From the NCBI RefSeq assembly GCF_033568475.1, contig NW_027331831.1, positions 3,844,001-3,908,000 on the forward strand: a stretch of 64,000 bases of DNA, written 5' to 3'. The stretch's first letter is position 1. The number at the start of each line of letters is the position of its first letter. This stretch comes from Henckelia pumila (lineage: Eukaryota; Streptophyta; Magnoliopsida; Lamiales; Gesneriaceae). Shown piece by piece: positions 1 to 64,000 of this stretch. A model generated the notes under the pieces. The model did no database searches. It saw only the letters and a list, made by a program, of their open reading frames with translations, and had not been told where the DNA came from. The translations under genes were made by a program, and so were the position numbers.

Positions 1-959
1 ACAGATTTTCTCCTACGCCCGGTCTCCTTCACACCATTCTCCGTGGACCTACGGCCACGACTTTCGGGTTTTTCAGCCTCGGTATCCATACATTTACTCA
101 TGAACCCACTACTACTAGCTTCACCTACAGATCTCTTCTTTTTACCTCGACCAGGATGTTGAAATTCATTATTATCTTCGACTTCTTTAGCTTCATAAGC
201 AGTACCCCAAGTTCCCTCGGTATTACATTTATCTTTAACATTGCTTCCTGGAATCGTGTACCCAAATGGTAACCACAGAACTTCTCCATTTACATCCCCA
301 TTGGTTTTACGCAACTCTAGTGGCATAAACCCCGGACACCAGTAATGCCCCTTTTCAATCAGCTCCGCTGGTGGCGCTCCAACCGCCACCGCGTGAAACC
401 CTCTTCCACAGCTCCCATTCGTGCACCTCAAACAGCAGTCCTCAAAAACCCTTTCATACTGGTACACGTAGTAGCAGTAAGGGCACACTGTCCAAAACGC
501 ATCACCGCCATTTTCTGACGGACAGCCACTCAAATTCCTCATCAACTCTCCATCGAATCGAGCCTTTTCCAAAGGGTTAGATAGCACGGACCACCCTTTG
601 AGAACAGCCTCATAAGCTTCGGAAGAATTCGGGTACGGGTTCACATTCGGGTCCAAAATGGACGTTAGGGTTTTGAAGCTGGACCCAATTTGGTCAGTGT
701 CGGACTCGAAGCGAGGTAGATTGAAAATGGTGTAGTAATCGGGAAGTGTAGGTGTGATTTTGGGGACGGAGAGAACGGAAGCTATGGAGAGGATTTTGGT
801 GGGGCCGGAGTGAGTCGGTTCCGATTCCTTCGCGCGTAAGGCGTACGACTGGCAGTCGGCGAAGCTCCGATGCTCGAGAAAATAAACCGCTGCGGCGAGG
901 TAGCGGCGGGTCTCCGGTTTGGCATCCTCTTGACCCGGTGAAGAATTTCGGGTACCCAT
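1..959 (-). CDS. DnaJ-like protein with degenerate J-domain and zinc ribbon (3' end beyond the window)
   Basis: An open frame of 319 codons runs from the ATG at 959 to the left edge without a stop, so the C-terminus is missing. Residues about 85-150 resemble a J-domain of the plant DnaJ/DUF3444 kind: DYYTIFNLPRFESD at the start, and WSVLSNPLEKARFDGEL at the helix III-IV end. The loop that normally holds HPD reads LDPNVNP, so the Hsp70-stimulating tripeptide is absent. A zinc-ribbon-like motif follows at about 165-195: FWTVCPYC, then CLRC and a further CxxxxC. The last visible part is basic (GRGKKKR, GRRRRK) and probably nuclear. The family is inferred to act as a nuclear or chromatin-linked J-like protein, not a classical co-chaperone. 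The start is the first ATG of a continuous frame that shows the N-terminal helices of this family. No introns are needed. Confidence 0.85.
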   Translation of the reverse strand, partial: MGTRNSSPGQEDAKPETRRYLAAAVYFLEHRSFADCQSYALRAKESEPTHSGPTKILSIASVLSVPKITPTLPDYYTIFNLPRFESDTDQIGSSFKTLTSILDPNVNPYPNSSEAYEAVLKGWSVLSNPLEKARFDGELMRNLSGCPSENGGDAFWTVCPYCYYVYQYERVFEDCCLRCTNGSCGRGFHAVAVGAPPAELIEKGHYWCPGFMPLELRKTNGDVNGEVLWLPFGYTIPGSNVKDKCNTEGTWGTAYEAKEVEDNNEFQHPGRGKKKRSVGEASSSGFMSKCMDTEAEKPESRGRRSTENGVKETGRRRKS

Positions 960-1700
960 TTTTGGGAACAAATAAAACCGTACTGGCTCAAAATAACATT
1001 CTCGGTAAATGCCTCTCAGATATCTCGACCTAAATACCACGTATGGACTATGGATCGAACCGATATTTGTAATATTTAAAAATACGTTATCAAGATTTAA
1101 TTCCAAAATTGCTGGTGTAGATTTCGTATTGACTACAATGCTTATTTATAATTTATAATTGATATTGTTGGAAAAGGTGATCGACGAGCAAACTGTTGGG
1201 AGCTGTTTTTGATATATTTTTTTCGACGTTTAAATCAGATATTTAGATAGAGAGATTACAGTGAGTGTTGTGTGTGAATGAGAGAAATTGAGTGAATCCA
1301 ATAAAATGATCAATCTTGGTATTTTTAGGGAAGGTCACCAGATTTGATGCCATATTTTCTTAACGAAAATCCTTCCTCACAGGGATCATGATCCCGTGAA
1401 TCTCGGCGGGGATCCCGCTTAGTTCTTTCCCTAAAGATGGAAGGTTGAGTCTTTCCTAATGCGAACAAACTCGTCCTACAGGTCGATGGTGACGAGATAA
1501 TCTGGTGAGGGTTAATCATCTCAGGGGCATGATGTGCCGACCTGACTATCTGGCCGACTTGGTTGTTCTACCAACCTGACTGTCTGACTTGTTTTCATTT
1601 TTTTCTTTTAACTTGTAGTTACTTTCATTTTTTTTTTTTTATCTTTTTTATCGATCATAAAAGGATCGATAATAGTATATTATATATAGTATATGATATA
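960..1700. other. 5' flank of the DnaJ-like gene and left flank of the nested retroelement
   Basis: No gene is seen. The stretch holds the presumed promoter and leader of the minus-strand DnaJ-like gene, an 82-bp segment also present at 18912-18993, and an AT-rich end (TATATAGTATATGATATA) into which the copia element inserted. The small frame at 1325-1519 has no recognisable content. Confidence 0.5.
1108..1189 (+). repeat. 82-bp segment repeated in direct orientation on the other side of the retroelement
   Basis: The segment beginning ATTGCTGGTGTAGATTTCG and ending GATCGACGAGC is found again at 18912-18993 with only a few changes in the middle T/A-rich part. The two copies flank the nested retroelement at a distance, outside both LTRs. 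This is not a target-site duplication, because the spacing to each LTR end differs (about 510 and 450 bp). Confidence 0.85.
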
Positions 1701-2842
1701 TGTTAGAACCAAATGGGGGGATTTAGGTTCTATTGGCAACTTTAGCAATTTAAAGCGATTATGCAAATACGCAAGCGGAAGACTTAAAACAATTAATAAT
1801 AAGTGCGGTAAATAAATGCGTAATGTAAATAAAGCAGTAAAAGGGATAAGAGATGTTTATGAAAGTTCGACGATAAATCGTCTACGTCTCCCCTTCTTGG
1901 TTAAGATCGATTAACCAAGGATCCACTAGCACTTCGAACGAATTGGCTTTGATGGCTCCAAGATAGCCTTACAACTTGACACGATCACCGCGCCGATACA
2001 ACTCAACACTTGGCCGTAAGGGCTTCAAGGATAGCCACAACACTCACAACACTTGGCTTCACACTCAAGTGTTTACACCAACGATTTTCACAACCCCGGA
2101 TACAACTCGATATATGAATATATTTTGAAAGGTCAAAGGGGCTACAAATTGCTCAACAAATAGCTCAAATAATGCTTAAGAGGATTGAGAGACTTGAAGA
2201 TGTTGGGATGCTTGAAATGGTCTCGGAATGCCTCTATTTATAGCTGAAAATTCGGCATCGATCTGAACTTCCGTTCCTAGCATCGGAGCTTCCGAAATTT
2301 GAATTCTGAGTCACGCGGTTTGTACAGGATCGGAACTTCCGATCCCACTTCGGAGCTTCTGATCGGCGCATTAAATATGTTGTCGGGCAAAAGTCTTCCG
2401 AACAAGATTATCAGGCCGCCGTTGCAGATTGGAACTTCCGATCTATGATCGGTGCTTCCGATCTCGTCACTTCTAGCTTCCGTTCTGCTTCCGAACAATA
2501 TAAAATTCTTTGAAAATAGATCGGAGCTTCCGAACCTTGATCGGAACGTCCGATCGTCCCTTAGCTTCCGAAGGTCCTTCTGATCCTGATCAGAGGTTCC
2601 GAACTCCAATCGGAGCTTCCGAACTCGTAGCAGTATAAGTCTTTGAAATTTGTTTCTGATCTTGAATAAACTTGTACGCAATTGAGCCTTGAAAATTTTA
2701 ACTCTGTAATAAGCTCATTGTAAACATTAGTAACATTTTAACCTAGTTTTGTTAATCATCAAAACATAGACAAAAGGACCTTGTTAATGCATTAAAAACA
2801 TTAATCTCACAATCGAGATTTATATGCGTTTAAGGCGTAACA
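1701..2842 (-). repeat. 3' LTR of the copia element
   Basis: On the plus strand it begins TGTTAGAACC and ends GGCGTAACA, giving TG...CA ends. It matches 17315-18460 nearly throughout, with scattered substitutions and small indels. It contains the palindrome array and a TATA box at 2234-2243. The open frame at 2277-2681 is a translation of the palindrome repeats, not a gene. Confidence 0.93.
2234..2624 (-). promoter_or_regulatory. Palindrome array plus TATA box in the copia 3' LTR
   Basis: About ten imperfect copies of GATCGGA-N3-TCCGATC lie between 2260 and 2624, for example GATCGGAACTTCCGATC variants. They are followed in the direction of transcription by CTATAAATAG at 2234-2243. This is the U3 enhancer/core promoter position of the LTR. 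The role is inferred from position. Confidence 0.7.
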
Positions 2843-3026
2843 ATCTCCCCCTTTTTGATGATCACAAAACTTGGTTAAAAATAGAAAATAAAAATAGACA
2901 GTAAAAAGCATATAAGTATTTAAATTTCTTTTAAAAACTCCTTCTAAAATAAGCAACAAAGTTTTTAACAAATAAATAATTTTTACTCAATTTAACTGAT
3001 TAACCAATTAATTCTCCCCCTTTTTG
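2843..3026 (-). other. Two polypurine tracts upstream of the copia 3' LTR
   Basis: On the minus strand AAAAAGGGGGAGAT lies directly against the LTR (2843-2857). A second copy, AAAAAGGGGGAGAAT, lies at 3012-3026. The tract next to the LTR is the expected primer for plus-strand DNA synthesis. Repeated polypurine tracts at this place are a known Sirevirus feature. The DNA to 3142 is AT-rich and non-coding. Confidence 0.85.
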
Positions 3027-3142
3027 TGATAAGCAAAAAGTAATAATAAGTGAATAAAAGAGAATGAATATAAACTATTTTATTCCAATAGAATTTAAAT
3101 TTTACATAAGACCAAATACAACTTAAAATGCAAAATAAAAAT

Positions 3143-4360
3143 CTAAGAGTCATCATCGCGAGTCGGCGGAGGATAGCGAGAGGTGAACTCATCAAATCGG
3201 GTCTCCAAAGAAGCAACTCTAGCAGTCAACTCGGAAAAGTGAGTGTGCATGCTCGTCTCTATACGATGAAGTGTCTCGAATAGACGGTCGCTAGGGAATT
3301 GGTTTGCTGGGGTTGCAGGGACCTCAGGAGTTTGGAAAGGAACATCTTCAAGGTTGGCCGCAAAAGCCTCAAAACCGGAAGATGATGGAATATCAGAGTT
3401 AGGAGGACCAGTCGGAAAACCTTTGATTTGGATAGAGTGGGGAAGAGAGGAATATGGTAAATGAAAGGCAGAAATAGGTAAAAATCTAGAAAATACTCTT
3501 CCTCGATCTTCAACCCATCGAGAGTACACAGGATTCCAGGATAAATACATCCTGGTGATAGACTGATGGTTAAAGATGTGACTTGGTGGGATTTCAATAG
3601 AAGGTATCCCCTCAAATTCAACATCGAAATGACTCAAAATCCGGTTGATAAACCGGGCATAAGGAAAAGAAACCTTTTTCACCGTCTTTGCCGTGTGATG
3701 CATAGTCGGCATAACAAGGCGCGGAAGGTTAAAAGGTCGAGATGAAATGATATGAAATAGAATGTATAAATCTAAATATTTGCAAGTGGAGAGGTCTCCA
3801 CTGCGAGGAACGATAGAAGTGGTAATGAGTTTTTGAATGATTTGAAAATCAAGACAAAGACTCTTGAGGTGGATACGATCATCAGCAGCAATAGCTGGAC
3901 GACCAAGAATGGTAGAAAGTAACAACTCGCGATCAAAAGTAGGATCATTTTGAGGCCAGTTTTGCGAGAAGTATTCACCGGGTCCATTCCTGGGAAGATC
4001 AAACCAGGAGGACAAATCAGCAGAAGAAAAACGAATATGCCTGCCTTGAACAATCGTGGCAATGGTGACCTCACCATGACCTAATTCGAGTTCAAGATTG
4101 GCATAAAACTCGTGAATGAGAGAAATGTAGATGGAGTCAGGGACAGATGGAAGAAAGAAAGATTCCCACTGTTGAGCCTTGATAAGGTCCAACAGAAGGA
4201 GAAGAGACTGGGCCAAATAGGTGGAATCTAAGATACGACCAGGATGAATAGTACGGTCCTGATAGTCTTCGGGAATGGGCCTAGAGATAGCAGGTTGGGT
4301 CAGATCATGGGATTGGGCTTGGCTTGTAGTGGCTAAAGCACGACGGCGTTTGGATGCCAT
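3143..4360 (-). CDS. Third ORF of the copia element (envelope-like position; 'putative plant transposon protein' domain)
   Basis: An intact 405-codon frame lies between RNase H and the 3' LTR, where Sireviruses carry their so-called envelope-like gene. The N-terminus is basic (MASKRRR). Residues about 60-260 resemble the plant transposon protein domain: SLIHEFYANL, then VQGRHIRFSSADLSSWFDL, then a helical region with RPFNLPRLVMPTMHHTAK. The C-terminus is Pro/Ser-rich, followed by a short heptad-like segment (LFETLHRIETSMHTHF and LTARVASLETRFDEF) that may be a coiled coil. I see no convincing signal peptide or transmembrane helix, so an envelope role is not supported by the sequence. A related domain occurs in the ORF at 58808-59941. 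It has its own promoter-like module upstream. It is the only undamaged gene of this element, while gag and pol carry stops. The function is unknown. Confidence 0.8.
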   Translation of the reverse strand: MASKRRRALATTSQAQSHDLTQPAISRPIPEDYQDRTIHPGRILDSTYLAQSLLLLLDLIKAQQWESFFLPSVPDSIYISLIHEFYANLELELGHGEVTIATIVQGRHIRFSSADLSSWFDLPRNGPGEYFSQNWPQNDPTFDRELLLSTILGRPAIAADDRIHLKSLCLDFQIIQKLITTSIVPRSGDLSTCKYLDLYILFHIISSRPFNLPRLVMPTMHHTAKTVKKVSFPYARFINRILSHFDVEFEGIPSIEIPPSHIFNHQSITRMYLSWNPVYSRWVEDRGRVFSRFLPISAFHLPYSSLPHSIQIKGFPTGPPNSDIPSSSGFEAFAANLEDVPFQTPEVPATPANQFPSDRLFETLHRIETSMHTHFSELTARVASLETRFDEFTSRYPPPTRDDDS

Positions 4361-4437
4361 TTAGAGAGGTTTGGATCGGATTAAAGGGAGAAAAGAAGAT
4401 GATTTCTAGGTGTGAAAAATCGGAATGAGCGATCTGA

Positions 4438-4744
4438 TATTTATAGGGACGGAATCGATCGGAAGCTCCGATCTGCGATTGGACGTTCCGATCGTGCGGT
4501 CGACTTAAATCAAGACACGTGTCGATCGGAAGCTCCGAACGTTCTTCGGACGTTCCGATCCTGAAGCGGTAATTAATTTTAAGGCGGTGAAAATAATTCA
4601 AAAAGCCAGATAAGATGTGGATCGGAGGTTCTGATTTGTGATCGGAGGTTCCGATCTATGTTTTGGAGGAAAAAATTACCGCGTAGAATAGGAAATGGCG
4701 GGATAGGGATCGGAGGTTCCGATCCAGAATCGGTGGTTCCGATC
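4438..4744 (-). promoter_or_regulatory. Internal promoter-like module upstream of the copia third ORF
   Basis: Eight imperfect palindromes lie at 4457-4473, 4477-4493, 4524-4540, 4545-4560, 4620-4634, 4640-4656, 4708-4724 and 4728-4744. The first reads GATCGGAAGCTCCGATC. On the minus strand they are followed after 10 bp by CTATAAATA (4438-4446), and the ATG of the third ORF lies 78 bp further at 4360. The layout copies that of the LTR promoter, so separate transcription of the third ORF is a reasonable inference. The remaining DNA to 4947 is AT-rich and contains a purine-rich AAGGGAGAGC on the minus strand near 4905. Confidence 0.6.
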
Positions 4745-4947
4745 CACCTGAGGTAAAAATGCGATTTTTGACTCTTTAATTTTAAATTTTGCAAATTAAT
4801 TCTTAAACAGATAAATCATATAAAAATGTGAGCTTTATAATATTGAAAAATACAATTAATTTGTATTATCCAACATTAATTTGCTCGAATTTTAATATTA
4901 AGCTCTCCCTTAATATGACATTAATTTTAACTTATGTCTACAAGCGA

Positions 4948-7660
4948 TTACAACTCAATCATGCCAAGTTCACCACGCAAACGAATAAAAGTATTTTCAT
5001 CTAGTGGTTTAGTAAAAATATCAGCAATTTGATTTGACGTGTCAACATATTGAAGTTCAACTTCATTTCGTTCGATGTGGTCACGAATAAAATGATGACG
5101 AATGTTAATATGTTTGGTACGCGAATGTTGAATCAGATTCTTTGTAAGACAAATCGCGCTAGTGTTGTCATAGAAAATAAGGATTTTTGAAAAAGATACA
5201 CCATAGTCAAGCAATTGATGCTTCATCCAAAGAATTTGCGCACAACAACTACTGGCAGCCATATATTCGGCTTCGGTCGTTGACAACGCAACACAATTTT
5301 GTTTCTTTGAAAACCAAGAAACTAAACAATTTCCTAAAAAGAAACAGGTTCCACTAGTGCTTTTCCTGTCCACCTTATATCCACCAAAGTCGGCATCACA
5401 GTAAGCTATTAAATCAAAGAAAGAATTTTTCGAATACCACAAGCCGAGATTTGGAGTATTTGAAAGATATTTGAAAATGCGTTTTAAGGCGAACAAATGT
5501 GATTCCTTTGGACATGATTGAAATCGTGTACACAAGCAAACACTAAACATAATGTCAGGTCTACTAGCAGTAGCATAAAGTAAGGAGCCAATCATACTAC
5601 GAAAGGAAGATTGATCTACAGTTTTACCATTTTCATCCTTGTCGAGTCTGATTGCTGTGCTCATCCGTGTGGATGATGATTTTGTGTTCTTCATCCCAAA
5701 CTTCTTTAGAATTTCCTTGATGTATTTGCTTTGATTCACAAAGAACTCATCCTTGCACTGTTTGATTTGCAATCTGAGGAAATAGTTAAGTTCCCCCATC
5801 ATGCTCATCTCAAAGTGTTCCTGCATAAGCTTGGAGAAATCTTGACAGAGAGTTTCGTCAGTAGAACTAAATATTATATCATCAACATAAATTTGCACAA
5901 TAAAAAGATTATTTTTGACATTCTTGGTGAATAAAGTAATGTTGATCTTTCCTCGAAAAACCATTTGAAAGCAAGAAAGTAGACAGTTTATCATACCAAG
6001 CTCTAGGAGCTTGTTTCAATTCATACAAAGCTTTGTTTAATCTATACACATGATCAGGCAGTAAAACATCAACAAAGCCATCAGGTTGTTCAATATAAAC
6101 TTCTTCTTTCAATTCACCATTCAGGAAAGCACTCTTAACATCCATTTGAAATAACTTAAAATTTCTAGAGCAAGCAAAAGCAAGTAGCATGCGAATGGAT
6201 TCTAGTCTAGCAACAGGCGCATATGTCTCATCATAATCAATGCCTTCTTCTTGACTATAACCTTTCGCTACAAGCCTAGCTTTATTTCTAGTAATAGTGC
6301 CATGCTCATCAAGTTTATTCCTATAAACCCATTTAGTGCCAATAATAGATCTATCATGCGGCCTAGGAACAAGATTCCAAACATCATTACGTTTAAACTC
6401 ATTCAATTCATCTTGCATAGCAATAATCCAAGAATCATCTAATAAAGCATCATTAATGCACTTAGGTTCAACATGTGAAACAAAAGCAAGATGATTGCAA
6501 ATATTATTAATTGAAGAGCGAGTGGTTACTCCCTTCGAAGGACTTCCAATGATAAGATCCATAGGATGATCTTTGTGAAGCGTCCAATCCTTCGGAAATG
6601 GTGTTTCCTCAACAGAAACATCTAAATCATTTAGACTTGATGAAGCCATCTCTTCTTTGAGTAATTTTACATCATCATTGTTAGTGCGAGAGACTATTGA
6701 CATAGATTCATCAAATACAACATGCATAGATTCTTCAACAAGTAAAGTACGTTTATTAAAAACTCTAAAAGCCTTACTTGTTGTGGAATATCCAAGAAAA
6801 ATATCTTTGTCGGATTTGGCATCAAATTTGTCAAGGTTGTCCTTACCGTTATTATGTATATAGCATTTGGAACCGAAAGCCCGAAAGTATGAAATGTTAG
6901 GCTTTCTCCCTCTCCATAATTCATATGGAGTTTTCTTGAGTATTGGCCTTATTGATACACGATTGATGATGTAACAAGCAGTGTTCATTGCTTCAGCCCA
7001 AAAATATTTTGGTAGAGAATGCTCACATATCATGGTCCTCGCAATCTCTACGAGTGTCTTATTTTTCCTCTCAACGACCCCGTTTTGTTGAGGAGTCCTA
7101 GGACAAGAAAAATTGTGACCAATGCCTTTCTCTTCACAAAAAATTGTAAAACTCTCATTTTGAAATTCAGTTCCGTGGTCACTACGGATCTGTTTGATAG
7201 AAAGATTTTTCTCATTCTCAACATGTTTGACAAAAGTTTTAAAATAATCAAAGGCATCATTTTTGTGGGCTAAAAACAATGTCCATGTGAAACGAGAGAA
7301 ATCATCCACAATGACAAATGCATAAAACTTCCCTCCTAGGCTAGCGTTCCTCGAGGGACCACATAGATCTAGATGGAGAAGTTCAAGGGGCATAGAAGTT
7401 GATACAAAATTTTTGCTTTTAAAAGATTCTCTTGTATGTTTGCCAATTTAACATGCATCACAAACAGAATCTAATTTTAAATTAAGTTTTGGCATACCAA
7501 CAACTAAATCAAGTTTAAAAAGTTTTTCTATGGTACTAGGACCAACATGACCTAGTCGTCTATGCCAAAGAATGTTGTCATCAACATTCAAAGATACAAG
7601 GCTTTTGATATTTGATAAAGATAAATTATTTAAAGAAACCTTGTATACATTTTCACTTCT
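4948..7660 (-). pseudogene. pol: copia pol: integrase, reverse transcriptase and RNase H (damaged)
   Basis: Read from 7660 downward. The first part is the GAG-pre-integrase domain with LWHRRLGHV and the zinc-binding cysteines. It is interrupted by a TAA at 7448-7450 just after CDAC. The integrase core has its D, D and E in LHLDLCG, SDHGTEF and NGVVERKN. Next come the RT motifs [14 protein letters not shown] and, further on, YVDDIIF. RNase H follows with CDADFGG, STTEAEYMAAS and the ending HHFIRDH. The RT frame is broken by a one-base frameshift near 5950: the frame ending at 5909 and the frame beginning at 5994 overlap there. The C-terminus (KPLDENTF, then ELGMIEL) is typical of copia RNase H. 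The gypsy insertion separates this part from the protease. One stop and one frameshift are the only clear lesions here. Confidence 0.9.
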
Positions 7661-7665
7661 ATATC
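7661..7665. repeat. Left target-site duplication of the Ty3 element
   Basis: ATATC here is repeated at 15241-15245 directly after the right LTR. The copia reading frame joins across the two copies once the insertion is taken out. Confidence 0.93.
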
Positions 7666-9119
7666 TGTAGTAACCCAGATTCTATTTTAAGATAATAATA
7701 TATTAAACATGATTAAGGGTTAGTAATTTCGGAGTGTTATTGGACTTCGGAAGGGAATATGGACTTTTGATTTTGGGCCGGATCGGAAGCTCCGAACTCA
7801 GATCGGAAGCTCCGATCCTAGCCACTTCGGAAGCTCAGCGGAAGCACCAAGATCGGAAGCTCCGATCCTGGAACGGACGTTCCGATCTCCAGCTGCCAGC
7901 AATGCTCGATGACTCAGTCGCGAGTTTTGACAAGTATTGAACGTAGAGCAGATCGGAAGCTCCGATCGCCAGATCGGAAGTTCCGATCCCGACGTGTCAC
8001 ACATGCACGCAGTGAGCTGGATCGGAAGCTCCGATCCTGAAATCGGAAGTTCCGATCCTGGCCGGGAATTTTGCCTATAAATAGGGCTTCTCAGATTCAT
8101 TTCTAAATACGAATTCCCGAGTTTCTTTCTTCAGTTATATAGTTTGAGATATACACTTGAGGGCCCTATCGGTTATAATAGAGGTTCTGGAATAACCAAG
8201 GTGCGGTTATAGTCATCCGGGACTAGCGACTTCAAAGGGCTAACTACGGACGAAGGTATGGTCCGGGAATCTATTTAAGTTTTGGGAGTACTTATTAGCT
8301 TAGTTAAGGCTTATAGAATTTATGTAGTGATACGGTGAACTTTTGAATATAGGCTTGGAACCTAGGATCTTACTATACTTGAACTAACCTAGAGGTACAT
8401 ACACATTGACTGAGATTGCCAGCGGGTATACATGTTTATATGTTGCATTTATTTGGCATTATTATATGGCATGATGTATGATTTACCATTTTCTATACTC
8501 ATATGTCATGTGCATATACACGTTGAGCCTATACCTTGTTATACCTGACTATAGAGCCGCTCAGCTCTATACTCGATAGTCTGTCACTGAGAGTACTGCG
8601 ACGGCGGGGGCATTTATGTCTGTCTATTCTAGTGTACTAGACGAGTGTGGTTGCACCCAGAGGTTGATCCGCGCGGTGGCAGCACTCATGTGGCGCCGGT
8701 TCTGAGCATGACTTTTTAGATGACCCTGTACCAGTCATCATGTTGCATGCATTATATACATATGTTTACTCATGTCTATGTACTGGGCGTTAGCGCTCAC
8801 GTCCTAGTTGTTATCTTGGACACCTTATTCCATGGGACAGGTCGCAGGATGGACGGAGCCGGTAGTTCGAGGCAGGACTAGGGAGCCGGATCTTTTCAGG
8901 AGAATTTATACAGCATGATTTGTTTTAGTTGTTTACTGTTTAAGTATTTCGATTTGGTTGTATCACTACAGATTTAAGCCTGGATTATGTTACTAAGCTG
9001 ATATGTAAATTATGGTTTTGTTTCCGCATGTTTTACTCTGTTAAGTTATTTTGCTGTATTAAGTTTAATGCATGCTATTAGTTGCCAGTTACTAGGTGAT
9101 ACCATGCAAGGTCACTACA
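7666..9119 (+). repeat. 5' LTR of the Ty3 element
   Basis: Begins TGTAGTAACCCAG and ends GGTCACTACA (TG...CA). It is 1454 bp long and very similar to 13780-15240, with scattered single-base differences. It contains the palindrome array and TATA box at 7781-8084. The frames at 7734-7940 and 7798-8100 are palindrome translations. Confidence 0.95.
7781..8084 (+). promoter_or_regulatory. Palindrome array plus TATA box in the Ty3 5' LTR
   Basis: Eight copies are seen at 7781-7795, 7801-7817, 7851-7867, 7873-7887, 7951-7967, 7972-7988, 8020-8036 and 8041-8057. The perfect form is GATCGGAAGCTCCGATC or GATCGGAAGTTCCGATC. They are followed after 17 bp by CTATAAATAG at 8075-8084. The position is that of the U3 promoter. 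The same vocabulary occurs in the unrelated copia LTRs. Confidence 0.75.
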
Positions 9120-9123
9120 TTTT

Positions 9124-9135
9124 TGGTATCAGAGC
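9124..9135 (+). other. Primer binding site of the Ty3 element
   Basis: TGGTATCAGAGC follows the 5' LTR after a 4-base spacer. It is the usual complement of the 3' end of plant initiator tRNA-Met. Confidence 0.93.
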
Positions 9136-9229
9136 ATGCTTAGATTTTGGGATTAGTACTTGGGATTTAGAATTAGATTTGAGTAATTCTTGCGCATTTG
9201 GGATTTTAATGTGCAATTCTTTTCAGGAT

Positions 9230-10726
9230 ATGGCTGACGAGAGTCACGGTAGTGTTGGCCAGGGAGGTGGTCATCATCATCATCGTCACCGCCATCATGA
9301 TGATCATCATCGTCATCATGAGGGTAGACATCGCTACTCTATCAATAAGTTCATGCAAGTAGGACCGAAACCTTTGGTGGGAGGCGAGAATCCTGAACAG
9401 GCGAGGAGTTGGATGTCTAAACTCGAGAGTACTTTTCGTGCTTTCGATTGTACTGAGGATCAGAAATTGGAAGTTCTAGAATTTGTTCTAGAGGATCGAG
9501 CACGTTTTTGGTGGGATGCCAAAGCTGCTCAGGCAAGTACTGAGAGAGGACAGGTGACTTGGGGGGATTTCTGTCGGGAGTTCCAGAAACTGTATTTTCC
9601 TCCGGCTATTCGCCAAGCACGATCTATGGAGTTGCTTACTCTGAGGCAAGGATCAATGACTATTGATCAATATCAGCAACGATTTCTTGATCTGCTACCT
9701 TTCAGTCCTCATATCAATGAGAGTGATGCATCGAAGTATGATATCTTTCTACAAGGTTTGAACCAAGATATCTACTCTCAGGTTGTCATCTGTGATGACC
9801 CGGTATCTTTTGAGACTTTGGTGAACCGTTGCCGTCTTGTGGAGACTAGCAACAGGCGGGCACAGTTGATGATGCTAGGACAGTCTAGTGGATCTTTTGA
9901 GCCTCGAGCTCAATCTGTTGTGCAATCTGGACCTACGTCTTCTTCTACTCCTACTACTTCATCTGGATCTCGTGGTTCACGAGGTATGTTCCGTTTTGGG
10001 AAGAAGAAGAAGAAGGAGGAGTTTTGTAGTCACTATGGAGGGAAGCATCCTGCAGCTTCATGTCGGAGAGCTACTGGTGCTTGTTATATTTGCGGTCAGC
10101 AGGGACATCTGCGGAGAGATTGTCCTCAGCGCATGGGTTCTGCTAGTGGATTGGGATCACAGGTTGGATCTCAGGCTTCTATTGTTCCACGTCAGCAGCC
10201 AGCACCACAGAGTTCTTCTGGTTATCATCCCCAGACTCAAGGGCAGGTGTTTGCTCTGTCTCAGGAGCAGGCTACAGAGGGAAGTGATCACATGGTGGCA
10301 GATACCTTTATGTTATGTGGTATTCCTGCACTTGTATTAATTGATACTGGAGCATCACATTCCTTCATTTCTAGTCGCTTTGTTAAGAGACATAGATTAC
10401 CTTATGTATCAGTAGATATGGATTTATTTGTATCTACTCCGTTGAAGCAAGAGATAGTAACTAAGCGTCTAGTGATGGGTTGCCTTCTGGAGTTTGAGGG
10501 TAATGTGTTAGCAGCTAATTTGATGATATTAGCGATGACAGATTTTGATTGTATCTTGGGAATAGATATGTTGACTTTGTATCACGCTACTATGGATTTT
10601 TATCTGCGTCTGGTACAGTTTCATCCGGATGAGGGTGATAGCTGGTATTTTTATGGTGAGGGTGCGCGACCTCCGATGCCATGTCTTGGAGTCAGGTGGG
10701 GAGGGCTACCTCATCTATGCAGTTGA
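9230..10726 (+). pseudogene. gag-pro: Ty3 gag and aspartic protease
   Basis: The likely start is the ATG at 9230 (MADESHGSVGQ), although the frame is open further upstream into the LTR. After a histidine-rich stretch (HHHHRHRHHDDHHRHH) comes the retrotransposon Gag domain with ARSWMSKLESTFRAF, ARFWWDAK and FCREFQKLYFPP. A zinc knuckle follows, CYICGQQGHLRRDC (C-x2-C-x4-H-x4-C). Then comes the protease with its active-site signature LIDTGASHSFI and the second-half motif DCILGIDML. The frame is lost near 10690, where the RT frame continues in another phase, so the natural Gag-Pol joint is broken by a frameshift. The histidine-rich N-terminus may bind metal, but this is speculation. Confidence 0.9.
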
Positions 10727-13658
10727 TATGTCCACGAGTAGTACGGGTATTGATCAGTTACCGGTTGTCAGCGAGTTTCCTGATGTATTCCCTGATGAGA
10801 TTCCTGGTTTTCCTCCGGTGCGAGAGGTTGAATTTGGTATTGATTTAGTACCAGGAACTACGCCTATATCCCGAGCACCTTATTGTCTAGCACCTTCAAA
10901 GATGAGGGAATTGAAACAGCAGTTACAGGATCTGCTTGATAAGGGATATATCCGTCCGAGTGTTTCTCCATAGGGAGCACCTGTTTTGTTCGTCAAGAAG
11001 AAATATGGATCGATGCGATTGTGTATTGATTACAGGCAGTTGAATCGTGTCACCATCAAGAATAAGTATCCTTTGCCGCGGATTGATGATATGTTCGATC
11101 AACTACAGGGTACTTCTGTTTACTCCAAGATAGATCTGAGATCTGGTTACCATCAGATGTGGTACGAGACTCAGATATATCTACGACTGCTTTCAGGACC
11201 AGATACGGGCATTATGAATTTCTGGTGATGTCATTCGGTTTAACGAATGCACCGGCAGTCTTCATTAATCTGATGAATCAGATAGTATCTGGATAGATTT
11301 GTCATCGTCTTCATTGATGATATTCTTGTCTATTCTCATGACAAGGATGAGCATGCACAACATCTAAGGATTGTTTTACAGACGTTACGAGATAATCAGC
11401 TGTATGCGAAATTGAGCAAGTGTGAATTTTGGCTTGATCGGGTAGTGTTTCTCGGTCATGTGATTTCTAATGAAGGGATATCTGTTGATCCTAGTAAGAT
11501 AGAGGCAGTGCTGAACTGGTCTCGTCCGACGACGGTTGTTGAGATTCGTAGTTTCTTGGGTCTAGCTGGATATTACCGTCGGTTCATCGAGAATTTTGCA
11601 CAGTTGGCAAGGCCTTTGACTCAGCTTACTCGGAAAGATGTTTTCTTCATATGGTCCTCGAATTGTGAGGAGTCATTTTACGAGCTGCGTAGACGTCTTA
11701 CTACTGCACCTGTGCTAGCTCTACCTTCTGGATCAGGAGGTTATGTTGTCTATACTGATGCCTCTGGTCAGGGGTTAGGATGTGTTTTGACACAGCATGG
11801 ACATGTTATTGCCTATGCTTCTCGACAGTTGAAGACGCATGAGACTAACTATCCAGTGCGTGATCTCGAGTTGGCCGCCATTGTATTTGCGCTCAAGATT
11901 TGGAGGCATTATCTTTATGGTGAGAAATTTGAGATATTCACGGATCACAAGAGTTTGAAGTATTTATTCACTCAGGCGGAGTTGAATATGCGACAGAGAC
12001 GCTGGATGGATCTTCTGAAGGATTATGATTGTGAAATCAAATATCATCCAGGTTCTGTTAATCTTACTGCTGATGCCTTGAGTCGGCAGGTGAGACTTTC
12101 TGCACTTCAGACTAGTGAAGTATCTCATATGATTCAAGAGTGCTGTTCATTGAGTTTTACGCTCAAGCACAAGAAAGGGAGAAATGGGATTCGATTGTAT
12201 ACTATTCTATCTGAGCCAGCATTGTATTCTCGGATCAGAGATGCTCAGATATCTGATGTTAAGACTCAGCGTTTGGCACGTCTGGCCAATGGAGTTAATA
12301 CATCTGGATTTCATTTTCAGGCAGATGGTTTATTGTGTCTATCTAATCGAGTGGTTGTACCTAATGTTGCGGAGCTCAGGAACGATATTCTTTCTCAAGC
12401 TCACAAGAGTCGATTATCAGTTCATCCTGGTAGCATGAAAATGTATAAGGACTTGCGAACTAGATTTTGGTGGAAAGGGATGAAGAGGAGTGTGTATCAA
12501 TTTGTTTCGAGATGTTTGGTTTGTCAACAGGTCAAGGATGAACATCGACGACCAGGTGGATTACTGCAGAATCTTGAGATTCCCGAATGGAAGTGGGAGC
12601 ACGTAACTATGGATTTTGTCACCCACTTACCTATGACTTCACGTCAGTGTGATGCTATCTGGGTCGTTGTTGACCGTTTGACAAAATCAGCACACTTTAT
12701 TCCTTATAACCGGGAATATTCTTATGATCGCATGACACGTTTTTATATCCAAGAGATAGTGCGATTACATGGGATTCCAGTGAGCATAGTCAGTGATAGA
12801 GACCCGCGATTTACCTCACGTTTCTAGGGTAGTTTTCAGGAGGCGTTGAGTACCACTCTAAGTTTGAGCACTGCATATCATCCGGAGACTGACGGGCAGT
12901 CAGAGCGGACGATTCGTAAGCTGGAGGATATGCTACGTTCTTCTGTCATGGATTTTGGCTTATCTTGGCAGGATCAGTTACCTTTGATCGAATTTACCTA
13001 TAATAACAGTTATCATCGTAGTATTGATATGACACCTTTCGAGGCATTGTACGGTCGACGGTGTCGTACTCCGTTATTCTGGGATAAAGTCGGGGAACGA
13101 CAAGTCGAGGGTCCTGAATTGGTGCAGCAGATTGTAGACAAGGTAGATTTGATCAAACATATGATCAAAGTTGCTCAAGATAGACAAGCCAGTTATGCTA
13201 ATATTCGCCGCAGGCCACTTCAGTTTGAGCCTGGTGAATATGTGTTCCTTCGAGTATCACCTTTCAGAAAGGTGATGAGATTCGGCGTGAAAGGCAAGTT
13301 ATCTCCTCGTTTCATTGGGCCTTTCCAGATACTGGAAAAGATCGGAGATGTTGCATATCGTTTGGCGTTACCGCCAAATCTTTCCAGTATACATAATGTT
13401 TTTCATGTGTCGTTGCTTCGACAGTACATAGCTGATGAATATCATGTGATTCAGTCTACTGATATTCAGCTAGAGCCAGATCTGTCTTTTGTTGAACGAT
13501 CAATCCGTATCCTAGACAGGAAGGAGAAAGTTCTTCGGAACAAGACTATACCACTTGTGATGGTACAGTGGCAGCGCCGAGGCGTTGAAGAAGCAACTTG
13601 GGAAACTGAGAGTCGTATGCAAGCGGAATATCCTGAGTTGTTTGCTTTGTACTTTTGA
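10692..13658 (+). pseudogene. pol: Ty3 reverse transcriptase, RNase H, integrase and chromodomain (several breaks)
   Basis: RT begins with FPDVFPDEIPGFPP and contains [29 protein letters not shown] and the active site [12 protein letters not shown]. RNase H has [10 protein letters not shown], the catalytic Glu in RDLELAAI, and [10 protein letters not shown]. Integrase has the H2C2 zinc finger ([11 protein letters not shown], then CLVCQQVK) and the D,D-x-E core in [17 protein letters not shown] and ETDGQSERT. The C-terminus holds GPFQILEKIGDVAYRL and the chromodomain VQWQRRGVEEATWETE, known to guide chromoviruses to heterochromatin. Breaks: TAG at 10971-10973, frameshift(s) in RT near 11160-11220 and around 11290, and TAG at 12825-12827 inside the integrase core. 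The element cannot make a full polyprotein. Confidence 0.9.
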
Positions 13659-13779
13659 TTTACCATGTAAGATGTAATTACAGTTGTTGTAATAAAACAT
13701 GGTTTGATGTTTCATATTGTTATCTTGATTTTGTCTTTAGATGTTATTTCGCGGACGAAATATCTAAAGGTGGGGAGAA

Positions 13780-15240
13780 TGTAGTAACCCAGATTCCATT
13801 TTAAGATAATAATATGTTAAACATGATTAAGGGTTAGTAATTTCGGAGTGTTATTGGACTTCGGAAGGGAATATGGGCTTTTGATTTTGGGCCGGATCGG
13901 AAGATCCAAACTCAGATCGGAAGCTCCGATCCTAGCCACTTTGGAAGCTCAGCGGAAGCACCGAGATCGGAAGCTCCGATCCTGGAACGGACGTTCCGAT
14001 CTCCAGCTGCCAGCAATGCTCGATGACTCAGCCGCGAGTTTTGATAAGTGTTGAACGTAGAGCAGATCGGAAGCTCCGATCGCCCGATCGGAAGTTCCGA
14101 TCCCGACGTGTCACACATGCACGCAGTGAGCTGGATCGGAAGCTCCGATCCTAAAATCGGAAGTTCCGATCCTGGCCGGGAATTTTGCCTATAAATAGGG
14201 CTTCTCAGATTCATTTCTAAATACGAATTCCCGAGCTTCTTTCTTCAGTTATATAGTGTGAGATATACACTTGAGGGCCCTATCGGTTATAATAAAGGTT
14301 CTGGAATAACCAAGGTGTGGTTATAGTCATCCGGGACTAGCGACTTCAAAGGGCTAACTAAGGACGAAGGTATGGTCCGGGAATCTATTTAAGTTTTGGG
14401 AGTACTTATTAGCTTAGTTAAGGCTTATAGAATTTATGTAGTGATACGGTGAACTTTTGAATATAGGCTTGGAACCTAGGATCTTACTATACTTGAACTA
14501 ACCTAGAGGTATGTACACATTGACTGAGATTGCCAGCGGGTATACATGTTTATATGTTGCATTTATTTGGCATTATTATATGGAATGATGTATGATTTAC
14601 CGTTTTCTATACTCATATGTCATGTGTATATACGCGTTGAGCCTATACCTTGTTATATCTGACTATAGAGCCGCTCAACTCTATACTCAATAGTCTGTCA
14701 CTGAGAGTACCGCGATGGCGGGGGCATTTATATCTGTCTACTCTGGTGTACTAGACGAGTGTGATTGCACCCAGAGGTTGATCCGCGCGGTGGCAGCACT
14801 CATGTGGCGTCGGTTCTGAGCATGACTTTTCAGATGACCCTGTACCAGTCATCATGTTGCATGCATTATATACATATGTTTACTCATGTCTATGTACTGG
14901 GCGTTAGCGCTCACGTCCTAGTTGTTATCTTGGACACCCTATTCCATGGGGCAGGTCACAGGATGGACGGAGCCGGTAGTTCGAGGCAGGACTAGGGAGC
15001 CGGATCTTTTCAGGGGAATTTATACAGCAGGATTTGTTTTAGCTGTATAATGTTTACTGTTTAAGTATTTCGATTTGGTTGTATCACTACAGATTTAAGC
15101 CTGGATTATGTTACTAAGCTGATATGTAAATTATGGTTTTGTTTCCGCATGTTTTACTCTGTTAAGTTATTTTGCTGTATTAAGTTTAATGCATGTTATT
15201 AGTTGCCAGTTAGTAGGTGATACCATGCAAGGTCACTACA
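13780..15240 (+). repeat. 3' LTR of the Ty3 element
   Basis: Begins TGTAGTAACCCAG after the purine-rich tract and ends GGTCACTACA. It is 1461 bp, nearly identical to 7666-9119. It repeats the palindrome array (13895-14178) and TATA box (14189-14198). Confidence 0.95.
13895..14198 (+). promoter_or_regulatory. Palindrome array plus TATA box in the Ty3 3' LTR
   Basis: Same eight-site layout as at 7781-8084, with a few single-base changes (for example GATCGGAAGATCCAAAC at the first site). CTATAAATAG is at 14189-14198. In this copy it would drive transcription outward into the remaining copia protease region in antisense direction. Confidence 0.75.
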
Positions 15241-15245
15241 ATATC

Positions 15246-15620
15246 CTTTGAAATTTATGGATTTGTCAGATGTGAGTGATATAGTGCAGTGTTGGGGAGT
15301 GAATTTGACTTCATAACCTCTATCGCACAATTGACTTATGCTTAGTAAGTTATGCTTAAGCCCTTTCACTAGGAGTACATCATCAATCAAGCAGGATTCA
15401 GATATACCTATTAAGCCGATTCCTTCGATAACTCCTTTGCTGTTGTCTCCAAATGTGACAGTTCCTTTCTCCTTTGGTTTGATGGATTGGAGTAGCTCTT
15501 TGTTCCCGGTCATATGTCTAGAACATCCACTGTCTAGATACCATATGCTTGGAAGAACAGCTTTCCTATTTCCCTGCAAAAATTTATTTTGGTACCTTTT
15601 AGTTCTTTTGGGTCCACAGA
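15246..15620 (-). pseudogene. pol: copia aspartic protease (cut by the Ty3 insertion)
   Basis: Read from 15579 downward. WYLDSGCSRHMTG carries the DSG active site of copia proteases. It is followed by GTVTFGDNSKG, LIGISESCLIDDVLLVKGLKHNLLSISQL and YEVKFTPQHCTI, all characteristic of the copia protease and the segment before integrase. The frame reaches the Ty3 insertion at 15245 and continues in the copia part at 7660. The frame is not joined to gag: the DNA at 15621-15854 does not read through. Confidence 0.9.
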
Positions 15621-15854
15621 GTTAGAAAAAAGAAATACAAAATAGATTTCTAAGAGTTCAGTCTCTCATAGCGACATCATCGCCACTTTCCAAGAGTGCT
15701 CCCAGTAGTAGGTAGGGCTATGACCTCTTTAAAAACCTATTTTCTTGGACAGAGCAGCGTTCATCAGTAAGACCAGTCGCAAGTCAAGGCAGTTTAAACC
15801 GGTCTATGATGAACTCTCTTAGATCATGATCTCATAATGCCAACTGATGAGTTG
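15621..15854. other. Non-coding spacer between copia gag and protease
   Basis: About 230 bp with stops in all minus-strand frames lies between the end of Gag (TAA at 15855-15857) and the protease frame. It could be a small insertion or a decayed part of gag-pol. Weak inverted similarity of the ends (CTAAGAGT near 15650, ACTCTTAG near 15862) is seen, but no convincing target duplication. Confidence 0.5.
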
Positions 15855-17267
15855 TTAAGTACTCTTAGGCCTCCATTTCATATAACTTTTTTGATCATAT
15901 TGAAATCTCAAGGATCTACATTTATATCTAGCATGACCAATTTTACAACAATAAGAGCATGTAGGGGGTGATCTCATTTTTGCTTTAGCAATTAGATTAG
16001 TAAAGTCTATTGATTTCTTACAGTACCCTATTCCACCCTTATCAAAACTACATTTTTGCATGCTAAGTAAATTATTCAAATTATTACTACTAACATTGAA
16101 CTTATCAAAAGATTTTTCTAAGTGAGCTATGTCATCCTTTAATCTTAGGTTTTCATGCTCCTTAGTCTCTAATTCATGTTTGAGCTTTCTATTTTCTTTT
16201 CTAAGAGATTTAGCCATATCAAACATGTTTTTATATGCATGTAGAAGTTCGTCATAGGAAGGTACCTCGTCATCGTCGTCGGAGACGATGTCATCACTTT
16301 TAGCCATGAGGCAGATGTTTGCTTCCTCCTCGTCATCGTCGCTATCACTCCAAGTGGCTATGAGTGCTTTCTTCTTTCCTTTGTCAACTTTCTTCTTGAG
16401 AGGACACTCATTTGCATAGTGGCCTTGTTGTTGACAGTTGTAGCAGGTAACTTCTTTGTCCGTCTTATTTTTGAAGTTGTTTCCTCACATAAATCTTTTG
16501 AATTTTCTTGCAAAGAGTGCTATATCATCATCTTCATCTTCTTCTTTAGATTGGCTAGATAGAGCAATCCTCTTTGCCTTGATATCTTCTTTCTTTATTT
16601 CCTTTCTTGTAGACAATTCCAACTCATGGGTTTTTAGAGTTCCATGGAGTTGATCAAGGTCATAGGAAGCGGTGTCGCCTTTGTTGGATTCTATGATAGC
16701 CGTCCTCTTGGCATCCCACTCCTTGGGTAAGGCGCGTAGAGCTCTCCTCCACACTTGTTTGGTTGGATATTGTTTCCCAAGTTGGGCTAACTCATTGATG
16801 ATTTGAGTAAGACTTCGAAACATTGTGTCAACATCCTCATTGGTTTCCATCTCAAATGTTTCGTATTTGAGTTGGAGTAGATCGATCTTTGTCTCTTTGA
16901 CTTGATTAGTCCCTTCATGGCATATCTCCAACTTATCCCATATCTCTTTAGCGGATGAGAACATCGAGATCTGATTGTATTCGTTCATATCTAAGGAACA
17001 ATGAAGAATATTCATGGCTTTAGCATTTTGAGATATAAGTTTCATATCCTCCTTAGAAAAGTCGTCCATTCCCTTAGGAATTTTGACACCCTCAACCTCT
17101 TTAGTAGGTATGTAGGGACCTTTCACAGTAACCTTCCAAAGGTCATAGTCTACGGATTGGATATATAGGGACATTCGATTTTTTCAATATCCGTAGTTTA
17201 TGTCATTGAAAAGAGAAGGACGATTTGTTGATTGCCCTTGAGCATAGTCGCTCGCAAGATTTTCCAT
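15855..17267 (-). pseudogene. gag: copia Gag with two zinc knuckles and two in-frame stops
   Basis: Starting at the ATG at 17267 the frame reads MENLASDYAQGQSTNRPS and onward. It is interrupted by TGA at 17184-17186 (where related Gags have Trp) and by TGA at 16485-16487, and ends with TAA at 15855. All segments are in the same frame. The core is the UBN2-type Gag domain: RMSLYIQSVDYDLW, EIWDKLEICHEGTNQVKE, and FETFEMETNEDVDTMF-like heptads. The first knuckle CYNCQQQGHYANEC is at 16404-16445. An acidic coiled-coil region (LRKENRKLKHELETKEHENL) follows, then the second knuckle CSYCCKIGHARYKC. Two knuckles with a coiled coil between them fit the large Sirevirus Gag. Confidence 0.88.
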
Positions 17268-17300
17268 AAGAACCTTTTTGAAAATATTTTGAAAAGGGTG

Positions 17301-17312
17301 GCTCTGATACCA
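17301..17312 (-). other. Primer binding site of the copia element
   Basis: The minus strand reads TGGTATCAGAGC two bases after the 5' LTR, matching the initiator-tRNA-Met complement. It fixes the direction of the element. Confidence 0.93.
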
Positions 17313-17314
17313 CT

Positions 17315-18455
17315 TGTTAGAACCTAATGGGGAGGGAATTAGGTTCTATTGGCAAATTTAGCAATTTAAATCGATTATGCAAATACGCAAGCGGAAGACT
17401 TAAAGCAATTAATAATAAGTGCGGTAAATAAATACGTAATGTAAATAAAGCAGTAAAAGGGATAAGAGATGTTTATGGAAGTTCGACGATAAATCTTCTA
17501 CGTCTCCCCTTCTTGGTTAAGATCGATTAACCAAGGATCCACTAGCACTTCGAACGACTTGGCTTTAATGGCTCCAAGAATAGCCTTACAACTTGACACG
17601 ATCACCGCGCCGATACAACTCAATACTTGGCCTTAAGGTCTCCAAGGATAGCCACAACACTCACAACACTTGGCTTCACACTCAAGTGTTTACACCAACG
17701 ATTTTCACAACCCCGGATACAACTCGATATATGAATATATTTTGAAAGCTCAAAGGGGCTACAAATTGCTCAACAAATAGCTCAAATAATGCTTAAGAGG
17801 ATTGAGAGACTTGAAGATGTTGGAATGCTTGAAATGGTCTCGGAATGCCTCTATTTATAGCTGAAAATTCGGCATCGATCGGAACTTCCGTTCCCAGCAT
17901 CGGAGCTTCCGAAATTTGAATTCTGAGTCACGCGGTTTGTACAGGATCGGAACTTTCGATCCCACTTCGGAGCTTTCGATCGGCGCATTAAATATGTTGT
18001 CGGGCAAAAGTCTTCCGGACAAGATTATCAGGCCGCCGTTGCAGATCGGAACTTCCGATCTATGATCGGTGCTTCCGATCTCGTCACTTCGTAGCTTCCG
18101 TTCTGCTTCCGAACAATATAAAATTCCTTAAAAATAGATCGGAGCTTCCGAACCTTGATCGGAACGTCCGATCGTCCCTTAGCTTCCGAAGGTCCTTCTG
18201 ATCCTGATCGAAGGTTCCGAACTCCAATCGGAGCTTCCGAACTCGTAGCAGTATAAGTCTTTGAAATTTGTTTCTGATCTTGAATAAACTTGTACGCAAT
18301 TGAGCCTTGAAAATTTTAACTCTGTAATAAGCTCATTGTAAACATTAGTAACATTTTAACCTAGTTTTGTTAATCATCAAAACATAGACAAAAGGGCCTT
18401 GTTAATGCATTAAAAACATTAATCTCACAATCGAGATTTATATGCGTTTAAGGCG

Positions 18456-18460
<5 letters not shown>
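17315..18460 (-). repeat. 5' LTR of the copia element
   Basis: It is nearly the same sequence as 1701-2842. On the plus strand it starts TGTTAGAACC and ends GGCGTAAC followed by T where the other LTR has A, so the outermost base is mutated. Contains the palindrome array and TATA box at 17851-18242. Confidence 0.93.
17851..18242 (-). promoter_or_regulatory. Palindrome array plus TATA box in the copia 5' LTR
   Basis: About ten palindromes lie between 17877 and 18242, such as GATCGGAACTTCCGATC at 18044-18060 and GATCGGAACGTCCGATC at 18157-18173. On the minus strand they are followed after 16 bp by CTATAAATAG at 17851-17860. This is the promoter that would drive the element. Confidence 0.75.
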
Positions 18461-18506
<46 letters not shown>

Positions 18507-18860
18507 AATATGATAGATAGATATATCAATCAAAAGAAATGAACCTAATTTTTGCACTATCCATATTTACACTTCTTATAAAAGACATGTTTAGAATTAA
18601 TAATACACGGATACAGAACATCTTCGCATATATATATACACACACACACTAATTTTCATAATTTATACTTATTATATAATACTTGCACAACTTATAATAA
18701 CCGGTTTGATGTATCAAATTGCATCAAATTTCTTCTCATTTTACCTCAAAATTTAACTCGGCTCTTCTTTAAGTTAAATCTCAACTCTACACATCTTCTT
18801 TCACTCTAACATCTTTTTTAGTAATTACATTTTGGCGAGAAATTACTATATTTAGTAAAA

Positions 18861-18907
<47 letters not shown>

Positions 18908-19521
18908 ATAGATTGCTGGTGTAGATTTCGTATTGACTACAATGCTTATTTATTTTTTATAATTGATATTGTTGGAAAAGGAGATCGACGAGCTAGAGAC
19001 ATGTTTAGAATTAATAATACACATATACAAAACATCATCGCTCACATACATAATATATTAATTTTCATAATCTATACTTATTATATATATAATACTTGCA
19101 CACTTTATAATAACCGGTTTGATGTATAAAATTACATCAAATTTTTTCTCAATTTACCTCAAAATTTAACTCAACTCTTCTTTAAGTTATATCTCAAATG
19201 ACTAACTTATCCTATTTTTTTTTTTCTCTACACATCTTCTTTCACTCTAACATCTTTCCCAAATTTAATCTGGTTATAAATTCCTATTAAATTATTTACC
19301 CAAAATTTCAAATGTAGGTAAAACGACGTGAAATTAAGAGTCCAATAATAAGAAAAATGATTATATTATTACTATGGTTATAAAAATCATGATAATTATT
19401 TTATCACACGATACATGCGTGTCCATAGTTCACTAGTTTAGATAACATATCCACGTGCGAATCACGTGCTTCTCGTCAGTGCGTAGGAAGATAGAAAAAT
19501 ATAAATGGCCGGAGACAAAAA
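18461..19521. other. Right flank of the nested element: TA repeats and a duplicated block
   Basis: No gene. (TA)n runs follow the LTR (18459-18502) and lie at about 18868-18905. A block of about 235 bp (18581-18815, from GACATGTTTAGAATTAATAA to TCTTTCACTCTAACATC) is repeated at 18997-19250 with changes. The 82-bp segment shared with 1108-1189 lies between the two copies. The end of the stretch is the 3' flank of the MYB gene. Confidence 0.75.
18912..18993 (+). repeat. Second copy of the 82-bp flanking segment
   Basis: Matches 1108-1189 (see there). It sits between two copies of a 235-bp block. Confidence 0.85.
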
Positions 19522-20331
19522 TTATGCATCTCCCTCGAGTTCAAGAAAATTTTTGACCCATTCCAAGCCCTGTGTTCCTGGAATGGATGGTTCACATGAT
19601 CCACTGCAGGTTTCTTCTTCTTCTTCTTCATCATTTACATGATCATCACAACTACTCTGCATCGAATTCTCATTGCCCAAGCATGAGTGTATTATCGATG
19701 AAGCTGGTAATTTCTTCATTAATTTCGCTTTCTTACTCAAATGAGAATTCCAATAATTCTTTATCTCATTATCCGTTCTGCCTGGAATTCTTCGCGCAAT
19801 CAATGACCACCTATATATTATAAAACGTAACGTACCCATTAAATAGTATATATAATAATTACCTATATATATTATTAATTAATAATTACCTATTTCCTAA
19901 AAGCCTGTGAAGTCTAAGTATCAAATCATCTTCTGCATCAGAGATATTGCCTCTCTTAATATCAGGTTTAAGATAATTCAACCATCTTAACCTGCAACTT
20001 TTTCCACACCTATTCAAACCTACAAAAGGAAACAAAAGATTTTAATTAGTTTCAATAAAAATAATCTGTATACAAATATGTGTCCATGTAATATGTATTT
20101 TTTCAAAAAATGTCAATATGCAATTTATAAAAAAGATATTATCCACAAGAATGTTAGCTTGGCAGTACCTGATTTGTTAGCCACTGATTTCCACTTCTTG
20201 GGGCCATGTTTCTCTATGTACTGAGCTAGTTTTCTATCCTCTTCAGCTGTCCAAGCCCCTCTGTTGAATGATCCCGATCCCGATCCCGATCCCGATCCCG
20301 ATCCCGATCCTCCGGTTTTCTCCGAAGCCAT
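19522..20331 (-). CDS. R2R3-MYB transcription factor with bHLH-interaction motif
   Basis: Three exons, minus strand: 20169-20331, 19890-20019 and 19522-19810, all with GT-AG borders, 193 residues. The two-intron layout is the common R2R3-MYB one. R2 covers about residues 24-74 ([28 protein letters not shown]). R3 covers about 75-127 ([36 protein letters not shown]). The R3 helix matches [DE]Lx2[RK]x3Lx6Lx3R, the surface that binds R-like bHLH proteins, so a MYB-bHLH-WD40 role (flavonoids, trichomes or root hairs) is likely. The short acidic C-terminus ends [15 protein letters not shown] and lacks the subgroup-6 KPRPR motif. The exact subgroup cannot be fixed. The N-terminus holds an unusual Gly-Ser run coded by a hexanucleotide repeat. 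Confidence 0.92.
20270..20312 (-). repeat. Hexanucleotide repeat coding (Gly-Ser)n in the MYB N-terminus
   Basis: About seven units of GATCCC (plus strand) lie inside exon 1. They code an uninterrupted Gly-Ser stretch at residues 8-21. The length is likely to vary between individuals without breaking the frame. Confidence 0.9.
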
Positions 20332-21653
20332 ATATATGTATATTCAAGGTTTGCTCAGACTTGTATCTTTTCGCATATCATTATTTATATTATTTTTATT
20401 TATCTATAAATATACAGGGAGTAACGAAGAGAAAATCGTCGCGGGGGTTAAGAGATATAGAAATAGACGTAGCTGACTGGCTAGTGAACCGCGTGTGTAC
20501 GAGCATATAAATATATATATTTATACTTTTCAATTATTATCAAGAATTCCGCAAACATGAACGTTAGTTAATTAATTACTCACGCAACAAGACAATGGAC
20601 TTCAACTACCACTTCTTGTCATGTCGTGCAGTTGCCAAGCGCAAGTGTCGATGCTACCCACAAATACTACCCATGGATATTACTCCATGGACACGTTTTT
20701 CATCGGCCAATCATGTGGGCTCGACATAAAATTGGCCAATAAAAAACTGACACTATGCCCTCACTGCAGCATTCATCGATTTTTCTGTTGCAAAGCATCG
20801 TAAATTTATAAACTATTATTTGGATAATGATATACGTATACATAAAGAGTTACATGTCATATTAAGTTTTAGGAAAGTATCTCAATTTTTTTTTAAAATT
20901 TTTTTCTTTTCAACTTACAATTATTTTTCTTGTTCAAAATTTTTTTTAATAAAAATATTATTATTTTTATTTATTACTTACTTATAGAATTAATTTTACC
21001 GAGTTTAACAAAAATAATTATTTTATAAAATTTTAAAAATAATTATTTACTGAATTCAAAAAAAAAATTATTTATTTTTATGGTAAATATATTTTAAAAT
21101 TTTTAACATCAAACTTTCAAATTTAAATCATATATAGGCTAGATTTTATTATTATTTATTTAAATTAAAATATATTTATTATTATGCGTGTTAATTAATT
21201 TTTTGTTAAAAAACAACAAAATAAAAAATCAAATCATGTAAGTTTGGGTTGATCGGGTTAGTCGAGTTCGGATCGATCTCTTTTGGATTTATTCACGCAT
21301 ATATATATACTCATCTATTACATTTTTCTGAATGAATCTCCGTGTGAATAGGTTCACGCATATATACTCATCTTACATATTTCTACAAAAACAAAAAAAA
21401 AAATTGTAACTAACTAAAGTGAGAATTCCATCGCCCTTTGCGTGATGTAATCTTCACGGCTTCACCCCACGCAGGCTTGTGACGTCCTCTCAAAACTTCA
21501 GATATCGGCGTTTCTTGGGCTGAAATAGATGTATACCCTTTGGTCTCTAAGTTCTTTTGTACTTGGCCTGACTATTTTGATATTATCCCCATCCGGCCCA
21601 TTCTTTAACTTGCTGCCCCAATAAAATAGAATGTGTCTCAATAATTATTGGAC

Positions 21654-21706
<53 letters not shown>

Positions 21707-22048
21707 TGATATTCTGAATACTCATCGTGAGAATCGGTTGACATGACATCTTACATTCAATATGTGAATGTCGTATCAGTACTTGATCCTCATGTTAGGT
21801 GATCATGAGATCAAAACTCTATAATATATGTAGATAGAGAGAGCACTTCCATGTGTAGATAAATTGAAAAGTAACTATTAATTTCCATATTTTGAAAAAA
21901 ATAGCTTATAACAGATTGCCTAGTATGGTTTACCTGGCTAACGTAATTTGCAGGATGTTGCGTAAGTATGGAGGTTTATATGATGCGCACCGAAAGGTAG
22001 CGGCTGCGGATTCTCACATCATAAAAAATATAAAAAAATAAAAATATC
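20332..22048. other. MYB promoter region and AT-rich intergenic DNA
   Basis: No gene is recognised. The first few hundred bases are the presumed MYB promoter. The frame at 20621-20803 has no family content. A (TA)n run lies at about 21656-21703. Confidence 0.5.
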
Positions 22049-22590
22049 TAGGGATGTAAACGAGCCGAGCCGAGCCGAGCCGAGCCAAGTCGAACTTTTG
22101 AATGTTCAAGCTCGGTTCATTTATAACCGAGCCGAGCCCGAGCTTATTTAACGAATATATTCATGGCTCACGAGCTTAATCGAGCTTTTATCGAGCCTAA
22201 ACGAGTTTAATATATTTAAACTATAAATTTAAATATTCATTAAATTAATTAAAAACTAAATTATATATTTTAAAAAAATATAATATTATTATTAAAATTT
22301 GTAATTTTATTCTAATAAATTAATTTTTATAGATTTTTCAATATTTTTCATAAGTAAAGTGTAAATTTATAAATTAAATATCAATACTATTATTTTTTCG
22401 TCTAAGAGATGACTTACGAGCTTGTTAACGAGCCTGTTAACAAGCATGTTCACGAGCTAACGAAACGAATATTGTAAAACGAGAGCTTGGTACGTTTGCC
22501 TTAACGAACCTCATTAAACGAGCTCGAACGAGCTTTTAATGAGCCGAGCCCCGAACAGCTTGCGAACTGTTCGGCTCATTTACATCCCTA
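22049..22590. mobile_element. hAT-type MITE with GAGC-rich subterminal repeats
   Basis: Terminal inverted repeats TAGGGATGTAAACGAGCCGA and, on the other strand, TAGGGATGTAAATGAGCCGA. It is flanked by a perfect 8-bp duplication AAAATATC (22041-22048 and 22591-22598), the size made by hAT transposases. Many short GAGCCGAGC/GCTCGAACGAGC motifs lie near both ends, while the middle is AT-rich. 542 bp, no coding capacity. Confidence 0.9.
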
Positions 22591-22598
22591 AAAATATC

Positions 22599-23928
22599 TC
22601 AAACTCTAATAAAACAAATTAAGCAGTCCGACTGTGGCAAAAAGAAAAAAAACAGAAAGAAAGAAATTCAAATTTGACCTTCCCGAACCATGTATGACGC
22701 AAATAGAGTTGGGCTCAAGTAAATGCCCAGGAAATACAACAATATTAATAGGCGTATTCGGAGTGAAATTTGAAATGGTATACATTTTGACTTTAATAAT
22801 TTGGGTAAATGATATTTTTGGCCATTTGGTTCACTCATTTTTCCTACATATTTTGATTTTATAGTCGATTAGGTTCTCAAATTTTGGTTTTATTGTTTTA
22901 ACTTTCATAATATATATATTTATTGTATTAAGTTCAAACTGCCTTTATTTGTACTTTACAGTTGTCAACAGCTTAGAACCATTCAAGACAGTTCAAGCCA
23001 TTTAGAACCGTTCAAAAAGGCTCAAGACAGTTCAAGCTAAGATCAAAACCGTACAAGATCATTTCAAAGACTTGCAAACTATTCGAACATATCAACTGCT
23101 CAGGGTATATCTGAAGATCTCAACCGCTGACAAGCAATCAACTTACCATAACAGTTCAAACCGCAGACCGTTGGAAATATTATCGTTGAACTGATAAATC
23201 CACTTCAATATTCGTGCAAGAGAAGTCACTCTATGTATACTTCAAAAAGTTCTGACAAAATCGTTGGACATCGATGAGTAAAGAACATATATTCAAATAT
23301 TTTCCAAAAGTAATAACCGAAAACTGTCTACTTTATTTGTAACAGCAATCACTCTCACCCATTTCAGGAACTATCTACTACATCTTTACTTCTCGCATTA
23401 AATAAAAGATACAATCGAACGTTAGCAAAGTTATCTACAAATAGAGGATGCCAAGTGATGTTTCAGAACACACGAAATTATCGCATTGAAAATCACAAGC
23501 TTGCATTCTCAAAGCACTATCAAAGTTTAACTCTATTTTGCTCAATTAATTGCTCACACTTATCAGAAAATGAATCAGATAATCAAAGATCGATCACGGA
23601 GGCTTAAAGAGTTAATCGTTAATCTTTAAATTATTGAAGGAGTTGCTCACCAATTTGAATCTAATGATTTTGAGTATAAAACTTCATAAAAACTCTTGGA
23701 TCGTTTTCCACATTTACTTTGTGGTTTAACTGTTTTAAAGTTGAGAAAAACAGGTCTTTGATAGCAAACTTATCAAGACAGTTTGCAATATTTGTCAAAA
23801 TATTTGAAATATTATAAGACTGTGTATTCACACCTTCTACATACACAACCGATCGATAAAAACATATATATTTATTGCTAGAGTTCATTTCTTATTCTTG
23901 CAATCCATAGTTACAAGGTTATACATAT
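22599..23928. other. Intergenic DNA with a possible LTR remnant
   Basis: No gene. At 22920-23640 the sequence is less AT-rich, has repeated ACAGTTCAAG/CCGTTCAAG words and a TATA-like CAAATAGAGG near 23438. It resembles a decayed LTR, but no ends or target duplication could be found. Confidence 0.35.
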
Positions 23929-24329
23929 CTTACTATATTATTAAAGTAGCTAGAGACCCTCTAATTAACAAACTTTCAGTTAATTGGTGAAACTTGATTT
24001 GAAATTACCATTATCTCCTAACTTAATTTTCAATAAAACCAAAATTATTGGGCAAAATAGTCATTTTATATAGTTTCATCTTTTTTAGCCATTAAAAGCT
24101 CACTTTGTGTTCTTTGATATTATTTTATTTACAAATATGACACTCACTTTATAAGATATATATATTTTTTGTGAATATTTGTTTATGAAAACGTTATATT
24201 TTTATTATTTTTTAATTTTACAATTTATTATTTATTGTTTTATTATTTTTTAATTTTACAATTTATTATTTATTGTATTTTTTAAAAAATGAAATGTACG
24301 AGCACGCAACGCGTGCAGCGGAATACTAG
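23929..24329 (+). mobile_element. Non-autonomous Helitron
   Basis: Begins TCTTACTATATTATTAAAG and ends CTAG. A hairpin GCACGC-AAC-GCGTGC at 24302-24316 lies 9 bases before CTAG. It is inserted between A (23928) and T (24330). The 5' TC, 3' CTRR with a hairpin just upstream, and A/T host site are the Helitron hallmarks. 401 bp and AT-rich, with no coding capacity. Confidence 0.85.
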
Positions 24330-24340
24330 TAGTAATAAGG

Positions 24341-25021
24341 TGAGAAATGTTTGGATCGAAATTATTTAATTTGTTAGCCAAATATTAAACGTGAATTGAA
24401 CAGAAACAATATACTAATAACAAGTAATGATCGTAGTACAATACAACAATATAATGAGTGCTTAACTACTGATCAACAGTAATAAAAAACTGATTAAGCA
24501 GCAAGAGAAACAGTAAAGCAAATGATAAATAATAAAAAAAACTGTAAAGCAAACCGAGGCCTGTAACAATTACAATTTTCTTAAAACAGATTCATCGCCT
24601 CCACAAGATGCTTGAGGATCAACACGTACAGACGTCTATTTTTCATGATACAACGGAAAAACCAGTAGCAAACTAAGCACAATTTCACTATTCCGACGAA
24701 TTGAATCGTACCTTCACCTTATCATCAAAACTTAACGGAGGCCAAATGAAAAGCTAGCAATATGACAATGCAAGAGAATTTTTGAGTGAGATCTTGAATA
24801 TTGTGTGTGTGGATTGAGAAAATGAGCACACTATTTATAAGCTTCAAAAAGCACAACAAGAGTCATAAGATTAATTAACTCAATTAATCTTTCATTTAAC
24901 TCAAGAATGTGGAAAACCAAAAGTTTCAAATTACTTCTAGAATGTGGAGAGCCAAATGACACTCTCATATTCATAATCCATTATTTGCATTCAAAAATTT
25001 TATTTAAATATATTTCCAACA
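24341..25021 (-). mobile_element. Probable solo LTR of a Ty1/copia element
   Basis: On the minus strand it begins TGTTGGAAATATATTTAAAT, a common copia LTR start, and ends near CATTTCTCA. TTATAAATAG at 24831-24840 could be the TATA box. No second LTR, PBS or clear target duplication is seen, so this may also be a truncated end. Confidence 0.5.
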
Positions 25022-26908
25022 TAATATTTAAATAAGATGAATTGCGGATTCTCGTATAAGATGGACTACCCATTTATTCTTCGAGAGGGAATATTTAACA
25101 AATGATTTTTAGTTTGTTTGACCCGAATTTAAAATCTAACTTTTTAAATTTTTTAACATTTGTTTGATATCTATACTTCCTACGTGTTTCATGTTTGAAA
25201 GTTATTTTGCAAAATAATAATAACAATAACAATAACAATAAAAATAAAAACAATTATTATTATTATTGAAAAAATGTCACAATTCGAAAAAAAAATGTTG
25301 GACGAAGAACATTTTTCAAACTATGTCACGAGATACAAACCTACCAAAATATAATATTTTTTATTAAATAAAACTGGAATATTAGTACAATTTGAGACGA
25401 ATGTGTTTTTGGTCCAGAAACTATATAATCATATAGCACAGTCCAAACCCCCCCTTTTTTTAAAAAAAAAAAAAAACTATTATATAGGTAACCAAAATAA
25501 TTAATGATGTGTAAAACTTTTACCCTTGATTATTTACGCGTTGTTTAATTTCTATGAAATACTTATGTGAAATTCAGCTTCATGACTTCGTGATCAATTC
25601 TTAAGTACAAGTACACACACGAAATCTCTTTGGCTCAGATTAATTTTTAAATATTATAATCGTTACGCGATGTGAATGTATAAAAAGTGAGAGTATTCAT
25701 AATCGAGAGATTAAAAATCATAATTCTTGAATAATTAAAATTTAATTTGTTAATTTCGATAAATTTCGCTACTTCAAAATAAATTGTAATGGTTGGAAAA
25801 AAAATAAAAAGTTCAAGTCATATTTATTTCCGTATAATTATAAATTCATGATATTCTAAAATGAGTTCCAATATATATTGTATATAAAATTTAACTTTTT
25901 TTTGTTAAGGAAAAATTACAATTTTGGTCCGATAATTTTGTATTAATGATTTTGGTCCTTTATGTTTTCAAATTTCAGTTTCGTCTTGTGTGTTTCAATT
26001 TCCGACAATTTTAGTCATTTTTATCGAAATGTTGATATAATACTGCACATGTCAACGCTGTTAATTGAAATATGACAACATAGATGATCAAAATCACAAA
26101 AAGACAAACATACATGATCAAAAAAATAAATTTTTTTGTTAATAATATATAATTTATTAAATTAAATTCAAACCCGCTCTCATTTTAATTTCTGAACCGT
26201 TCTTGTATCATGATCTTAAAGTGAGTTGTTCTAACCCTTCAACTTAATTTAATAATATGATAGCCAGTAAGTATTGGTTTATTACATATTCAAATACATT
26301 GTTTATATTTTTAAAAAAAATCAGATCCAGCAAGAAAAATCAGTTGGATGTAAAGACACCATCACACCAATGTAGAAATTATTGGTTCAAAATCTTTGAA
26401 GTGTCCAAGTACCAAAAAGAAGAGTAGTTTATTCAAAAGCGTGAAGCCAATTTACTCAATTTAACGATTAATTAATTTGTGTTGTATAATTAAAAATTAT
26501 TTAATTTGATCCTATTTATTGTGCTTTACACCACACATTCAATTGATTAATGGGTGTCGTAATCATAAAACAGTATCCTATTTAAAATCACGTAATTTTA
26601 TAACATTATGATTATATGATTGTGTGAACCTGAGCTACACACACAAATATATAATATTATTATGAGAGTATGCTATTAGACATTTTATGAGCACTGTAAA
26701 TGTTCACATGAACACTTTGTGTTATGTGTATCAACGATCCCTTCATATATATTTTTAAATCTTGATTACTGTGTTGCATTAAATGTTTTATGATTTTCAC
26801 ATAAACATCGATATCTTGTGGCGTTCATAATCTTGATAATTGTGTTGTATTAAATGTTTTACGGTTTTCACACATGAACATCTTGTGGCGTCCAAGGCTC
26901 AAAATATC

Positions 26909-26966
<58 letters not shown>
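25022..26966. other. AT-rich intergenic DNA
   Basis: No gene. A degenerate repeat at about 25918-26110 (TTTTGGTCC, TTTATGTT, CAAATTTCAGTTT words) recurs at about 29197-29480. A small duplication of about 70 bp lies at 26755-26895 (words GTGTTGYATTAAATGTTTTA and CTTGTGGCGT). A (TA)n run lies at 26912-26964. Confidence 0.5.
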
Positions 26967-26968
<2 letters not shown>

Positions 26969-27125
26969 GTTTTTTTCAAGTGCCCACCTACCATGCCCAT
27001 CATCATGCTCACCAATGATGTGACACTATTCAATTGGACCTACAATTTATCACATCTTTATCACATCCAATAGAATAGTGCCACATCATTGGTGGACATG
27101 GTAGGTGGGCACTTAAAAAAAATTC
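26967..27125. mobile_element. Tc1/mariner-like MITE in a TA repeat
   Basis: Inverted ends: AAGTGCCCACCTACCATG at 26978-26995 and its complement at 27097-27114, extended outward by poly-T/poly-A to GAGTTTTTTT and AAAAAAATTC. Flanked by TA on both sides (26965-26966, 27126-27127). The arms are nearly complementary over most of the 159 bp. Confidence 0.85.
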
Positions 27126-27624
27126 TATATATATATATATATTCTCTTTTATTTATTAGTAGGTTCACATATTAAAGTGTTTTTTGCCATTTGGAGGTAA
27201 GATTTAATTAATTGGTGAGTGAAAGTTAATTTCGGCGCAAAGTTAACTTTTTCAAAGTTGATTAAATCAGGATTGCAGAGGAGGTTTAAAATACATACAG
27301 GATTATGATTTTCATTGAGAAAATAAAACTCATTTATATTTTTTATGATTACGAAATATTTTTGTTGGTCCACAAATTATTTTTCAGTGTAGTATAGATT
27401 ACTATCACAAAAACTTCAGTAAAATTGTCTTACGGTTTAATTTTGTATGACGTACAGATCTTTGACACGACCCAACTCATGAAAAAAATATTAATTTTAT
27501 GTAAAAAAAAAAAAATATGACTTTTAATTTCAAATATAGTCTAGGTCGAGACCATATCACAATAGACTTATCCTACCATCACGGAGGTGATGGCCGGATG
27601 AGACTAGTCAACGATATACAAAAA

Positions 27625-27800
27625 CTCTAGTGAGACGGTCTTTCACGTTAATCTTTTGAGACATATATATTATTTGGATCACCCGTGAAAAAAATTATTA
27701 TTTTTATATCAAAAATATTACTTTTATTGTAAATATGAGCATGTTTAACTCTCTCAAAGATAAAGATATATGAGACTGTCTCACAAGACACCTGCCCCTA
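27625..27800 (+). repeat. GTGAGAC...GTCTCAC dispersed repeat, copy 1
   Basis: Starts AGTGAGACGGTCTTTCACG, ends GAGACTGTCTCACAAGACACC. A more decayed copy lies just before it at about 27405-27580. Other copies at 42330-42500, 42712-42900 and 42935-43250 share the inner words GGATCACCCGTGAAAAAA and ATATTACTTTT. Inverted GTGAGAC ends suggest a MITE-like family. Confidence 0.7.
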
Positions 27801-28983
27801 ACGAGATAGAGAGATGCATGATAGGATATAGAGATTACGATAAAACAAATTACATTTAATTTACAGTCTAATTATACACGTCTCGCTCATCTCATCATAA
27901 GTTATGCATTAATTTTAACTTAACTTTGTGTAATAGTTTTATTTTTAGTTTAATATTGAGAATGCAAAGTTCATGAGAGGGAAATTATAAAATGACCTAA
28001 CTGATTTTAATATATAAAAAAAAGTGTAAAATTGCACCTCCTCAAGTGGAAATCAATAAGTTTGGTGACTGTCTGCCTCAATAATCCATATGACATATCC
28101 AAGTTGGTTATATGTGTGACAATTCAATTTGCCATTTAATTAATTATTTAATTTCTTTCGCAATATAATTGTTTGGCGACGTCATAATTAATTTGTGTTA
28201 AAAGTTAAAACGTTTCACGACTTTTTAGCACAATTGGTCTTATTAATTAATGGTATCTGACTCACAACTACAATGCACTGATGTAAAAGATCCATGGTGG
28301 ATACTTCTTCCATTTCTCCTACACATGATTTATATATGATGCATATATTTTTGTTTATTCTAAATGTATATATATAGAAAATTAATGACTATTTTTATAT
28401 AACTCGGATAACGTATATGTATGTTCGATTCGACTCTGCTTATGTACACATGTATATAAATATAAATAAAAAAATACTCATGTATGTCGTATGCGCGCAC
28501 TCAAAAGATAGATATAAAGAAATTGTTTTTACTTTATTTTTTTTATATTGAATGTGGCTCTTGATGGGCAGAAAATTCCATTGCTGTGATCATGTATACA
28601 TGGTGTTGATACGCTGTGAAAAGTGGATACGACGTTGGATGCGATATCTTTGGTGAATTTAAAAAACTTGAAAAGTTTGAGGTTTTAAAGGGGCATTGTG
28701 TATTAAATACAAAGATTAGATTGTGGATGATCTATATAATGATTTTGTCACATGCGTGCAATATTGTAGTTAGTTTTATAACCACACGACAGATCGAGTT
28801 ATTTTTGTATAAAAATATTTGGATGGACACAAATGTGATTTTTGGAATTACGTAAAAATACAGAACAAAGATTATTATTACTTTTTTCGAAAAAAAAAAA
28901 GACAAATTCATGTTACTGGTTTTATATTTTTGTCTATTGACTCATTCTGTAATTTTAATACCCAAAGAGCCCAAAAAGTTATC

Positions 28984-29097
<114 letters not shown>

Positions 29098-30854
29098 GAG
29101 ACACTTCGAATTTTTTAAAACTATTAGTTGTACTTTTATCTTAGAGCTAGCCATCATGATACCCGAAATTTTCAATAAATATTTATTGGGTAAATTATAT
29201 ACTTCTAGTTTCGTATGTTTGTTTATTTGTGATTTTGATCCTTTATGTTATCAAATTTCAGTTTTATTTTGCTTTTTTTTTTTTTACAATCTAAGTATTT
29301 TATCTTATACGATAACACTGGTGCAACGTGTGTAGTGTCATGTGATATGTCAAAATTCCTAATAAAAGAACTAAAATTACCAAGACTCAAATGATATAAT
29401 TAATATTAAGATTTAAATTTGATAATATAGAAAATTAAAATCACGAAACAAATATACAAAGATAAAAAATATGATTTTCTTTAAATTTTCTTTCATGTAA
29501 TAATAATAATTATAAAAGTCAACTTTATGATCGGGGCAAGTAAAATAGGACAAGTAGGAAACAAAATAATTAAATTTTTGACATTTTTATTATTTCCGAT
29601 TAGGGCAAGTATTCTCGGCCAACACAACTCAAGCGAAGAAAATTCAAATTTTCTTACATAATTGCTACTCAACTGTATCTAATATTCTCAAGAATACATT
29701 AGTTTTTATATTGAAAAGTGGATTTTCGCGTTCCAAAAAAAAAAAAAAAACATAACAAAAAGGATTTGTTGCATTTTTGTGTAATGTCATGAAAGCATTA
29801 ATACTGAATATTGATTCTGTATCATTGAATGGATGAATCATGAGAAAAATATTTTGGTTTTGTAACTTACACATTTTTCATTTTTTATTTTGTTATATAG
29901 GTCAATTATTAGTTTAGTCCACTAACTAGTACCATATTTTTCATTTAATTTGAACATTTTTCTCTGGAATATTGACGTGATATTAAATAAGTCAACAATG
30001 TTTGATGTCACGTCATCATTTTTCAATACATTACGAGGAAAAAGATCTGCTTTCCCATAAATCCATCTAAAAGTTATTTGTTTCTGTTTTCCATTTTTTT
30101 TCTGTAAATTTGCCTCAGACTTCTTTTTTCTTAAAAAAAATAAAATAAATCACAACGATTTCTTTCATTTAGTTTCGTATTAATCATGTGGACCTGTGGC
30201 TTCGAAATACTACTCCACAATTTGGTAATATATACTAATTAGAAATGGATGTTTTAATTTCGACTATTTATATTTATATTAGCAGGAATCGCCCTTGTTC
30301 ATGTCATAAAACTAAGAGGTGGCTAAATCTTGCATACAGTGGATGGCTACGTTTGTATACCAAAACGACAACAAAAAAAAAAATGTTTACAGTGGATGGC
30401 TACGTTTAAATATCTTTGTTTTAATTTTTACGGAGTTTTTTTCTATAAATTTTACAAGATAATGCATGGATATTTGAAATAAGAAGCTGCATAATGTACT
30501 ATTTAAATATTCAGATTTCTTACACAATAGAATCTGGATATTTAAAATAAAAAATATACGATATATTACTTAAATATCTTTATTTTTCTATTAATCTAAT
30601 AAGATAGTATGCGGATATCTAAAAAGTACATACTATACTTTAAGTTTGTCAAATACTATTGGTCATAGACTTTTGTATCACTTAAGCATTGAAAAACACC
30701 TATAAATTCTCATAAACCAACAAAATTTATGATCACACTATCAAAAACAGAAAATGGTCAATTAACAATAAATAGTGATTATGTTGGTTTTGAGTCTTAT
30801 GTTATTAATTGATATACAGATCGATCGATGCATGACATTTTATAAAAAAAAATA

Positions 30855-31200
30855 TTAAGAATTTAATTTTTTCGTGATTATTTTAGAAAAAAATATTAGT
30901 AACATAAATTATATTTTAAAAACATAAACCGTATTCGATATGGTACTGTACGATACGGTATACCACCCTAATACATCATAAATATAAGAAAACTACGGTA
31001 TTATTATATAAAGTTTTATATCGTAATTTTAAAGAAAATTTAATTTTTGCATGATTATTTTAGAGAAAATATTTGTAACATAAATTATATTTTAAAAACA
31101 TAAACCGTTTTCGATATGGTATGGTACGATACGGTATACCACCCTAATACATCATAAATATAAGAAAATTACGTATTGTTATATACAGTTTTATACCGTA
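30855..31200 (+). repeat. Tandem duplication, 176-bp unit
   Basis: Two adjacent copies share AACATAAATTATATTTT, GATACGGTATACCACCC and TAATACATCATAAATATAAG at a spacing of 176 bp. The following DNA to about 31460 is rich in CGGTATACCG-like words and ends near CCACCCCTATG, like the end of an old hAT-type element. Confidence 0.8.
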
Positions 31201-33355
31201 CCAAAATTTCAGTATCGTTATATATAGTTTTATACCGAAAAAAAACCTTATATTTGTAAAATTTATTTTTATAAAAACCAAATATATATATTTTTAAATA
31301 CTGTTTCGGTATTCGATCGGTACACCGGTATATACCGAATTTTTAAATTTCATACTGTTACTGTATCGAAAAATTCAATATCGTTACCGTACCGAAAATT
31401 AGGTAAATTCGGTATTTTTTTATACGAAAAATTCGAATTGGTGTTTTTTTTCCACCCCTATGATGTATGCATTTATTGTACCAAACCTACTAAAAAATCG
31501 ACGAACCAGGTGAGTTGCCTAAATTGCGTCAAATTAAATATGGACATTGATTCCAAAGTAATTAATAATGTCATTTAGAAAGTTCTCCGAACAATATTCC
31601 CATGGTAATTGATAAATAATTATTAAAACATTTATTCAGCCTTACAAATATAAGTTTATTAATATTCAATTATTCATAACAGATACATTATGATATCAAA
31701 TATATATCATGATGTTTAGTTTTACAAATATAAATTGATAATATTGATAAAATATGGAGAATTAATGTTATTGACATTCCAAAAAGTATTAATCACACTC
31801 CAAATTATATTTTTATTATACTAATTGACAAAATTACTCTTATTTATGAATTTTTAAATACATATAAAATCTTGTTTGACCTTCCAAACTTATACTTTTG
31901 CATTTATTATGAAATTTATTATGTTTACATTATTCATAGATTTATTCTAGATATAATCAAACAATAAAATTTTAACAACTCAAGTACAAAAATATTAATA
32001 TATTTTATGTTTTATCTCGAATTCTAAAAAATATTATAAAACTTTGGTTAAATCAAATTAAATATTAATTATTATCTAAATTGGTATATAATTTTTATTT
32101 TATTATATCATGATTATCTCGATTATTAATTTTAATGACATATATTATTTTATTTTAATTCATTAAATATTTGAAAATTTGACCAAAAAATAAATTGAAG
32201 TTCCGGGAATATATTTGTTATTTTTATTTTAAAAAATATTCAATTTCCTTTAGTTATTGAAAATATTTACTTAATTTTATTACTTAGAAATAAATTATTC
32301 TGATTAGTATCATTTTAATTATTTTATTTTATTGGTTTCCCAATCAAGTGATCACACAGTAATATACATTATTTAGTTTATAGTGAAAATAATATTACAA
32401 TTCACAATATATTATAAAAAAATTAAAATAAATTTTATATTCCATTTTTGAATATAATATATTTTTATTTAAAAATTATGTTATTACTTTGATAAGCAAA
32501 ATATCGAGTCATATAAACTAATGTAATTAATGGTATAAAATTTTTTTATAACTATATAAATATTTAATAATTCATTTAAATTTTAATATTATTTCTATTG
32601 TATAAAATAATTAAAAATCCTTCAAATTCAGTCAATACGACGATAGATTATATTTGTAGGCGGTTTACTATATAATTTTTTTTTCTATTTTGAAAATTAG
32701 TTTTAAGATTTTCTCCAAAAATAATTGATTGCTTATTTATTTGTTTATTAATTATACAAGTTGGTTTATATTATGTATGTGTTTAAATTTAGAATTTGAA
32801 AACTTAACTAAAGAATATGAAAGTATGATATTGTCAATATATAAATAAAAATTAAAGTGGAATGTGATCATTAGTATTTTTTGGATGATAAATAACACTC
32901 CTCGTAAAAGATCATTAACAATAATATAATATAAGATAGCAAAGATCATGATGTTTGAGGAAGTTGTGCAGAAATTCATTGGTTATCATGTTGTTGAAGA
33001 TGCAAGCAAATTGTTAATACGTACTTTAGGTCGTAAATGGACACCTTCGACGACTAAAATCACTTTTGATTAACATGAATCACAATAGATAGTCGTGAAA
33101 AATCGACAAATCATTCACCAATAAATCAAACATATTGTCGGAGAAGGAAGATCATCAAATAACAACAAAGCAGGAAAAAAATGTGATAAGAAGCAAACTA
33201 TATGAGCATTTTTGAAACACGTGTCTCCCAAAAAATGACATGATAAATGTTGAAAACGATGAAATAGGTCATTATACCAAAATAAACACTTGGAATTTAA
33301 TTCTGATTGGGTTATATATTGCGTGGTTGATACGTTTCACAAGTCATCATTAATG

Positions 33356-33832
33356 GGTTAATGAGATCCTAATTCCAATCATATGGATAATACCCAAATC
33401 ATTCATCTAAGGATCTACATCTTAACACACATGCATAACTAATATTATAGGGTTGACATGACAAATCATGGGTTGTGAAATAAGTTAGTTCAACTCACCA
33501 GGGTATTACCCATTACGGGTAATGCTACGTGTACACAGAGTCTTACACGTTGGGTTACACATGAGACTTAAAATTACATGATTATTCTTGCACTTTATTT
33601 GGAAAAAATCTTTCAAAAATACATGTAGGATAATCATGTAATTTTAAGTCTCATGTATAATCCAACATGTAAGACTCTGTGTACACGCAACATTACTCAT
33701 TACCCTAATAAGAGATCTAACAACCCATGAGTTGTTACGTCAACCCTATAATATTAATTATGCATATGCGTTGAGATATGGACCCTGGATAAATGATTTG
33801 GGTATTACCTATATAATAGGATCTCATTAACC
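33356..33832. mobile_element. Foldback element with an inner palindrome
   Basis: The 477-bp segment starts GGTTAATGAGATCCTA and ends with the complement AGGATCTCATTAACC. Outer arms pair over about 150 bp (with TAATACCCAAATCATT and CTAATATTATAGGGTTGAC words). A second palindrome at about 33517-33706 begins GGGTAATGCTACGTGTACAC and ends GTACACGCAACATTACTC plus ATTACCC. ATG flanks both ends and may be a 3-bp target duplication. Confidence 0.75.
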
Positions 33833-33925
33833 ATGTATATGCTTTCATACACATTGAGTAATATGGAGATGCAAATTATATCAGATAGTGTGTGGATTTA
33901 CAGCAGTTACCAAACATGCTAATTA

Positions 33926-34381
33926 AGATTAGATGTTGATGTGGGTTTTGATGCATATGGTAATCGGTTTAGTGTTGGGGTTGTGGTAAGAGATTTTCAA
34001 GGTTTAGTATGAGGGCCAGCAGTTCGTTTTTGTATGGATTTTTTACTTCGTTGCGATTTTAAGGATGTATGCATTTATTCTGATTCAACACAAGTGATAC
34101 AAACCATCAATGAGCCGGAGGAAGATTTGGGCCCCTACCGATGCAACCGCGAAGGCTATACAAGATACATTGAAATCTGATTGATTTGTATCACTTCAAC
34201 ATATGCGACGATCAGCGAATGAAGTGACGCATCTTTTGGCCCGATCGAAAGGCAATATATGGATTAATATAGATATATATTCTTAGGTGGCTTCAAAACT
34301 GTGTAACTAAGGATATTGTATCTTAGTTTAATGGAAGATTTTATTTTGAAAAAAAATAATAATAATAATAAATAAATAAAC
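33926..34381 (+). pseudogene. 5'-truncated LINE fragment with RNase H-like domain
   Basis: Broken plus-strand frames read LDVDVGFDAYGNRFSVGVVV, then VCIYSDSTQVIQTIN and LQHMRRSANEVTHLLARSKG. These are the order and style of the RNase H domain found at the end of plant L1-type LINEs. Stops and frame changes are frequent. It ends in A-rich (AAT)n/(AAAT)n near 34381, like a LINE tail. Only the 3' end is present. Confidence 0.65.
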
Positions 34382-34459
34382 AAGACACATTGTGCACATA
34401 TATATATACATGCACACGCGTGCATGTTCTTGAAAATACGAACATATATAAACATCAGA

Positions 34460-34552
34460 CACATACATACATATATACATATACACACACATATACATAC
34501 ATATACATATACACACACATATACATACATATACACACACACAGAAATATAT

Positions 34553-34590
<38 letters not shown>
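34460..34590 (+). repeat. CA/TA/CATA microsatellite
   Basis: Alternating ACATACATAT and ACACACATATACAT blocks ending in (TA)n. The Tyr/Ile/His-rich frames on both strands come from it. Confidence 0.95.
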
Positions 34591-34592
<2 letters not shown>

Positions 34593-34897
34593 GTCGATCG
34601 AGTTCCATAGTGGGGAAACCATTAATATAAAAACTCATAGGCTAATGTCTCAAATCTGACCAAACATATTAATCAAAGACAAAATCAATACAAATGTTAG
34701 GTCTTGTGTGACCATGTCACAATAATAAACTTTACCATCCTTATAAAGGACAAACAACATGTAAATTAATAATGTATATATCATTGTCAAAAAAAAAAAT
34801 GTATATATCAATGTCCGTAGCCAATATTTCGCCATATGGATTTCTTCGTTTCCAATACTTCATCCTCCAATCTCAGCCGTCCATTTTGCTTTTAAAC

Positions 34898-34910
34898 CTC
34901 TATATATACC
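34898..34910 (+). promoter_or_regulatory. Likely TATA box of the NPF7.3-like gene
   Basis: CTCTATATATACC lies about 70 bp before the proposed ATG at 34977, giving a short leader. It is a prediction from position and sequence only. Confidence 0.5.
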
Positions 34911-34976
34911 CCTCCAAAGGCTCCCACTTAATTTCAGCTTGCAGCCTTGTTATATATTCCCACAACTCCTCATCAA

Positions 34977-37900
34977 ATGGCATCGTCCTTAGAAGTATTA
35001 TCCAAGGAGGTTATAGTCCATTCCCATTACTACTAATTATTTACATTTTGTCCTTCATTTTCAAAATAGCTAGCTAGCTCGCTTAGCAAATTCTTGTACT
35101 CGATCGATCTTTCTATATATATATTCACTTGGAAATATCGAGTGAGTGACTGAATGAATGAATAAATAAAAATTGTTTTTTTCTTCGATACATAGGTTCA
35201 TTTGAAGGGGGAGGAAGAAAGGTTTACCGGGGATGGAAGTGTGGATTTGCATGGGAAGCCAGCAACAAGAGATAAAACTGGAAAATGGGTTGCGGGAACT
35301 ATAATTCTTCGTAAGTCCTTGGTTAATTTACGTGAATATTTTTCAAAAATATATTACACCCACAATTAATACTGATCAGTGTATGTATTTCACATTTCCA
35401 ATATTTTATTTTTGCGTTTTTTTTTGTGGTAGATATGTACAAGTAACTATTAAAGAATTAGCACATGAAATTTATAAAATTATTTAGTCATTTAATTAGC
35501 TAGTGGCCGGAGATGCTTGAGTTCGGTTTTTTTCCTCGTTTCTTTTAAGCAAGTTCGGGAGGGGTCAAATTAGTATCCAATTGTTGGTCTGTTTTATGAA
35601 TTATGCGCCGCCTTTTATGTGATAATACACCATAAACTCTAAAATGATACGAACCACTAAAATAAGATATATATACGATCACTACTATTATATTATATAT
35701 TATAGTCATCTTAGTATATTTTTATTTTCGTTAATAATAATAGTAGTAGTAGTAGTAGTAGTAGTAGTAAGGTATTATTGTATTATGTATATTAATGCAA
35801 TGAATACCATGCATGAATACTCTTTTATGGTACCTACACACGCACATATGAATACTCTTCCCGACGTGTTGCTATCTGAGAACATTTTGATTTGGTAGAA
35901 GAAAGAAAATAAAATAAAAGAAACAAAAGAAGAGAAGAGAAAAGAAAAGAAAAGACTTTACAATTTTGAAATATTAATAAATTTTTCAATATTCTTTTTG
36001 GTTGCTTCGCATTTGCATAGATTTTACACATATATATATATATATTGAAGAGACTCAAACCATACTCTTTTAAAAGCATAGATTATAGACACATATATAT
36101 ATAGGCAAGAGTAGTATAGTGGGGGAGAATTAAAATATACTTTAAAACTTTAATCACATAACTTGGATGAGAAATAGTTGAAAATGTATATGACCAAGCA
36201 AGGGTCCCATTCAAGTTTCATTAGTACTGATTCTATTTTTTTGTAAATAAGACTATTCATTAGCTTTCTCTGTCGGCCAATTAAATTAATTAGAGCTCAA
36301 AGATTAAATGTGACGAATTCAATAGTTAAACTTTAATTTTATATATATATCTTTACTCAAATATATATGAAGTAGAATATATCTTGTTCAATGGTGCAGT
36401 GAATCAAGGTTTGGCTACTCTTGCATTCTTCGGAGTTGGAGTGAACTTGGTGTTATTCCTGACTAGGGTTTTGCAACAAGACAACGCCGATGCAGCCAAC
36501 AGCGTCAGCAAATGGACCGGAACTGTGTATATATTCTCCCTCGTCGGCGCCTTCCTCAGCGACTCTTACTGGGGACGATACAAAACTTGTGCCATTTTTC
36601 AGATCATCTTTGTCCTTGTAAGTATACGTTAGAATCAAGTGGACTCTACGTGGGATCCACATGATCCATCGCTCTGCAGTGCACACGACAAGCAAGGATG
36701 AGACTATGCTGCACCCAGAGTTCTTCTCCAGGTGCAGCACAGCCGTTGGATCAAGAGCTCAAACATGAAATCATGTGGGAGCTCCCATGATCCAACGGCT
36801 AAGCTCCACCAGGTGTAGCATAATCTCACCCCAACAAGCAAGCTGTAGAGTATTGTTTTTTTTTTAATTTTTAATTTTTTTTGTTCTATTAGGAATATGC
36901 ATGGTTTTGAAGCCACTTGACCATATGATTAAAGAGGAAAAAAAATTATAAAGAATATTTTTATTGTTACAAAAAAATCTCAACACAAAAAATGATAATA
37001 TAAATAGATTAAATTATTTTTGTCACTTAGTATAAATGTCAAATTTGTTGAATCCAAGAATCTAACAACATGATGGTGTGTATATGGTTTGTAGGGGCTG
37101 GCGTTGCTCTCACTATCAACACAAATTTTCTTGCTCAAACCCCATGGCTGCGGAGGTGAGTCGAGTAAGTGCGAATCCCATTCGAGCTGGCAGATCAGTC
37201 TCTTCTACATCTCCATCTACATGGTTGCACTGGGGAATGGAGGCTACCAGCCTAACATCGCCACGTTCGGGGCCGATCAGTTCGACGAAGAGCACCCGAA
37301 AGAAGGGCACTCGAAAGTGGCCTTTTTCAGCTACTTCTATCTGGCATTGAACATCGGATCCCTCTTCTCCAATACCATTTTGAGCTACTTTGAGGATGAA
37401 GGGATGTGGGCACTTGGATTATGGGCTTCTACCGCGTCGGCTTTCGCAGCTCTAGTACTCTTTGTTGCTGGTACCAAGAGATATCGGCATTTTAAGCCCA
37501 GTGGCAATCCCCTGTCTCGGTTTTGCCAGGTTTTCGCCGCGGCTGCAAAGAAATTCTCTCTCAGTTTCTCTCCCGGCGAGGATGATCTATGCGAGGGCGA
37601 CGCGAAAGAGAACTCCAACTCAGGTGCTAGGAAAATGCTCCACACTCATGGTTTCAAGTGAGTATAATGTACATTTGATACGAAAAACTATTCATATTAA
37701 TGAAAACATTTATAATCATTGCCCTGTTTCACAAAGCTAACACAAACTTCACTGAATAATGCAGATTTCTGGACCGAGCGGCGTACATTACCTCGCGAGA
37801 TTTGGAGCACATGAAGGAGAATGCGCGCAACCCTTGGCGCCTATGTCCTGTTTCTCAAGTTGAAGAAGTGAAGTGCATACTGAGACTCATCCCCATTTGG

Positions 37901-38629
37901 CTCTGCACCATAATCTACTCGGTCGTCTTCACACAAATGGCTTCGCTCTTCGTCGAACAAGGCGATGCAATGAACACCGAGATCTCAAGCTTCCGGATCC
38001 CGCCAGCAAGCATGTCCAGCTTCGACATCCTAAGCGTAGCCTTCTTCATCTTCCTGTACAGAAGAGTGATCGACCCAATCGTATACAGGGTCCGTGGAAA
38101 GAGCCTCACTGAGCTTCAGAGGATGGGGATAGGCCTGGTTATAGCGATCTCGGCCATGGTCTCCGCTGGCATCGTCGAGTGCTATAGGCTCAAGTACGCT
38201 AGAAAGGACTGCAGACACTGTCAAGGGTCGAGTTCCTTGAGCATCTTCTGGCAGGTCCCTCAGTACGCGCTCATCGGTGCATCGGAGGTGTTCATGTACG
38301 TAGGGCAGCTGGAGTTTTTCAACGCACAGGCGCCCGATGGGCTCAAGAGCTTCGGGAGCGCCTTGTGCATGACCTCCATATCATTGGGGAACTATGTAAG
38401 CAGTTTGCTTGTCTCTATCGTGATCAAGATCTCGTCCGAGGATAACATGCCCGGATGGATACCGGGGAACCTTAACAAGGGTCATCTAGACCGGTTCTAC
38501 TTCCTTCTAGCCGGCCTAACGGCCGTCGATCTGATCATGTACATCGTGTGTGCCAAGTGGTACCAGAATGTGAAACATGAAGACAAGTCTGATCAAGAAG
38601 ACGATGAGGCCGACGATTTCGAAGTTTAA
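34977..38629 (+). CDS. NPF7.3: NRT1/PTR family transporter, NPF7.3 (NRT1.5) type
   Basis: Five exons: 34977-35009, 35196-35310, 36400-36617, 37095-37657 and 37765-38629. All have GT-AG borders and phases that fit, 597 residues. The first exon (MASSLEVLSKE) is short. It was chosen because a TAG stands directly before exon 2 and the splice restores a typical NPF7 N-terminus. Recognised stretches include GDGSVDLHGKP, NQGLATLAFFGVGVNL, SKWTGTVYIFSLVGAFLSD, ALGNGGYQPNIATFGADQFD, FFSYFYLALN and the C-terminal MPGWIPGNLNKGHLDRFYF. Twelve membrane segments with a large central loop (about 220-330) are expected. The family loads nitrate and potassium into root xylem at the plasma membrane (established for Arabidopsis NRT1.5). 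The ExxER proton-coupling motif of most NPFs is absent from helix 1. A Mutator-type MITE sits in intron 3. Confidence 0.95.
35739..35769 (+). repeat. (TAG)n microsatellite in NPF intron 2
   Basis: About ten TAG units lie within the 1.1-kb intron 2, which otherwise holds only AT-rich DNA. Confidence 0.9.
36697..36833. mobile_element. Mutator-type MITE in intron 3 of the NPF gene
   Basis: Inverted ends GATGAGACTATGCTGCACC and, on the other strand, GGTGAGATTATGCTACACC. Flanked by a perfect 9-bp duplication ACAAGCAAG (36688-36696 and 36834-36842), the size typical of Mutator-like transposases. 137 bp, no coding capacity. Same family as 42513-42680. Confidence 0.88.
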
Positions 38630-39381
38630 TGACTTGGAACCACGTACACTTGGCTGAACATGATCATATGCAATAAAGATAGATTACTGACCTTAGTTCA
38701 AGAGAGTGTTCTGTCCTGGTACTGTATCAGAGGGAATTGATCGAAATGAATCTTCGGAATTTAATCCAAATGAATTCGAGGTTGAGAGAATTATCTATTC
38801 GAATTTGAATAGAAGTGTAACCGATAATATATATATTTAAGGGTTGGATTTTTTTATGTCCAAACATTCTTGAAGCCTGCTCTAAAAGAGAATTTTAAAT
38901 TTGTCCAACTTTCTATTTCACAAACGATCTCAACGACCCTCATTAAACGAGCTCAAACGAGCTTTTATTTCCATCCCTACCTCCAAACAACTTCATGTAT
39001 AACAGTAAATAATTTGTAATGAACTGCAAAATTGTAATCACATCTGATGAATCAATTCATTTTACAATGTCGAACTACAATAAACAATAATAATAACAAC
39101 AACAATATTGATGAATGATGAAAAATCTGCATATCAAATGCTAGGTGCAAATCGTAAGAGTGTACGTGTATATTTCCTACGCTCAAAGAACAACCAAGGA
39201 CGAACAGAACAATAACGAAAGTGTACGTATATTTTCATACAAGGATAGTCGAAGGATTTCTTCATGATCTGAAGCAGCACCTTCGCCCACCGTAATCGCG
39301 TAGTATTTATTGTTTCGCAGCAAACTATTGAACAAAACTCTCGAATCTTTATTCAGCAAGATTACCACCATTTCAAGTCCA
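38630..39381. other. Intergenic region between two convergent genes
   Basis: Contains the 3' untranslated ends of the NPF gene (plus) and the glycerol-3-phosphate transporter (minus). A remnant of the hAT MITE is at 38930-38980. The frame at 39183-39395 has no recognised content. Confidence 0.6.
38930..38980. mobile_element. Remnant of the GAGC-rich hAT MITE
   Basis: CCCTCATTAAACGAGCTC and AACGAGCTTTTATTTCCATC match the right end of the MITE at 22049-22590, with an internal deletion. Only about 50 bp are left. Confidence 0.75.
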
Positions 39382-41622
39382 TCATCCTTGGTCATTCAAA
39401 AGGGGGCTGGATGCAGGCCCTGCAACAAACAATAACAAAAACAATTTGAGACAAAGCAATGGATTTTTCGCGACGACACAAGATAGAAGCAAAAATCTAC
39501 CTGTGCGAATTTTATGTCTCCCGTCTAGCCGTTTGTTTAATTTTTCTCTTAATTCGATCAGTACTAGATGAGATAAAAGCAGACCGGCAGCAAAGGCACC
39601 GATTATGAGCATCAAGAAAACTGCATCCCATCCATTGGATGAAAGAAATCCGGTCAAAAGAGGGCCTAGAGCAGCACCCAGAGAACCCGTACCATCGATG
39701 ATGGCCGTGACCGTTGCAAGTGCTCGAGAATTGCCTTTTAAAGAACTATGAGTGCCGAGATCAGCAGAGACTGCGGTTGTAATGAGTGCATAAGGCCCGT
39801 TTACAAACAGACCAACTATCATCATAAGCAAAATGTTAACTGCCCTTGATGTGCTTCCATATTTACGGTATAGAAGAATTGACGGGATCGCAGCATACAT
39901 GAAGCTGGCAGCTGTGGTAGCCCGAGCTTTTAGTTTATCAGATATATAACCAGCAAGAACTCCACCAAATATTCCTCCAACATCAAACAGAGTCGAAAGA
40001 TTTCCAGCCGTCTTCACTGACATATATTGTCCCCCAATGGCTGTAATCAACATGCCAAGAAACCGGTTAAGACTTTGACAAATAAACAACAAGAAGAATG
40101 ATAACTAGCTCAGAAGCATTCACAGATGCATTTCCAAAACAAAAAAAAAAACAGTCGAACAAAACTAATATCTGTAATCATCTACTACGGGTCATAGAAT
40201 GAGGTCCTTCGGACAAACAGAGACAAATTGAAACTATGGCTTGAATCTTTTAACAATACACAAGGCATCCTAAACAACTTATATCAAATTTATTCAATTC
40301 CGATGTCTCCAATTTTGGTCTTAGGAGACCTTCACTTGTAACTCTGTTGAAACTAGTAGTTATCAGGACAGCCTATTACAACTATTCACCAAATATATGT
40401 CTCCAAAGTTTGACTTTTTTTTTTCTTTTTTCGTAATGATAGCTTATAGCTTCGGAGATTGATTGTACATGTAGGTAGCTTCTCCCTATATATATTGGAT
40501 TCATTTTGATTAATAATGACGGAAACTGCATAGAAACGCAAACATATAATAAGGGCATAATAAGATATTCATCAAGTGAAGAGCTTTGAAAATACCAGTC
40601 TGGCTAAGGTAGAATGGCAACCAATAAAGAAACGTGTATGCAACCATCTTTGCAAAAAAGAGACACAGTGCAAATGGAATAACTCCCGGTATCGAACAAG
40701 CTTCAAGGAGTCCAACACTTTTTCTATTTCCAGAATCATTTCTGCCATTCACTTCATTGCCCTCAGCAAGCTTTCCCGATATCTGAGCTTCTTCATCTTC
40801 CGGTACCGATACAAACTCGGAAGATGGACCATTAAGTCTAGGGAATCCAACATCCTCAGGGTAAGCAGGCAAAAACAAGTATACAATTATCCCACTCATG
40901 AATATAAATGCCCCTGGAAGGATAAAAGCCCAGCCCCATCCATACTCTAGAACACCGGCAGCAAGCAAGGATCCAGCAATGTTACCAACCGAAGTATGTG
41001 CATTCCAAATACCCATTATAAGTCCTCTCTTCCTCTTCCCAAACCAGTTGCCTATAACAGCGACTACAGAAGGCCAACCTGTAGCCTGGAACAACCCCGC
41101 CAGCATTTGCATCCCCAAATAAAACCAAAATACATGGACATCAAAGAAATAACCCATCCCAAACAAAGCCACAAAAGTGCCACTCCCAATCATACCCGTG
41201 GTCAAGAACAACCGTAGGTCCAATGTGTCACCTAAATGCCCAGCCACGTACATTCCCACAGCATAACAAGAAAGAAAAGCCACATCAATCACTCCCAACT
41301 TCCACGTACCATCCTTCCCATCGAAAGGAGCCCAACCCATATTTTTCTTAACCATATCCCCATCATCACTCATCACCACCAACTCGTTCTTAACAAACAG
41401 ATTGCCAACCGGCCAAGGTCGAAAGCTGACAAAGTTACTATTAGACTCCGGATGAAGAACACTCTTAACTATGCTACTGGGCTTTCTGGAAGCATGGTAG
41501 GAAGTATAAGCTATGAAAGTAACAATCAAAACAGTATATCTGTACGTGCTCAGAGTCCAACCCCTCCCCCTAATGCTCCTAACAACAGAAATCCCCGGTG
41601 GGTATCCTCCCATTTCACTCAC
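39382..41622 (-). CDS. G3Pp: Glycerol-3-phosphate transporter (SLC37/G3Pp type, major facilitator superfamily)
   Basis: Three exons on the minus strand: 40596-41622, 39501-40040 and 39382-39419. GT-AG borders and matching phases give 534 residues, about the family's usual length. The N-terminus is [19 protein letters not shown]. Helix 1 is followed by [17 protein letters not shown], a signature of this family. Further matches are [43 protein letters not shown], then a charged loop (about 270-310) and the second half with [18 protein letters not shown] and [19 protein letters not shown]. Twelve membrane helices are expected. The family exchanges glycerol-3-phosphate for phosphate. Several Arabidopsis members respond to phosphate starvation (established knowledge). 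No P1BS-type element was searched for systematically. The last exon codes only 12 residues. Confidence 0.92.
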
Positions 41623-42329
41623 TCACTCAAATCGTCACAACACAAATAAACGGCCTCGAATCACCTGAAATTTTCCACAAAAAATACAGTCTTGGAAGAA
41701 AAACAATAAGCCCGTTAAACCAGCGCACGTATATTCAACGTAAAAGCAAAGCGTTACCGTGACAGGGGACCCAATTCGTAACAACACGCAGACGAAGCAA
41801 AAGCTCCCATGAATCTTGTGTCGATTATTTGCACGGTTTCAAAATTGTTCCTGGGATCCAAAGATATATGCGTGTTTCATGAGAGAGATGGGGGAGCGGA
41901 GAGAGACATGTGGCAGCACAATAGGCGACCCGAGAAGAGGCTCAACATACATTGGGATTCGCGATAGTGACTGCATTTTCACACGTCTCACCATTTATCG
42001 CAAGCCACACACGCATGTGTGTTGCGTAATATGAATCATATGATAGCGAGACCAGTCATATGTGTCCGTAATTATACCAATAATTGTGTGTTTTCAAATT
42101 ATTTATTACTATTATATATCTGCTCTTTCTAGGTGAAAACCAAAACCTAAACAAAACCCCGAAGATAACACAATAATAAGACACAAACGTGGCAGCTTAT
42201 CTCGAAACCTAGTGAAGTGACGCCAACAAATTCATTAAAATTATTATTATTATATAAATTGGATAATATAATAATGAGCATCATAAAAATATATATCATA
42301 TATCAAAACTCTAATATTTCAATTAAAAA

Positions 42330-42500
42330 ATAAAACGCAAAAACTCATGTGAGACGATTTTTTTACGGGTTAATTTTATGATAAAGATCTCTTATTCGGG
42401 TCATTCATAAAAAAATATTACTTTTTATTATAAACATGGGCAAAGTTGACAATTTCTCACGAATAAAGTTCTGTGAGACCGTCTAAAAAGAGACTACTAC
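42330..42500 (+). repeat. GTGAGAC dispersed repeat, copy 2
   Basis: Starts CATGTGAGACGATTTTTTTACG, contains GGTCATTCATAAAAAAATA and ends CTGTGAGACCGTCT. Family described at 27625. Confidence 0.7.
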
Positions 42501-42512
42501 TAATTAAAATAT

Positions 42513-42680
42513 GGGTTAGTCTATGCTACACCGAAAGTGTTTCTTCCCCTATTTCAATATCATTAGATCACGTGGAACCCATATATTTTTATGCAAATTG
42601 ACATATGTCTTGATGATCCAATGATTGATATTTGACCACATCATGGGGGAAAAGTACTCAGGTGTAGCATAGAATAATCC
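42513..42680. mobile_element. Mutator-type MITE, second copy
   Basis: Inverted ends GGGTTAGTCTATGCTACACC and GGATTATTCTATGCTACACC. Flanked by a perfect 9-bp duplication TTAAAATAT (42504-42512 and 42681-42689). 168 bp. The TATGCTACACC core is shared with the copy in the NPF intron. Confidence 0.9.
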
Positions 42681-42711
42681 TTAAAATATAATATTTATAA
42701 CTATGATTTAT

Positions 42712-43250
42712 GGATTAAAAATAGTCTCATGTCAGATGGTTTTACGGATCTTTATCTGAAATATGGGTCGATCGATTTATATTTATAACGGAAAGTAATA
42801 TTTTTGACATGAAAAATAATATTTTTTTTATGAATTAGGTCAAGTAAGATGTATGTCTCACAGAATTGACTCGTGAGATCATCTCACATAAGTTTTGTTA
42901 AAAATATAACTTATTAGGATCGAGTTTTTTTTTTTAACACAAAAACTCATGTAAAATGGTTTCACGGATCAATTTTGTTATACGAATATCGTATTTGAGT
43001 CACACATGAAAAAAATAATATTTTTTTATTATTATAAATAAGATTAGAGTAAACCTATTTCATAATAAACTTACTCTTTTTTAAATTGGTATTTCCTCCT
43101 TATAATGCATTCAGTATATATATATTAATTTATTACAATAGCAATACATTTGACATAAAAAATTATATTTTTCATGATATCGCGAACAATAAAATATATA
43201 TCTCACAAAATTGACTCTGATATCGTTTCATAAGAGTTTTTGTGTACCTG
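42712..43250 (+). repeat. GTGAGAC dispersed repeat, copies 3 and 4
   Basis: Two decayed copies lie at about 42712-42900 and 42935-43250. They share GGTTTTACGGATC/GGTTTCACGGATC, ATATTTTT and CTCACAGAATTGACTC words. All copies in the window are diverged. Confidence 0.6.
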
Positions 43251-43755
43251 CAATTATACGTGTGTTGTGTCTATGGAGTATATGTGTGGATTAATGTTTT
43301 GTATCATTCGATCACACAAACAAAAACATCTGTATTTATTGCACATATGGATAGTGATTATCCAATCATAAAAGCTATTTTAATATATCTGTCTTTCTCC
43401 TGGCCCCTCCATTAACTAATGAAGCAACTAAAAATAGCAAAATATATGTGTGTATATTTACGTGTGTGTATATATATATATGTATGTGTATATATATTAC
43501 TCTCAGCAATTTTTGAGGGGGCGTAATTCATTTTCCGCCACCCAAAATCGATTTATTTATTGATTTCTGTTCCATGCATTCTACTTGATCCTTATTTCTC
43601 GTCTCTTTGATTAGCTCTCTTGGTTTTGTGATTATTCTATCATTCATTGTTATGCTATATTTTCTTTTTTCTTTTTCTTTTTCTTTTTTTGTATCTGATC
43701 GATCTTTAATTTGCTGGGATCACTCACAATTTAATTAATTTGTTAATCTGCTACG

Positions 43756-46117
43756 ATGACTGTTGCTAAGCAATTGGTCTCTGTGCGGCCGGAGGAGCTC
43801 AGATTTCAATGTACCTTTTTTTCCTTTTTCATTACGATTATTATTTGGTTTCCCTTCTTGTTATTATTATTATTATTATGAACTAATTATTTAGTTAATT
43901 CTTAGGGAATATTATTCATGGACATGCTACATGTTGCATGAAAATATTTAGGACGTGCAATTAGTCGAGCTAACTAGTTTTTCGTGATCCATTCGGTTCG
44001 AGTTCGGTTATCGTGGTGTTCGATATATTACATGTTCTTTGAAAATTCTTGAACGGTTTCGTGATCTTTATTATTGTTATTATTGTTATTCGTAGATTCG
44101 AATATGTGTGTGTGTGTGTGTTTTTGTATATGTTGATTAAATATTGGACAATTTGAAAAACTTGTGTTTATGACTTATCGATTATCGGTTTTTTTTGTGG
44201 GGTCATTTTATCAGTTGAATTGGAGCAACAAAGTTATTGCGATCTTAAAGTTACAAACAACACAGAGAACAATGTTGCATTCAAGGTATTATAAATTTAT
44301 ATATGATTCGTGTTCAATTTTTCGTGTGTAGAAATTATTTTATCCTCAATCCATGAAATTTATTTAAAATTTGGTTTAGGTGAAAACAACCTCTCCAAAA
44401 AAATATTACGTGAGACCAAACACTGGTGTAATTCATCCATGGGATTCGTGTGTCATAAGAGGTGATTTTTCTCATTACCATTTTACACTTCGCTAAAGCC
44501 TGAATTAAGGATCTGTGTAATATAATTACATGTGGATTAATTTATGATAAAATTTTGGAAAGGATTTTAAGGTTGAATATTTGACTTTTGTAGCTATGTT
44601 TGTGTCAATCATATATACATAATTGATTCAAAGCGAACAAGGATAAGAAATAAGGGTCTCGTAATAAATTCTTGATGTTAATACATTAAATGAATGACAA
44701 CAAATGTAAAAATTTTGGCATCAAAATGGTTTCAAAAGCTATATGATGATTGTTTGTGTATGTATAATATAATGTTGATGTTTTTGTTCAGTTACTCTTC
44801 AAGCTCAGAAGGAGTATCCTCCAGAAATGCAATGTAAAGATAAGTTTCTCCTTCAAAGCACAGTCGTGCCTCCAAATACAGAAGTGGATGATCTTCCACA
44901 AGATACTGTAAGTACCTAATTCCGCCAATCGAACTGTTTTGCTCGACTGAAGTTGTCCGGTTCATCATCCATTTTTGAGTACATGAGCTAGTTTTTGCAA
45001 TGGGAATTTTGAAGTGGAGTTTTGTTGCAACAGTTCAACAAGGAGGGTGCAAAACCATTAGAGGAATGCAAGCTTAGAGTTGTGTACATGCCTCCTCACA
45101 CGTCTTCTGATAAATTGGATGATGGAATTAAACAAAACAATCCAGTAAGTTCAAATAATCTTTTTTTTTTATCACCTGAGAACGCATAGCTGCCATCATT
45201 CGGTAGACAATGAGTAGACTTCGGGGCTAACGCAATAGCTTACAAATCATGCTAACCAATGCGATCAGCTCGCCCGAAATGGGGTTGGTAAGGAGACTCA
45301 AACTTCTGACCATTAGTCAAACGTTCACTTACTCCACCAACTCGGACACCCCTTTAAAGACAAATTACCTATCTTTTGAACTCATGCCTTCTTGTCTTGA
45401 TCAATTACACATATAATCTCTTGAAACACGGTTTGATTATATATCTAATTCTAAACAATAATGAGGGTGTTCCCAAGTGATTAACTAGTCATGTCTTCAC
45501 TTCAAAGGTGGGCAATGAAAAATTATCCACAGTAAGTAACAACCAGACTAACCAGTAAGCCTCATAAGAGCATCACAATATTCATCCCAATTCTGGTGTC
45601 TACAAATTCTCCATCAAATTATTCATCTAATTCCCAAGTAGAACTTACCATATAATTTATAGCATTGATAGGTACTCAGATGGGAGCTGATTAATTTGTG
45701 GTAATCATGGTGTGCAGGATCAGGTTTTGCAACGGCTTCAGGATGAGAGGGATAAAGCCGTTAGACAAACTCAACAGCTCCAGCAAGACCTGGTTTGTAC
45801 TATAATACTCCTGTTGTATAAGAGTAACATATATACTACCTGGGATTTTTCCAAGAGGCAGAGAATGTTATGCATATACAAGTTTTCTACATATATATTT
45901 TTTCGAAAGGGCGAAATTCATTTTCATATCAAGAACAGATGATTGTATTTGAGCCTTGCCGCTTCATCTTCTTAACTTGCAGGAAATTCTTAAGAGACAA
46001 AGAAATCGGGGAAGTGTTGAAGGGTTCTCCTTCAAATTTTTGCTGCTTGTGGGACTCATAGGGATCACAGCAGGATTCCTTTTAAAGTTACTGCTGTCTA
46101 CACCTTCCACAGATTAA
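43756..46117 (+). CDS. VAP27: VAP27-type vesicle-associated membrane protein (MSP domain)
   Basis: Seven exons: 43756-43810, 44215-44285, 44380-44461, 44792-44907, 45034-45144, 45718-45792 and 45983-46117. All have GT-AG borders and phases that fit, 214 residues. Residues about 7-125 form the major sperm protein domain: LVSVRPEELRFQFELEQQS, VTNNTENNVAFKVKTTSPKK, YYVRPNTGVIHPWDSC and LEECKLRVVYMPP. The KTTSPKKYYVRPN segment is the FFAT-peptide-binding surface of the family. Residues about 145-178 form a coiled coil (LQRLQDERDKAVRQTQQL). Residues about 189-208 form a C-terminal membrane anchor (FLLLVGLIGITAGFLLKLLL), with only a short tail after it. Such proteins sit in the ER membrane and tether it to the plasma membrane, endosomes and cytoskeleton. 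The gene is convergent with the CDC7 gene downstream. Confidence 0.95.
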
Positions 46118-46995
46118 AACAAAATCTCACCTTAATTGTTTGGATCATGTGGTAGTCACCCTGTGAAAAAAGATCAATGGGTCTGATCGAACAATCATTT
46201 TTTTATTTAGTTTATCCACATATACTTTTTCATATTGGCAAATTCTGTAACCAACTTTTCCAAAATGTAATACACAGCATATAATGAAATATTATTCTCA
46301 CCTGGACGATCTCAAAAGCATATCGGTGTTAGTTGATTTGCGAGGTCTAGACGCAGAGGAATCAATCGGTGTTCTTTGGTGCTGAACAAGCGACACCCAT
46401 ATATGGCAAGCCATTGACATAGGAAACCATGTTCTTAGGTTTTCTTTTCTCAAGAGTTTGTTGCAACTAGTATGACTGAAGTTATCAAAAATCTTATCAA
46501 TGAACTTGGCAGGTTCGTAAGTCATATCTACTGATCTACATAAAATCTCACTTTCAGAAATAAATCTCATGAAAACTTGTAACTATACGCTCCATTAACA
46601 TGATAAACGTGGAAAATTTATGCACGCTCTATGCAATATCCCAGAACACCATTCAGTTTGAAAGAATAGAAGTATAAGCATGAATCAACGATGGGAACAT
46701 AAATTATACATATTATGAAGCATTAGATCAAACCAAGGAATCTAGAACAAAAAAGAATCTCACATTTGAGAAAATTATAAATTATAAATAAAGAAAAAAT
46801 TCAAACTTTTATTACAGAGGACAGTGGAGAAATCGCTGAAAGACCAACTAAACAGTTACTTGTCCATACATATTGGAGAAACAGAGTTGGTACAGGGAAT
46901 GAACAGATTTAGAATTACAGTCTACAAACAATTTCTACATATAATAGAACAACACATGGTAAGTAAATTTACAACAAAACATTCACAAAAATGTT
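46118..46995. other. 3' regions of VAP27 and CDC7-like genes
   Basis: Convergent genes end here. The DNA is AT-rich with no further gene. The minus-strand frame at 46298-46570 has no family content and no support as an exon. Confidence 0.55.
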
Positions 46996-53282
<6,287 letters not shown>

Positions 53283-54582
53283 AATTATCAAGATCAGCAA
53301 GCATTCAACAAAAAATGCATAAGCGATAACATTTTCTAATCTAGGGTTCCTTTTCCTGTGAGAAGAGAGAAGAAGCGGGAAATTGAAACTGCACTGCAGC
53401 GGGTGTTGAGATTTGGCACGTGATCATTTCCCGCCAATATCCAAATTTAATTTATTTAATAAAAACTAAATTATGGTTTATTTTATCGGTAAATTAGAGG
53501 TAAATCCCCAAACACAAAGGTATTTTGCTTTCCAATCCCCATGCCAGTAGATTTCCATTTTCAGTACCTGACCCATGTTCATGTTTTGTTTCAGCTCCCC
53601 ATTTGCCCCGAAATTACCCATATACCCTTTTTTAAAAAAATATATTTTATATATGTTAAATAATAACAAAAGATAAAAGGGCAAAGCAGAAGAAGTCGAT
53701 CCATCCTTTCTCCCTTTCTTCTTCACCGGGCCTAATCTGCGTATGGTCTTTTGCGCATCCGAGATTTAGTCAACAAATTTGGCGTGGAAGATGATGAAAA
53801 AGTCGCCTAAACCCAAGAAGTCGAAGAACATAAAAAGGGCAAAGCAAAAGAAGTCGAGCATTGATCCTCCAGATTTGAAATCGAAAAGAGCTTCACAATG
53901 TAATATTTTTTGGAATCCATTTCAGTAATTCTTTTCTATTCTATTTTGTTATTATTGGTTGTTGTTGATATTACTTTTTTTTTTTCGTATGCTAAATCTT
54001 AATCCCTAAATTCTAGGTTTTTTGTTGTTCATTCGCTTACAGATCATTCGAATTGTAGGGTTTTTTTCTTGTTCATCCGGTTACAGTTAATTTGTTTTAA
54101 TATTAAACTGAGTGTTTATTCTTCCTGATGAAATATAAAAAATTATGTTTTAGTGGAGAAAATATTTTTATGTGGGGCAAAAACCACACCCCTGTTTCCT
54201 GTTAGAAAGAATTATGGCGGGTAGTATCTTAAATTCTCTACGTCGGTTACCTAATTTTGAATGTTAACTTTCGACATCGGTGTATTGAAATGAAACTTGT
54301 ATATTTATTTATTTAGATTGAATTGAGTATTCGAAATGCTTATATAATTATAAGCTGGATTTAAAAATCAATGTAACAATGATTGAAATAGAGATTTTTA
54401 TCACTTAATTAAATGGTTTTACATTTGGTAATGAAAATGTGATGATCATATCTATATTTTTGTGTGTTTGTGATTTATATGTAAGTTATTTTTTGTTTGT
54501 TTGTGATTTATATGGCAAAATTTTTTTTATCGCAGTTCTTGATCATATTATGGTTTATTAATAATTTTGTATATATATATAT
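53283..54582. other. Leader of CDC7 and upstream part of the Ulp1-like locus
   Basis: CDC7 promoter and leader to about 53480. A plus-strand Lys-rich mini-frame at 53791-53899 (MMKKSPKPKKSKNIKRAKQ and onward) ends in GTAATA. It could be a first exon of the Ulp1-like gene, but no acceptor keeps the frame into 54583. The DNA between is T-rich and intron-like. Confidence 0.45.
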
Positions 54583-57500
54583 ATGAGTTCAGGAACGACA
54601 GTGGAAGAGAACGTTGTTGATGAAGGACAAAACAAGAGAAGTACGAAACTGTACTGTAGTCGATGCTCACCCACTTGTTTTAAAGATGCGATGACAGAAC
54701 TAAAACCAATTCTAGGACAAAAACAATGGATTAGGATAAATGAGACTCCTTTTGCTAATTGGGTTGACATTCCCGAACTCGCTGTTAGTAGTCGTAGAGT
54801 TGATTTCATATTGAATAGATTTCAGATTGAATCATGTTCTTTGACTGTGGGTGATGGTATTATGATTCCCTTTTCTCCAGAAGAGTTTTCTATTATTTTT
54901 GGATTGCATCATATTGGGCAGCCTATAGACTTGGATCTAAGAATGGATTCTATGTTTGTGGCTCGTCAATTTGGAGGTCAAGTTGGAAAAGCAAAGCGAG
55001 CGACAATATATAAAAAACTTATTTCTCTTGCAGGCAGTGATGATGACTTAGAAGTTGATGATTTTGTTCGGCTTTACATTTTGTTCATCTTCAACTCCAT
55101 AATATTTTCCACCGGAAATTATTTTTACCCCGAGTTTTATATTTCCTTACCTGGACAATCTTACCACATTCTTTGAATATGCTTGGGGAGATGCCGCGTT
55201 TTGATTTATTCAGAGAGAAATACGCAAAACTGGAAGTAAAACTTATTTCGATGGATGCACTGTTGGATTAATGGTGCGTATTTTGTTACTTTAGCTATTA
55301 TTGTATTGTTTTATCGATTAATTGACTATTATTTAATTTGGTTTAGGCTTGGGTGTACGAGAGAATGCCTTCTCTAGGTGTACGACGTAGTTTAGAAATG
55401 TTCCCTCGCTTGTTTCGGTGGATGGACAGCAAAATCCCATTGAACGAGGAAAAAGCTGAATTATTGCTGAAATCCATAGATTCAACGAAGGTAATTGTTT
55501 GATATAATGAATTGAATTGCTCATTTCAATTTCATGGTTTCACTGACAACATTTTTTGTGATTTTATAATTTTACAGGTCTTGCCGATATATCTTTTTCC
55601 TGAGGAGAAGAAATTGGACGTAAGTAGTTTGACCTTTTGCCAAATACTTTTTTTGGAATATGGATAATTGACTGAAAAGTTCAAACCATTAATTAATAGT
55701 TTACTCAACCATAGGTGTTGAAAGTGGCTGACGGTACTACCGATGTAGTAAGATCAGAAGTTGTGAGAAAAAAAGTTGTTGTGAGTAATAATCGAATGTG
55801 TTTTGAATTAGGATGTGGTAGTGTTAGGCGTCGTAGGAAGACAAAGATTGTGATTGAAAAAAAAATGATGGATGTTGGAGCATAATTTAAATTGCAGAGC
55901 AAAAATGAAGTTGGATTTGTGACCAAAGAAGATGATCCTATTGAGAGAAATGATGGGCATGAGAATACTGAGACAAATGAGGAGAATGAGAATATGAAGA
56001 GAGATAAGAATTTTGAGAGAAATGTTGAGGATGATAATATAGAGAACAGTCAAGGTAATGTGCATATTTTCAGAAACGAGGATGAAGAGAATATTGAAAA
56101 AAATGAGAAAGAAATGATTGAAGCTGTTGGAAATTCATATGAGATTGGATCGTCTAATGACCATGACAATTACAGTGATCTTAATTTGGTGGTGCAAAAT
56201 GTTATAAACGAAATTAAGAATGATGTGGGATTTGATAAAAATGATGGAACAGTTGAGAAAAGGAAAAGTGTGAGTTGTGTTGGTACCAGTAAAGCAGAGA
56301 TCATGACCAGCTTTCAATCGTCAATTGTGTATACAGTAAGAACAAGGGTTGACCGCAAGAAGAAAAGAAAAGCTTCGATCTTTGTGACGCCGCCCAGTTC
56401 ATCGCCAAGACCTAAGAGAAAGGGTCAAAAACGGGTTTGAAATTCTCTTCATCCTTTATATTTTGGTTTTATGTATTTCCACACACTGACAATTTTTTGT
56501 TCTTTCCTATTGCGGTTCATAGTGTATTCGTTTGAAGGAAAAGTGCATTGTAGATGTTGATGAGAATGCTAAGAGTCCAATGAAAGATGATCTACATAAA
56601 TTCAAAGGTAGGACCGATTACTGTGGACATGAGGAAGCAAGTGATGAAGAGAAACAAATTTTGACACAATGTCTTTCGATGGAGGAATTGGAGTACGCTT
56701 ATATTTAATGATTTTTTTCATAACTATTGTTGAATTTATAGATTCAGAAAACATTAACTTTTTGTTTTTTATGTAGTGTCGTAATTTGGGAAGACGAAAG
56801 TATTATGTTAGATGGTCGAAAATTTTGCCACTTTGTCTTTGGCCAACCCGTTGATTTCGAAATCATAAATGTTTATATGCAAATTATGCAAGCAAAAAGT
56901 AAGGAATATGGATCTGAAATATATTGTGTGGACACAATGGTTCAGGTTCGTCTTTGCACCCCGATTATGTACGTTTTATTGTCTTTTTTGACCAAATAAG
57001 AAGTATGATATTTTTGCAATCTTTGTTCTGCAGAGAGAAATTTTGAATAGACTGAAAGAATATGGGAGTAGACGTAAGTTGCGGAGCGGTGATTACGGAG
57101 ATTTTATTGCAAGCTTGACATCTGCGACTAGGGAAAGATTGAAGCACTTAAACGAGGAGCTATTTACAAGATGCAAGTACATCATTTTTCCATTGAACGA
57201 TAGGTGGCATTGGTTTCTGCTTGTGTATAAAACTGCAGAAGGTGTGTTCAGTATATGGAATTCCTTGCATGATCCATACGCATCTGGCACCACAAATGTT
57301 TTTGTGAGTATTAGTACGACCCTATTTTAATGTTTAAATATAATATTAAGAATGAAATCTTGTAACTTTTAAATTTTGATAGGTATCATTTTTTTTCTGG
57401 ATACATGCGGTTCCAACCTGGTTTTGTCTTAGCCAATGAGGAAGTGGTGATAGAAAAGTGTCGCGATCAAGGTCCAACACTTGAGTGTGGTGTCTATGCA

Positions 57501-57638
57501 CTTATGTGGACCGAATGCTTGGCTAAAGACACAGAGGAAATCTGGGCGTATCAAAGGGATGTGAATATGAATGCTTATCGAGCTCGTGTTGCAGCTACCA
57601 TTTTATCCGATAAGAAAGGATTGTTGAAAACCATTTAA
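54583..57638 (+). pseudogene. Ulp1/C48 cysteine protease-like gene with DUF1985-like N-terminus, damaged
   Basis: Exon-like blocks with GT-AG borders: 54583-55273, 55347-55490, 55578-55619, 55715-55780, 55898-56434, 56523-56692, 56777-56945, 57034-57303 and 57383-57638. The N-terminal part (WVDIPELAVSSRRVDFIL, FSPEEFSIIFGLHHIG) resembles the domain found before Ulp1 in plant transposon-derived genes. The middle is highly charged (Asn/Glu repeats, then KKKRKASIF). The C-terminus is the C48 fold: His in RWHWFLLV (57208), then IWNSL, Gln 57468 and Cys in LECGVYALMW (57486). The catalytic Asp position is Asn (57259-57261). Lesions: a frameshift at about 55130-55150, TGA at 55202-55204, and an extra base near the T-run at 57388-57396. 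Canonical introns suggest host-like expression in the past. It may be a domesticated or captured SUMO-protease gene. Confidence 0.75.
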
Positions 57639-58057
57639 CTTGTTTGTTATGTTGGTGGTGATTAAGTTTGGATAATTTTGTTGGTTGAAAACTTACACAT
57701 ATTTTGAAAGACAAATCCTTGTAATTGTGGTTAATGATTATGTTTTGATGCGAAGTTCTTTTTTGAAATGGTAATTCCAAGTCATTTTCCTATTTATGTC
57801 GTACATTTGTGACATTTATGTAGTTACACGATAGAGTTATGTAACGACAATTGACAAGTTAATCAAAGTACAAAATTGAGTAATTTCGGTACAATTATAT
57901 CATAATAAGGTACATAACTAGCTGAATAATAAATACATTTTAGAAGTATCCTGACTTGTTACATCAGCCGCTATAAGCAAAAACTTAATTGAAGATGCGA
58001 ACTAAACAAAAAAAAACTCATGTTTATGAGTTTAGACCCCAGTATTCATAATTTAAG
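57639..58057. other. Spacer before the palindrome array
   Basis: 3' flank of the Ulp1-like locus, AT-rich. The word AGATGCGAACT occurs at about 57993 and again at 58057, just before the array, and may mark its edge. Confidence 0.45.
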
Positions 58058-58492
58058 ATGCGAACTCCAGGTTCAGCAGATGCTCTAAAACAAGCCGCAT
58101 ATGCGGTGATTCATTCGTTTTATTCCCTGCAACCTCACGCAGATGCGTGTGTTTTTTCCGCAGATGCGCCCCTAGCTTCTTCAATTCTCTGCCTGCTTCC
58201 GCTTATGCACCATATTTTCATGCATATGCGGTCATTTGTATCTTCAATTCTCTGCCATTTACCGCATCTGCACTTTCTTTTACCGCATATGCGTTCCTTG
58301 TTTACCAAGATCTCTGCCCTTTGCCGCTTCTGCACAGATTTCTCATGCATATGCGCCCCTAGCTTCTTCAATTCTCTGCCTGTTTTCGCTTCTGCACCAT
58401 ATTTTAATGCATATGCGGTAATTTGTATCTTCAATTCTCTGCCATTTACCGCATCTGCACTTTCTTTTACCGCATATGCGTTCCTTGTTCAT
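58058..58492. repeat. Array of CGCATATGCG / CGCATCTGCG-type palindromes, left end
   Basis: About 13 short CpG-containing near-palindromes, e.g. CCGCATATGCGG, CACGCAGATGCGTG, ACCGCATCTGCAC and CCGCTTCTGCAC, are spaced by 15-45 bp. Part of the array (from about 58164) is repeated at a 187-bp offset (from 58351), sharing ATGCGCCCCTAGCTTCTTCA. The plus-strand frame at 58058-58681 and the minus-strand frame at 58135-58434 are translations of the repeats. The DNA from 58493 to 58807 is AT-rich and non-coding. Confidence 0.85.
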
Positions 58493-58807
58493 CTTTACAG
58501 TTGTTTTATCTTTTCCAGTTCACAATTTGTCAAATATTCGGATACTCATGTAATCCATAAAAATATATTTCATCATTGTTCGTTCATTCCATTTCTTTTC
58601 ATGACTTTGTATTTACAACTAACAACAACTTCACTCGACAAACAAAACAAAAATACAAACTTAAAACTCCACACAAACTGAACTCAACTCAAACATACTC
58701 ACTTTCATAAAATCTAAATCACCCCCCCAAACTTAAACCAAATCATTGTCCCGAATGATTTAAATCAGTAAACAGAACAAGGGACATGTACCTCTCGGTA
58801 CCGAGCA

Positions 58808-59941
58808 TTAGGACTCGGTACCATCATCGTCAGACTCGTCATTTGAAGACCATGGTGGTGGCGGTGGATATGGCACATTGGTAGGAGGGAAATTCTGAGC
58901 GAGTGCCGCATTAAAATCATGCACATATGCCATGTGCTCTCGCATTCTCTTCCATTTCTTATGCATTTGCCTTTCCAAAGCATCGAAGCGGCCAGAATAG
59001 TCACTTCCTTGAGCAGCATGTGAAGGAAGTGCTGTTGACGGATGAATCAGTGGAGGGGCAGGCTCAGACGGCTGTGGTGGGGGCTGTGCAATATCTGTCT
59101 GCTGTATCTGCTTATGTTTATCCCTTTTCAATGGCCCGACAAGAACAATAGGAGCACGAGTAGGATGAAGTTGCTCAGTGGCATCCCAAGTCACTCCAGC
59201 ATAACAACAAAGATCCGTAATCAATGAAACATGGACTAAGCTGCTAAGATGAGATTTTTTACTAGTAGCGTAAATGGATTGCTGAAGCACTTTACCCGCA
59301 TTAACGGTCCTTCCTGTGACTATGCAGTACACCAAACTAGCCCTTTCCACCGTAATTTCAAAAGTGTGACCCGATGGCAACATGCGTGCGGCGACAAACT
59401 CATGCCAATTATTGGCGTCCCGATTAAGAAATCTGGAGTACAATGTAATAGGGACACCTTTCTTATTCAATTTCCATTCGGCACCCTCAATACAAAGTGC
59501 CTGTAGCACGGCAGCGGCTGGGAACTCATTCTCAGTGAAAAGCTGATAATCGTCAAATGCAACGTTCGACATTTGATACATGGCGTTGATAGTTTGATCA
59601 TCAAACGCCACCATTTTACCTCGCACTTTCACTTTGTATTCATCATGTTTCACCATTAGATTGGCATAGAACTCCCGAACAATAGACATGACAGCCTCGG
59701 AAGGTTGTTTGACGAATGCTTGCCAATTACGTCGCCGTGCTTCAATCAAAGTTTTAGCGTTTAAGTCCCTCATATCCATTCCCCGCTCCTTATGCATACT
59801 TTTGAGCAACAATTCAACAAAATTTGCCACCGCGACAGCATTCCAAAACCTATTTTTATCAAAAGATGGTTGTCCCGAAGACGACGAGGCCGATCCTTTT
59901 CCTTTTGTTTTTGGTGGCATCCTTACACTCAATTCAACCAA
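58808..59941 (-). CDS. 'Putative plant transposon protein' domain ORF
   Basis: An intact 377-codon frame. Starts at 59941 (MVELSVR) and 59920 (MPPKTKGKGSASSS) are both possible, and the second looks more natural. Residues about 75-260 match the plant transposon protein domain: SIVREFYANL, KVKVRGKMVAFDDQTINAMYQM, LYSRFLNRDANNWHEFVAARML, then FEITVERASLVYCIVTGRTV and LITDLCCYAGV. A Pro-rich linker follows, then a basic helix (FDALERQMHKKWKRMREHM), and it ends with an acidic tail (SSNDESDDDGTES). The domain is common in retrotransposon third ORFs and in unclassified elements, and its biochemical role is not known. The same core occurs in the copia third ORF at 3143-4360. The ORF lies between two palindrome arrays and next to a 314-bp tandem array, and is the only intact gene of the block. 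Confidence 0.75.
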   Translation of the reverse strand: MVELSVRMPPKTKGKGSASSSSGQPSFDKNRFWNAVAVANFVELLLKSMHKERGMDMRDLNAKTLIEARRRNWQAFVKQPSEAVMSIVREFYANLMVKHDEYKVKVRGKMVAFDDQTINAMYQMSNVAFDDYQLFTENEFPAAAVLQALCIEGAEWKLNKKGVPITLYSRFLNRDANNWHEFVAARMLPSGHTFEITVERASLVYCIVTGRTVNAGKVLQQSIYATSKKSHLSSLVHVSLITDLCCYAGVTWDATEQLHPTRAPIVLVGPLKRDKHKQIQQTDIAQPPPQPSEPAPPLIHPSTALPSHAAQGSDYSGRFDALERQMHKKWKRMREHMAYVHDFNAALAQNFPPTNVPYPPPPPWSSNDESDDDGTES

Positions 59942-60404
59942 TTATCACAAAATAACCCACTAATCACAAGCAACAAGTGCACAATAAATATTTCAACAAC
60001 TCAGCCCCTTCACACTCTCTTACACAATTTATCAAACACCTTGTGTACGTAAGGCTAACTATATTTTCCTTCACAATTACTCAATAACAATTCAAGCAAC
60101 CTAAGAGGGATAGCCAAGTACGTACCTACTTCGATGTAGTACACTCGGGCAAAGGCAGAGGCAATTCGGAGACTTTTGTGTAGAGTTTTCACACGATGGC
60201 TTCGACCGGAGAGAGTGAAGTATTGCAATTGTCAAGTTTGATTACGGAATAATTCTTGAGCACTGGCCGGACCGTGAGCTTGGCAAGAGTAGATCACACT
60301 TTTGAGGATATTGGGGGCGTGAAGGTGGAGTTAGGGATTTTAAAAGTGAAGATGGCCGCTTCTACGGAATTTTGTACCAGAAAATAAAGAACAATTAAAT
60401 TTGC
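59942..60404. other. Presumed leader of the transposon-protein ORF
   Basis: No gene. AC-rich leader-like DNA near 59942-60060, then a less AT-rich part to 60370 that ends at the tandem array. No palindromes of either kind occur here. Confidence 0.4.
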
Positions 60405-63401
60405 GCTTAAATATTGAAATAAATAACGAGAGTACATATTTTTTAAAATTAGGTACAGCCAAGCCTACCATGAAGTACAAATGACCGATAAATAAAGTAC
60501 AAAACGTGGTAAAACAAGCACATTGGAATAAAGTGAGACTTAAGAAATTTCATTTGTAAGATATTAAAAGCATTTGGTATCTACTAAATATAGTATAAAT
60601 GACGTATAATCACAAGCATGGTCTTCGATTTATTCACTACATTGAGAATGTGAATATAGGAGATGCAAGTGCACTTTGGTTAGTGAATAAAATTTCTTGG
60701 CAAATAAATATGCACTAACCAATAAATATTGAAATAACTAACGAGAGTACATATTTTTGAAAATTAGGTACAACCAAGCCTACCATGAAGTACAAATGAC
60801 CGATAATAAAGTACAAAACGTGGTAAAACAAGCACATTGGAATAAAGTGAGACTTGAGGAATTTTATTTGTAAGATATTAAAAGCATTTGGTATCTACTA
60901 TATAGTATAAATGACGTATAATCACAAGCATAGCCTTCGATTTATTCACTACATTGAGGATGTGAATATAGGAGATGCATGTGCACTTTGGTTAGTGAAT
61001 AAAATTCCTTGGCAAATAAATATGCACTAACCAATAAATATTGAAATAACTAACGAGAGTACATATTTCTGAAATTTAGGTACATCCAAGCCTACCATGA
61101 AGTACAAATGACCGATAATAAAGTACAAAACGTGGTAAAAACAAGCACATTGGAATAATGTGGGACTTGAGAAATTTCATTTGTAAGATATTAAAAGCAT
61201 TTTGTATCTACTAAATATAGTATAAATGACGTATAATCACAAGCATGGCCTTCGATTTATTCACTACATTGAGGATGTGAATATAGGAGATGTATGTGCA
61301 CTTTGGTTAGTGAATAAAATTCCTTGGCAAATAAATATGCACTAACCAATAAATATTGAAATAACTAACGAGAGTACATATTTCTGAAATTTAGGTACAG
61401 TCAAGCCTACCATGAAGTACAAATGACCGATAATAAAGTACAAAACGTGATAAAACAAGCACATTGGAATAAAGTGAGACTTGAGGAATTTCATTTGTAA
61501 GATATTAAAAGCATTTGGTATCTACTAAATATAGTATAAATGACGTATAATCACAAGCATGACCTTCGATTTATTCACTACATTGAGGATGTGAATATAG
61601 GAGATGCATGTGCACTTTGGTTAGTGAATAAAATTCCTTGGCAAATAAATATGCACTAACCAATAAATATTGAAATAACTAACGAGAGTACATATTTCTG
61701 CAATTTAGGTACAGTCAAGCCTACCATAAAGTACAAATGACCGATAATAAAGTACAAAATGTGGTAAAACAAGCACATTGGAATAAAGTGAGACTTGAGG
61801 AATTTCATTTGTAAGATATTAAAAGCATTTGGTATCTACTAAATATAGTATAAATGACGTATAATCACAAGCATGGCCTTCGATTTATTCACTACATTGA
61901 GGATGTGAATATAGGAGATGCATGTGCACTTTGGTTAGTGAATAAAATTTCTTGGCAAATAAATATGCACTAACCAATAAATATTGAAATAACTAACGAG
62001 AGTACATATTTATGAAAATTAGGTACAACCAAGCCTACCATGAAGTACAAATGTCCGATAATAAAGTACATAACGTTGTAAAACAAGCACATTGGAATAA
62101 ATTGGGACTTGAGGAATTTCATTTGTAAGATATTAAAAGCATTTTGTATCTACTAAATATAGTATAAATGACGTATAATCACAAGCATGGCCTTCGATTT
62201 ATTCACTACATTGAGGATGTGAATATAGGAGATGCATGTGCACTTTGGTTAGTGAATAAAATTCCTTGGCAAATAAATATGCACTAACCAATAAATATTG
62301 AAATAACTAACGAGAGTACATATTTTTGAAAATTAGGTACAGCCAAGCCTACCATGAAATACAAATGACCGATAATAAAGTACAAAACGTGGTAAAACAA
62401 GCATATTGGAATAATGTGGGACTTGAGAAATTTCATTTGTAAGATATTAAAATCATTTTGTATCTACTAAATATAGTATAAATGACGTATAATCACAAGC
62501 ATGGCCTTCGATTTATTCACTACATTGAGGATGTGAATATAGGAGATGTATGTGCACTTTGGTTAGTGAATAAAATTCCTTGGCAAATAAATATGCACTA
62601 ACCAATAAATATTGAAATAACTAACGAGAGTACATATTTCTGAAATTTAGGTACAGTCAAGCCTACCATGAAGTACAAATGACCGATAATAAAGTACAAA
62701 ACGTGGTAAAACAAGCACATTGGAATAAAGTGAGACTTGAGAAATTTCATTTGTAAGATATTAAAAGCATTTGGTATCTACTAAATATAGTATAAATGAC
62801 GTATAATCACAAGCATGACCTTCGATTTATTCACTACATTGAGGATGTGAATATAGGAGATGCATGTGCACTTTGGTTAGTGAATAAAATTTCTTGGCAA
62901 ATAAATATGCACTAACCAATAAATATTGAAATAACTAACGAGAGTACATATTTCTGCAATTTAGGTACAGTCAAGCCTACCATGAAGTACAAATGACCGA
63001 TAATAAAGTACAAAACGTGGTAAAACAAGCACATTGGAATAAAGTGAGACTTGAGGAATTTCATTTGTAAGATATTAAAAGCATTTGGTATCTACTAAAT
63101 ATAGTATAAATGACGTATAATCACAAGCATGACCTTCGATTTATTCACTACATTGAGGATGTGAATATAGGAGATGCATGTGCACTTTGGTTAGTGAATA
63201 AAATTTCTTGGCAAATAAATATGCACTAACCAATAAATATTGAAATAACTAACGAGAGTACATATTTCTAAAAATTAGGTACAGCCAAGCCTACCATGAA
63301 GTACAAATGTCCGATAATAAAGTACATAACGTGGTAAAACAAGCACATTGAAATAAATTGGGACTTGAGGAATTTCATTTGTAAGATATTAAAAGCATTT
63401 G
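60405..63401. repeat. Tandem array of a 314-bp unit, about 9.5 copies
   Basis: The anchor AACGAGAGTACATATTT starts at 60424, 60740, 61052, 61367, 61681, 61995, 62309, 62623, 62937 and 63251. The unit is thus 312-316 bp, settling at exactly 314. The last copy is cut at about 63401 after AAGATATTAAAAGCATTT. Copies differ by few bases. Shared words include AAGCCTACCATGAAGTAC, ATGACGTATAATCACAAGCA and GCACTTTGGTTAGTGAATAA. No open frame spans a unit. It is either a satellite seed inside a transposon or a local minisatellite. Confidence 0.97.
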
Positions 63402-63690
63402 ATCAAATCACGCATATGCACGAGAATGTCGCGCTTCTGCGTGAATTGACTGAGATTTGAAGAAATAAATAGAAGAATCCAAGTTGCGCATATGCAGGAG
63501 AAAGTCACGCTTATGCGTGAAGAGGCAGGGAGCAGAAAACTGAGAAGGAAGAAGAACCGCATCTGCGGCTTAATTCATGCATCTGCGTGATTGTACAGAG
63601 AATTCAGAAACAAAGGAAGCGCTTCTGCCCTTGTTTTAATGCATCTGCGGGAAATCTGGATTTGGAAGAAAAAGGCATATGCGTTTATTT
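63402..63690. repeat. Array of CGCATATGCG / CGCATCTGCG-type palindromes, right end
   Basis: Ten or so motifs, e.g. CACGCATATGCAC, CGCGCTTCTGCGTG, TTGCGCATATGCAGG, CACGCTTATGCGTG, ACCGCATCTGCGG, GCATCTGCGGG and GGCATATGCG. Non-motif words match the left array in inverted orientation (TTAAAACAAG against CTAAAACAAG, GAATTCTCTG against CAATTCTCTG). The rest to 63874 is the presumed 3' untranslated region of the minus-strand exon at the edge. Confidence 0.8.
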
Positions 63691-63874
63691 TATGAGCATC
63701 CAACAATACCAAATAACAACACCATCAACATTAATCGTCAACGATAACAAGCATATCAATATGCTGTGCACAATACAAACACAAGAACCATCTAGGCAAA
63801 ACAAAACCATAAATAAATAGAAGTTCACAAAGTTCGGACTAAAATGTTTAAGAACTGAAACCATTAAACTAAAA

Positions 63875-63959
63875 CTAAACCACAAATCCACCACTGGAAC
63901 GTGTATGCTTCCTAGCAGGCAAATCCACGATCAATTGCCCTTCCTCTCTCCTTTTTCTG
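63875..63959 (-). CDS. Possible last exon of an unknown gene running off the right edge
   Basis: On the minus strand a good acceptor (TTTTACATTTCTGCAG) is followed by a frame reading RKRREEGQLIVDLPARKHTR, then SSGGFVV and TAG (63875-63877). The codon content is protein-like and less AT-rich than its surroundings. I do not recognise the family. It rests on one acceptor and one short frame. Confidence 0.35.
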
Positions 63960-64000
63960 CTGCAGAAATGTAAAAAAATAAATTAGTTATCAATACTTCG

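Follow-up and report, generated by a model that had tools for sequence, protein, structure and literature searches.

Background

Sireviruses have repeated motifs (RM boxes) in their LTRs and before their env-like genes, which are high-copy palindromes of the CGG-CCG type (Bousios et al. 2010, PMC2829016). RMs were reported as Sirevirus-specific within the copia set examined there, the promoter before ENV was not conclusively identified, and the available portion of the paper holds no description of a paired spacing of the boxes. LTRs of some Del (Tekay) groups have CpG islands, with a CpG-rich variable region in their 5' part (Cruz et al. 2014, PMC4029996); the string "palindrom" is absent from the accessible text of that article. 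In maize, the palindrome CACCGGACNNNGTCCGGTG, with the core CGGAC-N3-GTCCG, is found in Copia and Helitron elements (PMC10760457).

The arrays described here come from a stretch of 64,000 nucleotides of the Henckelia pumila genome (the window). Like the RM boxes, they are CpG-rich and stand 5' of the LTR TATA box and of the third gene, and CGGA-N3-TCCG cores like theirs are recognizable in OPIE-2, PREM-2 and HOPIE (PMC2829016). The remark in the preliminary description that CpG-rich palindromes were already known from Sirevirus LTRs is borne out by the available part of that work, and the copia half of the system (LTR and third-ORF palindromes) is not new in kind. Beyond what those pages report, the Henckelia copia has a TATA and first-ATG layout at its third gene, the arms are kept from one subfamily to another, and the module is also present in a Ty3 group. 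The Henckelia Ty3 LTRs share with those of some Del groups a CpG-rich 5' part, whereas the eudicot Del group is without a CpG island there in the accessible text (PMC4029996). The maize case is similar in that one palindrome is common to different transposon classes, but the partner is the Helitrons, and maize Ty3 elements are described in the available text as generally without an obvious peak of such structures (PMC10760457). What appears to be new is that a Ty3 group has this module too.

Results and Discussion

Two nested retrotransposons

The window contains a copia element on the minus strand (1701..18459), interrupted by a nested Ty3 element. Its 5' LTR (17315..18459) and 3' LTR (1701..2842) are separated by a K2P distance of 0.025, and its Pfam domains (Retrotran_gag_2, rve and RVT_2) give gag and an integrase placed before the reverse transcriptase, as in copia. 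The polypurine tract AGGGGGAG (2845..2852, minus strand) adjoins the 3' LTR in an exact AGGGGGAG-AT/TG junction, and a second copy lies at 3014..3021 on the same strand. The 5' LTR/PBS junction, CA/A(T or G)TGG-TATCAGAGC in Sireviruses, reads CA/AGTGG-TATCAGAGC, with the PBS at 17301..17309 (minus strand), and CGG-CCG palindromes occur 5' of the TATA box in the LTR and 5' of the third gene. Judged by this polypurine tract, PBS junction, palindromes and domain set, the element is of the Sirevirus type.

The nested element (7666..15240, plus strand) is a Tekay-like Ty3 chromovirus flanked by the target duplication ATATC (7661-7665 and 15241-15245), with LTRs at 7666..9119 and 13780..15240 (K2P 0.030). 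The domains are ordered RVT_1, RT_RNaseH and integrase, and a C-terminal chromodomain match has an E value of 2.3e-4 but scores 21.4 bits, below the cut-off of 25.1. The LTR begins with TGTAGTAACCC and ends with GGTCACTACA, which resemble, without being identical to, the printed Tekay forms (U3 end TGTAACACCC, type A U5 end). The element is probably a Tekay (Del) chromovirus, a label resting on partial evidence and accompanied by an RT tree that took in copies from the Henckelia pumila genome only. Searches of viral_contigs found no relatives of the copia pol, the Ty3 RT or the ORF3 protein.

Palindrome arrays and their layout

Five palindrome arrays had been proposed, in both copia LTRs, 5' of the copia third ORF and in both Ty3 LTRs, and all are at the places given for them. 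On the minus strand, the copia 5' and 3' LTRs each have an array of five palindrome pairs (17877..18242 and 2260..2624) and the region 5' of ORF3 has four pairs (4457..4744); on the plus strand, the two Ty3 LTRs have four pairs each (7781..8057 and 13895..14171). The places of the array limits stood, with the exception that the second Ty3 array stops at 14171 and not at 14178. Each array is followed, in the direction of transcription, by the TATA box CTATAAATA (17852..17860, 2235..2243 and 4438..4446 on the minus strand; 8075..8083 and 14189..14197 on the plus strand). Across the three modules, 16, 10 and 17 bp separate the last palindrome from this box, in agreement with the 10-17 bp first described.

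The window has 40 palindrome matches with at most two mismatches, against a mean of 0.1 and a maximum of 1 in 20 dinucleotide shuffles; several copies have one to three arm mismatches. The palindromes are paired at 20-21 bp in 5/5 (P 9e-5), 4/4 (P 3.1e-4) and 4/4 pairs (P 3.5e-4) relative to random placement. Counted from the TATA box, the first three pairs stand at -33/-101/-200 in the copia LTR, -34/-103/-204 in the Ty3 LTR and -27/-94/-190 in the ORF3 promoter. The layout similarity has a P of 0.008 for copia LTR versus Ty3 and of 0.057 and 0.09 for the remaining two comparisons, these tests and those of pairing having been devised after the layout had been seen. In both copia and Ty3 LTRs the TATA-proximal pair has the centres AGC then AGT, and half-sites occur at matching distances. 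With the palindromes masked, the best match between copia and Ty3 LTRs has an E value of 0.26, which is not significant and agrees with the earlier observation that the two share no other LTR sequence. The idea that a single promoter-like module serves the LTR and third ORF of the copia as well as the Ty3 LTR is supported.

Genome-wide distribution

The Henckelia pumila genome (885 Mb) has 51,958 exact palindromes where 1.3 are expected, and a reversed-pattern control gave 0. The order array-then-TATA has 19,049 matches and the opposite order 30, with 24 expected by base composition, so the genome scan that had been suggested finds the motif placed non-randomly relative to TATA boxes. A chance origin of the palindrome matches is ruled out by the shuffles, the genome-wide counts and the order bias. 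All nine arrays of at least three palindromes in an unselected 200 kb flank or sit within LTRs of Ty3 copies, whose RT is 79-96% identical to that of the window Ty3; the arms are GATCGGA in eight and of the GTTCGGA type in one. Most array-TATA sites of the genome would be expected in Ty3 LTRs, and the ORF3 promoter cores number 260 beside the 19,049 array-TATA matches. One core type (type C) reads TCCGATCGATGCCTATAAATA.

Between the window Ty3 and the 190-kb copy, the changes are 7/112 in arms and 23/161, plus 33 gaps, in spacers, a modest difference. Ty3 family B has runs of 2-4 palindromes with the TATA box about 7 bp after them, which shows that not every family follows the fixed layout. 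Outside the host, the two-palindrome pattern matched 12 records of prokaryote genomes and 8 of viral contigs, at one site per record.

ORF3 and its internal array

ORF3 (3143..4360, minus strand) encodes 405 aa with a Transposase_32 domain (PF20167), and the internal CTATAAATA lies 86 bp before its ATG. Among 12 fetched ORF3 loci, which include the window's own, 7-10 palindromes at near-fixed offsets stand upstream of ORF3 in all 12, and a downstream array, in the 3' LTR, is present in 11. CTATAAATA is exactly 86 bp before the ATG in ten loci and a one-base variant takes its place in the other two; none has an ATG between this site and that of ORF3.

Comparison of ORF3 subfamilies indicates what has been kept. 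Arms changed at 4/111 positions and spacers at 41/160 between L054 and L061 (Fisher 6.0e-7), and at 5/111 and 43/160 between L054 and L062 (Fisher 6.4e-7), while the TATA box changed at 0/9 in both comparisons. The palindrome centres are also conserved, with changes at 2/24 and 1/24, although dimer binding should not depend on them. For the same two comparisons, dN/dS of ORF3 is 0.20 (at dS 0.55) and 0.21 (at dS 0.54), by which measure ORF3 is under purifying selection between subfamilies. Within one ORF3 family (the 12 loci), palindrome cores show no conservation beyond that of the spacers (0.051 versus 0.055), and the same holds for the 3' LTR arrays of 11 loci (0.065 versus 0.056); this within-family comparison is uninformative. 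Because an array is upstream of ORF3 at all 12 loci, its arms are kept over the spacers and dN/dS is 0.20, ORF3 is probably transcribed from an array-driven promoter of its own. The purifying selection on this ORF and the conserved promoter-like region before it bring the question of how and why an env-like gene is expressed in Sireviruses within reach of direct tests.

Foamy viruses have an internal promoter before a 3' gene, together with a transactivator. The Henckelia copia is similar in its sequence anatomy, as a retroelement with a putative second internal promoter before the 3' gene, where the array and TATA box repeat those of the LTR; it differs in that ORF3 is an unrelated protein. 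An env reading of ORF3 is disfavoured, as no transmembrane-like stretch was found on a simple hydropathy scale (highest 19-residue value 1.22 in the window, 0.99 in L061 and L062). Both subfamilies retain a basic KRRR close to the N terminus. Fold prediction gave a pLDDT of 36.2 and no usable fold, and a PDB search with E values up to 1 found no relative. The protein search returned one relative, P0001 (Henckelia pumila), a gene model joining a Ty3 RT with an ORF3-like end, and a search with a two-row alignment also returned P0002.

A shared module and its alternatives

We consider it probable, with room for doubt, that the array is an enhancer before the TATA box read by one shared dimeric factor in copia and Ty3. 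The array would act upstream of an RNA polymerase II promoter, its unit being pairs of CGGA-N3-TCCG palindromes about two helical turns apart and directly 5' of the TATA box. A single sequence-specific factor, probably dimeric on each palindrome and cooperative on each pair, would read all arrays. The Sirevirus copia would use the module twice, in the LTR for genomic RNA and internally as a separate promoter for ORF3, and a group of closely related Ty3 chromoviruses of the same genome, which has reached thousands of copies, has this kind of module in the LTR U3. One DNA-binding factor may in this way switch on both kinds of retrotransposon. We infer the promoter activity of the arrays and the existence of the factor, which could be a host protein or the ORF3 product, from sequence; the literature on LBD transcription factors, taken as a candidate lead, gave nothing useful. 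If one factor reads the promoters of both superfamilies, copia and Ty3 bursts would be coupled, and the cis-array would help to explain which elements fill the Henckelia pumila genome.

The module may have passed between the superfamilies rather than arisen twice, although convergent recruitment, in which each superfamily independently grew arrays for one host factor without exchange, is a serious possibility that falls somewhat short of probable. From the TATA box outward, the copia and Ty3 spacers compare with P values of 0.02, 0.16, 0.73, 1, 0.07, 1, <0.0005 and 1, mostly chance, and the strong case is due to extra half-sites. For the core promoter, copia against four Ty3 copies gives P 0.04 to 1.0 on the 5' side of TATA (one of four under 0.05) and 0.005 to 0.16 on the 3' side (two of four). 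Since the spacers are mostly at chance and the core-promoter similarity is weak, these comparisons gave no demonstration of common ancestry or of exchange. The layouts differ among Ty3 families, and Sireviruses of distant plants have different CGG-CCG palindromes in the available part of PMC2829016, which suggests that such arrays arise or change easily. Independent origins leave unexplained, however, the first three pairs lying within 4 bp of each other in TATA distance in copia and Ty3 LTRs, the AGC-AGT order of centres and the matching half-sites. Local gene conversion from the window copia to the nested Ty3, for which the nesting itself speaks, is rejected as having next to no probability: both Ty3 LTRs carry the array, it recurs in other Ty3 copies and in about 19,000 array-TATA matches genome-wide, and the spacers mostly mismatch the window copia. 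The Ty3 array is consequently not the local conversion tract that, according to the preliminary description, would have been fatal to its proposal.

ORF3 could itself be the factor, in a self-activating loop on its own promoter and LTR, with Ty3 using ORF3 in trans. Its own array and TATA box, the purifying selection, the conserved KRRR and the lack of a transmembrane-like stretch agree with this, but we think it unlikely: we know of no DNA-binding role for PF20167, the fold prediction and PDB search lend it nothing, and a second PF20167 gene in the window (58808-59941) has no such palindromes nearby. LTR palindromes are also present in Sireviruses without an env-like gene, according to the available text of PMC2829016. 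The fuller version is improbable, namely that ORF3 is a nuclear DNA-binding activator of its internal promoter and LTR through the arrays, that the Ty3 group captured the array and exploits ORF3 in trans, so outnumbering the copia family that pays for the factor, and that the GTTCGGA-type arms of one Ty3 copy reflect a changed factor specificity. Alternatively, the palindromes could be RNA or DNA hairpins that feed silencing by way of small RNAs, a role put forward for the Sireviruses of maize, in which the available text describes palindromic parts of the LTRs as hotspots of small RNAs (PMC5311732, PMC10760457). Against shuffles that preserve single-base composition only, the Ty3 and ORF3 arrays fold better (z -8.8 and -6.1) but the copia LTR array folds modestly (z -2.8), and the strict position before TATA, the pairing and the internal copy before ORF3 are left unexplained, which makes this a decidedly improbable account. 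Array bins have 7-15 CpG per 100 bp and the other bins examined 1-7, as would be expected if selection maintained CpG islands there to control methylation, with the sequence otherwise unimportant; yet the arms, the three-base gap and the spacing are conserved much more strictly than CpG content would require, and we regard this as highly improbable.

Module exchange within a Ty3 family

One U3 module swap was seen directly within the Ty3 family. On one LTR backbone, positions 1-63 are 92% and positions 728-1454 are 90.6% identical, and an unrelated module of 910 bp, with its own TATA box, takes the place of the stretch between them. This replacement indicates that control modules do get exchanged, and that the control region of an LTR can behave in evolution as an exchangeable cassette.

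Elements and palindrome arrays in the window

The copia element, of Sirevirus type, occupies 1701-18459 of the window on the minus strand (LTR divergence 0.025). It contains two copies of the PPT AGGGGGAG, one of them with AT/TG, as well as the junction CA/AGTGG-TATCAGAGC; PMC2829016 prints these forms as Sirevirus marks. Its third ORF (ORF3) encodes 405 aa with a match to PF20167 (E 2.7e-17). Nested in it is the Ty3 element (7666-15240, plus strand; LTR divergence 0.030; target duplication ATATC), previously labelled Tekay. Its domain order is compatible with a chromovirus; the chromodomain match falls under the Pfam cut-off and the att ends come close to the Del forms without being identical with them, so that the Tekay assignment is likely but not proven. 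The window also carries a piece of a host glycerol-3-phosphate transporter gene (a Henckelia pumila protein matches it with 100% identity, covering 92% of the query), a 112-bp direct duplication outside the copia element (18673-18784 and 19086-19197, 92% identity), and a second PF20167 gene (58808-59941, minus strand; E 7.3e-41; 21% identity to ORF3) that has none of these palindromes nearby and is followed, from about 60.4 kb onward, by tandem repeats of about 300 bp.

Arrays of the palindrome GATCGGA-N3-TCCGATC ahead of the TATA box CTATAAATA had been reported at five places, and all five are present, in three modules (copia LTR, putative ORF3 promoter and Ty3 LTR). The window holds 40 palindromes at up to two mismatches, whereas 20 dinucleotide shuffles average 0.1. 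Counted from the C of CTATAAATA along the direction of transcription, the palindromes start at -33, -54, -101, -121, -200, -220, -293, -313, -362 and -382 in the copia 5' LTR, at -27, -47, -94, -114, -190, -210, -278 and -298 upstream of ORF3, and at -34, -55, -103, -124, -204, -224, -274 and -294 in the Ty3 LTR. All 13 pairs (five in copia, four in ORF3, four in Ty3) are spaced by 20-21 bp; under random placement P is 9e-5, 3.1e-4 and 3.5e-4, respectively, taking the values in the order of five, four and four pairs. The copia and Ty3 LTRs have in common the centres of the two TATA-proximal pairs, AGC then AGT.

Genome-wide distribution and turnover in Ty3 LTRs

A search of the 884,658,702 bases of the plant's own genome returned 51,958 exact palindromes, against 1.3 predicted from the base composition of a 200-kb sample and none for the reversed control. 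TCCGATC followed by CTATAAATA within 5-25 bp gave 19,049 matches (11,504 + 7,545; controls 5 and 7), in which a single TATA may count twice, against 30 in the opposite order (14 + 16; controls 0 and 2; about 24 expected by chance). The array-then-TATA order noted in the preliminary description therefore extends across the genome, non-random relative to TATA. The 100 listed array-TATA places, from the first 3.02 Mb of one contig (C1), represent 78 TATA boxes by our own reading. Judged by eye, 16 of their cores resemble family A (the window-like Ty3 LTR) and 52 family B (runs of 2-4 palindromes, TATA about 7 bp after); there are also five of type C, one of type D, one copia-LTR-like and three others. 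The ORF3 promoter core has 260 genomic occurrences at up to three mismatches.

The interval C1:100001-300000, taken regardless of array type but picked after matches were already listed there, contains nine arrays of at least three palindromes and three clusters of one or two. All nine arrays belong with Ty3 copies, inside an LTR or next to one; the RT of these copies has 79-96% identity to that of the window, and family B LTRs are assigned from similar arrays flanking the element on both sides. Two RT fragments, at 189.7 kb (71% identity) and 197.5 kb (74%), have no array of their own in this interval, and the copia-protein matches there (34-38% identity) have none. In the RT tree, which has 13 rows, a 100/100 branch separates four array-less copies (49-63% identity). 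Since the bootstrap is unsettled and a distant row (28%) has no sure placement, a single clade of array-bearing copies is likely, not proven.

One copy that clusters with them (226 kb, RT 95%) lacks the palindrome array in the one LTR seen. This LTR matches the window Ty3 LTR over 1-63 (92%) and 728-1454 (90.6%). Between these parts lies a 910-bp module of unrelated sequence (4991-5900 of locus C1:220001-230000, minus strand), which has a CTATAAATA of its own and CTCGGGTCGG-like repeats; no further copy of this module was found in the 264 kb compared. The family A relative at 296 kb (array at C1:296745-296911) retains LTR parts 1-63 and 400-1454, and its array is partly homologous to that of the window (75.6% over 86 bp). 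Its arms are of GTTCGGA/TCCGAAC type: GTTCGG-type left arms occur in five of six marked palindromes, GATCGGA in none. Ty3 LTR control regions are thus subject to modular turnover, as the LTR structures of these two copies show, and the arms within an array can change together. An additional LTR type at C1:32502-35518 has CGA/CGG centres, a looser array and the core TCTCTGCCTATAAATA.

Origin of the module

The earlier statement that the copia and Ty3 LTRs have no other common sequence stands, as nothing significant is left once palindromes are masked. Spacer similarity is at chance apart from one spacer that contains additional half-sites; the core spacer departs from chance weakly. For core promoters, comparison of copia with four Ty3 copies gives P from 0.04 to 1.0 on the upstream side of TATA and from 0.005 to 0.16 on the downstream side. 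In the layout of their first three pairs, copia and Ty3 resemble each other more than randomly placed pairs would (P 0.008); comparisons with the ORF3 promoter give values of 0.057 and 0.09. Words of TGACG, ACGTG or TGACTCA type occur one to three times per module in all five modules examined and may be the sign of a second common factor. The module may have arisen in the two elements by capture or by convergence, and we prefer neither.

Sirevirus palindromes ahead of TATA and of the env-like gene are already described in the available text of PMC2829016, which puts forward an internal promoter as a hypothesis. The accessible portion of PMC4029996 reports a eudicot Del group without CpG island and does not contain the word "palindrom", and that of PMC10760457 describes a single maize palindrome that occurs both in Copia elements and in Helitrons. 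No earlier description of the module in Ty3 elements was found in searches of open-licence papers.

ORF3 and its promoter-like region

The ORF3 search gave 103 scored matches among 2,184 first-look candidates; by our own count, identity is 91-100% in 45 of them and 80-82% in the other 58. We retrieved the best 12 of the 103, headed by the window's own copy. In each of the 12, ORF3 is preceded by 7-10 palindromes at nearly fixed offsets (shifted by about 20 bp in locus L056), and 11 have a 3' LTR array. CTATAAATA lies exactly 86 bp ahead of the ORF3 ATG in ten loci, with a one-base variant in two, and no ATG intervenes between TATA and the start codon in any of the 12.

Two copies of the 80-82% group have the same upstream layout. 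Compared with them, window ORF3 has dN 0.11 and dS 0.55 and 0.54 (ratio 0.20 and 0.21). Between these copies and locus L054, differences affect 4/111 and 5/111 arm sites, 2/24 and 1/24 sites of palindrome centres, 41/160 and 43/160 spacer sites, none of the nine TATA positions, and 18/76 and 20/76 sites from TATA to ATG. Among the 12 close copies there is no clear constraint on arms or ORF3 (median dN/dS 0.61, 66 pairs), as expected if most differences post-date insertion. No transmembrane-like stretch was seen in ORF3; a KRRR close to its N terminus is conserved in both subfamilies.

One ORF3 locus (L055, 100-320 of the reverse complement) has a second upstream array, mostly with GTTCGGA- and CTTCGGA-type arms, perhaps from another element inserted nearby. 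A public Henckelia pumila gene model (P0001) joins a Ty3 RT to the end of an ORF3-like protein and is probably a misprediction.
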